Of a stretch of 64,000 nt of DNA, positions 1 through 64,000 are shown in pieces. Position 1 is the stretch's first letter, and every line of letters starts with the position of its first letter. The notes below the pieces were generated by a model. That model had not been told where the DNA came from and did not search any database. It saw only the letters and a list, made by a program, of their open reading frames with translations. Position numbers and translations under genes: made by a program. This DNA is from Gemmatimonas sp. (GTDB lineage Bacteria; Gemmatimonadota; Gemmatimonadetes; Gemmatimonadales; Gemmatimonadaceae). The stretch is from NCBI RefSeq assembly GCF_027531815.1, contig NZ_JAPZSK010000006.1:124001-188000 (forward strand), given 5' to 3'.

Positions 1-129
1 CTCCGTGCGGGTGCGCTCCCACCGCGCGTCCCGCAACGCCGGACCGCGCGATACGGTGGCAGCCTCGAGCATGGACGACGTGGCCACGGCCACGAGAGCA
101 AGGGTGCCGGCTGCGGAGAGTACGCGCAT
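1..129 (-). CDS. Secreted protein, N-terminal fragment
   Basis: Only the first 43 codons lie in the window; the rest is beyond the left edge. The ATG at 129 opens a reading frame with a basic start, a hydrophobic core (residues 3-20, rich in Ala, Leu and Val) and small residues after it. This is the form of a Sec signal peptide, so an exported product is likely. The following 23 residues are polar and Arg-rich and give no family signature. It lies 32 bases after the small membrane protein gene on the same strand and may be the last member of the fbp-mcm-tyrA transcription unit. Function unknown. Confidence 0.5.
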   Translation of the reverse strand, partial: MRVLSAAGTLALVAVATSSMLEAATVSRGPALRDARWERTRTE

Positions 130-161
130 GAGGGGCTCGCGAAGTGTGAAACGTGAAACAG

Positions 162-560
162 TCAGGGACGACGGCGGGTCCAGTGCGGCTGCGTAGACGA
201 CGGTGGTGCCTTGCCCGGCTTGGGCGGCGGGAGGGGACGCCCACGGCCCGTGTAATTGCTGGAGCGCGCATCGAGCACGAAGATGAGCGCCACGGCCAGC
301 AGCGCCACGGCAAAGCCCAGCGCCAGCAAGCGGGTGCGGAACTGCCGATCGTCGATGAAGAGCGAGCCCACCAGCAAGGGCATGACCACCAGGAACAGGC
401 GGATCATGCGGCGATCGAAGTCGCTGGGGACGATCTTGGTCCCGCGGGGAGCCAACTTGAGCCGATACTCCGCCTCGGCGGCCAGCGCAAAGAAGCCGTC
501 TTCGAGACGGCGGAACCACACCAGCGGGTTGAGCGACCAGCGACCTGGGCGTGACGGCAT
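162..560 (-). CDS. Small two-helix membrane protein, unknown function
   Basis: A 132-residue product with a cytoplasmic-looking first 50 residues, two predicted membrane helices (about 52-69 and 78-97) joined by a short acidic/basic turn, and a Pro/Arg-rich tail of about 35 residues. No catalytic motif is visible and I do not recognise the family. The ATG at 560 follows the tyrA stop by 69 bases on the same strand, with no clear terminator between, so co-transcription is likely. The opposite-strand frames across it lack any protein-like pattern, which supports this frame. Confidence 0.6.
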   Translation of the reverse strand: MPSRPGRWSLNPLVWFRRLEDGFFALAAEAEYRLKLAPRGTKIVPSDFDRRMIRLFLVVMPLLVGSLFIDDRQFRTRLLALGFAVALLAVALIFVLDARSSNYTGRGRPLPPPKPGKAPPSSTQPHWTRRRP

Positions 561-629
561 GGCAGGTGAACGACGATCCGGCCGTGCTGGATCCCACCGA
601 CTTGCCGCGCGTGCTCCGTGCCGGACTCG

Positions 630-1820
630 TCAGCTGCGCTCGACGATGCGGTCGATGAGGAAGCTCGACTGAACGAGCGCCTCGGCGGTGAAGTCGCCGA
701 AGAACGTGCGGACCTCACCGAACAGTCGGGAAAAGTGCTCCTGATCACCGTTCGCGAGTACGTCGGCCAGCTCGGCGACGGCCTGGCCATAGGCGGCGGT
801 GATTTCGGCGGTGGCCGGGTTCCGCATTTCGATGGGACCGTACAACGCGGGATCCTGCGCGAAGTGCCGCGCCGCCACGTACAGCTCGAGGAGATAGGCG
901 GGTGAGGTGAACGGCAGGGTTTCGCTGAGCGGCAGCCCGAGTCGGGCCAGCGTCAGCCCCTGGACCTGGGTCTGGAAGTGGGTCAGCACCTGGACCACCG
1001 ACATGATGCGGTCGTGATGCGCCGCGGTGGTTTCCGTTATTACCAGGCCACGGGCGGCGAGCATGGAGGCAAGCCAATCGGCCCAGACATCGCCGCGGCC
1101 GCGACAGAGCACCACACGCTGCCCCTGCAGCGTGTGCACGTTGGGACCGAACATGGGGTGCGTGCCCACCACGCTCGCCGCCGTGCTCTCCAGCATGGCC
1201 TGCATGGGCGCCGCCTTGATGCTTGTCACATCCATGAGCAGTCCCGTGGCCGGGACGTGCGGTCCCACGGCCCGCACCACGGCCTCGGTCTGGTCAATGG
1301 GGACGCTGATCACGGTCACCTCGGCGGCTGCCGCGGCTTCCTCGGCTCGCAGCACCGTATCCGTGTCGACGACCAGAGGCTGGTGACCGAGATCGCCAAA
1401 GAGGCGTACCAGCACCCGACCGATCTTGCCGTGCCCGCCAATGACGGCCACCGTGCGCGGAGCCGCCCCCGACGGTACCTCGGCGCGCAGCGCTGCCTGC
1501 TGGTCGCGACTGGAGCGCAGGAGCACCCGAAAGATCGACTCGATCTCGCCGGGTGGAAGCCCGAGTTCCAGCGCACGATCGTGCCGATCCTGCAGCACCT
1601 CCTGCTCCCGCTGCGGATCCCGAATGCGAATACCATGCTGGCGCTTCCAGGCAGCCACCTCGCCCACGAGCGCCATGCGTCGGGCGAGGATCTGCAGCAG
1701 GTCGCGATCGAGCGCGTCGATCATGGCCCGCACCACGGCCAACGGACGCGGGGGGGCCGCCCCGTCTTGCGCTCCGGCCTGCGTCACGGTCAGTGCGACG
1801 AGGGCTGGTAGCGGCCCCAC
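630..1820 (-). CDS. tyrA: Chorismate mutase / prephenate dehydrogenase (T-protein)
   Basis: A bifunctional enzyme for tyrosine synthesis: chorismate to prephenate, then NAD-dependent oxidative decarboxylation to 4-hydroxyphenylpyruvate. An AroQ-type helical mutase domain fills about residues 27-110 ([20 protein letters not shown], then a RDPQRE segment). A Rossmann domain follows, with the nucleotide loop GGHGKIG at 128-134 and the dehydrogenase signature [10 protein letters not shown] further on. Domain order matches the enterobacterial T-protein. The start is uncertain: the GTG at 1820 overlaps the mutase gene by 31 bases, while a GTG at 1787 lies 2 bases after its stop. The first 26 residues are not needed for the mutase fold. 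It is translationally close to the upstream methylmalonyl-CoA mutase gene. Confidence 0.9.
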
Positions 1821-3388
1821 GCCTGTTCCAGCGTATCGGCGATCTCGCCGACCGATGCCCGAACCCGCACGGCGTCGATGATGCGCGGCATGAGTTCGGC
1901 ACGCGGCCCCGAGTGATCCGGCAGGTAGTGTGGTGCCGCTTCGGCGATGCGGGCGAGCGCCTGCTGCACGGCAGCGCCATCACGCGATGCCCGCACGGCC
2001 GCCAGACGCGCCACCTGATCCTGTTCGAGCGCGCTGAAATCCGGCGCCGGAATGATGGGCGGCTCCTGTCCGTCTCCGTATTTGTTCACCCCCACCACGA
2101 CGGTCTCGCCCGCCTCGACGCGCAGCTGGTACTCGTAGGCGCTGCGGCCGATCTCCTCCTGGAAGAAGCCGGCGCGAATGGCCTCGGCGGCCCCGCCGAG
2201 TTCGTGCACCCGCTCGAGCAGCGCCACGGCGCGCTCTTCGATGCTGTTGGTGAGCTGCTCCACGTACCAACTGCCGGCCAGCGGATCCACCGTTTGCGCC
2301 ACTCCCGACTCGTAGCCGACGATCTGCTGGGTGCGCAGCGCCAGCGTGGCGGCTTCCGCGGTGGGGAGCGCCAGCGCCTCATCGTAGCCGTTGGTGTGCA
2401 GCGACTGCGTGCCACCGAGCGTGGCCGCCAGCGCCTGGATGGTGACGCGCACGATGTTGTTGTGCGGCTGCTGCGCCTGCAGCGTCACGCCACCCGTCTG
2501 CGTGTGGAAGCGCAGGCGACAGCTGGCATCGTTGGCACCGAAACGCTCGCGCATGAGGCGCGCCCAGAGCCGACGCGCGGCGCGGAACTTGGCGACTTCC
2601 TCGAACAGATCGTTGTGCGCGGCGAAGAAGAACGACAGACGCGGCGCGAACGAGTCGACCGCGAGTCCGGCCTCCACCGCCTGCTGCACGTAGGCCAGGG
2701 CGTCGGCGAAGGTGAACGCCACTTCCTGCACCGCCGTGGCGCCCGCTTCGCGAATGTGATAGCCGCTGATGGAGATGGGATTCCACTGCGGCACCTCGGC
2801 GGCGCAGAAGCGGAACATCTCCGCCGTGAGCGCGAGCGACGGCGCAGGCGGATAGATGTACGTGCCGCGCGCGATGTATTCCTTGAGAATGTCGTTCTGC
2901 ACCGTGCCGGAGAGCATGTCACGGCGGATGCCGCGCTCCTCCGCAACGACGATGTACATGGCCAGCAGCGTGGAGGCCGTGGCGTTGATCGTCATGCTCG
3001 TGGAGACCTTGTCGAGCGGAATGCCGTCGAGCAGCACGTGCATGTCTTCGACGGTGTCGATGGCCACACCGACACGCCCCACCTCACCCATCGCCCGCGG
3101 CGTGCCGGAGTCGATGCCCATTTGGGTGGGAAGATCGAAGGCCACCGACAAACCGGTCTGCCCGGCATCGAGGAGCAGCCGGAACCGTTCGTTGGTGGCC
3201 TTGGCGGTCCCGAACCCGGCATACTGCCGCATGGTCCAGAGACGACCGCGGTACATGGTGGGCTGGACGCCGCGGGTGAACGGGAACTGGCCCGGGTCAC
3301 CCAGGTCGTGCGCGTAATCGATACGGACGGCATCCGGTCGGACAACCGCCGGAATGGGGATACCGGATGGGGAGAGACGTTCGGTCAT
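1790..3388 (-). CDS. mcmA: Methylmalonyl-CoA mutase, large (catalytic) subunit
   Basis: Interconverts methylmalonyl-CoA and succinyl-CoA using adenosylcobalamin. At 532 residues it covers the TIM-barrel substrate domain only, so the B12-binding domain must be a separate polypeptide, not seen in this window. The family blocks [50 protein letters not shown] and [10 protein letters not shown]-like ([20 protein letters not shown]) are all present. The Tyr of RQYAGF (residue 56) and the Arg of YIARGTY are retained; in isobutyryl-CoA mutase these are Phe and Gln, so methylmalonyl-CoA is the likelier substrate. One oddity is RGVQPTMY, with Gln where many mutases have Tyr. It lies 12 bases after fbp and overlaps or abuts tyrA. 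Confidence 0.93.
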
Positions 3389-3400
3389 CTCCCCAATCTA

Positions 3401-4480
<1,080 letters not shown>

Positions 4481-4649
4481 GGTAGGATCCCCGGAGGGTG
4501 AACGCGAATCGCCGACTGAGCCCCAGTCCGGCTTGTGCGCTGAGCGGAAAGCTGGCGCCCCCGGGCAAGCTCGTGCAAGAGCAGCGCCGCGGTTTTTCGA
4601 AGGACTGATGCGGTGAAACGGATGTAACAGGCACGACCTGTCCCGCAGG

Positions 4650-7004
4650 TCATGGCACGCGATTCTCCTGGGGCACCTGCCACGCCTCGCCGCCCGCAAG
4701 GACCCGCAGCGTGCGTCCATCGGTCTGCACAATCACGGTGCCATCGGTATCGGTGCGCAACACGGGAACGCCGCGTGCCATGAGCGCCGCCAGCGTCTCG
4801 GGTGAGGGATGTCCGTAGCGGTTGCCCGCCCCCACCGAGGCAATCGCCAGGCGCGGCGTGGCCGCATCGAGGAGCGGGGCGGTCGAGCTCGTCCGACTGC
4901 CGTGATGCCCCAGCTTCAGGACATCGACATCGAGCGCGTCGGCGCCCTGCTGCGCCACCAGCCACGCCTCTTCCTCTCCCTCGGCGTCGCCGGTCAACAG
5001 CAGACGGTGATGTCCGAAATCGACGCGCAGCACCACCGACGATTCGTTGGCATCCCGCTGTAAGGCGGTCCACGAGGAATCGGGAGCCAGCACGGTCAAC
5101 TGCACACCATCCAGTGTAAAGGTGCGCCCCGGGCGCACACGCTCCCACGGCGTGTTGGTTTCCCGCACGGCGTCGAGTGCCTCGCGGTAGCCTGGGCTGG
5201 GCAGCACGAAGGCCGGCTCCCACCAGCGCGCCGGGCGCAGCGCCCGCACCACACTTGCCGCGCCACCCGCGTGATCGTCGTGCGGGTGCGTAAGCACGAA
5301 CAGCGCCACCTGTCCGCCGCGCCGCCGCACATACGGCACCACGACGCGGCGACCCGCATCGCCCCCCTGCCAGCGCCGCCCCGCGTCCACGAGAATCCAG
5401 CGTCCGCGCGGCGTACGCAGCGCCAGGGCATCCCCCTGCCCGACGTCGAGCACATGCAGCTCCAGGTGCCCGTTTCCCGGCACCATTGCCGATCGCCAGA
5501 GGGTGGCCGTGAGCACGGCGGCCGCCCCCACCACCCAACGGCCGCGCCGTCGGTCGGCCGTGCTGCGTACGAGCAGCGCTACGGCCGTGCCGGTCCCCAC
5601 GGCGGTGGCGAAGGTGGGAGCCACGCCAAGTACGGCGCCAGGCACCGCTGCCGCACCGTGGGCCACGAGATCGAGCAACGCCATGAGTGGCTGCGTCGCG
5701 TCCGCGAGCCAGTGGTGCGGCCCAGCGGGCAACAGCAGCGCGGCGAGCAGGGCAAGAAACAACGCCGGCTGGAGAACGCCGATCAATGGCGCCGCCACAA
5801 CATTGGACAGGGGCGCCACCAGACTGATCCGACCGAAGGTCCAGGCCACGAGCGGTGCCATGACCAGTGTGGCGATGAGGCCGGTGGAGATTTCGCCGAG
5901 GAGCCAGCCGGCGGCCCCTCGTTGCCGATGCCACCAGCGCAGCATCCTTGCCGCATAGGCGGTTACCGGGAGCGGGTGACGGTCCCGTTTCCAGCGTCGG
6001 TGCAGCGACCGGGTCGCCACCAGCGCCGCCATGCCGCCCACGCTGAGTTGCCAGCCGAGGTCGTGCACGATGGCGGGCTCGATGGTGGGGACCACCGCCC
6101 CGAGGGCGAGGGCCGTCCACTCGTGCACCGGGCGCTGCCAGCGACGACTGAGCATCGTGACGATGAGCATGATGGCGCTGCGCACCGCGGGCGCCGGGAA
6201 GCCGAGGAGTGCCACGTAGGCCACCACGACGCACACACACGCCGGTTCGAGCCAGCGACGGGAGAGGCGCAAGGCACCGCCCAGCGTGAGCAATGCCGTG
6301 GCGATGATCGCGACATGCATGCCGCTGACCGACAACAGGTGCACGAGACCCGCGTCGGCGTAGCGATCGCGAACCGCGGGGTCGATGCTGCGCTGATCGG
6401 CAATGAGCAGCGCGCGTACAAGTGGCGCGCGCGTGCGAAAGGCGTCGTCGATGACCGTCCCCACATGGGCGCGCCACGCCACGAGTGGATGGCGCGGGCC
6501 GTACGCGACTCCAACCCGGGCGCGTTCGAGTCGCAGCGCCGTGCCGGTTGGCTGCGGAGACGCCCACACCGGCACGTGCATGCCTGGCCGGGGCGTCGGC
6601 GCGGCGGCGCGCGTACTATCCTGGGGCGCGAGGTTCACCACCGCCGGCACGTGACAGCGCGGCCAGCGTGCGCGCTCCGACGCCTGCCCGCGCAGCTGCG
6701 CCGGGCGACGGCCGCGCGACGGCACGTGATCCGCCACATGCACCCATGCCGCGCGGCCTTCGGCCAGCTGCCGCTGCAACCGTTGGGCACAGAGCCGGTT
6801 CTCGCGCTCGTCTCCCCACGAGGCCAGCAACCCGGCCGCCACGAGGAGCGGCTCCACCCGACCACGGCGCCAGAGCACGACCCCCGCCGCCAGAAGCAGC
6901 GCGGGCGGCAGCGGCGTGTGCCACCACGCCCCCGCCATGAGCCCCGCCAGCCACCACGCAACCGCATGAATGAGCAACGGCATGGCACAACCTGTGTGCG
7001 CCAT
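4650..7004 (-). CDS. comEC: ComEC/Rec2 DNA-uptake channel protein
   Basis: Inner-membrane channel that passes single-stranded DNA into the cytoplasm during natural transformation. It has 784 residues. Several N-terminal helices are followed by a soluble OB-like stretch (about 80-165), the Competence permease core starting at [12 protein letters not shown] (near 228) with many further helices, and a C-terminal metallo-beta-lactamase-like domain. The latter has [10 protein letters not shown] near 571, GDAEGE near 673 and GHHGSRTSS near 700. These keep the metal-binding pattern, so a nuclease-type role is possible. An alternative start is the ATG at 6983. The gene stands between miaB and fbp; no other competence gene is in the window. 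Confidence 0.93.
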
Positions 7005-7070
7005 GCCGCCGTGGTATCACCATTTCTCCGGCCCCGCCATCATGCCAACGCGGCCGGCAATCGCTCGCTG

Positions 7071-7140
7071 CGATACGCCCCGATACGCCCCGATACGCCT
7101 CGATGCGGCGCTATGCGCCGCTATGCGCCGCTATGCGCTC
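7071..7140. repeat. Seven-copy 10-bp tandem repeat
   Basis: Seven consecutive decamers lie between comEC and miaB: cgatacgccc twice, cgatacgcct, cgatgcggcg, ctatgcgccg twice, and ctatgcgctc. The array drifts from one half-type to the other. The last copy supplies the miaB stop codon and its last two codons on the minus strand. A period of about one helical turn is visible directly. Whether it does anything is unknown; slippage-driven variation is the simplest reading. Confidence 0.85.
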
Positions 7141-8522
7141 ATCATGGGCAAGGGCGCGCGCTCCCGTCGCTCGACCACCGGCGTACCGGTGAACGTGGCC
7201 CCGGTGGTGCCGGTGAGGGTCACCGTGAGATACTCGCCAATTCGGGCCGCGTCGGCAGGCACCATGACCGTCTTGAAATCACGCGAGCGGCCCTGCAGCA
7301 GTTCGCCGTCGCGCGCCACCTTCTCGATAAGCAACTCCATGGTCTCGCCAAGACGGCCGAGATTGTTCTCGCGCGATATGCCGCGCACCGTGCTCACGAG
7401 GCGGTCGAAGCGGGTCGCCACGACGTCGTCGGGGATCGTCCACTCGGGCGGCATGCGTGTGGCCGGCGTGCCCTCACGGGCCGAGAACTTGAACATGAAG
7501 GCGTCGTCGAAGCGCACTTCCCGGCAGAGGGACAGCGTATCGGTGAACTCCTCATCGGTTTCGCCCGGAAACCCCACGATGATGTCGGTCGTGAGGGCGA
7601 GCCCCGGAATCGCGGCGCGCAGGCGGGCCACGCAGTCGAGGTAGTCCTCACGGGAATAGCGTCGCAGCATGCGCTTGAGCATGCTCGTGCTGCCGCTCTG
7701 CATGGGCAGATGCACGTGCTCGCAGACGGTGGGCGTCGTGGCCATCGCCTCGATGACCCGGTCGCTGAAATCGTTCGGATGTGGGCTCGTGTAGCGCACG
7801 CGACGAATGCCATCGACGGAGCCCACCGCGCGCAGCAGGTCGGCGAAGTCGTGCGAGCCGTCGGTGTACGAGTTGACGGTCTGCCCCAACAGCACCACTT
7901 CGGAGAGGCCCTGCTCGACCACCTGCTGCACCTCGCGCACCACGTCGGCCAGCTTGCGGCTGCGCTCGGGGCCCCGCGTGAACGGCACGATGCAGTAGGT
8001 GCAGCGATAGTCGCAGCCGCGCTGCACCGGAATCCACGCCTTCACCCCTTCGAAGCGCCGCGCCACCACGTCCTCGTAGTGCTCCTCGAGGTCGAAGTCG
8101 GTGGCGGTGAACTTCTCGCCGCGACGCGCCCCGTCGAGCAACGCCGGGAGCGCCCGGTAGCCATCGGGGCCAACGACGAGCGACACGTGCTTGGCCTGGT
8201 CGAGCACGCGGGCCCCCAGCCGCTGCGCCATGCAGCCGGTCACCCCCACGATGGTGTCGGGCTTCATGAAGCGGCGCAGTTCACCGAGACGGCCAATGAC
8301 GCGCGTTTCGGCGTTCTCGCGAATGGCGCAGGTGTTCACGAGAATGACGTCAGCGCCGTCGGGCGCATCAACCGGCGCGTACCCGTGCGCCACCAGCTTT
8401 CCGTACATGAGTTCGGAGTCGGCCACGTTCATCTGGCAGCCGTATGTCTCGATGTACACGGTGGGCCTGGGCGTTGCCGTGACGGTGTCCGGCAGCTCGG
8501 GAAGCGAAAGCGGAGCACTCAT
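7131..8522 (-). CDS. miaB: tRNA-2-methylthio-N6-dimethylallyladenosine synthase
   Basis: A radical-SAM methylthiotransferase that adds a methylthio group to i6A37 of tRNAs reading UNN codons. The N-terminal domain has the three cysteines of the auxiliary cluster at 29 (YGCQMN), 65 (VNTCAIREN) and 97 (GCMAQR). The radical-SAM CxxxCxxC is at 170, 174 and 177 (GCDYRCTYCIVPFTRG). A TRAM domain ends the 463-residue protein (GRSRDFKTVMVP). The ATG at 8522 follows the preceding stop (8525-8527) by two bases and gives the normal N-terminus; the open frame reaches 8561. The C-terminal codons lie in the decamer repeat. Confidence 0.96.
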   Translation of the reverse strand: MSAPLSLPELPDTVTATPRPTVYIETYGCQMNVADSELMYGKLVAHGYAPVDAPDGADVILVNTCAIRENAETRVIGRLGELRRFMKPDTIVGVTGCMAQRLGARVLDQAKHVSLVVGPDGYRALPALLDGARRGEKFTATDFDLEEHYEDVVARRFEGVKAWIPVQRGCDYRCTYCIVPFTRGPERSRKLADVVREVQQVVEQGLSEVVLLGQTVNSYTDGSHDFADLLRAVGSVDGIRRVRYTSPHPNDFSDRVIEAMATTPTVCEHVHLPMQSGSTSMLKRMLRRYSREDYLDCVARLRAAIPGLALTTDIIVGFPGETDEEFTDTLSLCREVRFDDAFMFKFSAREGTPATRMPPEWTIPDDVVATRFDRLVSTVRGISRENNLGRLGETMELLIEKVARDGELLQGRSRDFKTVMVPADAARIGEYLTVTLTGTTGATFTGTPVVERRERAPLPMMSA

Positions 8523-8524
8523 GA

Positions 8525-9700
8525 TCAGGGGCGCACCTGAATGCCGACGCCGAGGAGCCACGCCGCCTCGCGGGCCGCGGATCCGGCGAGCGAGCGGGTG
8601 GCACGCTGCAGGGAGAAGTCGATGGCCGCGGCGTCGCGCGCGAGGGGGAAACCGAGACCACCGCTGAGGCGAATCTCACGCACCGGCGCTGAGGTCGTGC
8701 TGAAGGGCAGATCGGTGCGGGCATACCCGGCGCGCAGCAGCAGCGGCACGCCGCGCAGGCGCGGACCCGCCACCTCAGCGCCGCCAAACAGGTTGAGCGC
8801 GTCATGGGCGCGCGTGCGCGACGATGCCATGGACTGCATGGCCGACCAGTTCACCTGTTCGAACCCCACGGCAAACGACGACCCGGTGATGCCGTCGTAG
8901 CGCAACGTCCCGCCCAGGCGGGCCGGCACGTTGCCCGCGGCGCGGGTGGTGTCGCGGATACGGGCCTCGAAGCGATTGCCCGCCCGGTAACTGGCGGCCG
9001 CGGCCAGCCCCTTGAAGAGGCGAATCTCGCCACCGATGGACACGGCGGTCCCGATGTACGTGACGCGCGACGAGTCGAGGGTGCTGCCGAAACGCAACGT
9101 GTCGGCGAACGTGCGTTCGCGGACACCGGTGTTCTCGCCGGTGAAGATGTGACCGCCAAGCCCCACGCGCGCCCAGTTGCCGATCTGCCACCCCACCGCA
9201 CCGCGGATGTCACCGATGGCGCCGCGCATGGTGAGCTGTTCATTGGTGGAGAGCGAGGCGCCGTCCACGTCGGCTGTGCCTCTGGTGGTGGTGGTGTACG
9301 ACCGATCGAGGAAGCCGCGGGCACTGAAGCCCACCGCCACGCCGCGCGCGGCGGGGAAGATGACCGCCAGCAGCGGGATGCGCTGTGACGCCGTGCGCTC
9401 GGTGACACCGCCCACCGTCAGCCGCCGATATTCGGGCTCGGCCTGCGCACTGAGCACGGTGCGCGCAATGCCACCGAGGGCCGCCGGGTTGATGGGCGAC
9501 AACGGGTCGATGTCGCCGAAGGCACCGGCCGTGCCGGATGCGCGGATGCTCATGCCGTTCACCGGGTAGCCGAACCCCAGCGCACTCAAGGAGCCCTGCG
9601 CACCCGCGATACCCGGCACCGCGAGACTGCCCGCGATAAGCATCGTGGCCGCCACGCCGGTACGGATGCGGTGGTTCGTCAGCAGCATTGCGCGATTCAT
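8525..9700 (-). CDS. Predicted outer-membrane beta-barrel protein (PorV/OmpP1-like)
   Basis: A 391-residue exported protein. A signal peptide (residues 1-35, ending GIAGAQG) is followed by GYPVNGMSIRASGTAGAF and INPAALGG, a pattern seen at the start of PorV- and FadL-type barrels. Alternating-strand sequence with many Gly and aromatic residues continues to a C-terminus that ends in a strand (LLGVGIQVRP). The ATG at 9700 overlaps the stop of the upstream lipoprotein gene as ATGA, so the two are translationally coupled and may act together at the cell surface. No specific substrate can be read from the sequence. The open frame continues well upstream but only as a shadow of the lipoprotein gene. 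Confidence 0.7.
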   Translation of the reverse strand: MNRAMLLTNHRIRTGVAATMLIAGSLAVPGIAGAQGSLSALGFGYPVNGMSIRASGTAGAFGDIDPLSPINPAALGGIARTVLSAQAEPEYRRLTVGGVTERTASQRIPLLAVIFPAARGVAVGFSARGFLDRSYTTTTRGTADVDGASLSTNEQLTMRGAIGDIRGAVGWQIGNWARVGLGGHIFTGENTGVRERTFADTLRFGSTLDSSRVTYIGTAVSIGGEIRLFKGLAAAASYRAGNRFEARIRDTTRAAGNVPARLGGTLRYDGITGSSFAVGFEQVNWSAMQSMASSRTRAHDALNLFGGAEVAGPRLRGVPLLLRAGYARTDLPFSTTSAPVREIRLSGGLGFPLARDAAAIDFSLQRATRSLAGSAAREAAWLLGVGIQVRP

Positions 9701-10989
9701 GGCAGGACGAACTCCGACTTCGGCAGGTAGGTGATGCGCAGCTTGGGGCGGAGCGCGGGGGCCGCCGTGCGGCTGAAGAAGCGCAGTTCCGCGGGCTGTG
9801 CCCCCTCGAGGGCGATGCGCAGCGCCAGTCCGCGAGGCACGGTGGGCGCCTGCAACCGCCACGAGCGCGCAAGCCCGAGGACGTTGAGTGAGCGGACCCC
9901 ACTGTCGCCGGGTACGAAGCGCGTGGTGTCGACTCCCAACAGCGTCCCTTCGGCCGTGAGGTCGAGAATGCGCCGCAGGTCCGACACATCGGCGGTGGCG
10001 GTGGGCACGAGCGGAAACACCGCGACGGAGTCGCGCACGTTGCCGAAGCGGCTGCGCTGCTGGGTGAGCAGCAGGTCGGCGCGCACGATGGTGCTCGAGT
10101 CGGAGATACGACGCGGCACGTTGAAGCGCATGTACGTGCGATACGCGGGGTAGCCGCCCACGACGAGGGTGTTGGGGCCCGGCGGAGGTGAGCCGATGTC
10201 GGTGAGCGCGTACAGGCTGTACGCGAGATTCACCTCGCCTTCGGCCCCCGACAGCGTTGTCTGCGTAGTCAGGGTGACGGGCCGGTAGGTGGTATCCGAG
10301 GCCGGATCGAACTGCAGCGTGGGCGCCCCGAAGCCGAGTATGAAGGCGCGCAGGCGCAGCTGCCCGGCACTCCCGGTGAGACGCAGGCCAACCCGCACAC
10401 GCGACTTCGCCGCAATTCTGGCCTGCATGAAGGTGCGGCTGAGCGGCACCCGAATGGTGTCGCCGGTGCTCGACGGCGTGAGCGTGAGCGTGCCGATACG
10501 ACGGTCGGGGCGGAAGAGCGAACGCAGCACCGCCGGCACGGTGTCGCTGGCCGTGGTGTCGACATCGTACGCTTCGAGTGTGACCGGGTTGCCGCCACGC
10601 CGACCGGTGCTGTCGAGCGGCAACTTGAGGAAGACCGAGTCGACCGTGGTGATGGAGTCGAGTGTACCGGTGCCGTTCGGGAGGAACGACGTCGTGAGCA
10701 CATCGAAGCGCAGGATGGCGCGTGTGACCAGGGTGTCGGGTCGATTGGCGAGCAACAGGTTGTTGGACAACCCGAGGGTGGGATAGCCCGCCAGCGACGA
10801 GTCGATCTCCAGCGCTTCGAACGTGGTGTCGCGGAAGCGCTCGGACTCCTCCGGGCACAGCGACGGACAGCCGGCGCCCCCGTCGAGGTTCTCGGTGCAG
10901 GCCGCTGCGGCAACCGAAGTCGCGCAGAGCGCCAACACCAGCAACGGAGCGCGCATGCGCGCCCACGACCAACGACCGCCTTCAGACAT
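9697..10989 (-). CDS. Predicted lipoprotein with DNRLRE-like repeats
   Basis: A 430-residue exported protein. After a short basic start comes a hydrophobic stretch and AAAC, a weak lipobox, then TENLDGGAGCPSLCPEE. The body carries two similar stretches of the form ILRFDV...DSVFLKL and MRFNVPRRISDSSTIVRADL. These resemble DNRLRE/CBM96-type extracellular beta-sandwich domains; this is recognition by eye and tentative. The ATG at 10989 overlaps the cdd stop by 8 bases; an ATG at 10956 (MRAPLL) would give a more standard signal peptide. It is coupled by ATGA to the barrel gene and is likely a surface partner of it. Function unknown. Confidence 0.6.
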   Translation of the reverse strand: MSEGGRWSWARMRAPLLVLALCATSVAAAACTENLDGGAGCPSLCPEESERFRDTTFEALEIDSSLAGYPTLGLSNNLLLANRPDTLVTRAILRFDVLTTSFLPNGTGTLDSITTVDSVFLKLPLDSTGRRGGNPVTLEAYDVDTTASDTVPAVLRSLFRPDRRIGTLTLTPSSTGDTIRVPLSRTFMQARIAAKSRVRVGLRLTGSAGQLRLRAFILGFGAPTLQFDPASDTTYRPVTLTTQTTLSGAEGEVNLAYSLYALTDIGSPPPGPNTLVVGGYPAYRTYMRFNVPRRISDSSTIVRADLLLTQQRSRFGNVRDSVAVFPLVPTATADVSDLRRILDLTAEGTLLGVDTTRFVPGDSGVRSLNVLGLARSWRLQAPTVPRGLALRIALEGAQPAELRFFSRTAAPALRPKLRITYLPKSEFVLP

Positions 10990-11395
10990 TCTCGAGTGAT
11001 GCAGGCGTGAACGGTGCCGGCAGCAGCTCGGCCAGCGACCAGCGAGCCGCGCGCCCATCGGGCGTCACGGCGTAGACTTCCAGCGCGGGGGCGAATTCCA
11101 CCAGCGCCTGACGACAGATCCCACACGGCGGGGTGGGATCGTGCTGCGTGGACGTAATGACCACCCGCACGAACCCACGCGCCCCCGCGGCAACGGCCGT
11201 TCCCAACGCTACCCGTTCGGCACAGGTGCCTGCCGGGTACGAGGCATTCTCCACGTTACAGCCGCCGAACACGCGGCCATCAGCGGCTTCCAGTGCGGCG
11301 CCAACCGGGAACTGCGAGTACGGCGCCCAGGCATTGGCACGCGCCGCATCCGCCACAGCGCGCAGCCGCTCGAGCTCGGGGGGCAGCGTGCTCAC
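10982..11395 (-). CDS. cdd: Cytidine deaminase
   Basis: Deaminates cytidine and deoxycytidine to uridine forms in pyrimidine salvage. It is 137 residues, the usual size of the small homotetrameric class. Zinc and catalytic residues are in TCAERVA (Cys58, Glu60) and PPCGICRQ (Cys91, Cys94), and the substrate segment FPVGAALE...GCNVENASYP is intact. The start is GTG at 11395, which overlaps the deoB stop as GTGA. With deoB it forms a nucleoside-salvage pair. Confidence 0.95.
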   Translation of the reverse strand: MSTLPPELERLRAVADAARANAWAPYSQFPVGAALEAADGRVFGGCNVENASYPAGTCAERVALGTAVAAGARGFVRVVITSTQHDPTPPCGICRQALVEFAPALEVYAVTPDGRAARWSLAELLPAPFTPASLENV

Positions 11396-12603
11396 GCGGA
11401 CACGAGCTGGGGGAGGAACGAGGTCCCGCGGCCGCGCCAGGATTGCCCGAACCAGTCGGCCACTGTGGCACCGAGATCGGAGAAGGTGTCCCGCGTTCCC
11501 AGCGGGCCTCCACGCACGCGCGCTCCCGCCACCAGCAACGGCACGCGCTCGCGCGCGTGGTCCGTGGATGGCGTGGTGGGGTCGTTGCCGTGGTCAGCCG
11601 TGATGAACAGCAGGTCGTCCTCCCGCAGGGACGCAAGCAGTGACGGGAGTGCCCGGTCGAACGCCTCGAGCGCTCCCTGAAAACCCCGGACATCATTCCG
11701 ATGCCCGAAGAGCTGGTCGAAATCTACCAAGTTGGCGAAGCAGAACCCACGCGGCGCCGTATCCAGCCACCGGCGAATGGCCTCGAGCCCTGCCACGTTG
11801 TTGGTCGTGTGCTGCGACCGGATGGCTCGCCCGGCGAACAGGTCGTCCACCTTGCCTACCCCCGCCCTGGGCACGCCCGCAGCTTCGAGCACGTCGAGCA
11901 GGGTCACCCCGGGCGGCTGAATGGAATAGTCCCGCCGGTTCGCGGTCCGCTGCCACGCCCCTGGGGTTCCCACGAAGGGACGCGCAATGACCCGGGATAC
12001 GTCGTGCGGCGCCACCAGTTGCCGCCGCGCGACCTCGCAGGCACGGTAGAGCTCGTCCAGCGGAATCCACTGCTCGTGTGCCGCAATCTGGAAAACAGAG
12101 TCGGCGCTGGTGTACACGATCCACGCCCCGCGCTGCTGCTGCTCCTCGGCGAATTGCGCGATGACGGCCGTCCCGCTGGCGACGCAGTTGGCGATGACCG
12201 GTCGGCCGGTGGCGGCAACGAACGCGTCGATCACCGCCGGCGGAAAGCCGTTGGGGTAGGTGGGAAAGGGGCGCTCGAGATGCAGCCCGGCCAGCTCCCA
12301 GTGCCCGGTGGTGGAGTCCTTCCCGGCAGAGCGCGGCAGCATGACCCCGTACGCGCCCACGGGGTGCACGGCCGGCGGCACCCCGGCGATGTGCGTGGCG
12401 TTGCCAAGGCCGAGTCGCTGCAGGTTGGGCAGCGTGAGCCCTCCCACGGCACGGGCAATGTTGCCGATGGTATCGCTGCCGGTGTCGCCGTAGGCCGCCG
12501 TATCCGGTGCCTCGCCGCACCCCACGCCATCAAGCACGAGGAGCAGGGCGCGGCGCAACGCCGGGTCGGCGTGCGGAATGTCGGTTGGCGGCGTGGCAGA
12601 CAT
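11392..12603 (-). CDS. deoB: Phosphopentomutase
   Basis: Interconverts ribose 1- and 5-phosphate (and the deoxy forms), linking nucleoside salvage to central carbon metabolism. It is a 403-residue alkaline-phosphatase-superfamily enzyme. Metal-binding blocks are LVLDGVGCGEAPD near the N-terminus with the following GDTGSDTIGN, then NLVDFDQLFGHRND and TADHGNDPTTPSTDHARE near the C-terminus. The ATG at 12603 gives the usual short lead before the first metal motif; the frame is open to 12672 but that part overlaps alr. It overlaps cdd downstream by 4 bases and lies 13 bases after alr. Confidence 0.95.
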   Translation of the reverse strand: MSATPPTDIPHADPALRRALLLVLDGVGCGEAPDTAAYGDTGSDTIGNIARAVGGLTLPNLQRLGLGNATHIAGVPPAVHPVGAYGVMLPRSAGKDSTTGHWELAGLHLERPFPTYPNGFPPAVIDAFVAATGRPVIANCVASGTAVIAQFAEEQQQRGAWIVYTSADSVFQIAAHEQWIPLDELYRACEVARRQLVAPHDVSRVIARPFVGTPGAWQRTANRRDYSIQPPGVTLLDVLEAAGVPRAGVGKVDDLFAGRAIRSQHTTNNVAGLEAIRRWLDTAPRGFCFANLVDFDQLFGHRNDVRGFQGALEAFDRALPSLLASLREDDLLFITADHGNDPTTPSTDHARERVPLLVAGARVRGGPLGTRDTFSDLGATVADWFGQSWRGRGTSFLPQLVSA

Positions 12604-12616
12604 GCAACGGAGCGAA

Positions 12617-13762
12617 TCAGGAAGGAAAAGCAACGGGAACAGGCAGCGCATCGTGGTACACCGGTGGCACACGCTGCGAGAGACCGGTGAGCAGCTCGTA
12701 CGGTGACACCCCGCCGGCGTCCGCCACCATGCCCACCGTGAGGAGGTCGGCCCCGTCCCGACCGATGAGCGTGGCCACCTGACCGATGTCGCAGGGGACC
12801 CCCGTCACGTCAATCATGACCATGTCCATGGTGACCCGACCGACGACGGAGCAGCGCGTCCCGTTGATCAGTACCGTGCCGACGTTGGAAAGATGCCGGC
12901 GGTACCCATCGGCGTAGCCACAGGCGAGGGTGGCGATGCGCCGCATGCCTGCGGCGCGCCAGGTGGCCCCGTACGAGACCGACTCCCCCGGGTGCACATC
13001 CCGGAGGTCGATGACGCGCGCCCGCAGGTGCACCACCGGCAGCAGCCCCAACTGCTGGTCGAACATCCCCGCGTAGAGGGCAATCCCAGGACGGGCGAGA
13101 TGGCCCGGGGATCCGTGGGAGCGGCTGGCGATGCCGCCGCTGTTGTCGCTGTGCCGCAATACGCCGGGTGACAGCACATCGGCCAGCGTTGCCAGGGACG
13201 CCGCGAAGCGCTCGTCCTGTTCGTCGCGCGACGGGAGCGATTCGTCGGCGGAATGGAAGTGCGTGAAGACGCCCTCGGGAGGGGCAGCCGCCACCGCGTC
13301 ACGCAGGGCGGCGACACGGTCCCAGCGGACCCCGGCGCGCGCCATGCCGGTATCGATGGACAGGTGATACGGGGCCATGGTCAGGGAGCGCCAGGCGGCG
13401 ACATCGGCGCCAACGTGCAGCGACGGCGTGACGTGGAGGGAGGCCGCGCGCGATAGCTCCGTTGGCAGCAGCGGTTGCAGGCAGACGATGCGGCCACGGC
13501 AGCCGGCGTCACGCAGGGCCTCGGCCTCGTCGAGGCTGGCAATGCCGACCCCCCACGGGGCGTCGTCACGGGACGGCTGATCACGGAAGGCCACGCCGAG
13601 CGCGCGGCACACGGCGATGGCGCCAATGCCGTAGCTGTCCGCCTTCACCATGGCCAGCAGCGGTACGCCGGCGCGGGCACGCAGCACGGCGGCATTGTGG
13701 CGCACAGCTGCGAGGTCTACATCGAGCCAGGCGCGGGCAGTGGGGTGGGCGGAGTGCGGCAT
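12617..13762 (-). CDS. alr: Alanine racemase
   Basis: A PLP enzyme making D-alanine for peptidoglycan. The 381-residue product has the PLP lysine in AMVKADSYGIG (Lys40) and the second catalytic Tyr in SVSYGATW (near 263), then ACGYADGYRR and GRVTMDMVMIDVT. The common GHG after the lysine motif is GIG here, a change outside the catalytic pair. The ATG at 13762 is chosen because a -10-like TATTCT ends only 8 bases before it; a GTG at 13780 would place that element inside the gene. It heads the alr-deoB-cdd-lipoprotein-barrel-miaB run and is divergent from mazG. Confidence 0.94.
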   Translation of the reverse strand: MPHSAHPTARAWLDVDLAAVRHNAAVLRARAGVPLLAMVKADSYGIGAIAVCRALGVAFRDQPSRDDAPWGVGIASLDEAEALRDAGCRGRIVCLQPLLPTELSRAASLHVTPSLHVGADVAAWRSLTMAPYHLSIDTGMARAGVRWDRVAALRDAVAAAPPEGVFTHFHSADESLPSRDEQDERFAASLATLADVLSPGVLRHSDNSGGIASRSHGSPGHLARPGIALYAGMFDQQLGLLPVVHLRARVIDLRDVHPGESVSYGATWRAAGMRRIATLACGYADGYRRHLSNVGTVLINGTRCSVVGRVTMDMVMIDVTGVPCDIGQVATLIGRDGADLLTVGMVADAGGVSPYELLTGLSQRVPPVYHDALPVPVAFPS

Positions 13763-13814
13763 AGCCCTTAAGAATAGCACACATCCTCGTCACGCCCCAT
13801 CTCGCCCTGGTCCC
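13763..13814. promoter_or_regulatory. Divergent alr/mazG promoter region
   Basis: A 52-base gap between divergent genes. On the minus strand TATTCT (13776-13771) is a good sigma70 -10 match. Its expected start point, about 7 bases further on, would fall at or within 1-3 bases of the alr ATG at 13762, implying a leaderless or nearly leaderless transcript. A -35 element is weak (GTGACG region, 16-17 bases upstream). No convincing plus-strand promoter for mazG was found. Confidence 0.4.
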
Positions 13815-14681
13815 ATGTCCACCGACATCCCCCCTTTCGCTCCCGAGCCCTCGCCGCCGTCGGTGCCCGCGCCGGTGCCTGGGTCGGTGCCTGGGTCGGT
13901 GCCTGCGCCGCGCACGATGGACGACGCCCTGGCGCTCATGCGCGACCTGCGTGCCCGCTGCGAGTGGGATGCGGCGCAGACGCACCAGTCCCTGCGCCCC
14001 TACCTGATCGAGGAAGCGCACGAGGTGGACGACGCCATTGCGGGCGGCGACGACGGCGTGTTGCGAGACGAACTGGGGGACCTACTGCTGCAGGTGCTCT
14101 TTCACAGCGTGGTGGCCGAAGAGCGTGGCGCATTCGGCATGGCCGACGTGGCCGGTGCGCTCATCGCGAAGATGCATACGCGGCACCCGCACCTGTATGG
14201 CGACGGCATCAAGCGGAGTTGGGAGAGCATGAAGGCGGCCAAGGCGGCGCGCTCGACCCTCGAGGAGGGACTGCCGGCGGGGTTGCCCTCCCTGCACCGG
14301 GCGCACCGGCTGCAGGACCGAGCCGCGGGGGTGGGCTTCGACTGGGATGATGCCCTCGGCCCCCTCGCGAAGGTGCGGGAAGAGGTGGAGGAGGTGGCTG
14401 CGCTGATCGATCCCGCTACCGGTGCCGTGCACGATGCGGACGCGCTGGAGGCCGAACTGGGTGACCTGCTGTTCGCGGTGGTGAATCTCTGCCGCAAGAC
14501 CGGTGTGCACGGCGCGTTGGCGCTCGACCGCACCAACGCCAAGTTCGTACGCCGCTATGCCACCATGGAGCGGCTCGCCCAGGCCGACGGGCGCCCCCTG
14601 CGCGAACTGACGCTCGAGGAACAGGACCGGTACTGGGATGCGGTGAAGCGCGAGGAGCGAGGGGAGGAGCGGTCGGACTGA
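13815..14681 (+). CDS. mazG: Nucleoside triphosphate pyrophosphohydrolase
   Basis: Hydrolyses (d)NTPs to NMP and pyrophosphate, a house-cleaning role. The protein has 288 residues with two MazG modules. The first holds LIEEAHEVDDAI and DELGDLLLQVLFH; the second holds EEVEEVAALID and AELGDLLFAVVN, each an EExxE...ExxD metal site. An N-terminal tail of about 38 residues is rich in Pro, Val and Ser and is coded by a 12-bp direct repeat (gtgcctgggtcg twice, then a variant). The ATG at 13815 is taken; ATG codons near 13917 would omit the tail. It is the only confident plus-strand protein gene here and converges on asnS. Confidence 0.93.
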   Translation: MSTDIPPFAPEPSPPSVPAPVPGSVPGSVPAPRTMDDALALMRDLRARCEWDAAQTHQSLRPYLIEEAHEVDDAIAGGDDGVLRDELGDLLLQVLFHSVVAEERGAFGMADVAGALIAKMHTRHPHLYGDGIKRSWESMKAAKAARSTLEEGLPAGLPSLHRAHRLQDRAAGVGFDWDDALGPLAKVREEVEEVAALIDPATGAVHDADALEAELGDLLFAVVNLCRKTGVHGALALDRTNAKFVRRYATMERLAQADGRPLRELTLEEQDRYWDAVKREERGEERSD

Positions 14682-14707
14682 CGACCAGCAACTCGAACCA
14701 CAAACTT

Positions 14708-14747
14708 CGAACTCCCCCGGCGATCGCGTGATGTCCGGGGGAGTTCG
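14708..14747. terminator. Bidirectional hairpin terminator, mazG/asnS
   Basis: A perfect 13-bp inverted repeat: cgaactcccccgg (14708-14720) pairs with ccgggggagttcg (14735-14747) around a 14-base loop. A T-rich stretch (ttgttcggagttt) follows on the plus side and an A/T-richer tract follows on the minus side. It lies between convergent stops (14681 and 14813), as expected of a terminator used from both sides. Confidence 0.8.
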
Positions 14748-14812
14748 TTGTTCGGAGTTTCAGTTCCTGGTTCTCAGTTCTGCGGCTTATCTACTCCAAC
14801 CTCACTTCCCCC

Positions 14813-16114
14813 TTACGGCGCGATCCGCCCCATGAGGCGCGGGAACGGAATGCACTCGCGGATGTGCTCGATGCCGCAGATCCACGCGATCGTACGCTCG
14901 AGGCCAAGGCCAAAGCCGGAGTGAGTGAAGGTGCCGTACTTGCGCAGGTCGAGGTACCAGCCGTAGGCCTCCATCGGCAGTCCTTCGTGAGAAAGACGCG
15001 CGAGGATCTTGTCGTAATCGTCCTCGCGCTGTGAGCCACCGATGATCTCGCCACGGCCTTCGGGCGCAAGCAGGTCGGCGCAGCGTACCGTGCGTGGATC
15101 GGCCGGGTTCTCCTTCATGTAGAACGCCTTGGCCTCCTTCGGGTAGTTCACCACGAAGACCGGGCGCTGGTACTCGTCCACGATCATCGCTTCGTCCGGC
15201 GCGCCGAGGTCGTCGCCCCAGGTGATTTCGCTGCCCTTGCTCTGCGCGAGCTTCACCGCGTCGCCGTAATCGAGGCGCACGAACGGCTGCGACACACAAT
15301 CGAGCTTGCTGGTATCGCGCTCGAGGACCTTGAGCTCTTCCTGCCGCCGCTCGAGGACCCGCTCGACCAGATAGCGCACGAAGGCTTCCTGCAGGTCCAT
15401 GTTGTCGTCCTGGTCGTACCACGCCATCTCCGGTTCGATCATCCAGAACTCGGTGAGGTGGCGGCGCGTCTTGCTCTTCTCGGCGCGGAAGGTGGGGCCG
15501 AAGGTGTAGATGCGCCCGAGCGCCGCGGCGAGCGCCTCGCCGTACAGCTGCCCGGTCTGCGCGAGGTAGGCCGTGCCCTCGTCGAAGTACTCCGTGCTGA
15601 AGAGCCCTGCCCGTTCGCCGATGGCGGCCGTCAGGATGGGCGTGTCGCAGCGGATGAAATCACGCGCGTAGAAGAAGTCGTGTACCGCCTGTTCGAGCTC
15701 ATGCCGGACCCGCATGATCGCCACCTGGCGCTGGCTGCGCAGCCAGAAGGTGCGATTATCGAGCAGGAAGTCGATGCCGTGCTCCTTGGGCTGAATGGGG
15801 TAATCGAGCGGGCTGGTGCCGATGATCCCCAGCTCCTTCACCCCCATCTCGAAGCCACCGGGCGCGCGCGCATCGGCGCGCACGTCGCCGGTGAGGAGCA
15901 CGCTGCACTCCTGGGTGAGCTGCCCGAACTGCTCCCATGCCGCCTCACTGACCTCGGCCTTCACCACCACGGCCTGCATGACCCCGGTACCGTCGCGCAC
16001 GACGGCGAAGCCCAGCTTCCCCTTGGAGCGCAGATGGGTGACCCAGGCGCGCACGGTGACCGTGGCGCCGACATGGTGCTGCAGATCGGCAATGCGGGTG
16101 GTGGACGTGTTCAC
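14813..16114 (-). CDS. asnS: Asparaginyl-tRNA synthetase
   Basis: Charges tRNA-Asn with asparagine; class IIb. An N-terminal OB-fold (LQHHVGATVTVRAWV onward) is followed by the class II core: FWLRSQRQVAIMRVRHELEQ, the motif 2 region FGPTFRAEKSKTRRHLTEFW and the C-terminal GFGLGLERTIAWICG of motif 3. FYMKENPADPRTVRCADLL and IIGGSQREDDYD are typical of AsnRS rather than AspRS. From the GTG at 16114 it is 433 residues; a GTG at 16177, two bases after the recG stop, would add 21 poorly conserved residues and cannot be excluded. Last gene of the ftsY-recG run. Confidence 0.94.
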   Translation of the reverse strand: MNTSTTRIADLQHHVGATVTVRAWVTHLRSKGKLGFAVVRDGTGVMQAVVVKAEVSEAAWEQFGQLTQECSVLLTGDVRADARAPGGFEMGVKELGIIGTSPLDYPIQPKEHGIDFLLDNRTFWLRSQRQVAIMRVRHELEQAVHDFFYARDFIRCDTPILTAAIGERAGLFSTEYFDEGTAYLAQTGQLYGEALAAALGRIYTFGPTFRAEKSKTRRHLTEFWMIEPEMAWYDQDDNMDLQEAFVRYLVERVLERRQEELKVLERDTSKLDCVSQPFVRLDYGDAVKLAQSKGSEITWGDDLGAPDEAMIVDEYQRPVFVVNYPKEAKAFYMKENPADPRTVRCADLLAPEGRGEIIGGSQREDDYDKILARLSHEGLPMEAYGWYLDLRKYGTFTHSGFGLGLERTIAWICGIEHIRECIPFPRLMGRIAP

Positions 16115-16179
16115 GGAGACGGCGGATAGCGGTTGAACGAGAGAATGCGCAGTGGCGGCGCCGCGTGAAGTATGCACCG

Positions 16180-18306
16180 CTACCCCACCCGGAAGTAGTC
16201 GAGGGCGCGGGCATAGCCCACCGTGAGCTGGTGCCGCAACGCCACATGGGCGGGGGCCTCGAGCTCCGGATCGTCCCGCAGCAGCCGGTCGGCGACCTGG
16301 CGTGCCGTGTCGTTCAAGGCGTCATCCCGCAGCAGATCGGCCACGCGGAACGCAGGCAAGCCGTGCTGCTTCGCCCCGAAGAGGTCGCCCATGCCGCGCA
16401 ACTTCAGGTCGGCACGGGCAATCTCGAAACCGTCCTCCGTGGCGGCGAACAGACTCAGGCGCTCGGCGGCCTCGGTGCCCACATCACCCAGCAGGACGCA
16501 GTACGACTGTTCGGCCCCGCGCCCCACCCGTCCGCGCAGTTGATGCAGCTGCGACAACCCGAACCGTTCGGGGTGTTCGATGATCATGACCGTCGCGTTC
16601 CCCACGTCGATCCCCACCTCGATCACGGTGGTCGCCACGAGCACGTCGAGCTCACCGTCGCGAAAACGGCGCATGATGAGATCGCGCGCCTCGGCGGCCA
16701 GGCGTCCGTGCAGCAGCGCAACGCGCCGTGTGCTGAAGACGCCCCCCACGAGCGTGTCGTACATGACGGTCGCCGCCTTGAGATCGATCTTCTCGCTCGT
16801 TTCGATCAGAGGATACACCACGTAGACCTGCCGACCCGCGTCGAGCTGGCTATTGGCAAACTCGAACACCTTGGCGCGGCCGGTCTCCGGCCGTACCACG
16901 GTCGTGACCGGGTGCCGCCCCGGAGGCCGTTCGTCGAGCACGCTCACGTCGAGGTCACCGTACAGCGTCAGGGCCAGCGATCGCGGAATGGGCGTGGCGC
17001 TCATGAGCAGGACATCGGGGGCGTCGCCCTTGGCGCCCAAGATGGCGCGTTGCTCCACCCCGAACCGGTGCTGTTCATCGATGATCGCGAGCCCGAGGTT
17101 GGCAAAGGTCACGTCCTCCTGCAGCAGCGCGTGCGTGCCGATGGCGAGCACGGGTTCGTGGCTGGCCAGTCGCGTGAGCGCCGCGCGCTTCTCGCGCGCG
17201 CCCTGCCGACCCGTCAGCAGCACCGGGGTAATGCCGAGCGGCGCCAGCAGTCGCTCGATGCTGCGGGCATGCTGCTCGGCGAGCAGTTCGGTGGGTGCCA
17301 TGAGCGCCACCTGGGCTCCGTTCTCCATGGCGAGGAGCGCGCTGAAGAGCGCCACCACGGTTTTTCCGGCCCCCACGTCGCCCTGCAGCAGGCGATGCAT
17401 GCGACGCGGGCTCTCCATGTCGTGCACGATTTCACGAATGGCACGCACCTGGGCATGCGTGAGGGTATACGGAAGCGCCTCCCGCAACTTGGTGGTGAGA
17501 TCCCGGCGATTCTCGAAAGCCCGACCGCTGCGCGCGGCCCGTGCCACCTGGTTGGCCTTGCGATGCAGCAACTGGACACAGAGCAGTTCTTCGTATGCCA
17601 ACCGGGCGCGGCCCTGCATGGCCTCGGCGACGCTTGTCGGCCGGTGTACCATGCGCAGCGCCTGCGGTAGCGACGGGACCTGCGCCGCGTCGAGGATCCA
17701 TGCCGGCAGCGGCTCGGTGACGAGCGGCAGGAGCGCGTCGAGATGCTGCTGCACCATGGCGCGCAGCAATCGCACCGACAGGCCTTCGGTGCTGGGATAC
17801 ACCGCCAGCACCCGTCCCTCGCCGGTCCCCTCCTCATCGGGACCGAGATTGACGAACTCCCGCGGCTGCAGGCGACGGCCGTGGAAGAACCGCACCGGGC
17901 CGGTGCACAACAGCCAGTCGTTCGTGTTGATGGTGCGATCGAGAAAGGGCTGCCCTGGCCAGGCGATCTCCAGCATGCCGCTGGCATCCTGCACCACGGC
18001 CTGAAACACGCGCAGCCCCTTGCGCGTGGGGAGCACGCCCTTGGCGATGACCTTGCCGAGTACGGTCACATCCGCCCCCACGTCGGCCTGCGCGCTGGGA
18101 GTGACGGTCGTGGCGTCTTCGTAGCGATGTGGCACATGGCGCAGCAGGTCGCCGGCCGTGATGATACCGATGCGCGCCAGACTGGCGGCGCGCGCCGGTC
18201 CCACCCCCTTGAGGTACGTGACCGGGGTGTCGAGCGTCAGGCGTGGTGCCGGACGCGCGGGCGGGCGTCGCCGACGCGCCTCCGCATCCGGGTCACCGCG
18301 CGACAT
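16180..18306 (-). CDS. recG: ATP-dependent DNA helicase RecG
   Basis: Branch-migrating helicase acting on stalled forks and recombination intermediates. It has 708 residues. A wedge/OB domain (DVTVLGKVIAKGVLP) precedes two RecA-like domains. Walker A is LLQGDVGAGKT, Walker B is IIDEQHRFG, motif III is LLMSATPIPRSLA, and QLHQLRGRVGRGAEQSYCVL lies near the C-terminus. The ATG at 18306 shares its A with the ftsY TGA (TGATG), so coupling is likely. A GTG at 18309 is the only slightly longer option. Confidence 0.96.
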   Translation of the reverse strand: MSRGDPDAEARRRRPPARPAPRLTLDTPVTYLKGVGPARAASLARIGIITAGDLLRHVPHRYEDATTVTPSAQADVGADVTVLGKVIAKGVLPTRKGLRVFQAVVQDASGMLEIAWPGQPFLDRTINTNDWLLCTGPVRFFHGRRLQPREFVNLGPDEEGTGEGRVLAVYPSTEGLSVRLLRAMVQQHLDALLPLVTEPLPAWILDAAQVPSLPQALRMVHRPTSVAEAMQGRARLAYEELLCVQLLHRKANQVARAARSGRAFENRRDLTTKLREALPYTLTHAQVRAIREIVHDMESPRRMHRLLQGDVGAGKTVVALFSALLAMENGAQVALMAPTELLAEQHARSIERLLAPLGITPVLLTGRQGAREKRAALTRLASHEPVLAIGTHALLQEDVTFANLGLAIIDEQHRFGVEQRAILGAKGDAPDVLLMSATPIPRSLALTLYGDLDVSVLDERPPGRHPVTTVVRPETGRAKVFEFANSQLDAGRQVYVVYPLIETSEKIDLKAATVMYDTLVGGVFSTRRVALLHGRLAAEARDLIMRRFRDGELDVLVATTVIEVGIDVGNATVMIIEHPERFGLSQLHQLRGRVGRGAEQSYCVLLGDVGTEAAERLSLFAATEDGFEIARADLKLRGMGDLFGAKQHGLPAFRVADLLRDDALNDTARQVADRLLRDDPELEAPAHVALRHQLTVGYARALDYFRVG

Positions 18307-19235
18307 CACGACTCGACCAGCTCCCGCGCGTACTCGCCGGCATCGAAGGGCTCGAGATCGCCGATCTGCTCGCCCAGCCCGACATACTTGACGGGCACGT
18401 TGAGCGCCTCGTGCACGGCCACGACGATGCCGCCCTTGGCCGTGCCATCGAGCTTGGTGACGACCACGCCCGTGACCGGCACCGCCGCCGAGAAGGTGCG
18501 CGCCTGCGACAGCGCGTTCTGACCGATGGTGCCATCGAGCACGAGCAGAATCTCGTGCGGTGCGTCGGGGAGCCGTTTACCGATCACCCGATGAATCTTG
18601 CGCAGCTCCGTCATCAGGTCGTCACTCGTGTGGAGGCGCCCCGCCGTATCCACGATGATCAGATCCACACCGCGGGTGATGCCGGCATCCACGGCGTCGT
18701 AGGCGACACTCGCCGGATCGCTCCCCGGCGCACCGCCCACAAAGTCCACGCCCGAGCGCTCGGCCCATACGCGTAACTGGTCGATGGCGCCGGCACGGAA
18801 GGTATCGGCAGCCCCGAGCAACACCCGCTTTCCCTGAGCACGGAAGGCCGCCGAGAGCTTGCCGATGAAGGTGGTCTTGCCGGCGCCGTTGACCCCGATC
18901 ACCAGGAGCACGGTGGGGCCACCGGGGTTGAGGCGCAGTGCCGGATCGCTGTTGCCCTTGCGGAGCGCCGCTTCCACGCCGTCGGCCAGCGCCCGTCGGA
19001 ACTCCTGCTCGGTCTTGACCTCGCCCCGCTTGTGGCGCCGTTCGACCTCGGCCACAAGCGCCAGCGACGTGGGGACACCGAAGTCGCTCTCGATGAGCAG
19101 CGTTTCGAGCTGCTCAAGCGAGCCGTCGTCCACTCCCCGGAAGAGCACGGACATGTCGGTGGTGACAACATCCTTGAAGCGCTGCCAGAGCGAGCGCTTG
19201 GGCACATCGTCCTTTCGGCGGAACAGTCGAGCCAT
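18306..19235 (-). CDS. ftsY: Signal recognition particle receptor FtsY
   Basis: Membrane-associated GTPase that receives SRP-ribosome complexes. It has 309 residues: a short basic N-terminus instead of a long acidic A domain, a helical N domain (about 15-95) and the G domain. Motifs are GVNGAGKTT (114-122), DTFRAGA (144-150), DTAGR (196-200) and TKLDGTAKGG (260-269), with LGEQIGDLEPFD at the C-terminus. It lies 43 bases after the vWA-like membrane protein gene and is coupled to recG. Confidence 0.96.
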   Translation of the reverse strand: MARLFRRKDDVPKRSLWQRFKDVVTTDMSVLFRGVDDGSLEQLETLLIESDFGVPTSLALVAEVERRHKRGEVKTEQEFRRALADGVEAALRKGNSDPALRLNPGGPTVLLVIGVNGAGKTTFIGKLSAAFRAQGKRVLLGAADTFRAGAIDQLRVWAERSGVDFVGGAPGSDPASVAYDAVDAGITRGVDLIIVDTAGRLHTSDDLMTELRKIHRVIGKRLPDAPHEILLVLDGTIGQNALSQARTFSAAVPVTGVVVTKLDGTAKGGIVVAVHEALNVPVKYVGLGEQIGDLEPFDAGEYARELVES

Positions 19236-19278
19236 CAGCCTCTATACCTTCGTCGGTGGATTAGTCGAAAGCCGCGCG

Positions 19279-21162
19279 TCAGCGCTGACCGGAAGACCGG
19301 CGCGCAATCCACTCGGCGCACAACAGCAGCAACGCCAGCACGAACGGCCAGCCGGCGTCGGCGAGCCGCGGTGTATCGGAGCCGGCAGCGCCGGCGGTGA
19401 GCGGCCCGGCGGCCACAGCCGGAGCCTTGGGCAGCCACTCCCGCGCCGCGTTCACGATGAGCACGCTGCGCCCGCCCGCGGTTTCCACGTCGTACACCGC
19501 AGCGGGCAACGCGGGCGTGGCCGTTTCGGCTCGGGCACCGAAGCGCAGCACGAGCGAGTCCGGCGCGGCGGGGAGCAGTGACGCGCCGCGGGCGGTCAGC
19601 CGCACGATCACCACGGAATCGGCACCGCCGCGGCGCCACGATACGGCATCGCCGGCGCGGATCACCCCGGGTACCGGGCGCGCAGCACGGACATCACCGC
19701 GACCCGCCGAAGCCCAGTCGAAGATGGCCCCCCAGAGCGCCGTAAAGGCCTCACGGCTGCGGCCACCGCGCAGTGCCCACCCGGCGTATCCCGAGCCGGA
19801 AACGACTACCGTGCGCATGCCGCCGGCCGACCGTGTGGATATGGCCGGTTGTGCCTCGCCTCGCTTGCTCAGGCGCACCGTGAGCACGGTCTCGTCTCCG
19901 CGCGCAGCCCCGGCGAGGGTCACCGGCGGGAGCGAGTCGAAGGGCAAGGCCGCCAGTGCGGCCATGAGCGGTGAGGCCGGGGCCGCCGCCGCATACCACT
20001 CGGGGGTGCGTGTGAGTTCGCCGGCGCGCGCGATCTGGGTGGGCGGTGCGGGGAGCCACAGCACACGTGAGGCCGTGGCGGCACCGGCGACGGGACGCCA
20101 CGCGGTATCGCCGTGCACGATCAGCATCCCCGCGGTGGCAGCGCGCGCCTTGACCTCCGCCTCGGTAATGGGCGCCAACGCCCCCTCGACGCGCCAGACA
20201 TTGGGGGCCAGCCGCAAGTAGGCGCGGGTGGGCACGTCGAGTGCACCACGCAGCACGGTGAGCGCTTCGCGCACATCGATATCGGGGGCGGTAGACACGA
20301 AGACGGCCGACGGCCGATCGCCCACTTCCATGGCCACGGCGAGCGTGTCATTGCGCCCTTCCGCGTCACCCGTGGACTCGACGATCGCCTGCACAACGGC
20401 CACGCGATCGCCGCGCGCAACGACCAGCGGGACGGTAAGGCGCGTGCTGGCAAACGGGGCCAACGGCGGCAGCGGGGAGGAAGCGGCTTCGCTGCCGTCC
20501 ATGCGCAATCGCAGCATCCCCTCGGCCGTGGCCACGCCGCCCGCGACCACCGTGATGGCCGCCGAGACGGTATCGCCACCCGTTACCGAGTACGGCACGA
20601 CGAGTTCCGCCACGGCCACATCGCGGCGCGGCGGCGTAGTGAGGCGCACCACCCGCGACCCCGGCGGCGCTTCGCGGAGCGCGTCGGCATCGTCGACTTC
20701 CCCATCGGTCACCAGGACGAGACTGCGCCCAAGTGATGCCGCCCGGTCGACGGCCGGTCGCGTACGGGACGCGCCGTCACGTGGTGTCGTGGCGGCGACC
20801 TCGTTGGCCGTGGCGTCGCGCAGCGAGTCCCCCACCAGCACGAGTGCGGCGTCGGTTGGCAGCGCGCGCAGCGCACTGTCTGCCACGGCCTGGCGCCAGC
20901 GCTGCACGAAGGTGCTTTCGTCACCCACGGCACGTCGCCACGACGCGGACACGTCGAGGGCAACGAGTGGTGCACGGGGAACGGTGCGCCCCATGGGGGC
21001 GCCAACGAGCAGCGCCGCCACCAGTGCCACGGCCGCGGCGCGCAGGGCGGCCAGCGCCCAGTGGCGTGCCGTGCCGTACGTGCGGCCGGCGCGCAGCGGC
21101 AGCCCGTACGCGAGCCAGGCCGCCAGCAGACCAAGCGCAATGGCTACGACCCAGCGAATCAC
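19279..21162 (-). CDS. Membrane protein with vWA-like domain
   Basis: A 627-residue membrane-anchored protein. Two N-terminal helices (about 4-20 and 37-57) are followed by LVALDVSASW, a DxSxS MIDAS-like motif, and a domain with LVLVTDGEVDDA, as in von Willebrand A folds. A long periplasmic-type region rich in Ala, Arg and Val follows. A final helix (LADAGWPFVLALLLLCAEW) with a basic tail ends the protein. The layout recalls Bat-type or DUF4159-like membrane proteins of unknown biochemical role. It lies after the M23 peptidase gene, with a hairpin between, and before ftsY. No enzyme motif is seen. Confidence 0.65.
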   Translation of the reverse strand: MIRWVVAIALGLLAAWLAYGLPLRAGRTYGTARHWALAALRAAAVALVAALLVGAPMGRTVPRAPLVALDVSASWRRAVGDESTFVQRWRQAVADSALRALPTDAALVLVGDSLRDATANEVAATTPRDGASRTRPAVDRAASLGRSLVLVTDGEVDDADALREAPPGSRVVRLTTPPRRDVAVAELVVPYSVTGGDTVSAAITVVAGGVATAEGMLRLRMDGSEAASSPLPPLAPFASTRLTVPLVVARGDRVAVVQAIVESTGDAEGRNDTLAVAMEVGDRPSAVFVSTAPDIDVREALTVLRGALDVPTRAYLRLAPNVWRVEGALAPITEAEVKARAATAGMLIVHGDTAWRPVAGAATASRVLWLPAPPTQIARAGELTRTPEWYAAAAPASPLMAALAALPFDSLPPVTLAGAARGDETVLTVRLSKRGEAQPAISTRSAGGMRTVVVSGSGYAGWALRGGRSREAFTALWGAIFDWASAGRGDVRAARPVPGVIRAGDAVSWRRGGADSVVIVRLTARGASLLPAAPDSLVLRFGARAETATPALPAAVYDVETAGGRSVLIVNAAREWLPKAPAVAAGPLTAGAAGSDTPRLADAGWPFVLALLLLCAEWIARRSSGQR

Positions 21163-21213
21163 AGAACGAAGCTCATGGGGGAGTCAGGCGGGGCATGCGG
21201 CGAAGAATGGGCA

Positions 21214-21245
21214 CGGGGCAGAAGAATCGCGATTCCTCTGCCCCG
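21214..21245 (-). terminator. Hairpin after the M23 peptidase gene
   Basis: The arms cggggcagaagaat (21214-21227) and attcctctgccccg (21232-21245) pair over 14 bases with one G-U-type mismatch around a 4-base cgcg loop. It lies 75 bases downstream of the peptidase stop at 21320. No strong T-run follows on the minus strand, so it may be a leaky terminator or an RNA-stabilising hairpin ahead of the vWA gene. Confidence 0.55.
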
Positions 21246-21319
21246 CATGCTGGTTCGGTCGTTCGGCGGCGACGACGTGGTACACGAGATACGCCGTGTC
21301 TCGTCGTTCTGCTCGGTGG

Positions 21320-22591
21320 TCAGTCGCCGTTGGGGCGCGTGGAGACGGGACGCACAGCCAGCCGTGGCGTTGGATTCGCCAGCTCGGCGAAAAGCCGCGC
21401 TTTGAGCTCCTCGAAGGCGCGTCGCTGTGTTGCCGCAAGCGGCTCACCGCTCTGATTCTTGAGCGCGACACGCGGGTCGCGATGCACCCCGTTGACCAGG
21501 ACCTCGAAGTGGAGATGCGGCGCCGTGGAGAGACCGGTGCTCCCCACCTGCCCGATGGTCTGGGCGATGCTGACCGACTGTCCGGAGCGGACGTTGATGG
21601 CCCTCAGATGGCCGTACCGGGTGACGAATCCGTTGGTGTGCCGGATTTCGATGGTCTTGCCGTAGCCACCCTTCCAGCCGGCAAAGAGCACGCGGCCATT
21701 GCCGAGCGCGCGCACCGGGGTGCCCGCGGCGGCGGCGTAGTCCATGCCCTGGTGCCGACGGAGCGTACCAAGAATGGGATGACGACGCAGGCCGAACACG
21801 CTGGAGATGCGGCGGAAGGCCAACGGCGCGCGCAGGAACGCCGCACGCATTGCCTTCCCTTCCCCGTCGAAATACGCCGGCCGATTCCCCTGCGTGAAGC
21901 GCATGGTTTCCACCGGCTTGCCGTCGACGGTAATGCGGGCTGCGATGATGTCTCCCGGCCGCACGAGGCCGTTCTCGGCGGTCTGTCGCTCGACGAGCAC
22001 GCGGACGGAGTCGTTCTTCTGCAGGTCGCGGCTGAGGTCGACGCGATATTCGAGGATATCGGCCAAGGCGTAGGCCAACTCGGTGCGCTGCCGTTCCGGA
22101 AACGCCTGAGCGCCATCGGCCAAGGCGCCGGTGAGCGTGGAGGTGACCACCCCACCTACCACGACGGTATCGGTGGTCCACTGGAGCGTTTCCTCGCGCT
22201 CCACCCAGGGCTGACCGAAGAGGCGCGTAAAGCGGACGGCGCGATCAACGGCCAACTGCAGGACCACTTCGGACGCCCCCGAATCGGGGTCGACCTTGGT
22301 GGTGATGGTGGTGCCGGCGCGAACTTTTCGCGGGTCGAGTGCCGAGGCTACGCGGAGCGCCTCGGCGGCCTCTTCGGGTGCGAGGCCCGCACGCTCGAGG
22401 GCGACGGTGAGTGGTTCACCACGCCGGATGGTGTCGACCTTGAGCCGCCAGCGGGCGGCAACGGAAACGCGAGGCCCCGCCGCCAGAACACTGGCCGCGG
22501 GGCGCTCCTGAACAGGACGTCCCAGCGCGATGACAGCCGCTCCGATGCCCAGGCAACCGGCGGCGACGAGCAGCGTTCGCGTGGTGGTCAA
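21320..22591 (-). CDS. M23 (LytM/MepM-like) peptidoglycan endopeptidase
   Basis: A 423-residue secreted or membrane-anchored protein. An N-terminal helix (about 6-23) leads into an OapA/LysM-like module ([18 protein letters not shown]), a connecting beta domain and a C-terminal peptidase M23 domain. Zinc-site elements are RHQGMDYA (HxxxD) and HLHFEV near the end, with GYGHLRAI-like (RYGHLRAI) between, so it looks catalytically complete. The start is TTG at 22591, overlapping the ftsZ stop as TTGA. Direct coupling to ftsZ suggests septal wall cleavage or an activator role in division (inference). Confidence 0.88.
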
Positions 22592-23835
22592 TCCATCTGT
22601 CTCCGAATGAACGTCGGGATTTCCATATCGTCGAGATCAGCACTCGGCGATGCGGACGCAGGCGGCACTCGCGGCGGGCGAGGGACAGCCCCTTCCCACG
22701 CAGGACGCGCGGGGGGCACCGCAGGTCTCGCCGGCGGCCGGGTCCCGGACGGGAACGGCAAAACGGAGGGCGCCTTGGCGGCAACGGGCTGAACGTCGGA
22801 ATGTGCAGCAGCAGGCTGGCGAGCGGAAGGGCTGAACGCGCTGGTCGCGGTGGCGGCCGGCTGGGCGCCCTGCAGGTACCGGTCGAACCCGGTGGCGATG
22901 ACCGTGACGCGGATCTCCCCCATCATGGCGGGCTCATGCACAGCGCCAAAGATGATTTCGGCATCATCGCCGACCGCATCGTGCACGATGTCGTTGATCT
23001 GGTGCACTTCGCCAAGGGTGAGGTCCTCACCGCCGGTGATGTTGACGAGGACGCCCGTGGCGCCGGAGATGGAGACGTTGTCGAGCAGCGGCGAGGCAAT
23101 GGCCTGCTGCGCCGCCTCGACCGCGCGGTTCTCGCCGCGACCGATGCCGGTACCCATGAGCGCCGATCCGCCGTTCTGCATGACGGTGCGCACGTCGGCG
23201 AAGTCGACGTTCACCATGCCCGTTTCGCTGATGAGCACCGAGATGCCCTGCGTGGCGTGCAGCAGGACTTCGTCGGCCTTCTTGAGCGCCTCGTGGAAGG
23301 GAATGCCCTTGCCCACGACGGCGAGCAGGCGCTCGTTGGGCACGATGATCATCGTGTCCACGTGCTTGCGCATTTCGGCGATCCCCTCTTCGGCCTGGCG
23401 CATGCGCTTGCGCCCCTCGAAGAGGAACGGGCGGGTGACGATGCCGACCGTGAGCGCCCCGGCCTCACGGGCCAGTTGGCAGACGACCGGGGCCGCGCCG
23501 GTGCCGGTACCGCCGCCCATGCCGCAGGTGATGAACACCAGATCGGCATTGCCGAGGACGCGCTTGCAGTCTTCGCGGTTCTCTTCGATGGCCTGCCGAC
23601 CGATCTCCGGCCGCGCCCCCGCGCCAAGACCGCGCGTGAGCTTCTTGCCGATCTGGATCTTGACGTCAGCCTTGGAGTTCGTGAGCGCCTGGGCGTCGGT
23701 ATTGACCGAGATGAACTCGACCCCCTCGAGGTGCTCCTCGATCATGCGGTTCACGGCGTTGCCGCCACCGCCTCCAACACCCACCACCTTCATGCGGGCG
23801 TTCTGGGAAGCGCTCTCTTCGAACTCGAAGGTCAT
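22588..23835 (-). CDS. ftsZ: Cell division protein FtsZ
   Basis: Tubulin-like GTPase that forms the division ring. The product is 415 residues from the ATG at 23835, which has GGAG 9 bases upstream; an ATG at 23850 is an alternative. The GTP loop GGGGGNAVN is near the N-terminus, the signature [11 protein letters not shown] near residue 108 and the catalytic T7 loop [11 protein letters not shown] near 208. A variable Pro/Ala linker of about 70 residues ends in the conserved C-terminal peptide [12 protein letters not shown], which binds FtsA and other partners. It is separated from ftsA by a peptidase gene and has its own promoter. Confidence 0.97.
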
Positions 23836-24012
23836 GCGGGGGAGCTCCATACGGGGCTTGGCGGGCACGGGGTGGAGGTCGGGAACGAGCCGGCGGTGGG
23901 GAGCCGGGCGTTCGTCGGGTCGGGTGCGGCGAGCTCCACCGGCTTCGGTGGACCGCGCTTCCGACCCGTGTGCAAATGTGGACGAAGCGATTGGAGGTGC
24001 GACAACTCCCCT

Positions 24013-24040
24013 AGAATACACGTTCGATTCTGCCGCGCAA
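24013..24040 (-). promoter_or_regulatory. Predicted sigma70-type promoter of ftsZ
   Basis: On the minus strand TTGCGC (24040-24035) and TATTCT (24018-24013) are separated by 16 bases; reading the -35 as CTTGCG gives 17. The A/T-richer local composition contrasts with the surroundings. The same TATTCT -10 occurs before alr. The predicted start near 24006 leaves a leader of about 170 bases. Confidence 0.5.
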
Positions 24041-24239
24041 GCACTGGATTTTGTTGAAGTTGGCGCTTTTTGATCGCCCCCGTGCGTGTCACAAATCGGG
24101 CCGGCCTTTATCCACAACCACCAATACCAAGACGGTTCGTGACCTTTCGCCGAGGCCTCGCCGTGTGGGCTTCGCAGGCGCGTGATATCGCCGCTCTGGA
24201 ATGGGCGAACAGCCAGAGGTGCGCCCCCCGGAACCGCAA

Positions 24240-24291
24240 AACCCGAACGCGCCCCCCGAACCTGTCCAGTTCCGGGGTCTGCGTTCGGGTT
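24240..24291 (-). terminator. Intrinsic terminator after the M14 peptidase gene
   Basis: A perfect 11-bp stem, aacccgaacgc (24240-24250) with gcgttcgggtt (24281-24291), encloses a smaller imperfect CG-rich stem. On the minus strand the stem is followed at once by TTTTGCGG-type sequence. It begins 23 bases after the M14 stop, so it should end the dcw transcript before ftsZ. Confidence 0.7.
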
Positions 24292-24313
24292 CCGAGCGAC
24301 GGCGTCCCGAGAC

Positions 24314-27193
24314 TCAGGGCTTCGGCGACTCGATCACGTCGTTCCAGTTGATCAGGCTGTTGAAGACCATGCCGAACTCGCCGTGGTTCTGCCAACGGTA
24401 AATCGGGTTGTTCGCGAACAGGATGACTCGCCCCCGTCCCTTTACGGCCTGCGGGATGTCCACGGCGAACGGACGGTTCCGCAGTGAGTCGGCCCCGGTC
24501 ATGAGCCCGGACAGCACCGCCTTGTCGCCACCGACATAGCGGGCCAGCACGTTCCCCTCGTCGGCAATGCCCACCGTGAACGGCGTCCCGCCCACGTACT
24601 TCACGGGAATGGTCGTCGTACCGACCCCGTAGAACACCGGATGCGCGGGGCGCGAGATGGTGGCCTCCACCAACGGGCGCTGCGCCGTGAGCCCCGGTAC
24701 CGGACGCTTGTCCACGGTACGCGCCCACCCGAACTCGATGGGCAGCCGTGCGCTCTCCCCAATGGCGATGAGCGTGCCTCCCGCCTCGAGGAACGCCGCG
24801 ATGGCGTCGACGCCCGCCTGCCCGAAGCCACCGGTGATGTCATCCGTTTCGCCATACATGCCAAGGAACTTGTACGTGGGATCCTTTCTGTACGGCACCG
24901 GGCGGGTCGCGGCTGCCTGCATCACGGTGTTCTTCGACAGGTTCTGCTCGGCCACAAGAATCACATCGTAGTCGCGGCGCAGATTGCCCTGACGCACCCG
25001 CTCCTTGTAGATGAGATCGAAGGGCACCTTGAACTCATCGAAGGTGAGCCGGTACCAGCCCAGGTTCTGCGTGCCACTCCACTGCGAGTAGATCGCCACG
25101 CGTGGTACGTCGGCATCGTGCGAGCGCACTGTCGGCGGCGAGGGGAGATAGCGTGCCGTGAGTCCGAGCGAGTCGACCAGCGTGCGGACCGCATTCGCAT
25201 GCCTCGACTCGATGAGGAATGAGCCGGCCGGATACGTGGTGTCGCCGGCGGCGAACGACGCCTCGGCCACCTTCATGGGAATGCGGCGCAGGAGGTACCG
25301 GAAGGTGACCATGTGGTTGCTGCCCAGGTGCGCCACGGCGATGGTGTTGCCCCCGCTGCCGGAGAGTGTGCCCTTCGGAACGACCCTGTCGACGTTCGTC
25401 ACCGGCGCGTTGAGGATGCCGGTGTCGGCCACCGCCACCACGTCCACGCCCATGGCGAAGCCCATGCTCCAGCCGCTGTCGTCGTAGGTGCTGAGTCGCG
25501 CGTCGGGGTAGTCCTGCCGCTCCAGCAGATTCTTGGCCAGGCGTCCATACGGCTGGTCGCGCTTGATGATGTACGAGCCGGCGGGATAGGTGGTGTTCCC
25601 TACCTTCACCGGCGCGGTGGCTTGACCGATCTCGATGCGCTGCACGCGCAGCAGATTCACCATCTCGGCCACACGCGTCATGTCGCGCTGCTTCGGAATG
25701 ATGAACGCGTGCGGGGCACGCGCCCGGCCATCCGCGATGCTGTTACGCGTCTTCGTGTAGAAGTTCTCGAGCACCGTTTGCGGGAACATGCTCGCGAGCT
25801 GCAAGGCGGAGATCACCCCCGTCTGCATGTAGTTGGCATTCGAGCGGCGTGTGAACGTGGCCACGTCGTTGAAACCGATGGGAATGCCCCGATACCATTC
25901 GCGATCCTGTCCGCCGCCACGGCCAGTGGGCACCGGGCCCGTACCGCGCGCGCCACCACCCGTCGCCGCGGCGGCCGGCGTTTCCCCACGACGCGCAGCC
26001 GCCATGGCCGCACTGTCGAGATCACGCCCCGACTGCGTCTCGTACATCTTCATGAGCCCATTGTGGTTGTAGGCCACAGAGCCGAGATAGCCGGGCGACC
26101 AGCCGTCCATGAAGGCGTGGGTGTACACGCCAGGCATCCCCCACTTCGTCATTTGCGCGAGCTCCCAGTTGCCGAACCATGGCAGCTCCGCGAAGAGAAT
26201 GGGATCGAGATTGGGGTTCTGCGGCGGCCCACCCGTGTAGGTGTACAGCAGCGGCAACGACTCGTGCAGGTCGTGCATGATGGGCGGGAAGGCCGTGAAG
26301 TACCAATCCACGATCGCGCGCATCTGCACCAGCTTGATGTTGATGTCGCGATTGTTGTCGTGGTACACATACTTGCCCCAATAGGGGAGCGGCCCGCCGA
26401 AGGCGGCCGGAGCCGCCGGCGCACTGGTGGTGGGACGCCGCGCGGAATCACTCGACGCGGCGGCGCCGGCCGCCGGTACCGATGCGACAGGCCGCGCCAT
26501 GGACTGGTTGCGCAGGAACCAGTCCACGTTGCGATCGCGCCCGTCGGCATCGGCCGCCGGCGTGATCGACACGTACAGCTGTTCGCGAATCTGACTGATG
26601 ATGGGCGACGTTTCGGCCGTCAGTCGATACGCCAACTCCATGAGCGTTTCCGACGGGCCCGTTTCGCCGGAGTGCAGGCCACCCATGAGGTGATAGTGCG
26701 GCTTGGTCTGCGCCAGCAGCGTCTTCACCTGCGCGTCGGTCATGCCGCGCGGATCGGCGATGCGCGCAAGGTTCTTTCGGTTCTCGGCGAGCTGCTGCAT
26801 GTTCGCGTCGCTCGAGATCCAGACCACCACCAACTCGCGCCCTTCGTCGGAGCGGCCGATGGTTTCGACCTTCACGCGTGGCGAGGCTTTCTCGAGCGCG
26901 CGGTAGTAGGCGAGCTGCTTCTCGTAGTGGGTGAGAATGCGTGGGGCACCCACGTGGTAGCCGAGCACGTCGCGCGGGGTAGGAATGCCCGGCGCCAGCG
27001 GGAGGTGGTCAACGAGCGGGCTCGAATGACGCGGGTTGGCGAGCCACTCTCGCACGCTCTGCTCGTAGGTGGGATCCTGCTTCTGGTTCGGATCGCGCGT
27101 ATCGAGCGAGCGTTGCTGTGCCGTCACGGCGAGGGGCGCCGCCAGCAGGAGGCCCGCCGCACAGCGGCGGAGCGTCGAAACGATGAGGGTCAC
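24314..27193 (-). CDS. Secreted M14-family zinc carboxypeptidase-like protein
   Basis: A 959-residue exported protein. A signal peptide (residues 1-25, ending AVTAQ) precedes an M14 domain with the zinc motif [12 protein letters not shown] (HxxE, near 175) and a later [12 protein letters not shown] that can give the third His. The remaining 500 or so residues include Ala/Gly-rich linkers and a C-terminal part with a class I glutamine-amidotransferase-like look ([18 protein letters not shown]). The start is GTG at 27193, with no visible ribosome site. It sits 59 bases after ftsA and is followed by a terminator, so it is probably read with the dcw operon. The target could be peptide or peptidoglycan stem; this is not decided by the sequence. 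Confidence 0.82.
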
Positions 27194-27252
27194 GGGAGGA
27201 GTGGAAGGAGGGAAACCATCGCCTCCACTCTACGCGTGGGCGCGTCGCCCCG

Positions 27253-28506
27253 TTAGAAGAAGTCCTGCAGCCACGTTTTCACACGCGTGGCCAGCTTGTC
27301 CACGCCACCACCGCTGAGGGACGGCCGACGGGACACGACGCCGCCCAGCGCGGCGCGATGCGCGCCGTAGAGTGCCAGCCCGGTCACGGTGGAAAAGCGG
27401 GGGTCGGCCACATGCTCCACGAGGCCGTCCAGCTTGGCCCCCGGCATTCCCACCCGTACCCCCAGGCCAAAGACATCGGCGGCGAGTTCCGTGATGCCCT
27501 CGAGCGACGATCCGCCTCCCGTGAGCACGATGCCGGCGTTGAGCTTGCCCTGATAGCCCGCCTGCTGCACCTCTCGCACGACCTTGTCGAAGATCTCATC
27601 CATCCGCTGATGGATGATGTGCGTCATGAGTTCGCGTGAGATGTGCCGCTCGCCGTGTGTACCGGAGGGCGGCATGGCAATGACCTGCTCGGGGTCAATG
27701 AGCGGTTCATAGGCGCAGCCGTACGCTTCCTTGAGCTGCTCGGCGTCGTGCTGCGTGATGCCGAGCCCCTGCACCAGGTCGCTGGTGACATTGTTGCCGC
27801 CGTAGGGGATCGTGCCCAGATGCCGGATCTTGCCCTCGTGGAAGATGGCGAGATCGGTGGTGCCAGCGCCGAGCTCGACGAGCACGACCCCCAGCTCCTT
27901 CTCCTCTTCGGTGAGCACGGCCAGCGCGCTCGCGAGCGGTTCCAGCACGAGTTCGCGCGACTTGTACCCGGCCCGCTCGATAGCCTTGCGGAGGTTCATC
28001 GCCGGCGCGCTGCCGATGGTGACGAGATACATCTCGGTCTCGAGGCGCGTACCGATCATGCCCACGGGATCGCGAATGCCGTCGGCCTTGTCCACCCGGT
28101 ATTCCTGCGGAATGGCGTGCAGCAGCTCGCGGTCCTGCGGAATGGCCATGGCGCGCGCCACTTCGTTCACGCGGTCCACATCGGCGCGCGTGATCTCGTC
28201 GCCGCTGATGGCAACGACACCCGTGGAGCACATGGCGCGCACATGCTCCCCGGCAATGCCCACGTAGAGTCCGTCGGGCTGTACGCCCGCCACACGTGAC
28301 GCCTCTTCGACGGCGGCCCGGATGCTGCGGGTGGCCTCCTCGATATCGCTGACCACCCCGCGACGCAGCCCCATTGTGCGGGTGCTCCCCACTCCCAGCA
28401 CCTTGAGCCGCGGAGCACGCGGCAGGTCACCGTGCACCGCCGCCACGATGGCAGTGGTGTGGGCGGTGCCAATATCGAGGGCGGCAACGATGGATTCGGA
28501 CGTCAT
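27253..28506 (-). CDS. ftsA: Cell division protein FtsA
   Basis: Actin-like ATPase that tethers FtsZ to the membrane and recruits later division proteins. It is 417 residues with the ATPase blocks ALDIGTAHTTAIV near the N-terminus, VLVELGAGTTDLAIF near the middle (phosphate 2) and IVLTGGGSSLEGI (adenosine loop). The C-terminal VDKLATRVKTWLQDFF is an amphipathic membrane-targeting helix. The ATG at 28506 overlaps the ftsQ stop as ATGA. FtsZ, its usual direct neighbour, is displaced by the M14 peptidase gene. Confidence 0.97.
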   Translation of the reverse strand: MTSESIVAALDIGTAHTTAIVAAVHGDLPRAPRLKVLGVGSTRTMGLRRGVVSDIEEATRSIRAAVEEASRVAGVQPDGLYVGIAGEHVRAMCSTGVVAISGDEITRADVDRVNEVARAMAIPQDRELLHAIPQEYRVDKADGIRDPVGMIGTRLETEMYLVTIGSAPAMNLRKAIERAGYKSRELVLEPLASALAVLTEEEKELGVVLVELGAGTTDLAIFHEGKIRHLGTIPYGGNNVTSDLVQGLGITQHDAEQLKEAYGCAYEPLIDPEQVIAMPPSGTHGERHISRELMTHIIHQRMDEIFDKVVREVQQAGYQGKLNAGIVLTGGGSSLEGITELAADVFGLGVRVGMPGAKLDGLVEHVADPRFSTVTGLALYGAHRAALGGVVSRRPSLSGGGVDKLATRVKTWLQDFF

Positions 28507-29267
28507 GGCTGTCTTGCGATCACCTGGTTACGGAAGCGCAGGTCGAGCTCCACGGCGCGCAGGCGGTTGCGCGCGAGGTCGGCTTCCACCGGTAATATGT
28601 CCTTGAACCGGTCCACGGTCACCTCGGGGGTGGTTCGCACCGTCACCTCACCGAGCTTGACCTGAAATTCGTCGGGCGCTCCGCGCGTGTGGACCCGCTC
28701 GGCGCGCTCCACTCGGCCATACAGCGCCGGCTCGTTGGCCCGAAGCCCGTCGAGCAGGTGCATGAGTGCACTGTCCGCGGTAGCCGAGAGCGGGACGTCC
28801 ATGGGCACCCGGGTGGGATCGATGGGGAGCCGATGGCCGGCGCCGTCGACCGGGTCGAGGCGTCCGTCCTTGCGCCGCACCAGTGCCACCGGCTCCCGCT
28901 CCACCACCTGGACGAGGATCGTTCCCGGCAGCTGACGCTCCACCTGCGCACGCGCCACCAGCGGATGAGCTTCAAGCCGCTCGGCCAGCGGCGCGAGTTC
29001 CTGCCACACCGATTGCAGGGTATCCACCTTGAGCAGCGCCAGCGCCTCGCCACGCGGGGTATAGCGCATGCCCTCGAACACCACGCGACGCACGTGGAAG
29101 AAGTCGAGCCGTGCAAGCGCGCGCGGCCCCCACCACGGGCTGGCCAGGGTTGCCCCAACGGCGCAGGCGATGAGGGTGACGCGCACGATCCGTTGCCAGC
29201 GCGGCGGTTCGCCGGCACCGGAACGGTTCGGGGCACTCACCCCCGTGTCGAGGCTGCCAGCCGCCAT
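28503..29267 (-). CDS. ftsQ: Cell division protein FtsQ/DivIB
   Basis: Bitopic protein of the FtsQLB complex. It has 254 residues: a cytoplasmic tail of about 27, one membrane helix (RVTLIACAVGATLASPWWG), a POTRA domain (FFHVRRVVFEGMRYTPRGE to QLPGTILVQVVEREPVAL) and a C-terminal beta domain ending VELDLRFRNQVIARQ. Order and size match the family. It follows murC by 2 bases and overlaps ftsA. Confidence 0.93.
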   Translation of the reverse strand: MAAGSLDTGVSAPNRSGAGEPPRWQRIVRVTLIACAVGATLASPWWGPRALARLDFFHVRRVVFEGMRYTPRGEALALLKVDTLQSVWQELAPLAERLEAHPLVARAQVERQLPGTILVQVVEREPVALVRRKDGRLDPVDGAGHRLPIDPTRVPMDVPLSATADSALMHLLDGLRANEPALYGRVERAERVHTRGAPDEFQVKLGEVTVRTTPEVTVDRFKDILPVEADLARNRLRAVELDLRFRNQVIARQP

Positions 29268-29269
29268 GG

Positions 29270-30718
29270 TCAGTGGTGCGACGCCGTGGCGCGCAAGCGT
29301 TCGAGCAGTTCGGAGCCGGTCCGGGTGATGTCGCCGGCCCCCATGGTGAGCACTACATCCCCCTCACGGGCGAGGGCGTGGGCGTGAGCGGCCGCCTCGT
29401 GGCGCGGACCGCTCCAGCGCAGCACCCCCGAGGTCATACGCGCGCCAATCAGCGCCGAGGTGACCCCTGGCTCGGGGGTTTCGCGCGCACCGTAGATGTC
29501 GCAGAGCAGCACGACATCGGCGGCGCTCAGTGCCGCCGCGAACTCCGCCTGGAGATCCCGTGTGCGCGAATAGAGATGCGGCTGAAAGACGACCACGAGG
29601 CGGCGCGCCGGAAACGCGTGGCGCGCGGCCGCAATCGTGGCCTCCACTTCCGTGGGATGGTGCGCATAGTCGTCGACGACGTCGATGCCACGTTCGCATC
29701 CGAGGCGCTGGAAGCGGCGTTCGACCCCGCGAAACGCGGCGAGCCCTGGTGCCATGTCGCCGACCGTCGCCCCCAACGCCAACCCGGCGCCGATGGCCGC
29801 CAGCGCGTTGCGGACGTTGTGCAACCCGGGGACGGCGAGCTGCACCTTGCCAAGCGCTTCACCATCGAGCGACACGGCAAAGCGGGCGCCGGTGCCGTCG
29901 AGCACGAGGTCGTGCGCCACCAGGCGCGCATCGCCCGCCTGCGGTGCTGGTGCGGTGCCTGGCAGCGTGGCCGAATACGCGATGACGTCGCGGCTGGTGG
30001 CCACCCGCAGTGCCATCGCGCCCGCATCGTCGGCGCAGCGCACCAGCGCGCGCGCGGGCGAGAGAAACATCTCGAAGGCGCGGGTGATGTCGTCGAGATC
30101 GCGATAGATGTCGAGATGATCGGCCTCGACATTGAGCACGACGGCCACTTCCGGATGGAGCGCCAGGAACGAGCGATCGTACTCGTCGGCCTCCACCACG
30201 AAGGTGGAGCCACCGAGACGAAGATTGCCTCCCCAGAGTCCCACACGTCCGCCGACCACCCCGGTGGGATCACGACCGGCGCTGGCCAGTGCCTCGGTCG
30301 TCATGACCGTCGTGGTCGTCTTGCCGTGCGTCCCGGCAATCCCCACCAGCGTCCCGCCGCTGACCGCATCAGCCAGCGCTTCGGCTCGCCGCACCACGGC
30401 CAGTCCGGCGGCCCGGGCGGCCTGCATTTCGGGGTGCATGGCCGGAATGGCCGACGAGTACACGATGGCGCGCGCGGCGGCAACCATGTGCACATCATGC
30501 GGCGCCACGGTGATTCCATAGCGCGCCAGATCGGGGGCACCTGCGGGATTGGCATCGGTGCCCTGCACCGGTACGCCGCGGCGAGCGAGCAGCTCGGCCA
30601 GGGCGCTCATGCCCGCACCGGCGATGCCGATGAAGTGGACCGGCCGCGGATCGGCCGCATCGAGCAGCAGCGCGCGCGTGGGTGTGCTGTGTGGCGAGTC
30701 GGGGGACGGGGAGGGCAT
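29270..30718 (-). CDS. murC: UDP-N-acetylmuramate--L-alanine ligase
   Basis: Adds L-Ala to UDP-MurNAc, first of the Mur ligases. It has 482 residues with the Rossmann start VHFIGIAGAGMSALAELL, the ATP loop GIAGTHGKTTTV, DEYDRSFL and the central DDYAHHPTEVEATI block, all typical of MurC. The ATG at 30718 gives a 27-residue lead before the Rossmann domain; the frame is open upstream to 30838 without protein-like sequence. It lies 64 bases after murG, the largest gap in this operon. Confidence 0.96.
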   Translation of the reverse strand: MPSPSPDSPHSTPTRALLLDAADPRPVHFIGIAGAGMSALAELLARRGVPVQGTDANPAGAPDLARYGITVAPHDVHMVAAARAIVYSSAIPAMHPEMQAARAAGLAVVRRAEALADAVSGGTLVGIAGTHGKTTTTVMTTEALASAGRDPTGVVGGRVGLWGGNLRLGGSTFVVEADEYDRSFLALHPEVAVVLNVEADHLDIYRDLDDITRAFEMFLSPARALVRCADDAGAMALRVATSRDVIAYSATLPGTAPAPQAGDARLVAHDLVLDGTGARFAVSLDGEALGKVQLAVPGLHNVRNALAAIGAGLALGATVGDMAPGLAAFRGVERRFQRLGCERGIDVVDDYAHHPTEVEATIAAARHAFPARRLVVVFQPHLYSRTRDLQAEFAAALSAADVVLLCDIYGARETPEPGVTSALIGARMTSGVLRWSGPRHEAAAHAHALAREGDVVLTMGAGDITRTGSELLERLRATASHH

Positions 30719-30782
30719 GCGGGAAATATGGCGGACTGGCCCGACGGTGCGAACTGCAGACGAGTCGGTACCAGTCCGCCGA

Positions 30783-31892
30783 CTAGGCGGTGCGGCCAAT
30801 GAGTCGCAGCAGATCGCGCGCGATGGCGTCGGCGGCATCGGGGCGCGCGCGCCGCGCCGCCGCTTCCTGCATGGATTGCATCCGCGCCGGGTCGTCGCGC
30901 AATTCGCGCACGGCGCGATCGAGCTGCTCTGCCGACAGTTCCGACTGCGGCAGGTGAATGGCTGCGCCCGCTACCGCCGTGGCGCGCGCATTGTGCGCCT
31001 GGTGATCCTGTGCCGCCGTGGGGAGTGGCACCAGTACCGGAGGTATGCCCCACGCACACAGCTCCGCAATGGACATGGCGCCGGCCCGCGAGACCGCCAT
31101 GTCGGCGGCGGCATACGCCTCCGAGATGGGCGCCAGATACGGGCGCACGCGTACCAGCGGCCCTTCATACTCGGCGTATGCGGCTGCCTGCTGCCGGCCG
31201 GTGGCCCAAATGAGTCCGAGGCCAGGCGGGAGCCCACGCTGCACCCACGCCGCCACCGTGTCGTTGATCGCGCGTGCGCCCTGGCTGCCCCCCACCACCA
31301 GCACCACGAACGAGGCCTCCTGCAGCCCCCACGCGCGCCGTGCCTCAGCTCGCGCCAGGCGTGGCACCGGCGGTGGCTCGATGGGGCAGCCAAAGGCGTG
31401 GACGGTGGCGCCAGCCGCGGGTGAAAGTCGCGCAGCGGCCTCGGGAAAGCCGAGATAGAGGGCGCGGGCACCGCCAGCAAAGGCGCGCGTGGTGAGGCCG
31501 GGATGACTGTCCGGCTCGTGCAGAATGGTGGGCACGCCGTGGCCGCGTCCCCAGGCGAGTGCCACCCCCGCCGCGTAACCGCCCGTTCCCACGATCGCGG
31601 CCGGCCACTGTTCGCGCGCCAACGCACTGAGCCCACGCCACGCCGACACGCCGCCGGCAAGCGTCTTCCAATTCTGCCACGGCCGCTGCCGGTACAGCGG
31701 ATGCAGATCGAGCAACGTGTACGGAAACCCCGACGTGGGCAGCACCTCGCGCTCGACGCCCCGCTGGGCGCCAATGAAGTGCGGGTGCACCGCGGGGTCG
31801 AGTCGCACGAGGGCCCGGGCAATGGCCAGACCGGGATAGAGATGGCCGCCCGTGCCCCCGCCGGCAAACAGCACGCGGGTGCTCACGGGCAC
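30783..31892 (-). CDS. murG: UDP-GlcNAc transferase to lipid I (MurG)
   Basis: Peripheral membrane glycosyltransferase that converts lipid I to lipid II. It has 369 residues with the G loops FAGGGTGGHLYPGLAIA and VVGGSQGARAIND, and the UDP-GlcNAc site GAMSIAELCAWGIPPVLVPL followed by AAQDHQAHNA. The start is GTG at 31892 (a GTG at 31886 is equally possible), 19 bases after the ftsW stop. Confidence 0.96.
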   Translation of the reverse strand: MPVSTRVLFAGGGTGGHLYPGLAIARALVRLDPAVHPHFIGAQRGVEREVLPTSGFPYTLLDLHPLYRQRPWQNWKTLAGGVSAWRGLSALAREQWPAAIVGTGGYAAGVALAWGRGHGVPTILHEPDSHPGLTTRAFAGGARALYLGFPEAAARLSPAAGATVHAFGCPIEPPPVPRLARAEARRAWGLQEASFVVLVVGGSQGARAINDTVAAWVQRGLPPGLGLIWATGRQQAAAYAEYEGPLVRVRPYLAPISEAYAAADMAVSRAGAMSIAELCAWGIPPVLVPLPTAAQDHQAHNARATAVAGAAIHLPQSELSAEQLDRAVRELRDDPARMQSMQEAAARRARPDAADAIARDLLRLIGRTA

Positions 31893-31911
31893 GCACTCAC
31901 GGCAACGCCCC

Positions 31912-33147
31912 TCACGTACGCGGCGCCACCAGTGGATCGGTAGCCGCTACGCCGTATACGCGCTCCCGCTCGCTGCCGATGTTCACGAGCATGCCGGTCA
32001 TGGCGAGCGTGAGCACGAGATTGGAGCGCCCGTAGCTCACGAACGGCAGCGTGAGGCCGGTGTTGGGAAGCAGGCCGATCACGACACCGAGATGGATGAA
32101 CGCGGTAAACACAGTGGTGAAGGTGAGCCCCACCGCCACCAAGGTGAGAAACGGTGACCGGGCGTTTCTGGCAATGCGAAAGCCGATCCATCCATACAGG
32201 GCAAACAGCACTGTGATGCCCGCCAAGCCAACGAAGCCGAACTCCTCGCCCACGATGGAGCCGATGAAGTCGCTTTGCGCAAGGGGTAGCCATCCGCGCT
32301 GCTGGTTGCCCTGCCCGAAGCCCACCCCTAGCAGCCCCCCGGAACCGACCGCGACAAAGGACTGGTATTGCTGATCGCCCGTGGGACTCTTGCGTTCGCT
32401 CGATGCCTGTTCCCCTTCCATGAAGCTGCGAATGCGTTCCCTCACATATGGGCTCTGCGACAGCTGGAAGGAGACGAGCGCCAGGCCAAGCGCACCGAAC
32501 ATCACGAAATGCGCAATGCGCGCCCCCCCCACGAACAGCAGGACCGCCGTGAGCAGGCAGAACATCATGGCCACCGAGTAGTCGGGTTCGAGGATGGCCA
32601 GCACACTGAGCGTGCCGATCACGACGGCGAAGGGCATGAGCCCCTTGCCGACGCGCCGTACGACCTCACCCTTCTTGACCAGCAGCATGGGCGTCCACAC
32701 GAGAATCGCGAACTTGGCGAACTCGGAGGGCTGGAGCGAACCGCCGAACAGATGACGCCGCGAGCCGTTCACCTTGCCGGTGAACAGCACGGCGATCATG
32801 AGCAGGATACTGAGCAGCATGAGCGGCCAGGCCAGCTGTCGCCATCGTTCGGCATCGATCTTGGCCAGCACGGCGAAGGCGAGGATTCCCACGAGCGCGC
32901 CGGTGGCCTGCCGCAGCACGTAGTAATGACCGGGCTGATCCTTGGCGACGGCCACGAGGGCGCTCGCGCTGAAGAGCACCGCCAGGCCCACACTGAGCAG
33001 GATGGCGGTCACGAGCACGAGCGCGCGCCCCTCGAGCGACATGCGCCACCGTTCGCGCGTTCCCGCCAGCGCCGAGGCCCGCGCGGCACCCACGCCGCCC
33101 CCGCCGACCGCGCCAGCCGGGTCGAATGTCGCGCCGAGGCCGGTCAT
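31912..33147 (-). CDS. ftsW: Septal peptidoglycan polymerase FtsW
   Basis: SEDS-family glycosyltransferase paired with the FtsI transpeptidase. It has 411 residues with about ten membrane helices after a cytoplasmic tail of 38. SEDS hallmarks are NGSRRHLFGG, QPSEFAKFAILVW and VGEEFGFVGLAGI, with LPFVSYGRSN near the C-terminus. The ATG at 33147 overlaps the murD stop as ATGA. The Gly/Ala-rich first 25 residues are unusual; an ATG at residue 36 (MSLEGR) is an alternative start. Confidence 0.95.
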   Translation of the reverse strand: MTGLGATFDPAGAVGGGGVGAARASALAGTRERWRMSLEGRALVLVTAILLSVGLAVLFSASALVAVAKDQPGHYYVLRQATGALVGILAFAVLAKIDAERWRQLAWPLMLLSILLMIAVLFTGKVNGSRRHLFGGSLQPSEFAKFAILVWTPMLLVKKGEVVRRVGKGLMPFAVVIGTLSVLAILEPDYSVAMMFCLLTAVLLFVGGARIAHFVMFGALGLALVSFQLSQSPYVRERIRSFMEGEQASSERKSPTGDQQYQSFVAVGSGGLLGVGFGQGNQQRGWLPLAQSDFIGSIVGEEFGFVGLAGITVLFALYGWIGFRIARNARSPFLTLVAVGLTFTTVFTAFIHLGVVIGLLPNTGLTLPFVSYGRSNLVLTLAMTGMLVNIGSERERVYGVAATDPLVAPRT

Positions 33148-34571
33148 GCGATGACCTGCGCCAGTCTGGTAAACTCCCGTCCGCGCTCCTCGAAGTTTCG
33201 GAACATGTCGTAGCTCGAGCAGGCGGGTGACAGGAGGATGACATCACCGGTCTGCGCGGCCCCGCGAGCCACGCGCAGCACCGATTCGAAGTCGGTACCG
33301 GCGGGCAGCAGCTGCACAGGCACCTGCCCCTCAAGCGGCCCCGCGAGGTCGGCCGCGATCTGCGGCCCGGCCTCACCGAACGCCACAACGGCGCGCGCGA
33401 TTCGGCGCAGTTCCGGTGCCAGCGTGGTGTAGGGCTCCCCCTTGTGACGACCACCGAGCAGCAGCACGGTGGGCCGCGTCATGCCGGCCACGGCCACCTG
33501 CGTGGAGGCGACGTTGGTGGCCTTGGAGTCGTTGATCCAGCGGATGCCCGCGTACTCCCCCACGGGTTCCAACCGGTGTGCGAGCGCCCCGAACTCGCGG
33601 AGCGCGCGGGCGAGCGTGGCTCGCGCCGCGGGTGTGCGGTGGGCCTCGTCGGCCACCATGACGGCGAGCAGCGCCGCCAAGGCGTTGGCGACGTTGTGAT
33701 CACCTGCGAGCGCCAGTTCGTCGCGCTTCAGGAGGGGGGCCCCCAAGACGTGCAGTTCATCGCGCTCGCGATCGAGCCAGGCATCCACATCGCAGCGCTG
33801 CGTCGAGAAGTGGTACCAATGGCCCGGCACCCCACGCACGAGCTGGTGCACGTCGGTATTGTCGGCCGTGGTGACCCAGCGGGATGCCAGCGTGGCGTTG
33901 GCGAACAGCCGCTTCTTGTCGGCATAATACGTGTTCACGCTCTCGTAGCGATCGAGATGATCGGGGCTGAGCGTGGTGAGCACACCGACGTCGGGAAGGA
34001 GTCCGGGCGTATCGTGCAGCTGGAAGCTGGAGATCTCGAGCGCGGCCCACGTTGGCGGATGCTCGCGCAGCGCCAGCTCGGACACCGGCGTGCCGATGTT
34101 GCCGACCTCGGGGGCGTCGTGCCCGAGCGCGCGCAGCAGGTGCCCCACCATGGCGGTGGTCGTCGTCTTGCCATTGGTGCCGGTGGTGGCGATGTAGCGC
34201 AGCGCGGGCGTGAGACGCAGCGCCACCTCCACCTCGCTCACGATCGGGATGCCGGCGGCCAGTGCGGTGCGCAGCGGCGGCGCCGTTGGCGGTACGCCGG
34301 GGCTGACCACGAGCACGGCAGCATGAGCCAGCCGTTCGAGATTGTGCTGGCCCACGTCCACGCTGGCCCCTTCGCGTTCGAGCAGCGCCGCCGCCTCGCG
34401 CAGCGCCGGGGTGCTCCCCGCATCGGACGCATACACCGACACGCCTGCCTTGCGCAGCAGACGCGCCGCCGCAACCCCGCTGCGGCCAAGACCAATGATG
34501 GCGAATTCGCCGGTGCGTTCAGCGAGCCGCCGAGCCACGATCGAGGCGACTTCCTGGGGAGTGTTCGACAT
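33144..34571 (-). CDS. murD: UDP-MurNAc-L-Ala--D-glutamate ligase
   Basis: Adds D-glutamate to the stem peptide. It has 475 residues with the N-terminal FAIIGLGRSGVAAARLL, the ATP loop TTGTNGKTTTAMVG, the segment LTTLSPDHLDRY and the C-terminal WINDSKATNVASTQVAV plus LLLGGRHKGEPY, all MurD features. The ATG at 34571 lies 10 bases after mraY. Confidence 0.96.
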   Translation of the reverse strand: MSNTPQEVASIVARRLAERTGEFAIIGLGRSGVAAARLLRKAGVSVYASDAGSTPALREAAALLEREGASVDVGQHNLERLAHAAVLVVSPGVPPTAPPLRTALAAGIPIVSEVEVALRLTPALRYIATTGTNGKTTTTAMVGHLLRALGHDAPEVGNIGTPVSELALREHPPTWAALEISSFQLHDTPGLLPDVGVLTTLSPDHLDRYESVNTYYADKKRLFANATLASRWVTTADNTDVHQLVRGVPGHWYHFSTQRCDVDAWLDRERDELHVLGAPLLKRDELALAGDHNVANALAALLAVMVADEAHRTPAARATLARALREFGALAHRLEPVGEYAGIRWINDSKATNVASTQVAVAGMTRPTVLLLGGRHKGEPYTTLAPELRRIARAVVAFGEAGPQIAADLAGPLEGQVPVQLLPAGTDFESVLRVARGAAQTGDVILLSPACSSYDMFRNFEERGREFTRLAQVIA

Positions 34572-34581
34572 GGCGTCTCCG

Positions 34582-35724
34582 TCAGCGCAGCTTCAGGGTG
34601 CTGAGCGCGAGGATGGCGCACAGGATGCCGATGATCCAGAAGCGGATCACCACCTGTGTTTCCGGCCATCCCTTCATCTCGAAATGATGGTGCAAGGGGG
34701 CGCGAAGAAACACGCGATGCTTCTGCGCGTACTCAAGACCGTACTTCTTGCGGCGATACTTGAACATGGTCCGTTGCAGAATCACCGACACCGTTTCGGC
34801 GACGAACACCGCGCCCACGAAGAGCAGCAGGAACTCGCTCTTGAGCAGAATGGCGATCGCGCCCACGGCGCCGCCCAAAGCCAGCGAGCCGGTGTCACCC
34901 ATGAACACCTGGGCCGGGTGCGCATTGTACCACAGGAAGCCGATGCACGCGCCCACGACCGCCGCGCAGAACACCGTGAGCTCACCGGCGCCGCTCAGGT
35001 AGAACACCTGCAGATACCCGCTGGTATCCACGCGGCCAAGCACGTAGGCGAAGAGGCCGAGCGTGAGGACGGCGATAGCCACCAGACCGGACGACAGTCC
35101 ATCGAGACCGTCGGTGAGATTCACGGCGTTGCTCACGCCGGTGAGAATGAAGGTGACCCACGGGATGTACAGCCACGCCGCCCAGCTCACCGCCGGTACG
35201 ATCAGGACGTACTTGAAGAACGGTAGCGTGGTGCTCGCCCCGGGCAGTGTGGAGATGGGATCGAGCAGCAAATATGCGCCGAGCCCCAAACCACAGATCA
35301 CCTGCCCCGCGAGCTTGTATCGCTCCACCAGCCCTTCGTTCTTGAGCCCTTCGCGCTTCTGCTTGAGCTTGAGGTAGTCGTCGAGAAAACCGATGCCCCC
35401 CATCCAGGCCGTGACGGCCACGGCGAGCACCACATACCGATTGTCGAGCCGCGCCCACAGCAGCACCGGCAGAAACGTCGCGACGAGGATGATGAAGCCC
35501 CCCATCGTGGGTGTGGTGCCCTTGCCGGCGTGCGTGTCGGGAGTGCCCGCGCGCACCACCTGATGCACCGCCATGTCGCGCAAGCGGCGAATGATGGCCG
35601 GCCCGAAAAGGAAACACACCAGCAGCGCCGTGACGAAGGCGGCGCCGGCGCGGACGGTGATGTAGTTGAGCAGGTTCAGCACGCTGATGTCGCGTGCGAG
35701 CGGTTGCAGCAGGAAGTAGAGCAC
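34582..35724 (-). CDS. mraY: Phospho-MurNAc-pentapeptide transferase MraY
   Basis: Integral membrane enzyme making lipid I from UDP-MurNAc-pentapeptide and undecaprenyl phosphate. It has 380 residues and about ten helices. Catalytic and substrate motifs are MGGFIIL, IGFLDDYLK, NAVNLTDGLDGL, FMGDTGSLALGG and HHHFEMKGW, all intact. The start is GTG at 35724, 9 bases after murF. Confidence 0.97.
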   Translation of the reverse strand: MLYFLLQPLARDISVLNLLNYITVRAGAAFVTALLVCFLFGPAIIRRLRDMAVHQVVRAGTPDTHAGKGTTPTMGGFIILVATFLPVLLWARLDNRYVVLAVAVTAWMGGIGFLDDYLKLKQKREGLKNEGLVERYKLAGQVICGLGLGAYLLLDPISTLPGASTTLPFFKYVLIVPAVSWAAWLYIPWVTFILTGVSNAVNLTDGLDGLSSGLVAIAVLTLGLFAYVLGRVDTSGYLQVFYLSGAGELTVFCAAVVGACIGFLWYNAHPAQVFMGDTGSLALGGAVGAIAILLKSEFLLLFVGAVFVAETVSVILQRTMFKYRRKKYGLEYAQKHRVFLRAPLHHHFEMKGWPETQVVIRFWIIGILCAILALSTLKLR

Positions 35725-35733
35725 GCTGGATGG

Positions 35734-37143
35734 TTACGCGGTGGCCCAGGCCGTGATGGCCGGAACGAGCTGTTCGAGTCGCATGCCGCGCGACGCCTTG
35801 AGCAGGATGACGGCGCGCCGATCGAGTCGCGGCTCGAGCTGCGCCCAGAGGGTATCGAGGCCGGTACTGGTGACCACGCGCGGATCGCCGGGCGCCAGCG
35901 CAGCGAGGGCGTCGGCAAACTCGCCCACCCCCACCACCAGTTCGGCCGGGGAGTCGAGCGCAAATCGGGCCACTGCGCGATGCTGGTGCTCGGCGCTGGC
36001 GCCGAGCTCGCGCATGCTGCCCAGAATCATCACGCGCTGCCGTCCCTGCCCCACATCGCCGAGCAGCGTGATGGCGGCGCGCATTGACGCCGGGTTGGCG
36101 TTGTAGGCGTCGTTGAGCAGGATGGCGTTGCCCAGAGGCTCCCACGTGCCCCGCATCCCCGGCACCGGCATCTCGGCCAGTCCGGCGGCAGCATCAGCCA
36201 GTGGCACTCCGCAGGCACGCGCGGTCACGATGGCCAGCATGGCATTGGCAGCCTGATGCGCACCGCGCACCGTGAGCGCGAAGCGCGTCCCGTCCACCTC
36301 GAGCCACGGGCGTCCCTCGGCATCCAGCCCCCAGCCCTCCGGCAGCTGCCCACTGCCCGTGAGTCCCGCCGCGATCACCGCCTGCGCCCGCGCCTGCGCC
36401 AGCGGCAGCACCTCCGGGTGCGCGCTCGGCACCACGGCGAGGGTCACGCCATGGAAGATGTCGCATTCCTCGCGCAGCACGCCCGCGAGATCGCCAAGCC
36501 CCTCGAGATGCTCCTCGCCGATGCTCGTGAGCACGGCCACGTCGGGGCCAGCGATCGCGCGCAGCGCAGTCACCTCGCCCGGCGCGTTGGTGCCCACCTC
36601 CACCACCGCCACCTCCGCCTCGCTGGGAATGCCGAGCAGCGTAAGTGGCACCCCCACGAAGTTGTTGAGGTTGCCGGGTGTGGCGTACACGTGCAGCGTG
36701 CGTCCGAGCGCTGCCTTGAGCAGCTCCTTGGTGCTCGTCTTACCGTTGGAGCCGGCCACGGCAATGACCGTGCGCCCCCACGCCTTGCGCCACGTGCTCG
36801 CCAGCTGGCCAAGCGCCACGAGCGTATCGGGAACCACATACGTGGGTATGCCGAGGCCCACTGCCCGAGAGGCGTCACTCACCACGAACGCGGCTGCGCC
36901 GGCGGCCTTCGCCGCAGCAAGAAAATCGTGCGCGTCGAACCGTTCGCCACGCAGCGCCACGAACAGGTCACCGCGCGCGATCTGTCGGGTATCGGTGGAG
37001 ATGCCGGCCAGCGCATTCGGCATGGCGGGACCGGTGCCAAGCGCCTGCGCCACGCGTTCGAACGTCCAGTAGGGGTGGGCGCGATCGGGGGCCAGCGCCG
37101 GCACGGCATCGAAGGCAGTGCCGGCCGTGGTGAAGGGGCTCAC
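35734..37143 (-). CDS. murF: UDP-MurNAc-tripeptide--D-Ala-D-Ala ligase
   Basis: Adds D-Ala-D-Ala to UDP-MurNAc-tripeptide. It has 469 residues with DTRQIARGDLFVALRGERFD in the N-domain, the ATP loop AVAGSNGKTSTKELLKAAL, VEVGTNAPGEV and NDAYNANPASMRAA, the last two typical of MurF. The GTG at 37143 overlaps the murE TGA as GTGA. Confidence 0.96.
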   Translation of the reverse strand: MSPFTTAGTAFDAVPALAPDRAHPYWTFERVAQALGTGPAMPNALAGISTDTRQIARGDLFVALRGERFDAHDFLAAAKAAGAAAFVVSDASRAVGLGIPTYVVPDTLVALGQLASTWRKAWGRTVIAVAGSNGKTSTKELLKAALGRTLHVYATPGNLNNFVGVPLTLLGIPSEAEVAVVEVGTNAPGEVTALRAIAGPDVAVLTSIGEEHLEGLGDLAGVLREECDIFHGVTLAVVPSAHPEVLPLAQARAQAVIAAGLTGSGQLPEGWGLDAEGRPWLEVDGTRFALTVRGAHQAANAMLAIVTARACGVPLADAAAGLAEMPVPGMRGTWEPLGNAILLNDAYNANPASMRAAITLLGDVGQGRQRVMILGSMRELGASAEHQHRAVARFALDSPAELVVGVGEFADALAALAPGDPRVVTSTGLDTLWAQLEPRLDRRAVILLKASRGMRLEQLVPAITAWATA

Positions 37144-38681
37144 GTGGAACTCCCGGTGGCGGGCTCGGGGAGCTGCAGGTCACGCGCGAGCTCGTTCACG
37201 ATGACGCTCTCATCGAAAGGATACGTGGTGGTGCCGCGAATCTGGTACGTCTCGTGCCCCTTGCCAGCCAGCACGATCACATCGTGCGGACCCGCAATGC
37301 GCAGCGCGTGCGCAATGGCCTCACGACGGTCGGTGATGCGCGCCTGGGTGCCGCGCGACATGCCGGCCTCGATGTCATCGAGAATGCGTTCGGGGTCTTC
37401 CGTGCGCGGATTGTCACTGGTGACCACGGCCACATCCGCCAGCTCCTCGGCGATACGCCCCATCTCGGGGCGCTTGCCGCGATCGCGATCCCCACCGCAG
37501 CCGAACACCACGATGAGCCGGCTCGCGCGGTCGACGCTCTCCCGCGTAAACGGACGCACCGCACGCAGGGCGCGATCCAGGGCATCGGGCGTGTGCGCGT
37601 AATCGCGCAGCACGGTGGGCACCGTGCGCAGCAGCTCGAGTCGTCCGGGCACCTGCGGCGCCGACGACAGCCGCTCGGCTACCTGGGCAACCAGTACGCC
37701 TACCGCCAGCGCCGCGGCAGCTGCCCCGAGTGCGTTGGCAATGTTGAAGTCCCCGATGAGGGGCAGCGATACCGGATGCGCGCCCGTGGGGGTCACTAGC
37801 AGGAAGCGGCTGCCGCCAGCGAGGTACCGGATATCGCGCGCACTGACATCAGCGCTGGGATCGTGCACGCTGAAGGTGACGGCATGCGGGGCGCTGGTAA
37901 TCCCCCGCCACGACGGATCGTCGATGTTGAACGCCGCCACGCCTTCGGCCGACAGCAGCCCCACCAGACGCAGCTTGGCGGCGCGGTAGGCCTCCATCGT
38001 GCCGTGATAATCGAGGTGATCGCGCGTGAGGTTGGTGAAGACGGCGGCGGCGAAGGCGAGGCCGTCGACCCGACGCTGATCGAGCGCATGCGAGGACGTC
38101 TCCATGGCCACCGCGCGGACGCCACGGTCGACCAGCACGCGCAGCACCCGCTGCAGCTCGACGGGGCCGGGGGTGGTGAGCCCCTGTCCGCCCGGCATGC
38201 TCTCGCCGCGTGAACCCAGGAGTACGCCCAACGTGCCGATGGAGGCAGCCGGCCGGTGCGGGTCATCGAGCAGATGCCGCAGCAGGCCCACCGTGGTGGT
38301 CTTGCCATTCGTTCCGGTCACGCCCACGAGCGTGAGGGCTCGTGCCGGAAACCCATGGAAGGCGGCCGCCGCGAGTGCCGCGGCGCGGCGCCCATCGCGC
38401 ACGATGAGGGCCGGGAGAGACGCGGCGGCTGCCGCCTGCGCATCTTCCGCGAGCGCCAGGGTGGCTCCCGCCGCCTGCGCGGCGGCCAACCATGCGTGCC
38501 CGTCCTGCGCCGCCCCGCGAACGGCCACAAAGGCAGCACCGGGCGTTACCCGCCGACTGTCGTCGACCAGGTCGTGCAGCCGCTCGGGGAGCTGCGGCGA
38601 CGTGCCGACCAGCAGCCCGGCCTCCCGCAGCGTGTCGACCAGGAGCGCCACCGGTACGGCAGGCGGACGGGGAGCATTCAT
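37140..38681 (-). CDS. murE: UDP-MurNAc-dipeptide--meso-diaminopimelate ligase
   Basis: Adds the third residue of the stem peptide. It has 513 residues with DDSRRVTPGAAFVAVRG, the ATP loop GVTGTNGKTTTVGLL, METSSHALDQRRVDGL and, in the C-domain, SDNPRTEDP. The DNPR motif marks the meso-diaminopimelate-specific class, so the wall is of A1gamma chemistry (family knowledge). It overlaps ftsI upstream as ATGA and murF downstream. Confidence 0.97.
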   Translation of the reverse strand: MNAPRPPAVPVALLVDTLREAGLLVGTSPQLPERLHDLVDDSRRVTPGAAFVAVRGAAQDGHAWLAAAQAAGATLALAEDAQAAAAASLPALIVRDGRRAAALAAAAFHGFPARALTLVGVTGTNGKTTTVGLLRHLLDDPHRPAASIGTLGVLLGSRGESMPGGQGLTTPGPVELQRVLRVLVDRGVRAVAMETSSHALDQRRVDGLAFAAAVFTNLTRDHLDYHGTMEAYRAAKLRLVGLLSAEGVAAFNIDDPSWRGITSAPHAVTFSVHDPSADVSARDIRYLAGGSRFLLVTPTGAHPVSLPLIGDFNIANALGAAAAALAVGVLVAQVAERLSSAPQVPGRLELLRTVPTVLRDYAHTPDALDRALRAVRPFTRESVDRASRLIVVFGCGGDRDRGKRPEMGRIAEELADVAVVTSDNPRTEDPERILDDIEAGMSRGTQARITDRREAIAHALRIAGPHDVIVLAGKGHETYQIRGTTTYPFDESVIVNELARDLQLPEPATGSST

Positions 38682-40855
38682 CGGGGCGATTCCAGTTGCA
38701 CGGTGGAGCCAGTGCGCACCACCACACCGGCGGCGGGACGGGTGCGCACGTTCGTGCCGTCCACGAGGTTCACCTGGAAGCCGGCGGCATACAGGGTGCG
38801 CGCCGCCTGTCGTGCCGTGAGGCCGTAGACCGATGGCACGGGGCGCATGGCCGGTGCCGCCTGGCGCCGCGATTCGCGCGGCGCTGCGAACGGCAACTCG
38901 ACGACGATACGCGAGGGCATGGGCACGGGCTCCGCCTTGGGCGGCTCCGGGGCGCGCAGCGAATCGAACCGGGCGGAATCACGCTGTGCCGCCACCTGCT
39001 GCGCCGGGGTGAGCAGCTTGGGCGCTGGGGCCGCCATGGGTCGGGCGATGCGGGCGAGTTCGGCGCGATCGAGCGAGGCGTTGCGCGTCGAGATGGCCGA
39101 CTGCAGCAGGTCGCTCACCATGGTGCCCGACACCAGCCCGCCGTAGTAGGTACCCTGCGGATCGATCAGCCGGGCCACGATGACGTACTGCGGGTTGTCG
39201 ACGGGGAACATCCCGGCGAAGCTCGAGTTGTACTTGCCGACGTCGTAGCCCCGGCCATTGTCGCGCACGCGTCGGGCCGTACCGGACTTGCCCCCCACAT
39301 CGAAGGTCTGCAAGTCGGCGGCGGTGGAGGTGCCGCTGTCCACCACGCTCTTGAGCATGTCGCGCATCAGCGCCGACACCTCCTGGGAAAGCACGCGCCG
39401 CACGACGGTACGCGTGTGCCGGTAGAGCACCGTGCCTTCGGTGTCACGCACTTCGCGCACGAGCGACGGCTGCAACAGCTCGCCACCGTTCGCGATGGCG
39501 GCATAGGCGGCCGCGATCTGCAGCGGCGTGGCGTTCATTGCGTACCCGATCGACATCTGGGCATGATCCAGGTCGGAGTACGGCGGCAGGCGCAGGTTGC
39601 CGCGTGATTCCGACGGGTAGGACACCCCGGTCGGGACCCCGAAGCCGAAATCGCGCAGTGCCTCGTACTCTTCCGCGTCGCTGAGCTTGAGCGAGGCCTG
39701 CACCGTCCCGATGTTGCTCGAGAAACGCACGATGTCGCGCACAGACATCTGCGCCGCTTCGTGGGTGTCTTGGTAGGTCTTGAGGGTGCCGTACTTCCAG
39801 CGTCCGTTAAAGGTGTTGAACTGCTGGTCAGGGGTGAGGCGCTTGAGATCGAGGAGCCGGGCGATGATGAACGGCTTCATGACCGAGCCCGGTTCGAACG
39901 CCTCGGTGAGGCCGTTCCCGGTGGTGGCCCTTCCGTTGCGGGCGCCGGCAATGGCCAGCACCGCCCCGTCACGCGGGTCGAGGATGAGCACATCACCGCC
40001 GGTGGCGCGTGTGCGCTGCCGAGCGTTGGCCAGCGCCTCCTCGGCGATTTCCTGCAGTTGCTGATTGATGGTGAGCACGACGTTGTTCCCCGGCCGTGCC
40101 GCGACGGGCGTGAGCATGGGAGAACCGAGTAATCCGCCCCGCCCATCCTTCACGAGCGGATCTCGCCCGGCCTCCCCCCGCAGCAGATGATCGAGTTCAC
40201 GCTCGATGCCGCTGATCGCCCCGCCGCTCGCCGTGGCGAGCCCGACGATGCCGCGCAGCCCCTCGGGCGTGGAGTTCACCCGTTCCAGCCGCGGGCGCAG
40301 CCGGATGCCGTTGAGCCCCTTGAGCCGCGCCACGTCGGACGGCGCGAAGCGCATGGGCAGCTCCACCCACTTGTACTCCCGGCGGTTGAAGGCGCGCTTC
40401 ACCCACTTGTCGGGGACCCGCAGCTCCTTGAATGCCTTGCGGAGGGCAACACGGGAGTCGACCGTTCGCACCGTGCCATCGACACCCTTGCGCCGGGTGA
40501 GCCCCAGCTTGTGTGGTTCGACGATGATCTGCACCTCCTCGCGCGTCTCGACCAACACGGTCCCGGTGGCATCGAGAATGGCGCCACGCGGTGGCAGGAC
40601 CTTCACATCCACGACGTGCTGGGTTTCCGCCTCCTTCCGCCAGCGGTCGTGCGCCACGATCTGCAGCTGCGCCGACTTCGCGACCACCGCCGCCGCAAAC
40701 AGGACCAGGCTGACATGCACCACCGAGGCGCGGGCGCGGCTGATGGCCGGGTCCTGCGCCTCACCATCGGTGGACGCCCCCATCAGTGGCGCCCGCGAAC
40801 CGGGAGCGGAGGGGGCGGGGTGTGCCTCGCTTCGCCCCGAGAATGGACCGATCAT
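38678..40855 (-). CDS. ftsI: Septal transpeptidase, class B PBP with PASTA domain
   Basis: Cross-links septal peptidoglycan. It has 725 residues: a cytoplasmic tail of about 40, one membrane helix (VVHVSLVLFAAAVVAKSAQL), a dimerisation/pedestal domain starting VLPPRGAILDATG, and the transpeptidase. Active-site motifs are FEPGSVMKPF (SxxK, near 322), SSN (near 376) and GGKSGTA, a KSG variant of KTG (near 521). A single C-terminal PASTA domain (about 655-725, VPSVYGLTARQAARTLY) resembles SpoVD/Pbp2X-type enzymes more than enterobacterial FtsI, which lacks it. Coupled by ATGA to ftsL and murE. Confidence 0.95.
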   Translation of the reverse strand: MIGPFSGRSEAHPAPSAPGSRAPLMGASTDGEAQDPAISRARASVVHVSLVLFAAAVVAKSAQLQIVAHDRWRKEAETQHVVDVKVLPPRGAILDATGTVLVETREEVQIIVEPHKLGLTRRKGVDGTVRTVDSRVALRKAFKELRVPDKWVKRAFNRREYKWVELPMRFAPSDVARLKGLNGIRLRPRLERVNSTPEGLRGIVGLATASGGAISGIERELDHLLRGEAGRDPLVKDGRGGLLGSPMLTPVAARPGNNVVLTINQQLQEIAEEALANARQRTRATGGDVLILDPRDGAVLAIAGARNGRATTGNGLTEAFEPGSVMKPFIIARLLDLKRLTPDQQFNTFNGRWKYGTLKTYQDTHEAAQMSVRDIVRFSSNIGTVQASLKLSDAEEYEALRDFGFGVPTGVSYPSESRGNLRLPPYSDLDHAQMSIGYAMNATPLQIAAAYAAIANGGELLQPSLVREVRDTEGTVLYRHTRTVVRRVLSQEVSALMRDMLKSVVDSGTSTAADLQTFDVGGKSGTARRVRDNGRGYDVGKYNSSFAGMFPVDNPQYVIVARLIDPQGTYYGGLVSGTMVSDLLQSAISTRNASLDRAELARIARPMAAPAPKLLTPAQQVAAQRDSARFDSLRAPEPPKAEPVPMPSRIVVELPFAAPRESRRQAAPAMRPVPSVYGLTARQAARTLYAAGFQVNLVDGTNVRTRPAAGVVVRTGSTVQLESPR

Positions 40856-41211
40856 TGCGGGGGCACGCTGTCGATGACATCCGCATTGGTGACACGCTGG
40901 TCAGCGGCCACGGGCAGCGCAATGAATCGTGTCTGCGCCTCGCCGGGGCGCACCATGCCCAGGCGACGCTGCGCCTCCTGAACCACGGTGCGCCGGCTGG
41001 TGGCGCGACGCAGCTGGCTCTCGAGGTACTTCTCCTGCGCCAGGAGCGAGCGCCGTTCCTCCTGCAGTCGCTGGATCTGTGTGATCGTGCGCACGCCCGT
41101 GGAGCGTCGCCACACCACGGCGGTTGTGACCGCCAGAAAGAGGGCGAGTCCCAGTGCCACAACGGCGCGCCCCTTGAGGGGCGTGCGACGTCGGCGCGTG
41201 GCGCTGGCCAT
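40852..41211 (-). CDS. ftsL: Cell division protein FtsL-like
   Basis: A 119-residue bitopic protein. A basic start (MASATRRRRTPLKGR) precedes one membrane helix (about 16-34) and a coiled coil (QIQRLQEERRSLLAQEKYLE) that ends in RLGMVRPGEAQTRFIAL, the pattern of FtsL/DivIC proteins. Position between rsmH and ftsI is diagnostic, as the sequence itself is weakly conserved. The ATG at 41211 overlaps the rsmH stop as TGATG. Confidence 0.85.
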   Translation of the reverse strand: MASATRRRRTPLKGRAVVALGLALFLAVTTAVVWRRSTGVRTITQIQRLQEERRSLLAQEKYLESQLRRATSRRTVVQEAQRRLGMVRPGEAQTRFIALPVAADQRVTNADVIDSVPPQ

Positions 41212-42161
41212 CACCGCGCGCGCCTCCACGCGCGCAGTCGAGCGCTGCGCGCCCGCGAGTTGGCCTCCACTTCGGCCTCGCCGGCATTGATGGGCCGCTT
41301 GGTGAGCGTTTCGCCGAGCGGCGCCCCGCGGCAGGTACAGACCATCTGCTTGGGCGGGCAGACGCAGGCGGTGCTCCACTCACGGAACGCGTTCTTCACG
41401 AGCCGATCTTCGCCGCTGTGATACGCGATGATCGCCAGCACCCCGCCGGGCGTCAGCCGGTCGCGTAGCGCCGGCAGCGCGCGCTCCAGCCCGTCCAGCT
41501 CGTCGTTGACGGCGATGCGAACCGCCTGGAAGATGCGGGCGAAATCGGGCGCCCCACTGCGCGGCCCAAGCACGGCGCGAATGGCATCGACCAGATCATC
41601 GGCGGTGGCAAAGGGCCGTCGTTCGCGGCGCCGGATGATTTCCCGCGCCAGCCGCGCGGCACGCGGCTCGTCGGCATAGGCGCGCAGCAGCGCCGAGAGG
41701 TCGACCTCGTCGATGGAGTTGAGCAATTCGGCCGCGTCCTGATCGGCGTCGGTGCCCATGCGCATGTCGAGGGGCGCCCCTTCACGAAAGGTGAATCCCC
41801 GTGTCAGGTCGTCGAACTGATGTGACGACACCCCGAGGTCGAGGAGAATGCCGTCGAAGTGCTCGGCGTAGGCCAGCCCCGCTCCGCTCACGTCGGCGTA
41901 GTTGCCGAGAAGCGCGCGAAACTGCCCGGAGCGCTCGAAATCGGCGAGGCGCTCGCGCGCGGCCGCGAGGGCACGCGGATCCCGATCGACGCCCGTGACG
42001 CGCATGCCTCGTTCGAGAAACGCCGCGGAGTGGCCACCGCCCCCGAGCGTGCAATCGAGCACCGTGGAGGCGCCGGCCAGCAGCGCCTCGATTTCCGGCA
42101 GGAGCACGGGCACGTGATAGGCGCCGACGCGGCTGGCGGTCAGCGTACGGAAGGGGCTCAC
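41211..42161 (-). CDS. rsmH: 16S rRNA m4C1402 methyltransferase RsmH (MraW)
   Basis: SAM-dependent N4-methylation of C1402 in 16S rRNA. It has 316 residues with YHVPVLLPE, the SAM loop LDCTLGGGGHSAAFLERG, GILLDLGVSSHQFDD, FRVGAPLDMRMG-like (FREGAPLDMRM) and the tail CVCPPKQMVCTC. The GTG at 42161 is chosen because it gives the usual short lead; the frame is open further upstream to 42293 but enters the predicted promoter. First gene of the dcw operon; mraZ, its usual partner, is missing. Confidence 0.93.
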   Translation of the reverse strand: MSPFRTLTASRVGAYHVPVLLPEIEALLAGASTVLDCTLGGGGHSAAFLERGMRVTGVDRDPRALAAARERLADFERSGQFRALLGNYADVSGAGLAYAEHFDGILLDLGVSSHQFDDLTRGFTFREGAPLDMRMGTDADQDAAELLNSIDEVDLSALLRAYADEPRAARLAREIIRRRERRPFATADDLVDAIRAVLGPRSGAPDFARIFQAVRIAVNDELDGLERALPALRDRLTPGGVLAIIAYHSGEDRLVKNAFREWSTACVCPPKQMVCTCRGAPLGETLTKRPINAGEAEVEANSRARSARLRAWRRAR

Positions 42162-42193
42162 GCGCAGTTGGGGCAGACGAGCAGGCGCTTCAT
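42158..42193 (-). other. Possible 11-codon leader ORF before rsmH
   Basis: An ATG at 42193 opens MKRLLVCPNCA followed by TGA, which overlaps the rsmH GTG as GTGA, the coupling geometry used all through this operon. It lies inside the predicted leader. No ribosome-binding site is visible before the ATG, and chance is a real alternative. Confidence 0.3.
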
Positions 42194-42244
42194 GAGAGCG
42201 GCAGAGGCGCCACGATGGCGCGTGTAGGGGCGTCGCAACGGGGC

Positions 42245-42274
42245 ATGATAGTGAGATGCGGACAGCAGCGTCAA
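42245..42274 (-). promoter_or_regulatory. Predicted sigma70-type promoter of the dcw operon
   Basis: On the minus strand TTGACG (42274-42269) and TATCAT (42250-42245) are 18 bases apart, both close to consensus. The predicted start near 42238 leaves a leader of about 77 bases before rsmH. The rest of the 260-base gap (42162-42421) holds the terminator of the TPR gene, about 90 bases without recognisable sites, and this promoter. Confidence 0.6.
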
Positions 42275-42368
42275 CAGACGATGACGCGCGCAAAAATGTG
42301 CATTACCCGTGTGTTCGCACGGATGTGATACCCCGCGGTTATTCCGTTCTCGGTAGGGGCAAATGCCA

Positions 42369-42401
42369 GCGGGCCCGCCGTCACGAGGACGGCGGGCCCG
42401 C
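42369..42401 (-). terminator. Terminator of the secreted TPR gene
   Basis: A perfect 14-bp inverted repeat, gcgggcccgccgtc (42369-42382) with gacggcgggcccgc (42388-42401), and a 5-base loop. On the minus strand it is followed by TGGCATTTG. It begins 20 bases after the stop at 42422. Confidence 0.8.
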
Positions 42402-42421
42402 AGGTACCGCGTGCGATGCAA

Positions 42422-44122
42422 TTACTTGCAGATCGCCTTGATGAGCTGGTCGGCGTACGGATCGAGCTGCATGACGGCGCCCATGAGCTGGCGCATGGCA
42501 TCAGGCGAGAACGATCCCCCTCTGGGCAGCAGGATCTGCGCTTCGACGAAGAGATCCTTGGCTTCCTTGGCCGGCGCACACTGCTTGCTTTGCTGCGCCG
42601 CAGTCAGCTTGGCCTGACCGAAGGCCACGTACGTGGCCCCCAGCAGGAACTGCGACTGCGCCTTGAGGTTATTGGGCGCCACCGAGTCGGCGTACTTGAG
42701 CACGTCAACCGCGGCGGTGAAATCCTCGGTCGACTTGGACGCCGCGGCCTTCTTGTACGCGTCGTTGGCCGCCTGAAGAGCGAGCAGGCGCAGGTTCGTG
42801 GTGGTGTCGCCGGCAGCGATGGCCGCCTTGATGGCGGGCAACACTTCGTCACCCTTGCCCAGATCCTTGAGCAGCGTGATGCGCAGCGTCTGGGCGTTCT
42901 CTACCGGCATCTTGGCCGCCAGCGCCTTGTCGAGCGCTTCGAGGGCCTGCTGGTTCTGGCCCGCGGCGCGCAGCCCCACGATCTGCTCGTAGATGAGCGA
43001 GCCGTTGCTCGGGAACTTCGCGATGCCCTTGGAGGCCGTTTCCGCCGCCTTCTGGAACTGGCTGTCGGCCGCGTAGGCACGGGCGGTACGGATGAAGTAA
43101 GTCGTATCCGCGAAGGCCGTGTCGAGCTTGATGAGCTCGTCACCCTGCTCGAACGCCTGCTTGTAGTCCTTGGTGGAGAGCAGGATGAGCCAACGCAGCT
43201 TGAGCAGCTCCGGGTCGCCCGGGTTGGCCTGCACCGCTTCGTCGATCACGGGCTTGGCCACCGCCGGGTTGGCCAGGGCGGCAATGGCTTCCACCACGTC
43301 CTTCTGGAGGCGCGGATTCTTGGGGTCGGTGGCCAGCAGACGCGTGAGCGTCACGACGGCCGAGTCACCCTGGTTGGTGTCGCGGTAGCTCTGGGCGAGA
43401 ATGGCGAGCCCCGGGCGGCTCTTGGGATCGAGGTTCACGATCTCCTTCGCCAGCTCCAGCTGCTGCGCGGCCGGCGCCTTCTGCGTCACGAGCACGTTGG
43501 CCCAGCAGATGCGCGCCAGAGTGGCCTTGGGATAGGCGGCAATCCCCTCCTTGGCCGCCGCGATGGCCGCATCGTACTGCTGCTGACGCGCCGCGTTGAT
43601 GCACTTCTGCTCGAACTCGAGCTGCTTGCGCGCTTCCTTGAGCTCCTTGGCGATCCCGCTCGACGCGTCGCCCATGCCCTTCACGTCGTACATGCCGAGC
43701 GGCTGCACGAGCGCGTTGTCGCGGGCGAGCACCAGATACGCCTCGACCTTGACGCCCGTGGGCGTCTTGGTGGCGATGCCGGTGATGTACTCGTCGGCGC
43801 GCAGCAGGGTAGCCAGCGCCTTCTGGTCATGCGGCTCAAGCGCCTCGGTGACGGGGAACCCGGACGCCTCGAGGGTGGCGGTGATGTCCTGCTTGGGCAG
43901 CACATACACCTGCTTGAACGGGAACTCGCTCCCCATGCGCGAGCGAACCGCGTCGGCGGCCTGCACCCCCAGGCCCTTGTCGCCGCTGCGGAACACCGCA
44001 ACCATGACGCGCTTCGCGTTCGGATCGGGGACCCGGTTGTACTGGGCCGAAACCGTCGAGGGCACGAGGGTGCCACCGAGGGCCAAACCAATCCCTGCGA
44101 TCGCCTGGAAATGCCGTGACAT
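42422..44122 (-). CDS. Secreted tetratricopeptide-repeat protein
   Basis: A 566-residue exported protein. The signal peptide (residues 1-26, ending TVSAQ) is followed by a beta-rich domain of about 130 residues with VMVAVFRSGDKGLG and a region (DITATLEASGFPV) that may be periplasmic. Many TPR-type helical pairs run to the C-terminus (for example YDAAIAAAKEGIAAYP, NPGDPELLKLRWLILL). The ATG at 44122 has GGAGG about 11 bases upstream. It is monocistronic by position, between tRNA-Val and the dcw promoter, and ends in a strong terminator. A scaffold role is likely; no partner can be named. Confidence 0.75.
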   Translation of the reverse strand: MSRHFQAIAGIGLALGGTLVPSTVSAQYNRVPDPNAKRVMVAVFRSGDKGLGVQAADAVRSRMGSEFPFKQVYVLPKQDITATLEASGFPVTEALEPHDQKALATLLRADEYITGIATKTPTGVKVEAYLVLARDNALVQPLGMYDVKGMGDASSGIAKELKEARKQLEFEQKCINAARQQQYDAAIAAAKEGIAAYPKATLARICWANVLVTQKAPAAQQLELAKEIVNLDPKSRPGLAILAQSYRDTNQGDSAVVTLTRLLATDPKNPRLQKDVVEAIAALANPAVAKPVIDEAVQANPGDPELLKLRWLILLSTKDYKQAFEQGDELIKLDTAFADTTYFIRTARAYAADSQFQKAAETASKGIAKFPSNGSLIYEQIVGLRAAGQNQQALEALDKALAAKMPVENAQTLRITLLKDLGKGDEVLPAIKAAIAAGDTTTNLRLLALQAANDAYKKAAASKSTEDFTAAVDVLKYADSVAPNNLKAQSQFLLGATYVAFGQAKLTAAQQSKQCAPAKEAKDLFVEAQILLPRGGSFSPDAMRQLMGAVMQLDPYADQLIKAICK

Positions 44123-44233
44123 CAATGTCGTAACCTCCGCACCTGAGCCGTGGACCCGGGAACCCCGGGGGGGATGGAGCAACCCGTTGACTGTGCGAAG
44201 CCACGCGGGTCTGGGGGTAAGTCGAAGAAACTG

Positions 44234-44266
44234 CGGCCGCCGCGATCCGCCGGCAAGTTGCGGCCG
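44234..44266 (-). terminator. Possible terminator of tRNA-Val
   Basis: The arms cggccgc (44234-44240) and gcggccg (44260-44266) pair around a 19-base loop with an internal gccggc. On the minus strand CAGTTTCTTC follows. It begins 15 bases after the tRNA 3' end. Confidence 0.4.
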
Positions 44267-44281
44267 TCGGTCTTGGTGGGA

Positions 44282-44355
44282 TGGGCGAAGAGGGATTCGA
44301 ACCCCCGACCCCCTGTGTGTAAGACAGGTGCTCTAACCAGCTGAGCTATTCGCCC
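44282..44355 (-). tRNA. tRNA-Val (anticodon TAC)
   Basis: The minus strand folds into a full cloverleaf: acceptor GGGCGAA with TTCGCCC, D-stem GCTC/GAGC with loop AGCTGGTTA, anticodon stem CCTGT/ACAGG with loop CTTACAC (anticodon TAC), a 5-base variable region and T-arm GGGGG-TTCGAAT-CCCTC. It is 74 bases long including the discriminator A. The 3' CCA is not encoded, so a CCA-adding enzyme is needed. Confidence 0.96.
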
Positions 44356-44500
44356 GCTTTACGCCCCGTCGCGACCGCTTGCTGTAGCGAAACTACAACG
44401 AGGGTGGGGCGCTGTTACCGGTGAGGCAGAACTTTAACCGGATTGTCACGTTGGGCGGGATCTTGTCCCTGCCGCAAAGTGGAACATCCGGGTGGCGATC

Positions 44501-44671
44501 TCAACCCTTCAGGATCGCCAGCGGCACCAGGACCACGTACCCCAGCACCAGCAGGACCGGCGCAATGGTTTCGCCACCGCGGGCAAGGTCGACGTAACCG
44601 AACAGAAGCGAGGCGGCAGCCAGGCCCCAGTACAGCAGGGTGCGCGAGCGCGAGGTGTCGTTCGTGGTCAT
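44501..44671 (-). CDS. Small two-helix membrane protein
   Basis: A 56-residue product from the ATG at 44671: a polar start (MTTNDTSRSR), helix LLYWGLAAASLLFGYVDL, a short Gly/Glu turn and helix APVLLVLGYVVLVPLAIL, then Lys-Gly. The tight hydrophobic pattern in this frame only supports it as a gene. It lies 93 bases after the peptidase gene at the end of the chemosensory run, and 145 bases before tRNA-Val. The 145 bases hold no other clear feature. Function unknown. Confidence 0.6.
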   Translation of the reverse strand: MTTNDTSRSRTLLYWGLAAASLLFGYVDLARGGETIAPVLLVLGYVVLVPLAILKG

Positions 44672-44764
44672 ACGGGGGAGATTAGGGCGCGGCGGGAGGC
44701 GCCACAAGGGACGGCAGCGAACCGTATCCCGGCGGCATGGTCTGGCCGACAACCCGGCGGCCGT

Positions 44765-45772
44765 TCACGGCGTCACCCGAGGCTCCGCCTCCGACACGCC
44801 GCCGTCGAGGATGGCCTGCAGCGCGCTTTCCCGCGCGGCCGCCTCCTGCAGGGCGTCGGCTGCGCGCATAGCCTCCAGCTTCCGGCGATCGCGGCGCCGG
44901 CGGATCATGAACAGCGGCACGAGCACCAGCGAGAACAGCCCGACGGCAGCGGACACGTTCGTCACGAAGGCGAGGGCGCCGTACCGCGTGCGCGTTTGCG
45001 CGCGCCAGTGCTTCTCAAACGCCTCGCCGGTCATGCCGTAGGCCGTACGAACCGCCCGCTCGAACGAGCCGCTCTGCTTCCAGTACGCAAAGAAGTTGTC
45101 GAGGCCGGCGTCGCCGCCCAGGGCGTCCAGCTCGCTCACCACGCGGTGCGCCATGGCATAGCTCCACGACGCTTCCATTCCGCCACGGACAAATCCACGC
45201 TCGAGGGCCTCGAGCGTGGGCAGGGTACGCCACACCATGCCAAGCGAGGTCTCGAAAGCCTGTTCGCGCGTCCATTCTCCGGCGGCGAAGCTGGCATAGC
45301 CCTCGTCGAACCAGCGTGGCGGCAGCGGCCCCAGCGCCTCGTGCAGCGCGAGATGCGCCAGTTCATGGCGCAGCACCACACGCGGATCACCGGCATCGGA
45401 GCCGGCCCCGCGACCCTGCATGATGATGCGACGCTGGTCGGGGAACGCGAAGGCGGCACCCCATTCCGGCGCGTAGGGTCCGACCCAGGCCCGCAGACGG
45501 GCCGCGTCGGGGGCGATGGCAATGAGTACCTGCTGTCGAGGCCGCGGCAACCCCGGGAACGTGTCGCGGCGCTGCGCCTCGGCGAGCAGCGAGCGGGCCA
45601 GACGCTCGTCCTGCCGCTCGGCCACGATGGTGAAACGACCGGCATCGAGCCGTATGCCAGGGTCACGCGGCGCGCCCTGTGCAACGGCCATGGTGCGGAA
45701 CACGACAGCCGATAGGACCGTCAGGAGCAGGAACGCAGCCACCAGCTGGCGCAACAGGGGAGGCCCGCTCAC
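44765..45772 (-). CDS. Membrane-anchored HExxH (peptidase MA-like) metallopeptidase
   Basis: A 335-residue exported protein. A signal-anchor (residues 8-32) precedes a domain with RHELAHLAL (His136, Glu137, His140) and WFDEGYASF, whose Glu157 fits as third zinc ligand of a gluzincin. A C-terminal helix (about 268-287, VGLFSLVLVPLFMI) with a basic, then acidic cytoplasmic tail follows. The GTG at 45772 overlaps the upstream TPR stop as GTGA; an ATG at 45838 would overlap it by 70 bases. Being last in the chemosensory run, it could process a cell-surface part of the system, but this is inference only. Confidence 0.75.
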   Translation of the reverse strand: MSGPPLLRQLVAAFLLLTVLSAVVFRTMAVAQGAPRDPGIRLDAGRFTIVAERQDERLARSLLAEAQRRDTFPGLPRPRQQVLIAIAPDAARLRAWVGPYAPEWGAAFAFPDQRRIIMQGRGAGSDAGDPRVVLRHELAHLALHEALGPLPPRWFDEGYASFAAGEWTREQAFETSLGMVWRTLPTLEALERGFVRGGMEASWSYAMAHRVVSELDALGGDAGLDNFFAYWKQSGSFERAVRTAYGMTGEAFEKHWRAQTRTRYGALAFVTNVSAAVGLFSLVLVPLFMIRRRRDRRKLEAMRAADALQEAAARESALQAILDGGVSEAEPRVTP

Positions 45773-46683
45773 CCGTCGCGCGGCGGCGTTCCCCCCTGCT
45801 CCACCACGTCCAGCAGCTCCGCGCAGCGTTTCCCCCATGGACTGAACCTGTTTGCCTCGCTTCCGGTTTTCCACGCCAGGCACGCATCGCCATGCCGGCC
45901 AGCGAACCAGTAGCACCTGCCCAGTTCGTACCACGCCTGGAGCAGGTTGGGTCCGCGTTCGAGTGCCGTGCGGAAGAACCCTTCGGCATCGTCGTACATC
46001 TCACGCTCGCGATACGCCATGCCGAGGTACAGATGCGCGTAGAGCACGGCGCGGCGATCGTGATCGGCACGAATGACCGACGTGAGGTGCTCGATGGCCT
46101 CGCCGTAAATCCCCTTGCGCAGGCAAATGTACCCGACGTTCACGTGCGCCAACGGATACTGCGGTTCGCGCTGCAGGACGCCCTGCAGCACCTGCATGGC
46201 CTCGTCATGCGCGTCGCGCAGCATCAACGCCCACGACAGCAGGGTTTCCGCCTCCACATGGCCGGGGGCCAGCTCGAGTGCTCGGCGAAAGGCCGCTTCG
46301 GCGCCCTCGAGTTGGAGCAGCGACAGCCTCGACCACCCCTTCTCGACGAACGTGGAAGCGCCGAGGTGATCGACCCGGGCCGATGCCACGGGCGTTGCCG
46401 CGCGGGTCATGGGGCGTCCGTCGAACTGCTTCCACTGCTCGGCCAGCCGCTTCACCGCTTCCTTGCGCGCACTGGCCCGTTGCAGCGCCGCGTCGGCGTC
46501 ACGGAAGAGGGCAATGATCTGCAGCTTGAGCGCGTCACGTTCGGTCGCGTCCAGCGGGCTCGCCGCGTGGCGCCCGACCGCCTCATCGAGTGCGGCCTGC
46601 AGCTGCTGCAACTGCTCGTCCAGTGCCGCGGCCGTCGGAACCGCGGCCGCAGGATCAGGCGCGGCCGGTGACATTCCGCTCAT
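45769..46683 (-). CDS. TPR protein of the chemosensory cluster
   Basis: A 304-residue soluble protein. The N-terminal 100 residues are helical and charged (DEQLQQLQAALDEAVGRH, then SARKEAVKRLAEQWKQFDG). TPR-type repeats follow (GAEAAFRRALELAPGHVEAE, YGEAIEHLTSVIRADHDRR, YDDAEGFFRTALERGPNLLQ). The ATG at 46683 overlaps the CheW-like gene stop as ATGA. A scaffold for the neighbouring signalling proteins is likely; no enzyme motif is seen. Confidence 0.75.
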   Translation of the reverse strand: MSGMSPAAPDPAAAVPTAAALDEQLQQLQAALDEAVGRHAASPLDATERDALKLQIIALFRDADAALQRASARKEAVKRLAEQWKQFDGRPMTRAATPVASARVDHLGASTFVEKGWSRLSLLQLEGAEAAFRRALELAPGHVEAETLLSWALMLRDAHDEAMQVLQGVLQREPQYPLAHVNVGYICLRKGIYGEAIEHLTSVIRADHDRRAVLYAHLYLGMAYREREMYDDAEGFFRTALERGPNLLQAWYELGRCYWFAGRHGDACLAWKTGSEANRFSPWGKRCAELLDVVEQGGTPPRDG

Positions 46684-47150
46684 GCGGGCCGTGGGCAGCG
46701 GGCGGGATCGATGACCCAGACGGGAGAATCCATGCGAGGGAACATACCGCGAACGGCCGGATGCGCTGGTACTTCCTCCGCGAGCGTCGAGCGCGGCCGC
46801 ACGAGCACCGTGTCCACGGCGACCACGTCGAGCACCGCGTGGACGAGGCCGGCCAGATGCGGCGGTGCCGTGGCATGTGCCCGCAGGATGAGCACCCGAT
46901 CGTCTGGATGGCGGGTGTGGCACCCTTCGGCCTCCTCACCGATGGCGAGGGCGTGCACGGGGAGCATCGTACCGCCGAAGGGGACGAGCGCGGTGGCGGT
47001 GGTGGCACGCTCGACGCGCAGCACGCACTCCACCGGGATGGCCAGACGAAACGGGCCGTGCTGCACGATCACGAAGGTGCTGCGCTCGACGGGTGGTCGG
47101 GCACGATGGCGTGCCGCGGTGGATACGATCGAGCGGAACGTCGTAGTCAC
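46680..47150 (-). CDS. CheW-like domain protein (divergent)
   Basis: A 156-residue protein. RSTFVIVQHGPFRLAIPVEC and VLRVERA, then LVPFGGTMLPVHALAIGE, follow the beta-barrel pattern of CheW, with a second half LAGLVHAVLDVVAVDTVLV. It is shorter and more divergent than the CheW at 60011-60496 and has an Arg/Ala-rich N-terminus. The GTG at 47150 has GAGG 9 bases before it and lies 10 bases after cheB. It could be a second coupling protein or a CheW-fold adaptor for the TPR protein. Confidence 0.65.
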   Translation of the reverse strand: MTTTFRSIVSTAARHRARPPVERSTFVIVQHGPFRLAIPVECVLRVERATTATALVPFGGTMLPVHALAIGEEAEGCHTRHPDDRVLILRAHATAPPHLAGLVHAVLDVVAVDTVLVRPRSTLAEEVPAHPAVRGMFPRMDSPVWVIDPARCPRPA

Positions 47151-47160
47151 GACGGGCGCC

Positions 47161-48300
47161 TCATGCCGATTCCCGCAGCTGCAGGCGACGCTCGAGGACG
47201 TCAACCTGCGCCGCGATCACGGCGGCCAGCTCGTGCAGCGGGGCGACCGCGTCGGCGCCGCCGGCGCGCAGCGCCGCGTCCGGCATCCCCGGCACGACAG
47301 AGGTGGCGCGATCCTGCACGACCACGCGCCCGCCCGCGGCACGAATGGCCCGCGCCCCCTCGGCGGCATCACACCCCATCCCGGTGAGCACCACGGCGAC
47401 CGTCTGGGCGCCGTACACCTGGGCGACCGACTGGAACAGCGGATCGGCGGCGGGGCGTACTCCCCATTGCGCCGGATCGTCACCCAACAGCAGGCGCGGC
47501 ACTTCGCGCGGCCCGTGCAACCGCACATGCCGCCCGCCCGGCGCGATGTAGGCGTGCCCGGCCCGCAGCGGTTCGTTGTCTCCGGCTTCGTGTACCGTGA
47601 GCGCCGACGCGGCGTCGAGACGCCTCGCCAAGCTGGCGGTGAAGCCCGGTGGCATGTGCTGCACCACGAGCACCGCCGTGTCGGGCCACGCGGGCAAGGC
47701 CGGGAGCAGTTGCGAGAGCGCCGCCGGTCCGCCGGTCGAGGCCGCAATGCACACCACCCGCGAGGGGGCACCAGCCAGCGGCAGTTGCAGCGGCACCGCG
47801 CGCGGCGGCACCGGCAACTGTCCCGACGTCAGCACCGGGTGCGCGGCCACCTGCACATCGACGCTGGCGCGCAGCGCCTGCAGCAGATGCTCGCGCACCA
47901 CGTCGAGGTCCAGGCTGATGGCCCCCGACGGCTTGCGCACGAAATCCACGGCCCCCCGTTCGAGGGCGCGCAGCGTGGCGTCGGCGCCGCTGTCGGTACC
48001 GCCGCCACTCAGCATCACCACCGGGCGTGGATGATCGCGCATGATGAACTCCAGCGCCGCCAGGCCATTCAACGCGGGCATGTCCACGTCGAGCGTGACG
48101 ATATCGGGGTCGAGTACCGCGACTTGCCGCAAGGCTTCTTTACCGTCCCGGGCCGTGCCGACCACGGTGAACTCGCCAGTGGACTCCACCACTTCACTGA
48201 CCAGCTTCCGCATGAAGGCGCTGTCGTCCACCACGAGCACCCGCGTCGGTCGCGTGCCCGGCGGGCCCGAGGTGCCGACCGGCTGGTCAGAGCTCGACAT
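47161..48300 (-). CDS. cheB: Chemotaxis methylesterase CheB
   Basis: Response regulator with receptor glutamate methylesterase/deamidase activity. It has 379 residues. The receiver domain (about 19-135) has VLVVDDSAFMR and the phospho-acceptor in TLDVDMP (Asp71), with KP at 123-124. The esterase domain has CIAASTGGPAAL (Ser188), VVQHMPPGF (His215) and GMGCDAAEGA (Asp311), the catalytic triad. The ATG at 48300 overlaps cheD by 14 bases. No cheR or receptor gene is in the window. Confidence 0.95.
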   Translation of the reverse strand: MSSSDQPVGTSGPPGTRPTRVLVVDDSAFMRKLVSEVVESTGEFTVVGTARDGKEALRQVAVLDPDIVTLDVDMPALNGLAALEFIMRDHPRPVVMLSGGGTDSGADATLRALERGAVDFVRKPSGAISLDLDVVREHLLQALRASVDVQVAAHPVLTSGQLPVPPRAVPLQLPLAGAPSRVVCIAASTGGPAALSQLLPALPAWPDTAVLVVQHMPPGFTASLARRLDAASALTVHEAGDNEPLRAGHAYIAPGGRHVRLHGPREVPRLLLGDDPAQWGVRPAADPLFQSVAQVYGAQTVAVVLTGMGCDAAEGARAIRAAGGRVVVQDRATSVVPGMPDAALRAGGADAVAPLHELAAVIAAQVDVLERRLQLRESA

Positions 48301-48778
48301 CGTCGCCCCGCACGCTGCGCACGACGATGCGGCCGGTGGCCACGTCGAAGGTGAGCGAACGCCCCATGGAGCCACCCACCGCTTCCCCCACGATGGGGAC
48401 GTCGTGCGCGGCGCATGCCTGACGCGCCGCCTTCACATTGCGCACGCCGAGTCCTACGGCCCCGGCGGGAAGGAGCGCGCCGAACATGGAGGCACCGCCA
48501 ATGAGCCGCGCATTGATCTCGCCGCGGGCGCCGCAGGCACGCATGCGCTCCAGCATGGCGGGCACGGCGGTAAACGGAAACTTGCCGGGTCGCGGGGGCC
48601 GGGATGACAGAGCCGCATGCGGCAGGAGCACATGCGCCAGCGCCCCCACCCTTTCGGTGGCGTCGTACAGGGCCACCGCCACACAGCTCCCCAGCCCTGT
48701 CGTGACGAGGGTGAGCTCGCCCTGCCCCACTTCGATCTCGGCGATGCCGACCATGACGGGCGCCGCGAGCACGCTCAT
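48287..48778 (-). CDS. cheD: Chemoreceptor glutamine deamidase CheD
   Basis: Deamidates receptor glutamines and binds CheC, stimulating its phosphatase. It is 163 residues with TTGLGSCVAVALYD (Cys32), GALAHVLLP (His49) and KFPFTAVPAML, then IGGASMFG, in the order known for the family, so catalytically complete. It overlaps the PATAN-TPR gene as ATGA and cheB by 14 bases. Presence with CheC (56909-57697) fits a CheC-CheD feedback pair. Confidence 0.95.
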   Translation of the reverse strand: MSVLAAPVMVGIAEIEVGQGELTLVTTGLGSCVAVALYDATERVGALAHVLLPHAALSSRPPRPGKFPFTAVPAMLERMRACGARGEINARLIGGASMFGALLPAGAVGLGVRNVKAARQACAAHDVPIVGEAVGGSMGRSLTFDVATGRIVVRSVRGDDVEL

Positions 48779-50475
48779 GCGTCCGCCCCCAGCACGGCCA
48801 GCGCCTCATCGTGCGCGACGGGACGCGTGGCGGACGACTCGGGAAAGACCTGGTCGGCTGCCGGCAGCATGGCTGCCAGATTCGCCATGACGATGCGATT
48901 GCCGGGATCGAGCACCAGCGCCTGCTCCCACGCCTCACGGGCGTCGTCGAGTGCCCCACGCCGGTAGTGAATGTTCCCCAGCTTGAGGTAGACATCGGGG
49001 CCGTGCCACGGCGCGAGGCGCACCACCCGCACGAACGCGTCGAACGCCTCGTCGTAGCGCTGCGCGCGATAGAGATAATCGCCCAGGTTCTTGTGCAGGT
49101 GCGGACAGTTGGCGTCCTCCAGCAGCGCGTGTTCGAGCGTCCGCGCGGCCAGTTCGTAGCTGCCGCGCCGCTCGTGTATCACCGCAAGGTTGTTGTGCAG
49201 CGGCACGGCGTGCGGGTACACCGCCAACCCTTCCTCGAGCACGGCAACCGCCCGGCGACTGTCGCCGGCGAGTGCCGCGGCCAGACCGGCACTGTGGAAC
49301 CACGCGGCCGATGGCTGGCGCGCGCCCCACTGGGCGCGCGCGGTCGCCAGCAACGCCTCGGCGGCAGCGAGATCACCGTCGCGAAGCGCCATGTCGGCCC
49401 GCGACAGGGCGAGCCGCGGGTCGGGGAGCGACCCGGCACGTCGCGCGGCCTCGTCGAGGGCGCGCGATGCGCCCTCGCGGTCGCCGGTCTGTTCGAGAGC
49501 GAAGGCCAAGTTGTGCAGCACCGCCGACGGTGCCTCCGGCTCCTGGGCCGCCCGCGCGAAGGTGGACGCCGCGTCGGCCCAGGCTCCGCGGCGGGCGTGC
49601 ACCAGCCCCAGGTGAAAGCGGGCGATGCCATCGGACTCGCGCAGCTCGAGGACGCGGCGCAATTCGCGCGACGCCTCGTCCAGCATGCCGGTGCGATAGA
49701 ACGCGATGCCGAGGTTGCGATGCTCGGCCACGCGGCTCTCCGGGGGCGGCTGGCGGTGGGCCGCACTGCGCCCAACCCGCCGCGCGTAGCCCGTCGTCAC
49801 GAGTCCGTACAGTGCCTTGCCCACATCGAACTCGCTCAGTCCGGAGCGTTCGATGAGCGCGTGGACGTCGTTCGTCCCGTCGAGCAGCTCGGCAATGCGC
49901 TCCTGTACCGACGAGAGCGAGACGTCGCGCGCGCTGACGCGCGAGCCGTCGGCCTCGAAGATGAGGTCGAAGGACGGGATCTTCTTTTCAATGACCGACC
50001 ATTCGTCGATCCGGCGCGCCCCTTCCAGCAGCAGCGCGTCCGCACTGATGGAGAAGAGCGGCGCATCGAGCGAGAGGTCGCCATCGGACTCGAAGGTGAA
50101 GGTACCCTGCGTCCAGCCAAAGAGGTGGTACACCACTTCCTCGACCTGCGCCCGGAACACCTGCACCAGCAGGTCATGATCCACCAGCTCGCTGGCGAGC
50201 AGCGCCCTGGCCAGATCGCGGTCGTCCTGGAGCTGCAACTGGGCGGCGAGCCGCGCGAGTTCGTCAGCGGCAACGGCCCCGAGGCGCACGAGCCGATCGC
50301 CCAGCCGGTCGCGCCGATTGACGATGGAGGCGTGCACCACGCGCCCGTCGGCGAAGTGAACGGCGCCGAAGCTGCCATCGCGCGCGATGCTCAGGCACCC
50401 CGTCTTCTGCCCCAACGAGAGGAGCTGCAGGACATCGGCGAGACTGGCCTCGCTCAAGTTGCCGCGAATGGCCAT
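48775..50475 (-). CDS. PATAN (DUF4388) domain plus TPR protein
   Basis: A 566-residue soluble protein. The N-terminal PATAN/DUF4388 domain (about 1-240) starts GNLSEASLADVLQLLSLGQK, with VEEVVYHLFGWTQGTFTF. The C-terminal 320 residues are TPR-type repeats (HRNLGIAFYRTGMLDEASRE, HKNLGDYLYRAQRYDEAFDA). PATAN domains occur in cyanobacterial PatA-type regulators of gliding or twitching motility (family knowledge). The ATG at 50475 overlaps the DnaA-like stop as TAATG and has GAGGAG 8 bases upstream. It is probably an adaptor that ties the GTPase/ATPase pair to the Che proteins (inference). Confidence 0.85.
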   Translation of the reverse strand: MAIRGNLSEASLADVLQLLSLGQKTGCLSIARDGSFGAVHFADGRVVHASIVNRRDRLGDRLVRLGAVAADELARLAAQLQLQDDRDLARALLASELVDHDLLVQVFRAQVEEVVYHLFGWTQGTFTFESDGDLSLDAPLFSISADALLLEGARRIDEWSVIEKKIPSFDLIFEADGSRVSARDVSLSSVQERIAELLDGTNDVHALIERSGLSEFDVGKALYGLVTTGYARRVGRSAAHRQPPPESRVAEHRNLGIAFYRTGMLDEASRELRRVLELRESDGIARFHLGLVHARRGAWADAASTFARAAQEPEAPSAVLHNLAFALEQTGDREGASRALDEAARRAGSLPDPRLALSRADMALRDGDLAAAEALLATARAQWGARQPSAAWFHSAGLAAALAGDSRRAVAVLEEGLAVYPHAVPLHNNLAVIHERRGSYELAARTLEHALLEDANCPHLHKNLGDYLYRAQRYDEAFDAFVRVVRLAPWHGPDVYLKLGNIHYRRGALDDAREAWEQALVLDPGNRIVMANLAAMLPAADQVFPESSATRPVAHDEALAVLGADA

Positions 50476-52214
50476 TACCGGTACTCCTCAATGAGGCGAC
50501 CGCCGAGCTCTGGCCAGCGCCACATGGTCTTTTCCCGGTCTTCGAAGAACCGGTCGCGCTCTCCGGGTTCGAGACCGGCCAGCTGCTCGAGGCGCAGTCG
50601 CTCGCGCGCCGCGAGCAAGATCACGAGCCCGCCTTCGAAACGCGACCGCAGCCGGTCCGCCAGCCCGAGCATTTCCTTGGGCGGGCGAGAGCTCGTGAGC
50701 ACGACCTGCGCCCCGCGGCCCACGAGCAGGTTGAACAGATGGAACAGCTCGTCCTGTGTGCGTTCCTTTCCTTCCAGCTCCTGCACATCGTCGAGAATGA
50801 GCACATCGGCTTGGCGGTAGCGCACCCGCCAACGCTCCACCCCGCCCTCCTGCATCGCGGCGATGTATTCCTCGACGAACTGGCGAGCCGGCAGGCAGGC
50901 GACCTGCTTGCCTGGCCACTGCGCTTTCACCGCGTTGCCGATGGCGTGCGCGCAGTGGGTCTTGCCACTGCCGGCAGGTCCGTGCAGGAGGAGCGGATTG
51001 TAGCCGGCGCCCGGCGCGTCGATGACCGCATCAATGGCGCGTACGGCCAGCTGATTCTCGGCTCCCACCTGAAGGGCGGCCCGGGTGAATCCCGGTGACG
51101 GCGGCGGCAGCGGCAGCGCGGTATCGATGGTGTACTGCAGTAGCTGCTCGGCAGCCGGAATGGCCTCCACATTACGGAAGGCACCATGGCCACGCAGTGC
51201 CGGATCAATGGCGACCGCGTGCACCTCAAGGCCACGCAGATGGTCCACGGCGGCGGCATAGGCGCGCAGCAATCCGTCGGCATCGATGGCTTGGGGCGAT
51301 TGCAGTGCCCGCTCGAGGACCCTCACGTTCCAGCCGTCGACGCGGTAGGCGCCAATGGCCTCGCCAATGCGCACGCGCCAGGGTTCGACACGCGTCTCCA
51401 CCTCCGTCAGCACATCGGCAAGGAAGCCTTCGTAGTCCGTGCCGCTGGGAATGATGGCCCGAATGCGCTCGGGGGTGGGCGGGGCCGAAGGTGCGGCATG
51501 GACGCCGAGAACCGCACGCACCTCGTCGGAGGCCACCGGTCGGCCATCGAGCTGCTGGTATGCCGTGAGCTTGTTCAGCGCTCCCTTGAGTTCCCGCACG
51601 TTGCCGAACGGGAGGCGCGCCACCTCGTCGAGCACCCCATCGGCGAAGGAGTCGGCGCGGTCGGCCACGACATTGCGCAGAATGGCGAGGCGCAGTTCGA
51701 AGTCGGGCGCCCCCACATCCACCACGAGGCCGCCTGACAGTCGCGAGAGGAGTCGCTGGTCGACATCGGGGATCTCCGATGGCTGGCGATCGCTCGTGAG
51801 AACGAGTTGCTGGCCGGCGCTGAGCAACACGCTGAGCAGCCGCAGCAGTTCACTCTGCGTCTCCCGCTGGCCGGTCAGGAACTGGACATCATCGAGGATG
51901 AACAGGTCCGCCTGGGAAAAGGGCTCGAGAAACTGCTGCGGCTGTCCCGATGCCACCGCGCGGTGCAGCAGTTCGGCGACTTCTTCGCCCGACGAGAAGC
52001 GCACACGGACCGCCGGCTGCACCTCGCGGGTGCGATGGGCGATGGCCGCCACGAGATGCGTCTTGCCGAGCCCCGACCCACCATAGATGAAGAGCGGGTT
52101 GTAGGCCTGCCCGGGGGCGTCGGCCACTGCGCGTGCCGCCGAGACGGCCAATCGGTTCGAGGCGCCCACCACAAACGTGTCGAATCGCAGGGAGCGATCC
52201 ATGCTGCCGGTCAC
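50475..52214 (-). CDS. Tandem DnaA-type AAA+ ATPase without DNA-binding domain
   Basis: A 579-residue protein with two AAA+ modules of DnaA type. Module 1 has NPLFIYGGSGLGKTHL (Walker A 45-52), LFILDDVQFLTGQRETQSEL (Walker B 104-110), sensor 1 LVLTSDR, RLLSRLSGGLV (Arg-finger region) and the lid/sensor 2 GNVRELKGALNKL (204-216). A linker of about 135 residues follows. Module 2 has NPLLLHGPAGSGKTH (412-419), VLILDDVQELEGKERTQDEL (471-477), VVLTSSR and RLRSRFEGGLV, then stops without a lid. The DnaA helix-turn-helix domain IV is absent. Start GTG at 52214 overlaps the GTPase stop as GTGA. Both ATP sites look intact. It is not the replication initiator; a partner-binding or assembly ATPase is likelier. 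Confidence 0.9.
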   Translation of the reverse strand: MTGSMDRSLRFDTFVVGASNRLAVSAARAVADAPGQAYNPLFIYGGSGLGKTHLVAAIAHRTREVQPAVRVRFSSGEEVAELLHRAVASGQPQQFLEPFSQADLFILDDVQFLTGQRETQSELLRLLSVLLSAGQQLVLTSDRQPSEIPDVDQRLLSRLSGGLVVDVGAPDFELRLAILRNVVADRADSFADGVLDEVARLPFGNVRELKGALNKLTAYQQLDGRPVASDEVRAVLGVHAAPSAPPTPERIRAIIPSGTDYEGFLADVLTEVETRVEPWRVRIGEAIGAYRVDGWNVRVLERALQSPQAIDADGLLRAYAAAVDHLRGLEVHAVAIDPALRGHGAFRNVEAIPAAEQLLQYTIDTALPLPPPSPGFTRAALQVGAENQLAVRAIDAVIDAPGAGYNPLLLHGPAGSGKTHCAHAIGNAVKAQWPGKQVACLPARQFVEEYIAAMQEGGVERWRVRYRQADVLILDDVQELEGKERTQDELFHLFNLLVGRGAQVVLTSSRPPKEMLGLADRLRSRFEGGLVILLAARERLRLEQLAGLEPGERDRFFEDREKTMWRWPELGGRLIEEYR

Positions 52215-52915
52215 GCGGCGACACCAGCACCGGTCAGGACACCCTGCCCCGTCGGGGCGTCCAGTGCGGGCGCATACACGGGCGTGCGCAAGGCGGCGTT
52301 GGCCCGCCGCCCGGCCACGGTTCCGTCTTCAGCGCCCAGCCGCCGCAACACGGTGCGGCCCAGCGCCCGCAGCGTGTCGAAAACGCCCACGCCGTTCAGC
52401 GCATCGGCCGCGTATTCGGGGACGACGCGGAAGTTGAGCGCCGCCGACAGCTCGGCGACACTGGCCGCGAGCGAGGGTGGCAGGTCCTGCTTGTTGTACT
52501 GCAGCACGATCGGCAGCGCCCGGGCGTCCACCCCGTGTTCGGCCAGATTCGCGTGCATGTCCTGCAGGCTCTCGAAGTTGTCGTCCCACCGGTGCCGCTG
52601 ACTGTCGGCCACGAACGCCACGCCGTCGGCGCCCTGCAGTACCAGCTGCCTGATGGCCTTGTAGTACGGCTGGCCGGGCACGGTGTACAACTGGAAGCGC
52701 ACCTTGTACGCGCCCACGGTGCCAAGGTCTACCGGCAGGTAATCGAAAAAGAGGGTGCGATCACGACGCGTGGCAAGCGACGTGAGCGATCCCACCTGCC
52801 CGCTCGGCAAGGCCGAATGCAGATAGGTGAGATTTGTCGTCTTTCCCGACCGACCGGGGCCGTAATAGACCAGCTTGCAGGTGATCAGCCGCGTGGCGTG
52901 ATCGACAATGGGCAT
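52211..52915 (-). CDS. mglA: MglA-like small Ras-family GTPase
   Basis: A 234-residue GTPase close to Myxococcus MglA, which sets the leading cell pole in gliding and twitching motility. Switch and nucleotide motifs are VYYGPGRSGKTTNL (P-loop 19-26), RRDRTLFFDYLPVDLG, QLYTVPGQ (78-82), FVADSQRHR and QYNKQDLP (141-144). The Arg at 53 and the Gln at 82 match, by position, the intrinsic arginine finger and catalytic glutamine of Myxococcus MglA. A C-terminal tail of about 35 residues, Ala/Gly/Pro-rich, is extra. No roadblock (MglB) GAP gene is nearby. The ATG at 52915 follows a structured 83-base gap, and the stop overlaps the DnaA-like gene. Confidence 0.92.
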   Translation of the reverse strand: MPIVDHATRLITCKLVYYGPGRSGKTTNLTYLHSALPSGQVGSLTSLATRRDRTLFFDYLPVDLGTVGAYKVRFQLYTVPGQPYYKAIRQLVLQGADGVAFVADSQRHRWDDNFESLQDMHANLAEHGVDARALPIVLQYNKQDLPPSLAASVAELSAALNFRVVPEYAADALNGVGVFDTLRALGRTVLRRLGAEDGTVAGRRANAALRTPVYAPALDAPTGQGVLTGAGVAA

Positions 52916-52940
52916 GCGCCCGCTCCTCTTCCTCGCCGCA

Positions 52941-53003
52941 CGCCGGTGTAGGCACCGGCGCGTCCTCTCCGTAGACGGTACGCCGTCGCGCCCGTACCCT
53001 ACG
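52941..53003 (-). promoter_or_regulatory. Two hairpins in the gap before mglA
   Basis: In the 83 bases between the PATAN gene stop and mglA, minus-strand RNA can form two adjacent hairpins. One pairs 52993-53003 with 52970-52982 (11 bp plus a 2-base bulge, 10-base loop) and covers the PATAN stop codon. The other pairs cgccggtg (52941-52948) with caccggcg (52953-52960) around a 4-base loop. No T-run follows, so processing or stabilisation is likelier than termination. Confidence 0.55.
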
Positions 53004-54147
53004 GGTGCAACAGCGCGTGCAATCGAGCGGCCAGCCCGATGGCCTCACGCACCTGATCGGCGTTGGGCGGCGGTACCGGCGACCGCAGGGCGGCATTCCA
53101 GTGCGCCACCGCACCACGCAGATCCCCGGTCCGCGCCAGCGCATCTCCCTGCTGGCACAACACATGGCCGATCTGCCCGTCGGTGGGCACCGGAGCGCCG
53201 TCCGGCGGCTGCTCTTGTGGGAAGGACGGTTCAACGGGCGCTGGCGCAACCGCCGCCGACGTCATGCCGCTGCCCTGCCAGGGGGCGGGGGCAAGCGGCA
53301 GCCCGTCGGTGCTGAGAACGCCATGCGCCACCGGGTCGAAGAGCGAGTCCTCGTCCGGTTCCGCGGGCCCCACGATCGCCGTGTAGGAGCCCGATGGCAC
53401 CCAGAGTTCCGCGGCAACCGGCCCGGGGAGCGGCACCGCCGCGGTGGAGGTCGGCGGTGAGGAGCCCGGCGGAGCGGACGGCAGTTCGGCGGTGGTAGGG
53501 ATGCTCGCCATCGCGGGCGGCGTGGGATTGCGCCGCGGCGCGGCCTGTCCCTCGCGCAACGTGAGCAGCCCGGCCCCCAGCAGGTCGTGCACGAGGAGGG
53601 CCACATCAGTGACATCCCGCTGCATGGCGGCGGCGAGCGACATGAGGTCGCGCTGGCCATCGACACGCGTGAGGATGTCCCATTGCGGCGGCGTCAGGCG
53701 CAGCAACGGCAGCTGATGTGGCTCCACCTCGACGAATGCCGGGATGACACGCGCATGCGGCACCCGGGCCTCGATGTGCTGCCACACCTCGGCGCGCATG
53801 GCGGCGTCCATGAGCAGCGGCTCCACCGTGAGGCGCACCGCGCTGGGGTGCAGGGGCCGTTGGGCGGGCGCGAAGCGGAAGGTCCCGTCGCGCCAGAGCA
53901 GCACATCCTGCACGGCCGCTTCCATGGCCGCGCGATCGCTCTCCCGGCGCCGCGGCGCGGCCAGCTCGTGCACGCGGTCGGCTCCCACCACCTCGGCATC
54001 CACGATCGCCCCGGCCTCGAAGGCCAGCTGCGCGCGGCGCCCCTGCAGCGGCGCGTCGCAATGCAGCACACCGGTCTTTCGCCCCAGGGCCAGCAGTTGC
54101 AGGACCTCGGTCAGTGCCAGATCACGGAGCCGTCCTTCGAGAGCCAT
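52999..54147 (-). CDS. PATAN (DUF4388) domain protein
   Basis: A 382-residue soluble protein. The N-terminal domain starts MALEGRLRDLALTEVLQLLA and continues GRKTGVLHC, closely matching the start of the PATAN-TPR protein at 50475. DVLLWRDGTFRFAPAQRPL matches its second half. A winged-helix-like piece follows (LTRVDGQRDLMSLAAAM), then a Pro/Ser/Thr-rich linker of about 110 residues and a short TPR-like end (CQQGDALARTGDLRGAVAHW). The ATG at 54147 lies 8 bases after the large TPR gene. Role inferred as an adaptor for MglA or the Che array. Confidence 0.83.
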   Translation of the reverse strand: MALEGRLRDLALTEVLQLLALGRKTGVLHCDAPLQGRRAQLAFEAGAIVDAEVVGADRVHELAAPRRRESDRAAMEAAVQDVLLWRDGTFRFAPAQRPLHPSAVRLTVEPLLMDAAMRAEVWQHIEARVPHARVIPAFVEVEPHQLPLLRLTPPQWDILTRVDGQRDLMSLAAAMQRDVTDVALLVHDLLGAGLLTLREGQAAPRRNPTPPAMASIPTTAELPSAPPGSSPPTSTAAVPLPGPVAAELWVPSGSYTAIVGPAEPDEDSLFDPVAHGVLSTDGLPLAPAPWQGSGMTSAAVAPAPVEPSFPQEQPPDGAPVPTDGQIGHVLCQQGDALARTGDLRGAVAHWNAALRSPVPPPNADQVREAIGLAARLHALLHP

Positions 54148-54155
54148 ATGCCGCC

Positions 54156-56891
54156 TCAGGCCACGTGCGCAGTGATGGCCGACGCCGCCGGGGACGCGAT
54201 ATGCCGCGCCATTCCGCCAGGCCATGTCTCATCGAAGATGCATACGTCGACCGCTTCGGTGTCGGCCGCCGCATCGCCGTGGGGAAAGCGCGCGACCGCC
54301 GCGCGCGCGCGACTGCTCCAGGGCTCCGCGTCGGTGCGCCGCGAGAGGCGGCTCCAACGATCCACCGCATCGCGCAGCCGGGACTGTGCGGCGAGCAGCA
54401 CGCCATCCATCCAGATGGCCTGGGGATGGTCAGCGTCGTGGCGCAGCACCCGATTCACCGCTACGCGCGCATCGGTGTGCCGTTCCTCGGCCAACAGCAC
54501 CTCGGCCAGCAATGCGAGCGCGTCGAGGTCGGTGGGTATGGCCATGAGGTGTTCCACCAGTACCGACCGCGCGTCTGGGAGACGGCGTGCGTCGCGATGT
54601 ACGCGTGCCAGCTCGACGACGGCGTCGGGCCAGCCGGGCGCGGCGGCGAGCGCCGCCACCAGCTCGAGACGTGCGGCAAGCAGATCGCCGCGGTCACGCA
54701 GCAGACGTGCGATCGCCACCCGTGGTGTGGGGCGCATGGGGTCGTGCGCGAGCGCGCGACGATAAAAGCCGAGCGCGAGCGGTTCGTCACGCAGACGCAC
54801 CGACACATCACCAGCGTAATGCAAAAGCGCCGGACTGGCCACGTCGCGCCGCAGCACGCGAAGCAGCGCGCTCCGTGCTTCGTCGCGATAGGCCGTATCG
54901 TCGTATGCCGTGAGGGAGGCCGCCAGCAGCACGAGGACGTCGACGCTGTCGTTCACCTGGCGCGACAGACGGCGCAGCAATGACAGTGCGCCCGCCTCGC
55001 GACGCAGCAGACACTCGGAGCGTGCCTCCCCCAGCGCGGCGCGTATCCAGAGCGCGCGCCAGACGGCGCGCTCATCCGACGACGCCGATGCCTCGGCCGC
55101 GTCTGCATCGGGGGCGAGGGCCGTCTCCAGCAGGTCACGCGCCGCGCGATAGCGCTCCACCGCTTCGCCGTGCAGGATACGCACGGCATAGTCGTCGGCC
55201 GCTTCGCAGTGACGACGGGCACGTTCGCCCACCGGCGGCAGCGCGGGCGTGTGGTGCGGCCGTTCCGGGAGCAGCGCGTCGACCTCGCGGTCGCCGATCG
55301 CCACGCCCACCAGCGGCGTGCCGCCCACCAGGCTCAGCAGATCCACCGGGCCCACGGCGTCGGGGCACTCGCGCTGCAGATCGATTCCCACCGTGAGGCG
55401 GTCCTCCTTGTGCACCGACGCCCCAGCGAGCGCGCGCTGGGTTTCGCGCACGGCGCCGTCGCCGTCGCCAAGTTGCTCGAGTACCCGGGCCAGGGCGTAG
55501 CGCGCCTCGGCGTGCGCCGGGCGCGCCTCGATGGCCTTGACCAAGGCAGCACGTGCCTCCTCGAGGCGTGCCGTTTGCGCCAGCACGCGCCCCAGCACAT
55601 GCCACACCTCGGCCTCCTGTGGGTGGAACTCGGCCAGCTCGCGCAGCAGCGACAGGGCGGCCACGGCATCGTCGTGCCGGACGTACCAGCGCGCAAGGTT
55701 GAGCTGAGCCAGCACCAGGGTGGGGTCGAGCTCGGCCGCGCGCAGGAAGGCCTCGCGCGCGGCCTGCGTATCGCCACGGTCGGCGAGCGCCACGCCGAGA
55801 TTGTTGTAGGCGAGGGCGTGGCGAGGATCAATACGCAGGGCCCGGCGATAGCTGTCGGCCGCACCGGCGACCTCACCGGCCTGATGCAGGGCCACGCCGT
55901 GCTCGTTCCACCCCCGCGCCGTTTCTTCCATGCCCAGCAACAGCTCGTACCGCGCACGAGCCGATGCCGAGTCGCCATCGAGCAGGTCCAGTTCGGCGAG
56001 GGCGTGTTGTACGAGTCGCACATCCTCGCCCTGGGCCAGGGCCCGTACGAATTCCACGCGCGCCTCGCGGAAGTACCCACGCTGCCGAAAAGCGAGGCCC
56101 AAGCCGTGGCGCGCGAGCGCTCCGTTGGGTTCGACGGTCATCACCCCGGCGGCGGCGGTGTCGTGATGCGCTGCCGTAGCCTCGATGACGAGATCCCCCT
56201 GCAGCGCTTCCAGCGCCGGATTGAGCTGCGCCGCACGGCGTGCGGCTTCGATAGCCGCCTCGTGATTGCCCATGTCCCCCAGCACGAACCCACGCAGCAG
56301 GTGCGCGTCAGCCTGGTCGGGGTATTCGCGCACCAGCGCCTCGAGACCAGCGAGCGCCTGTTCGTATTGCCCGCGCTGGTACAGCACCTCGGCCAGGTGG
56401 AGCCGGGCGTTGCCCACCGCTCCGGCATTGACGGCCCGCGCGAACCATCGCTGTGCCCGCCGGAGGTCGCCGGCACGCTGCTCGACGAGGCCGCGCTCGA
56501 ACAGCGCCTCGGCGTCGTCGGGATCCTCGGCGATCAGCGCATCGAGCTGGTGCACGGCCGCGTCGGTACGCCCCAGGAGGCGCACGAGCTGAGCCCGTTC
56601 ACGCAATGCCGCGCGGTCAGCGGGGTTGGCGGCGATGCGTGCCTCCACGACGGCGAGTCGCGCATCACATGCTCCCGGTTGCCTCGCAGCAATCTCGAGA
56701 TTGCGCGCAGCGGCGCGCATGCGCGGATCGAGCTCCAGCGCCCGGAGAAACGCGTCCACCGCTTCCGCGTGGAGCCCGCGGGTGTGGTACAGCACACCGA
56801 GGTTGTTGAACGCCCCCGGATCCTGCTGATCGATGCGATCAGCGAGGGCGCGCAAGAGACCGGTGTGGGAACCGGCTGGATTCGCCTGCAT
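54156..56891 (-). CDS. Large TPR-repeat protein of the chemosensory cluster
   Basis: A 911-residue soluble protein made mostly of TPR-type repeats. Clear copies are NLGVLYHTRGLHAEAVDAFL, YNNLGVALADRGDTQAAREA and VWHVLGRVLAQTARLEEARA. Around residues 500-570 a non-repeat stretch (VDLLSLVGGTPLVGVAIGDR) interrupts, then helical repeats resume to a short unrelated tail. The ATG at 56891 is 17 bases after cheC; the stop is 8 bases before the PATAN gene. A large interaction platform for the module is the natural reading; nothing in it looks catalytic. Confidence 0.8.
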   Translation of the reverse strand: MQANPAGSHTGLLRALADRIDQQDPGAFNNLGVLYHTRGLHAEAVDAFLRALELDPRMRAAARNLEIAARQPGACDARLAVVEARIAANPADRAALRERAQLVRLLGRTDAAVHQLDALIAEDPDDAEALFERGLVEQRAGDLRRAQRWFARAVNAGAVGNARLHLAEVLYQRGQYEQALAGLEALVREYPDQADAHLLRGFVLGDMGNHEAAIEAARRAAQLNPALEALQGDLVIEATAAHHDTAAAGVMTVEPNGALARHGLGLAFRQRGYFREARVEFVRALAQGEDVRLVQHALAELDLLDGDSASARARYELLLGMEETARGWNEHGVALHQAGEVAGAADSYRRALRIDPRHALAYNNLGVALADRGDTQAAREAFLRAAELDPTLVLAQLNLARWYVRHDDAVAALSLLRELAEFHPQEAEVWHVLGRVLAQTARLEEARAALVKAIEARPAHAEARYALARVLEQLGDGDGAVRETQRALAGASVHKEDRLTVGIDLQRECPDAVGPVDLLSLVGGTPLVGVAIGDREVDALLPERPHHTPALPPVGERARRHCEAADDYAVRILHGEAVERYRAARDLLETALAPDADAAEASASSDERAVWRALWIRAALGEARSECLLRREAGALSLLRRLSRQVNDSVDVLVLLAASLTAYDDTAYRDEARSALLRVLRRDVASPALLHYAGDVSVRLRDEPLALGFYRRALAHDPMRPTPRVAIARLLRDRGDLLAARLELVAALAAAPGWPDAVVELARVHRDARRLPDARSVLVEHLMAIPTDLDALALLAEVLLAEERHTDARVAVNRVLRHDADHPQAIWMDGVLLAAQSRLRDAVDRWSRLSRRTDAEPWSSRARAAVARFPHGDAAADTEAVDVCIFDETWPGGMARHIASPAASAITAHVA

Positions 56892-56908
56892 GGTACCGCG
56901 ACTCGCCG

Positions 56909-57697
56909 TCAGGCCAGGCGAATGGCGCGCAACATGACCTGCAGCGACGCCGGGTCGGGCAGCAGGAGGAAGTATCCGCGCAGCGTGAGATCGGCCTCGC
57001 GCAGCAGGAACTCACTCTCCACGCACAGCACCGAATCGGGATCGGGAGCGAATTCGCCGGCGGCGGTGGAAAGCACCGCCGCCGACATGTCGATCACGAG
57101 GGTGGGCGGCGACGGCAACAGCAGCATGCCGAGAAAATCGCTGAGGGCATTCATGTAGGCCCCGCTGAGGATGTTCCCCGTTTCCTTGATGGCCGATGAC
57201 TCGAGCGCACTGAACGCGACGGAACTTCCCACGGGCCGCCGCAACATGAGCTCCGCCAACCGCATGACGGTAGGCTTGGGGAACACCAGCAACGTGCGTC
57301 CCGACAGATCGCCGAGCATGTGCATCATGACGGCCGCCACGGGCTCCTCGTGCGGCGACACCTGGGCGGGCAGTTCCTCCAGGCTCGCGAGGCAGATGGC
57401 GGGCACCTTGATCATGATGGTGCTACCGGTCATTTGCGAGAGGGCGGTGGCGGCGTGGCCAGCACCGATGTTCGCGATTTCCCGCAGCGCATCGAGCTGG
57501 ATGCTCTTGAGGGGGTGGACCGGGGGAGCGGGTCGCGGCGCCGACGACGCGGTACCGCCACGGGGCATTGCCGTGGTCACGGCGCGCCCTGCGGACGCCG
57601 GCGCAACGGCTGACCCGTCGGCGCGCGCGTGGCTGATGTCGTTGTGCTGCATGATCACGTCCGCCATGAATGAGACATCCCCGTTCGCCACCGTCAC
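56909..57697 (-). CDS. cheC: CheC-type CheY-P phosphatase
   Basis: Dephosphorylates CheY-P. It has 262 residues: a Pro/Ala-rich N-terminal segment of about 60, then the CheC fold. Both phosphatase signatures are present: DALREIANIGAG (Glu73, Asn76) and IKETGNILSGAYMNAL (Glu172, Asn175), so both active sites look complete. The GTG at 57697 overlaps the cheA TGA as GTGA; an ATG at 57667 is an alternative. The long N-terminal segment is unusual for CheC. It probably works with CheD (48287-48778). Confidence 0.9.
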   Translation of the reverse strand: MTVANGDVSFMADVIMQHNDISHARADGSAVAPASAGRAVTTAMPRGGTASSAPRPAPPVHPLKSIQLDALREIANIGAGHAATALSQMTGSTIMIKVPAICLASLEELPAQVSPHEEPVAAVMMHMLGDLSGRTLLVFPKPTVMRLAELMLRRPVGSSVAFSALESSAIKETGNILSGAYMNALSDFLGMLLLPSPPTLVIDMSAAVLSTAAGEFAPDPDSVLCVESEFLLREADLTLRGYFLLLPDPASLQVMLRAIRLA

Positions 57698-59634
57698 ACG
57701 ACGCTCGGCACATCGATGATGAGTGCCGGGCTGCCGTCGCCAAGCACGGTGGCACCGCTGAACCACGGTGCCGCTCCGTGCACCACGTCGAGCGGTTTGA
57801 CCACGATGTCCTGCTGGGCGACCAGTGTGTCGACCAGCAGCGCTGCGCGGCGACCGCCAGCGTCGACGATGGCGAGATGACGATCGCCCGCCGCGTCATC
57901 GTGGCGTTCGAGGGTGGACGACCGAGTGAGCCCGAAGAGTTCATCGAGCGCCACCAGCGGAACGAGGTCGTCACGAATGGTGACGGCGGGGCGCTCTGTG
58001 TGATGCACCCGCAGGGATTCGTGATACTCCGTGGCCTCGCTGACGTGGATCGCGGGGAGGGCGAAGGTGCATCCGGCCACCTCCACGAGCAGCGCGCGTG
58101 TGATGGTCAGCGAGACCGGCAGGCGTAGCGTGACCACCGTTCCGGTGCCCTCGATGGTCTCGAGCTCGAGCTGCCCACCCAGAGCGCGCACACGCGTGTT
58201 CACGACATCCACGCCCACGCCGCGTCCCGACAGGGTCGTCACGCGGCGCGCCGTGGAGAAGCCGGGATGCGCAATGATCCGCAGCAACGCGTCGTCGTCC
58301 AGCTGCTGTACCTCAGCCGCGACGAGCCCCTGCGCTCTCGCGCGCTCCAGCACCGCGTGTCGGTCGATCCCGCGTCCGTCATCCTGCACCTGAATGATCA
58401 CGCTGGCGCGATCGCGCACCGCGCGCAGCGTGAGCTCACCACGCGCCGCCTTGCCGACCGCCACTCGCCCGGCCGCGTCTTCGATGCCGTGATCGAGCGC
58501 ATTCCGCAGCAGGTGCAGCAGGGGATCGCCGATGGCCTCCAGCAGCGACCGATCGATCTCGATGTCCCGCCCTTCCATGGTGAAGGCCACCTCCTTGCCC
58601 AATTCGTGACTCACGTCGCGAACCAGGCGGGGAAAGCGGTCGAACACCTGCCCTACGGGCAGCAGACGCGCCTGCAGCACTTCGTCCTGGAGTGTGCTCA
58701 CGAGGCGCGCGGCGTCACGCGCAGCGCGCAACACGTCGCGATCGGGGTGGTCGAGGGCCTCGATGGCGCGCAGGAGGCGATCACGGGTGATGACCAGCTC
58801 CCCGGCAAGATCCAGCAGCGTGTCGAGGCGCCGGGGGTCGATGCGCACGGTTCGTGTCGTCGCCGGCGCGACCGCACGGACCCGCTGCTGGACCGCTTGT
58901 GTGGCTCCAGCCGGCACACGCACATAGACCTGTGCCACATCGCCGGCGGCGCGCACCGCCTGCTCGAGCGCCTCATCGGTGACGTTGCTGGCCAGGACGA
59001 CGCGAAAGCGGCCGTCGAACGTCTCGTCCTGCCAGCGCGGCTGCTCGGGATGCGTGCCGCGGATCTGCCCGAGTGTACCGAGCTTGGTCAGGACCAGCAT
59101 GGCGCGCACGCCCTTGAGCGGGCAATCGTCCACGAGATGCACGTCGAGGTGGCGAATCGTGGCGGCGGCGGCACCGTCGACCGCCGGCCCCGGCACTGGC
59201 AGCGCGTCCTTCGTGGTGTCGGATGCCAGCGGCGTCGACACCGGCGGGCGGAGTCGCACGAGCAGGCTCCCAACCATCGCGGGCGCCGTTTCTCCCCCGC
59301 ACACCACATCGGCAATCGCGGCGCGCAGCACGTCGGTGCCCTCGAAGAGCAAGGCCAGCAGCTCCGCGTGCACCGCCTCATCTCCACGTCGCACCGGCTC
59401 GCATCGCGATTCGAGGGCATGCGCGACGCGTTCGACGGTGCCATAGCCCATCGAGCCGGCCATGCCCTTGATCGTGTGCATCCCGCGAAAGAGCGTAGCC
59501 ACCAGCTCGCTCGTGTCGAGCGGGCTCGCCGCGGTGCGTCCAGCCTCCTCGAGCGCCAGCAGCGTCGCGTCGAGCTCCGCCAGATGTTCGCGCGCTTCGG
59601 CCTGAAAGAGGGCCGCATAGCGCGCCGTGTCCAT
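57694..59634 (-). CDS. cheA: Chemotaxis histidine kinase CheA
   Basis: Autophosphorylating kinase of the array. It has 646 residues: one HPt domain with MHTIKGMAG (His53), a second alpha/beta domain (about 163-258, HLDVHLVDDCPLKGVRAML) in the place of the CheY-binding P2, the dimerisation helices (LDTLLDLAGELVITRDRLL), the ATP domain (LLHLLRNALDHGIE, QDDGRGID, LSGRGVGVDVV) and a C-terminal CheW-like domain. No receiver is attached. The ATG at 59634 gives a standard HPt start; it lies 14 bases after cheY. Confidence 0.96.
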   Translation of the reverse strand: MDTARYAALFQAEAREHLAELDATLLALEEAGRTAASPLDTSELVATLFRGMHTIKGMAGSMGYGTVERVAHALESRCEPVRRGDEAVHAELLALLFEGTDVLRAAIADVVCGGETAPAMVGSLLVRLRPPVSTPLASDTTKDALPVPGPAVDGAAAATIRHLDVHLVDDCPLKGVRAMLVLTKLGTLGQIRGTHPEQPRWQDETFDGRFRVVLASNVTDEALEQAVRAAGDVAQVYVRVPAGATQAVQQRVRAVAPATTRTVRIDPRRLDTLLDLAGELVITRDRLLRAIEALDHPDRDVLRAARDAARLVSTLQDEVLQARLLPVGQVFDRFPRLVRDVSHELGKEVAFTMEGRDIEIDRSLLEAIGDPLLHLLRNALDHGIEDAAGRVAVGKAARGELTLRAVRDRASVIIQVQDDGRGIDRHAVLERARAQGLVAAEVQQLDDDALLRIIAHPGFSTARRVTTLSGRGVGVDVVNTRVRALGGQLELETIEGTGTVVTLRLPVSLTITRALLVEVAGCTFALPAIHVSEATEYHESLRVHHTERPAVTIRDDLVPLVALDELFGLTRSSTLERHDDAAGDRHLAIVDAGGRRAALLVDTLVAQQDIVVKPLDVVHGAAPWFSGATVLGDGSPALIIDVPSVV

Positions 59635-59648
59635 CAGGATGCTCCGGG

Positions 59649-60014
59649 TCAGGCGGCGAGTACGCGGTTCACCGCTTCCAGCACCCGACTGGGCTGGAAC
59701 GGCTTGACCACGAAGTCCTTCGCGCCTGCCTGGATGGCCTCCACCACGAGCGCCTGCTGGCCCATGGCGCTGCACATGAGGATGCGGGCGTGCGGATCGT
59801 GCGAGGTGATCTCACGCACGGCATCGATGCCCCCCATGTCGGGCATCACGATGTCCATGGTGACGAGATCCGGGCGCAGGTGCTTGTACTTCTCCACGGC
59901 CTGGACACCGGTTTCGGCTTCGCCGACCACCTCGAATCCTGCCTGGGTGAGGATGTCCCCCACCATGGTGCGCATGAAGATCGCGTCGTCGCAGATCAGT
60001 ACCGTCTTGCTCAC
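59649..60014 (-). CDS. cheY: CheY-type response regulator
   Basis: A stand-alone receiver of 121 residues with CDD (9-10 acidic pair), the phospho-acceptor in VTMDIVMPDM (Asp54), LMCSAMG (Ser) and DFVVKPFQ (Lys). It lacks any output domain, so it acts through binding a target. The start is GTG at 60014, overlapping cheW as GTGA. Confidence 0.96.
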   Translation of the reverse strand: MSKTVLICDDAIFMRTMVGDILTQAGFEVVGEAETGVQAVEKYKHLRPDLVTMDIVMPDMGGIDAVREITSHDPHARILMCSAMGQQALVVEAIQAGAKDFVVKPFQPSRVLEAVNRVLAA

Positions 60015-60496
60015 CGTGTTCTCTCCTCGGCTGAATGCAGATGCCGCGCACAGAGCGCGACCGCGTCCAGGACGGTGGCGCCAGCGGGTCCGTCCGGATC
60101 TTCCGGCGCGGCCGTGCGAACATCCAGGACACGATCCACGGCAAGCCCGATCGGCCGGGCGCCGTACTGGAGGAGGACGATCGACCCCGGTGTAACGGCA
60201 CGCTCTCCGGTTCGGAGCGCCTGCAGGTCCAGCACGGTGACGATGGCGCCCCGCACGTTCACGATGCCCGCCTGCAGCGGCGGAGTGCCTGGCACGGGAC
60301 GGACCCCGCCGGGGCGTACGACTTCACGTACCTGGGTCACGGGGATGCCGAAGACCGCCTCTCCGGAGGTCACGACCAGCCACTGCGGCCGGGCCTCTTC
60401 CACGCGCTCCACGCCCTCCACGCCCTCCACGGCGTCAGTCGGCGGTGTGTCGGGCAGCGGGGGGGTCGTCGGTGGTCCGATAGAATCCGAAGACAT
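60011..60496 (-). CDS. cheW: Chemotaxis coupling protein CheW
   Basis: Links receptors to CheA. It is 161 residues from the ATG at 60496, which has AGGA 8 bases upstream. The CheW fold runs WLVVTSGEAVFGIPVTQVRE, VPGTPPLQAGIVNVRGAIV and LQYGARPIGLAVDRVLDV. The N-terminal tail contains VEGVEGVERVEE, coded by a repeated 9-base unit. The ATG start overlaps rluD by 62 bases; GTG codons at 60430 and below, right after the rluD stop, are rival starts. Confidence 0.9.
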   Translation of the reverse strand: MSSDSIGPPTTPPLPDTPPTDAVEGVEGVERVEEARPQWLVVTSGEAVFGIPVTQVREVVRPGGVRPVPGTPPLQAGIVNVRGAIVTVLDLQALRTGERAVTPGSIVLLQYGARPIGLAVDRVLDVRTAAPEDPDGPAGATVLDAVALCARHLHSAEERTR

Positions 60497-61451
60497 CGAG
60501 CGGGTCCTGATGCGTGGCGAGCTCCGGCATGTCGCTGAGGGTGGCCAGCGACTGACGCAGGTCGGGGGGCAGCGGCGAGCGGAGATCGATCACGTTGCCG
60601 GAGACGGGGTGCTTGAAGCGAAGCCAGGCGGCGTGGAGGAAGTGACGACGCGGCGGCAGCGCGGCCAGCTTGCGCCCGCCGCCACCGCCGTAGACATCGT
60701 CGCCGATCACCGGGTGCCCCACGCTCGACAGGTGGACGCGGATCTGGTGGGTGCGTCCACTGTGCAGGTGGGCGCGCAACAGGTCCACACTGTCGAAGCG
60801 CGCCAGCCGGATGAAATCCGTACGGGCTGCCTTCCCCCCGGGGACGACTGCCATGCGGGTTCGGTCTCGCGGATCCCGCGCGAGGGGCTGGTCGACGGTG
60901 AGGGTATCGCCACTGAGATGCCCCCAACAGACCGCGACGTAGCGGCGCGTGACCTGCCGGGCGGCGAGGGCGGTACTGAGGATGCGGTGGGAGGCATCGG
61001 TCTTCGCCACGACCAGCAATCCCGAGGTGTCCTTGTCGAGGCGGTGCACCAATCCCGCCCGGTCTTCCCCACCCCCTTCCGCCAGCGGCTCGCCCCGTCC
61101 GACCAGCGCATTCACGAGGGTACCCGACCAGTTGCCCGGAGCGGGGTGCACGACCATGCCGGCCGGCTTGTTCACCACGAGGAGATGCTCGTCCTCGAAC
61201 ACGATATCGAGCGGGATCTGCTCGGGGACGATATCGCGGCCGGGCGGCGGCGGCACCACCACGCCAATGCGATCCCCCTCTTCGGTGCGATAGCTGGCCT
61301 TGGCTCGCGTCCCATTCACGAGCACGTGGCCGTTGGCGATCAGCGTGGCTGCCTGCGTGCGCGACACCCCGGCGCTCCGCGCCACGAGCAGATCGAGCCG
61401 CTCACCGGTGTCGTCGTGAACCGTGACCTGGAAGGTGCGCTCCGCGCTCAC
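60435..61451 (-). CDS. rluD: 23S rRNA pseudouridine synthase RluD-type
   Basis: Makes pseudouridines in 23S rRNA. It has 338 residues. An S4 RNA-binding domain (about 16-75, RLDLLVARSAGVSRTQAATL) precedes the RluA-type catalytic domain with HRLDKDTSGLLVVAKT (catalytic Asp139) and RAHLHSGRTHQIRVHL. The GTG at 61451 overlaps the lspA stop as GTGA. The C-terminal 60 residues run into the cheW start. Confidence 0.93.
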   Translation of the reverse strand: MSAERTFQVTVHDDTGERLDLLVARSAGVSRTQAATLIANGHVLVNGTRAKASYRTEEGDRIGVVVPPPPGRDIVPEQIPLDIVFEDEHLLVVNKPAGMVVHPAPGNWSGTLVNALVGRGEPLAEGGGEDRAGLVHRLDKDTSGLLVVAKTDASHRILSTALAARQVTRRYVAVCWGHLSGDTLTVDQPLARDPRDRTRMAVVPGGKAARTDFIRLARFDSVDLLRAHLHSGRTHQIRVHLSSVGHPVIGDDVYGGGGGRKLAALPPRRHFLHAAWLRFKHPVSGNVIDLRSPLPPDLRQSLATLSDMPELATHQDPLDVFGFYRTTDDPPAARHTAD

Positions 61452-62044
61452 GCCGCGGGGCCATCGGGGGTCGGCTGCTGTGCCTTCGCCGCCGACTGGA
61501 GCGCCTGATCTTCCTGCCAGAGGGCAATGACCAGGCACGCTGCCCCGATGGTGACGGCGGTGTCGGCCACGTTGAAGGTCCAGAAGCGCGTTGTGCCGAT
61601 CCCGATGTCGATGAAGTCCACGACGCCCTCGCGCAGGCGGATGCGATCGAGCAGGTTGCCGATGGCGCCCCCCACGATGACGGGTACGCCGAAGGTAGCC
61701 AGACGCGAGGTCCGCGTGAGATCACTGGTGGCCCGCAGCAGCACGACGACGATGCAGATGCTGAGCACGGCGAAGATCCACCGCGATCCGGGGCCCAGAT
61801 GCATGCCGAACGCGGCGCCGGGATTGTACGAGAGCGTGAAGCGCACCACATCGCCGATGATGCGATGCGGCATGTGCCGCGGCACCAGGTGTTCGACCGC
61901 GAGCGCCTTGGTGACGAAGTCAGCCGCCACCGTAACGGCCACGATGATCCAGAACGGGACGGTGGTGGACGCGGCGGGGCGGTCGCTGAGTGCCACGTGC
62001 GCGGCGGCCGTGCGCGCGGCGGATGGCCGAGTGTTCGACGCCAT
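61448..62044 (-). CDS. lspA: Lipoprotein signal peptidase, second copy
   Basis: Aspartic protease that removes the signal peptide of diacylglyceryl-prolipoprotein. It has 198 residues and four helices. YNPGAAFGMHLGPGSRW, GGAIGNLLDRI (Asp133) and FWTFNVADTAV (Asp161) supply the catalytic pair, so it looks active. An N-terminal extension of about 30 residues, Ala/Ser-rich, and a C-terminal Gln/Ala tail set it apart from its neighbour. The ATG at 62044 lies 2 bases after the first copy's stop. Confidence 0.92.
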   Translation of the reverse strand: MASNTRPSAARTAAAHVALSDRPAASTTVPFWIIVAVTVAADFVTKALAVEHLVPRHMPHRIIGDVVRFTLSYNPGAAFGMHLGPGSRWIFAVLSICIVVVLLRATSDLTRTSRLATFGVPVIVGGAIGNLLDRIRLREGVVDFIDIGIGTTRFWTFNVADTAVTIGAACLVIALWQEDQALQSAAKAQQPTPDGPAA

Positions 62045-62046
62045 GA

Positions 62047-62583
62047 TTACGGAGCGAGGTCGCGTGAATCGGTGGGCGACGGCGTGGCCGCCTCGCCGGC
62101 GGCGGCCTGCGCCGCCAGCTCGCGACGCTCTTCCTGCCACAGCACGAGGGCCAGGAGGAACGCGCCGCTGCTCACCGCGATGTCGGCGATGTTGAAGGTC
62201 GGCCACCGGTGCACGCCGAACCCGATATCGAGGAAATCCACCACCCCGTACTCGGAACGAATGCGATCGATCACGTTGCCCACGGCACCGGCCGCCACCA
62301 GCGCGATAGCCAGCACGCGCCGGTAATCGTCATTCTCGGTGTGCTGGTACAGACGGCCCAGAATGACGAGCGCCCCGGCGGTGAGGCCCATGAAGAGCCA
62401 GCGCGAATACGGACCGAGGTGCAGCCCGAAGGCCGCCCCCGGATTGTAGACGAGCGCGAAGCGGAACCACTCGCCGAAGACCGGCCGAGGGGTCGCCGCC
62501 AACGTCGCCTCGGCCACCAGTTTGGTGATCTGATCCAGCAGGACGATGACGACAAAAACGGGAATCGCGAGAATCGCCTTCAC
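62047..62583 (-). CDS. lspA: Lipoprotein signal peptidase, first copy
   Basis: Same activity as its downstream neighbour. It has 178 residues and four helices, with LLDQITKL in the first helix, YNPGAAFGLHLGPYSRW, AVGNVIDRI (Asp106) and FNIADIAV (Asp134). The start is GTG at 62583, with AGGGA about 6 bases upstream and the dksA-type stop just before it. The charged Glu/Ala-rich tail is cytoplasmic. The two copies align along their length but differ clearly, so the duplication is not recent. Confidence 0.93.
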   Translation of the reverse strand: MKAILAIPVFVVIVLLDQITKLVAEATLAATPRPVFGEWFRFALVYNPGAAFGLHLGPYSRWLFMGLTAGALVILGRLYQHTENDDYRRVLAIALVAAGAVGNVIDRIRSEYGVVDFLDIGFGVHRWPTFNIADIAVSSGAFLLALVLWQEERRELAAQAAAGEAATPSPTDSRDLAP

Positions 62584-62584
62584 G

Positions 62585-63019
62585 TCATCCCTTCTTGGAG
62601 TCTTCCTCGCGCTGCTTGCACGCGATGCAATAACGGGCATTCGGCAGCGCATCGAGACGCTCGAAGGCAATGTCCTCGCCACACTGGTGACACTTGCCGA
62701 AGGTCTCCGGGGCCTTGTACAGGCGGCGGAGCGCCTGATCGATGTGCCACAGGAAGCGCCCTTCCTTGGAGGCGAAGAGGAACGCCTTTTCCCGCTCCAT
62801 CGCGTCAGTGCCCTGATCGGCCATGTGGAAGGAGTAGGCGCTGCTGTCCCCCTCTGACGCCTCGCCGTTGGGGCCAAGGGTGTCGCTGTGATGGCCGAGC
62901 TCCTTGAGCACACGCTTGCGTTCCTCGAGCAGTCGCTTCTCGAAGTGCTGCAGCTGCTTCTTGGGCATCGCCTTGGGCTTCTTGGCGTCCTTCGTCGACG
63001 CGGTCTTCGATTCGGCCAT
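62585..63019 (-). CDS. DksA/TraR-family zinc-finger protein
   Basis: A 144-residue protein with a Lys-rich start, a coiled coil (about 20-50 and 75-102) and a four-Cys zinc finger KCHQCGEDIAFERLDALPNA with YCIACK (Cys 110, 113, 131, 134). The tip MADQGTDAMEREK resembles the TraR/YteA branch more than E. coli DksA. Members bind the RNA polymerase secondary channel and alter initiation (family knowledge). The ATG at 63019 overlaps the ileS stop as TGATG. The ileS-dksA-lspA order is common in bacteria. Confidence 0.9.
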   Translation of the reverse strand: MAESKTASTKDAKKPKAMPKKQLQHFEKRLLEERKRVLKELGHHSDTLGPNGEASEGDSSAYSFHMADQGTDAMEREKAFLFASKEGRFLWHIDQALRRLYKAPETFGKCHQCGEDIAFERLDALPNARYCIACKQREEDSKKG

Positions 63020-64000
63020 CACGACTGTTCCCTGGTGAGTGCAAGCTGCAGCGGCCGTCCATCGACGTCGCCCGCCTGCGTTGCGGTCCACATGGCGCCG
63101 TCTCCCGGGCCGGAGAATGGCGATCCCACCTCTCGACCGAGCAGCAATCGCACGGCGAGCACTTCGTCGGCGATGCGGCTGCGATGGGCGGCCACGGCGC
63201 TTTCCAGCTCCTCGTCCCCGGCAACGGCGAGCGTGATGCGATCACTCACCTCGAGCTGCGATTCCTTGCGGAGCCGCTGCACCCGGCTGATGACCTCCCG
63301 CGCCAGCCCCTCGGCGCGCAGTTCCGGCGTAATGGTGGGATCGAGCGCGACCCCATAGCCGCCGTTTTCCTGCACCACCGCTGCCCCTGACGCGCGCCGG
63401 ATGATGGCGACGTCGTCCGGGGCAATCAAGCGCTCGGCGTTGGCGACCGTGATGGTGACCGGGTTTCCGGCCGCCAGCTGGCGCAGCTGGTCGGCCGGCA
63501 GACCGGCCACGGCCTCGGCGACCTGCGGCGTCTCCTTGCCGAACTTCTTGCCCAGGGTGCGGAAGTTCGCCTTCGCCTCGAGCGCAACGAGCGCATCGGT
63601 GGAGGTGACAAACTCCACGTGCTTCACATTCAGCTCCGATGCCAGCAGTCCGCCGAGGGTGGCGACCAGGGTGGCGTCGCCCGGCACGACACATTGCATG
63701 GACGGCAGCGGTTGGCGCACCTTCACGTCGGCCACGTCACGCGCCGCATGGGCAAGTCCGGCGAGGGTGCGCAGGTCGTCCATGGCCGTTTCGAGCGCGT
63801 CATCGACAGGTGTGGGCTGCTCCCGCGTGAACGGCGCGAGATGCACCGAGGTACCCGTGAGATGGCGGTGCACGGCGTCGGTCATGAACGGTGCGAAGGG
63901 CGCGAGCAGCCGACAGGTCACCACCAGTACCTCGTGCAGCGTGGCGAAGGCGGCCCGGTTGTCTGCGCTGTCCACCTCGTAGAAGCGGGCACGACTCTGC
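63019..64000 (-). CDS. ileS: Isoleucyl-tRNA synthetase, C-terminal part
   Basis: The 327 codons in the window code the C-terminus; the gene continues beyond the right edge. LLAPFAPFMTDAVHRHL is the end of the anticodon-binding domain. DVKVRQPLPSMQCVVPG, LNVKHVEFVT and LRAEGLAREVISRVQRLRKE are typical of the type 2 (eukaryotic-like, mupirocin-resistant class) IleRS tail. It has no type 1 Cys-cluster zinc finger. The stop overlaps the zinc-finger gene. Confidence 0.92.
   Translation of the reverse strand, partial: QSRARFYEVDSADNRAAFATLHEVLVVTCRLLAPFAPFMTDAVHRHLTGTSVHLAPFTREQPTPVDDALETAMDDLRTLAGLAHAARDVADVKVRQPLPSMQCVVPGDATLVATLGGLLASELNVKHVEFVTSTDALVALEAKANFRTLGKKFGKETPQVAEAVAGLPADQLRQLAAGNPVTITVANAERLIAPDDVAIIRRASGAAVVQENGGYGVALDPTITPELRAEGLAREVISRVQRLRKESQLEVSDRITLAVAGDEELESAVAAHRSRIADEVLAVRLLLGREVGSPFSGPGDGAMWTATQAGDVDGRPLQLALTREQS

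Follow-up and report, generated by a model that had tools for sequence, protein, structure and literature searches.

The DNA analysed here, a 64,000-nucleotide stretch of a Gemmatimonas contig (the window), encodes two DnaA-type ATPase modules in a single chain, set among genes for chemosensory proteins and an MglA-type GTPase. DnaA domain III is the engine of DNA replication and, in Hda, its controller. The locus raises the question of what such an engine, present in two copies, does in a motility setting. The gene for this tandem protein and its parts are as follows.

50475-52214, minus strand: two-module DnaA-type AAA+ protein, 579 aa, GTG start (ORF, two Bac_DnaA matches, AlphaFold2)
51705-52193, minus strand: module 1, DnaA domain III AAA+ core, residues 8-170 (Pfam, motif survey, structure match)
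51495-51704, minus strand: lid and sensor 2 (NVREL) of module 1, residues 171-240 (alignment; DnaA structure match to residue 239)
51117-51431, minus strand: middle helical domain (MD), residues 262-366, with the persistent motif EFxxFLxDVxxxVxxxVE as its first helix
50592-51101, minus strand: module 2, DnaA domain III AAA+ core, residues 372-541 (Pfam), missing the lid that relatives have
50478-50549, minus strand: C-terminal tail FFEDREKTMWRWPELGGRLIEEYR, a conserved motif that is disordered or of low confidence in the model of the protein alone

An earlier note on this sequence had claimed two DnaA AAA+ modules in one chain, each with Walker A, Walker B and an arginine finger, and this description was confirmed. 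Pfam Bac_DnaA matched residues 6-166 (2.8e-50, module 1) and residues ~381-532 (4e-47, module 2), both matches spanning nearly the whole 162-position profile and lying far above chance. A motif survey found Walker A (GKT), Walker B (DD) and the arginine-finger SR in both modules, and the lid and sensor 2 (VRE) only in module 1. The structure of the protein alone was predicted with AlphaFold2, as the note had proposed, from an alignment of 58 rows (pLDDT 88.8). Superposition of module 1 of this model on DnaA (8btg) gave 1.5 Å over 237 residues with a Z-score of 30.9, and the identity to DnaA domain III was 38% over 237 residues. With DnaA domain III (TIGR00362, PF00308; 8btg, 8bv3, 2z4r) the tandem protein shares the AAA+ fold, the Walker motifs, the arginine finger and, in module 1, the lid and sensor 2. 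Unlike DnaA, it has two modules, starts at domain III, lacks domain IV and has the MD and the tail as extra parts. Neither the MD nor the conserved tail had been described in the earlier note. The MD was modelled with a pLDDT mostly of 92-98 beyond residue 280 and is a single copy in the genome. It gave no convincing match in profile searches of Pfam (weak one- or two-member hits) or the PDB (E>=0.19).

The chain opens with module 1 at residue 6-8, the N-terminal domains I-II of DnaA being absent. Since residues 240-375 and 540-579 matched no Pfam family at E<=1, the DNA-binding domain IV is absent too, as had been claimed, and its concealment in the MD or the C-terminus was ruled out. The TIGR00362 match ends at profile position 351 of 437. 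A complete separate DnaA with the usual C-terminal sequence is encoded on another contig of the same genome. The tandem protein scored 424.8 bits against TIGR00362, the DnaA equivalog profile, exceeding the cut-off of 343.9 because the scores of the two modules add up. Given this score, automatic annotation may name the protein DnaA, and genomes may carry a false second DnaA.

Like Hda/HdaA (TIGR03420), the tandem protein is a paralogue of DnaA domain III without domain IV. Hda is a single-module protein that binds the clamp through a motif at its N-terminus; in contrast, the tandem protein has a second module, an additional domain and a place in a motility locus. Its match to TIGR03420 reached 144 bits, below the cut-off of 194.8, and the sliding-clamp motif was not seen in the N-terminus, VTGSMDRSLRFDTF, on comparison by eye. 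The lid-less module 2 superposed on the loaders IstB (Z 19.0) and DnaC (Z 17.9), but the sequence match to these was much weaker than to DnaA (105.8 bits against a cut-off of 200 for NF038214, with Bac_DnaA far stronger), and neither a transposase nor a DnaB partner was found near the gene.

Among 200 genomes of the phylum, the tandem protein was found in many genera and several families of Gemmatimonadota. A wide scan with a single pattern covered 84,980 species, one genome per species, and its best 80 loci were inspected. They included 28 tandem-family loci, all from Gemmatimonadota (the record of the short-form locus L167 carries no phylum name). The long two-module matches among these 80 came from records named Gemmatimonadota, Gemmatimonadetes, Gemmatimonas, Gemmatimonadaceae, Gemmatimonadales or Longimicrobiales, and the loci of other phyla among them matched over about the length of one DnaA module. 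The tandem family is widespread in Gemmatimonadota and may occur in other phyla. The literature searched gave no account of a protein of this kind; the tandem protein is a new member of the DnaA AAA+ family.

The tandem gene is embedded in the following cluster.

56909-59775, minus strand: CheC and CheA, in two ORFs, 56909-57766 and 57694-59775 (Pfam)
54156-56891, minus strand: long TPR protein, 911 aa (Pfam TPR repeats)
52999-54225, minus strand: second DUF4388 protein (Pfam, 1.6e-20)
52211-52915, minus strand: MglA-type small GTPase, 234 aa (phmmer against M. xanthus MglA 5ymx, 2.3e-63)
48775-50475, minus strand: the partner gene, DUF4388 with a degenerate MshEN-like insert plus TPR repeats (DUF4388-TPR), 566 aa (Pfam, overlap, synteny, MshEN motif scan)
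47161-48778, minus strand: CheD (48287-48778) and CheB (47161-48375), 3' of the partner (Pfam)

The order in the window is CheA, CheC, the 911-aa TPR protein, DUF4388, MglA, the tandem protein, DUF4388-TPR, CheD and CheB. The order conserved across genera is (RluD)-CheA-CheC-TPR-DUF4388-[MglB-like]-MglA-tandem-DUF4388/TPR-CheR/D/B; mglA is preceded in relatives by a roadblock (MglB-like) gene and by one of 171 aa, and CheR lies further 3'. The roadblock and 171-aa genes are missing from this position in the window (52916-52998), and two roadblock proteins are encoded elsewhere in the genome. The conserved 171-aa gene, which lies between the MglB-like gene and mglA (10513-11028 in locus L037), has no Pfam match. 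Many genomes of the phylum have two MglA paralogues, one in the cluster (52211-52915 here) and one elsewhere.

Of the reading in the earlier note, the covalent tandem of DnaA modules without domain IV is supported, and its setting is a motility or polarity operon. In M. xanthus, MglA-SgmX controls the polarity of type IV pili (PMC7668184). The cluster shares with that system the MglA GTPase, a TPR protein and chemosensory control, the long TPR protein being a possible counterpart of SgmX. A DnaA-type AAA+ component, present in the window cluster, was not found described in that paper (PMC7668184).

The earlier note had further suggested that the tandem ATPase may seed a filament or clamp, with MglA-GTP as its platform. 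The mglA gene overlaps the tandem gene by four bases in the window (GTGA, 52211-52214) and lies immediately 5' of it in most loci of families f1-f4, f6 and f9. The overlap with mglA is not general, however, and the conserved overlap is the one with DUF4388-TPR. The partner ATG shares one base with the tandem-gene stop codon (TGATG); the same overlap is found in most loci, with abutting genes in others, so that nearly all loci, those without mglA among them, show one or the other. Genomes G021, G023 and G190 have neither the cluster MglA nor any AAA+ module, yet a peptide with two motifs, the first MD helix and the tail, precedes DUF4388-TPR with a stop/start overlap. G016 has lost the cluster MglA and retained the peptide. 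In family f5, the full protein and DUF4388-TPR are paired away from any mglA, and these are the only two genes kept together. Whatever its form, the two-motif gene or peptide lies directly 5' of DUF4388-TPR, usually overlapping it. Its retention in these loci without the cluster MglA, each time with DUF4388-TPR, weakens the platform idea, points to DUF4388-TPR instead and makes assembly on MglA unlikely, although a second MglA paralogue outside the cluster may act as the partner in such genomes. The adjacency of the tandem gene and DUF4388-TPR can, for its part, reflect co-regulation rather than binding.

Most family members are ~640 aa long and have a second lid, and the natural sizes range from ~690 down to 60 residues. 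A lid in module 1 only, as the earlier note had it, is correct for the window protein but is not a general rule: the second lid is gone, with the tail retained, in the window genus and a few others, whereas L013, of the same genus, and most of the family retain it. The second lid was thus lost recently, and in frame, inside the window genus. A frame error was ruled out, as close relatives have the same end. A single AAA+ module was found in families f9 and f6 and in genus g7, a decayed one in L077, and the MD and tail alone in L076. In genera g3, g4 and g13 the gene is down to a peptide of 60-75 aa, made up of the first MD helix and the tail. The g4 peptide, MADETAEYDDFLTDLQSVVAQRVEELRARQSAETPAAFNDDEKVVRVWPELSGRIMEEFR, lies directly 5' of DUF4388-TPR, with mglA, the long TPR protein and the AAA+ modules all absent. 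The dN/dS of the peptide genes was 0.07-0.22, and these short peptides are real coding genes. In the tree, one branch separates all module 1 sequences from the rest and another does so for module 2 (SH-aLRT 100 and 98), which indicates that the two-module state is old and that forms with one AAA+ module or none came later. On the partner-gene tree, module 2 was lost ~3 times and all AAA+ modules at least twice; the AAA+ absence in L104, which lies at a contig end, was left out of these counts. The small forms are thus derived, and the two motifs are the part that selection never released. A recent origin from the phylum's own dnaA was unsupported, as both modules branch away from dnaA, the deep branches being weak.

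Throughout the family, the tail motif, EKVVWxWPDxxxRLIEExR, stands ~11 residues before the C-terminus. Its column identity was 0.63 compared to 0.65 for the AAA+ core, and its pLDDT was 50-60 in the model of the tandem protein alone. Low model confidence together with high conservation is as expected of a docking peptide. In a model of a natural peptide reading through into DUF4388-TPR, the tail pLDDT was ~75-81, a rise that is weak evidence since tail and partner were joined without a linker, few rows were paired and a contact map was lacking. Mini-peptide rows, misplaced by MAFFT when aligned alone, were omitted from the second model. The modelling weakly suggests that the tail may dock on DUF4388-TPR.

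The series of smaller forms could also mean that the two-motif peptide alone matters, with the AAA+ modules as passengers in decay, given that the second lid, module 2 and finally all AAA+ were lost repeatedly. The Walker A motif of module 2 is lost in 8 of the 54 members having this module, mainly in family f5, where the module 2 Walker motifs are degenerate. Selection and conservation argue against this. The dN/dS was 0.12 for the tandem gene against two relatives and 0.05-0.17 for either module within the window genus, where both are under purifying selection. The Walker A motif of module 1 is intact in all 58 aligned members. We consider it improbable that the modules are relics.

A further improbable alternative is that the protein is a nucleic-acid-binding factor that retains the single-strand-binding stretch of DnaA in module 2 and acts on DNA or RNA, for example in pilus-linked DNA uptake or Hda-like DnaA control: the module 2 GKERTQ equals the stretch of A. 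aeolicus DnaA that contacts single-stranded DNA, and is found in 23 of 58 members, but it is altered in module 1 (GxRETQ), module 2 or its Walker motifs are lost in several lineages, domain IV is lacking and the neighbouring genes are for signalling, not DNA processing.

Most DUF4388-TPR relatives have a ~53-residue MshEN-like insert within the DUF4388 domain. Of the 32 inserts covered by a motif scan, 11 had two relaxed 24-residue MshEN motifs and 14 had a single one; the insert of the window partner had none. MshEN is the c-di-GMP receptor domain of pilus ATPases (PMC5013675). The inserts of the relatives share its tandem 24-residue motif, with a spacer of six or seven residues rather than five and a position inside DUF4388. 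Such an insert within DUF4388, degenerate in the window genus and intact in many relatives, is a possible c-di-GMP receptor architecture. It is absent from the DUF4388-TPR of the peptide-only clade. AAA+ loss goes with MshEN loss in the peptide clade, but a general link between the two had no statistical support, as that clade is one event and L076 lost the AAA+ modules and retained the insert.

No pilus genes were found within the cluster. At least two PilT genes were counted by hand in ~129 of 133 genomes with DUF4388-TPR compared to ~18 of 67 without, a count that ignores kinship. The pilus link draws on the neighbouring genes and on this PilT copy number, a correlation in which phylogeny is a confounder. 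DUF4388 is equivalent to the PATAN domain. In cyanobacteria, PATAN response regulators bind PilB1, according to work cited in PMC9090330.

We give about an even chance to the reading that the tandem protein is an ATP-controlled regulatory subunit, docked by its tail on DUF4388-TPR, in an MglA/chemosensory module that probably steers type IV pili. It is a paralogue of the DnaA ATPase domain, tandemly duplicated and apparently uncoupled from DNA replication. Its constant function would be carried by the first MD helix and the tail, and the tail would most likely dock on the DUF4388-TPR product of the overlapping downstream gene. The AAA+ modules would be an optional ATP-controlled device for dimerisation or assembly carried by the adaptor: ATP at module 1, complemented by an arginine finger, would rearrange the DUF4388-TPR complex. 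The output would probably be the type IV pilus machinery, parallel to the Che signal. A further parallel input, in many relatives, might be c-di-GMP, with the MshEN-like insert as its sensor. The data establish the domain layout, its conservation, the gene order, the stepwise erosion and the purifying selection; the docking partner, the switching by ATP and the pilus output are inferences. Loss of the AAA+ modules in two lineages means that the ATPase is dispensable there and may not be the switch.

A fuller version of this proposal is possible but doubtful. In it, the duplicated initiator engine would be an optional ATP switch on a two-motif adaptor linking a c-di-GMP-sensing DUF4388-TPR, MglA and chemosensing to type IV pili, and the engine-less lineages would keep the bare adaptor. 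Two copies of the DnaA engine at work in motility would demonstrate that evolution can put the initiator ATPase to use away from DNA metabolism. With adaptor and engine separated in a natural size series, from ~690 to 60 residues, the question lends itself to a direct test.

On the 3' side of the cluster (41211-48375), a run of CheB, TPR, Peptidase_MA_2, TPR and RsmH genes is largely conserved.

Follow-up and report, generated by a model that had tools for sequence, protein, structure and literature searches.

What acts on an MglA GTPase that has kept its catalytic residues but no longer has mglB beside it? The question is raised by a gene of Gemmatimonas, here termed mglA-2, in the 64-kb stretch of DNA analyzed in this study (C6:124001-188000; referred to as the window). 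In an alignment with Myxococcus MglA (5ymx; E = 2.3e-63), MglA-2 was gapless through about residue 145. R53 and Q82 were thereby aligned with R53 and Q82 of the Myxococcus protein, as the preliminary description of this DNA had claimed. The Group 1 MglA features, as defined by Wuichet and Søgaard-Andersen (PMC4316618) and used here, were all intact: the P-loop (GPGRSGKT), an Arg beside the G2 Thr (R53-T54), the G3 motif TVPGQ and a G4 motif of the form [NT]KxD (NKQD). By these motifs, MglA-2 is a Group 1 type MglA GTPase, with predicted GTP binding and hydrolysis. The open reading frame is conserved far beyond chance, since MglA-2 was present in 84 of 108 family genomes (cut at E < 1e-60). Almost all close relatives among the genome contigs carry a Gemmatimonadota label.

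MglA-2 is a permanent member of a chemosensory cluster found across the class. On the minus strand, the genes follow the order CheW, likely CheY, CheA, CheC, TPR, PATAN, MglA-2, tandem DnaA-like ATPase, PATAN/TPR, CheB, TPR (Table 1). The DnaA-like ATPase gene, correctly named earlier as the neighbor of mglA-2, overlaps the end of the latter by 4 nt. The only DUF4388 matches in the genome were the two PATAN proteins of the cluster; six T2SSE-type ATPases above the cut-off and one FliM were also found. The ATPase passed the NCBI DnaA equivalog TIGR00362 (424.8 bits versus a cut-off of 343.9, two stretches summed), yet it is encoded in a chemosensory cluster and probably is not the replication initiator, so that the name dnaA may be wrong for such genes. 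No DnaA-like ATPase was found at the MglA-2 loci L079 and L081/L144/L145, and the protein may therefore be dispensable for keeping MglA-2.

Table 1. Features of the chemosensory cluster around mglA-2 (positions within the window)
Position	Strand	Feature	Remark
45769..46923	-	TPR protein of the conserved cluster	
47161..48375	-	CheB, receiver plus methylesterase	
48775..50475	-	Downstream (second) PATAN protein with TPRs, 566 aa	Long PATAN form kept
50475..52214	-	Tandem DnaA-like AAA ATPase, 579 aa	Two Bac_DnaA-type domains
52211..52915	-	MglA-2, Group 1 type MglA GTPase by its motifs, 234 aa	Lineage-specific tail from about residue 196
52916..52998	-	Gap of 83 nt, PATAN stop to mglA-2 start	Relatives hold three roadblock genes here
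52999..54147	-	Upstream PATAN (DUF4388) protein, winged helix and C-terminal helices, about 382 aa from conserved start MALEG	Without the ~38-aa segment of relatives
54156..56891	-	TPR protein, 911 aa	
56909..57766	-	CheC-like phosphatase	
57694..59775	-	CheA kinase	Real start probably internal
59649..60014	-	121-aa ORF, likely CheY by position	Relatives' ORFs at the same place match the CheB receiver part
60011..60496	-	CheW	

A search of the whole genome with the PF03259 profile revealed two roadblock genes (C6:539200-539463 and C6:31958-32218), both outside the window, and none inside its 64 kb. The earlier statement that mglB is missing beside MglA-2 was thus borne out: no roadblock gene lies within four genes of MglA-2, which is therefore an orphan MglA and not part of a coupled MglA/MglB module. 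The genome-wide search, which had been proposed as a check, also showed that a normal mglB exists elsewhere, in an operon with another MglA, which goes partly against the preliminary interpretation. This gene, mglB-1 (C6:539200-539463), is located 12 nt upstream of a second, canonical mglA (encoding MglA-1, 57% identical to MglA-2 over 161 aa) and 360 kb from MglA-2. The same pair was present at 41 of 41 loci looked at outside genus g12.

In relatives, genes for a TPR-roadblock protein, a roadblock protein (about 120 aa) and an MglB-like protein (about 157 aa) lie between PATAN and MglA-2; in a Pfam check on examples, the MglB-like ORF scored 19 bits, below the cut-off of 23. The full triplet was found at 19 of the 20 loci that represent other families of the class (the remaining one, L162, is interrupted by a contig end). 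Among the 20 loci representing other genera of the family, 15 had it, and the others held two of the three genes (L070) or none (L072, L075, L076, and L081). The triplet was wholly missing in Gemmatimonas and its nearest genera, and no roadblock gene was found beside MglA-2 in any Gemmatimonas-clade locus examined. Counted by genome, cluster MglB (E < 1e-30) was present in 55 of the 84 family genomes with MglA-2 and missing in 29 (16 of Gemmatimonas g1; 3 each of g9, g12, and g26; 2 of g28; 1 each of g8 and g27). A tree of five cluster proteins required at least three changes in roadblock state; this was a quick tree that includes MglA itself, places g12 on 10% of the columns, and omits 22 short, truncated or duplicate loci. 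Given the triplet in the outgroups, we read these changes as losses. The orphan state of MglA-2 is hence a loss and not an original lack, with three separate losses as the shortest history, a point which the preliminary description had missed. The Gemmatimonas lineage lost its cluster roadblocks without moving them elsewhere.

A partial state was seen at L070 (g28), which keeps the TPR-roadblock and roadblock genes and is missing the MglB-like gene; the tree placed it as sister of g26, which lost all three. Three g12 genomes (L141, L142, and L143; 96-99% completeness) held both MglA-1 and MglA-2, and no roadblock was detected in them (best score, 13.9 bits); the MglA-2 neighborhoods seen in g12 were also without Che genes and the DnaA-like gene. 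Three g25 genomes (G083, G087, and G090) were small, with one MglA match and no roadblock above the cut-off, and four g29 genomes (G101, G104, G105, and G106) held cluster MglB without MglA-2 at E < 1e-60.

The catalytic machinery did not follow the roadblocks. R53, Q82, K25, and N141-K142 occurred in every row, whether roadblock-bearing (37 of 37) or orphan (40 of 40), and T54 was present in 39 of the 40 orphan rows. Gly21 occurred in 37 of these (exceptions: L018, L027, and L088, the last a duplicate of L027), so that a GTP lock via residue 21, as in Bdellovibrio, is not general.

Elsewhere in the protein, 20 of 117 otherwise conserved MglA-2 positions had switched in the clade of Gemmatimonas and g9. 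This count and those given below for the cluster proteins refer to the nonduplicate set, which omits L083, L084, L088-L091, and L151, and row numbers vary by protein, as some loci are without a given protein. With duplicates kept (32 rows, 25 distinct), the count was 19 of 114; the regional comparison and the MglA-1 count below come from this larger set. Among the changes were N5D, E10L, F59Y, I67V, S68G, G69A, F70Y, T72V, V83P, and T88I. At positions 5, 10, 59, 67, 69, 70, 72, and 83, Myxococcus MglA, MglA-1 and roadblock-bearing MglA-2 share one residue, from which the orphans depart. In the Myxococcus complex, F56, F57, and F59 of MglA are described as facing MglB, and L64, I67, K181, and K185 as meeting the MglB C-terminal helix (PMC6785124); MglB residues 2-7 are described as pairing with beta0 of MglA (PMC11016934). 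Judged by the alignment, many of the switched positions fall on these known MglB-contact elements. Residues 44-90 together with 183, 186, and 187 contained 11 switched of 38 positions versus 8 of 76 elsewhere, a region that was set after seeing the list (P = 0.017 with all roadblock-bearing rows; P = 0.088 with family rows only).

One neighbor changed along with the GTPase. On the Gemmatimonas branch, the upstream PATAN protein had switched at 14 of 61 conserved columns and the downstream PATAN protein at 6 of 87, and the counts were low for the rest of the cluster (CheC, 2/54; CheA, 2/95; CheB, 1/94; DnaA-like ATPase, 1/48) and for the canonical pair (MglA-1, 5/166; MglB-1, 2/84). A second count of the cluster proteins gave almost identical values. 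In Fisher tests with the Che and DnaA-like counts pooled for comparison, MglA-2 gave 1.7e-7 and the upstream PATAN protein 9e-8. Across nine roadblock-bearing control clades, MglA-2 had 0, 0, 0, 1, 5, 0, 2, 3, and 2 switches, and PATAN had 0 to 9 (highest, 9/72 in f6). The upstream PATAN protein moreover lost ~38 aa in the Gemmatimonas clade: the spacing of two motifs was 56-65 residues in all measurable proteins of this clade versus 99-102 in roadblock-bearing loci and g26. In the downstream PATAN protein, the spacing was 97-98 except at L079 (45). These counts indicated a joint change of MglA-2 and the upstream PATAN protein, after the roadblocks had gone, in which the remaining cluster proteins did not take part. 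Since all of this co-change lies on one branch, it represents one event and is not replicated.

In the related orphan pair g8/g27, MglA-2 had switched at 10 of 117 positions and the downstream PATAN protein at 16 of 86 (one row). In g26, which also lost its roadblocks, only 4 of 117 MglA-2 and 2 of 63 upstream PATAN positions had switched. MglA-1 of g12, which has no MglB-1 upstream, had 8 switched positions, none of them within residues 44-90, and kept its switch regions. The g26 and g12 results indicated that roadblock loss by itself does not change the surface, and the latter that MglB is not the only constraint on the interface residues. The preliminary description had named the PATAN proteins as first candidates for a GAP or effector role. 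The joint rebuilding supports the upstream one in this place, making it by co-change the best candidate partner of MglA-2; a GAP role is putative. The suggestion that the Ala/Gly/Pro-rich tail of MglA-2 may be a docking tag fared less well. An ALRTP-like motif was common to 17 of 24 complete, nonduplicate Gemmatimonas-clade proteins (counted by eye), but complete, nonduplicate orphan proteins range from 203 to 262 aa with tail ends unlike one another, several close orphans have a different tail or none, and 3 of the 24 end at 203-205 aa. A conserved docking tail is weakly supported because of this variability.

Could the upstream PATAN protein resemble a known GTPase activator? Comparison of PATAN with roadblock profiles revealed no sequence similarity (hhalign probability 0.1; shallow alignments). 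The PATAN profile retrieved one unrelated chain (E = 1.2) and no NPRL match from PDB sequences. In a structure search with the full-length model, C-terminal TPR-like helices dominated, and no roadblock chain was among the matches listed for the full-length model or for that of residues 1-204 (mean pLDDT, 87.6). The best five Foldseek rows for residues 1-204 were all GATOR1 or SEAC chains, which we took as NPRL/Npr subunits from entry titles and chain lengths, with none at E ≤ 0.001; the best alignment spanned 249 columns at an rmsd of 17.7 (E = 2.8e-3), and VIA rows fell mainly on residues 125-204. By VIA, residues 124-201 matched NPRL/Npr chains with Z of 8.6-10.2 (73-76 residues; rmsd, 2.5-3.0), compared to about 7.4 for MarR-type winged helices and ≤7.7 for most unrelated winged helices, exceptions among unrelated chains being the methyltransferase 8hkr_A (9.1) and 8jj9_A (8.2). 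As in NPRL proteins, a winged helix follows the N-lobe in the model. For NPRL/Npr subunits in GATOR1/SEAC, both a longin domain and the catalytic arginine are described as lying in the N-lobe (PMC9646525), and longin domains are regarded as relatives of roadblock domains (PMC3521125). That the upstream PATAN protein might be a non-roadblock MglA activator with a longin-like domain and a winged helix, arranged as in the GATOR1 NPRL subunits and replacing the lost three-roadblock complex, nevertheless strikes us as unlikely in this specific form.

Three other explanations of the orphan state had to be weighed. MglB-1 of the canonical mglBA operon might serve both MglA proteins in trans, the lost local roadblocks having been redundant. 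The wide presence of the mglBA pair agrees with this, as do F56, F57, and L64, which MglA-2 of the window keeps, and its Arg residues at 183 and 187, which align with Myxococcus Lys181 and Lys185, both described as MglB contacts (PMC6785124). However, M, R and V are the commonest residues at 187 in the clade, MglB-1 hardly changed on the Gemmatimonas branch, and convergence of MglA-2 on MglA-1 was not seen, as only one of its ten switches within 44-90 (to Leu at 44) brought it into agreement with MglA-1. In addition, g12 keeps MglA-2 though no roadblock was found there. We regard service by MglB-1 as possible but doubtful. The second genomic roadblock, C6:31958, is the only one in the genome not tied to another MglA and could in principle be a relocated partner of MglA-2. 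It adjoins a nucleotidyltransferase gene, though, and has orthologues of its own in each of the 13 relatives checked (87.7-179.3 bits), including genera that keep the cluster roadblocks, while matching the cluster roadblock weakly (28 bits); we rejected it as a separate orthogroup, and such a relocation is highly improbable. A lone roadblock gene near a nucleotidyltransferase gene, with its own orthologues in other genera, was seen at L032 (7944-8297).

Alternatively, MglA-2 may need no GAP at all and either switch slowly or stay mostly GTP-bound, a mode of action put forward for the lone MglA of Bdellovibrio. There, mglB was lost and MglA is reported to have kept its control of pili and predation, which a TPR protein mediates (PMC3983030); persistence of both MglAs in g12 fits as well. 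Yet Bdellovibrio MglA has Ser21 where Gly prevails in the orphans, R53 and Q82 would be needless for a switch that never hydrolyzes, and Myxococcus MglA alone is described as having negligible activity (PMC6785124), all of which makes a GAP-free switch quite improbable. MglB is described as working by moving the Arg53 loop and not by lending a residue (PMC6876712). Together with the fixed R53 and Q82 and the negligible activity of lone Myxococcus MglA, this suggests that something still drives hydrolysis.

The reading that we prefer, and whose chances as a whole we put at about even, is that MglA-2 still cycles after the loss of the roadblocks and that the upstream PATAN protein is the main partner reading the former roadblock surface. 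The ancestral MglA-2 was encoded beside three roadblock genes, which then disappeared in the Gemmatimonas lineage. MglA-2 would have continued to cycle between GTP and GDP, and the upstream PATAN protein would now be the main reader of the surface once held by the roadblocks. It would be either an effector or an activator of non-roadblock type, the latter driving the R53 loop into the active site. Through the MglA-2/PATAN pair, a polar or pilus machinery would receive the chemosensory signals. Myxococcus MglA is reported to use the TPR protein SgmX to act on type IV pili (PMC11580455), and, by analogy only, the TPR proteins of the cluster are candidate effectors.

MglA-2 shares fold, intrinsic Arg finger, TVPGQ, NKxD and catalytic Gln with the Group 1 MglA/MglB systems of Myxococcus xanthus and Thermus thermophilus. 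It differs in having no adjacent roadblock, in its changed beta2-beta3 and switch 2 residues, and in its place inside a chemosensory cluster. Since a lone MglA after mglB loss is known from Bdellovibrio bacteriovorus, the kind of case is not new: there, too, mglB was lost from an ancestrally roadblock-bearing neighborhood with TPR partners. In contrast to MglA-2, which has Gly21, a second mglBA operon and a co-changed PATAN neighbor, Bdellovibrio MglA is described as having Ser21 and no mglB in the genome (PMC3983030). Proximity to PATAN genes has likewise been described for some Group 1 and 5 MglA genes, as an occasional feature (PMC4316618), whereas here PATAN and MglA-2 belong to a fixed cluster whose three roadblock genes were lost. 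Compared with NPRL2/NPRL3 (Npr2/Npr3) of GATOR1/SEAC, the GAP for Rag GTPases, the likeness of PATAN lies in the winged-helix part of the predicted model (124-201), with neither a sequence match nor an identified catalytic Arg. In the literature searched, which covered few subscription papers, the three-roadblock ancestor, its repeated loss and the PATAN co-change were not described, and a search for Gemmatimonas and MglA returned one unrelated paper. The stand-alone MglA GAPs described there were all roadblock proteins, and RomY is reported only to boost MglB (PMC9481161).

In the Gemmatimonas lineage, the roadblocks vanished, the catalytic machinery stayed, and one named neighbor changed with the GTPase. 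The question of whether a protein other than a roadblock can switch MglA off can thereby be put to a two-protein experiment in which roadblock-bearing relatives serve as controls. If the upstream PATAN protein were indeed an activator of the NPRL-like kind, it would be a bacterial parallel to the system that controls Rag GTPases.
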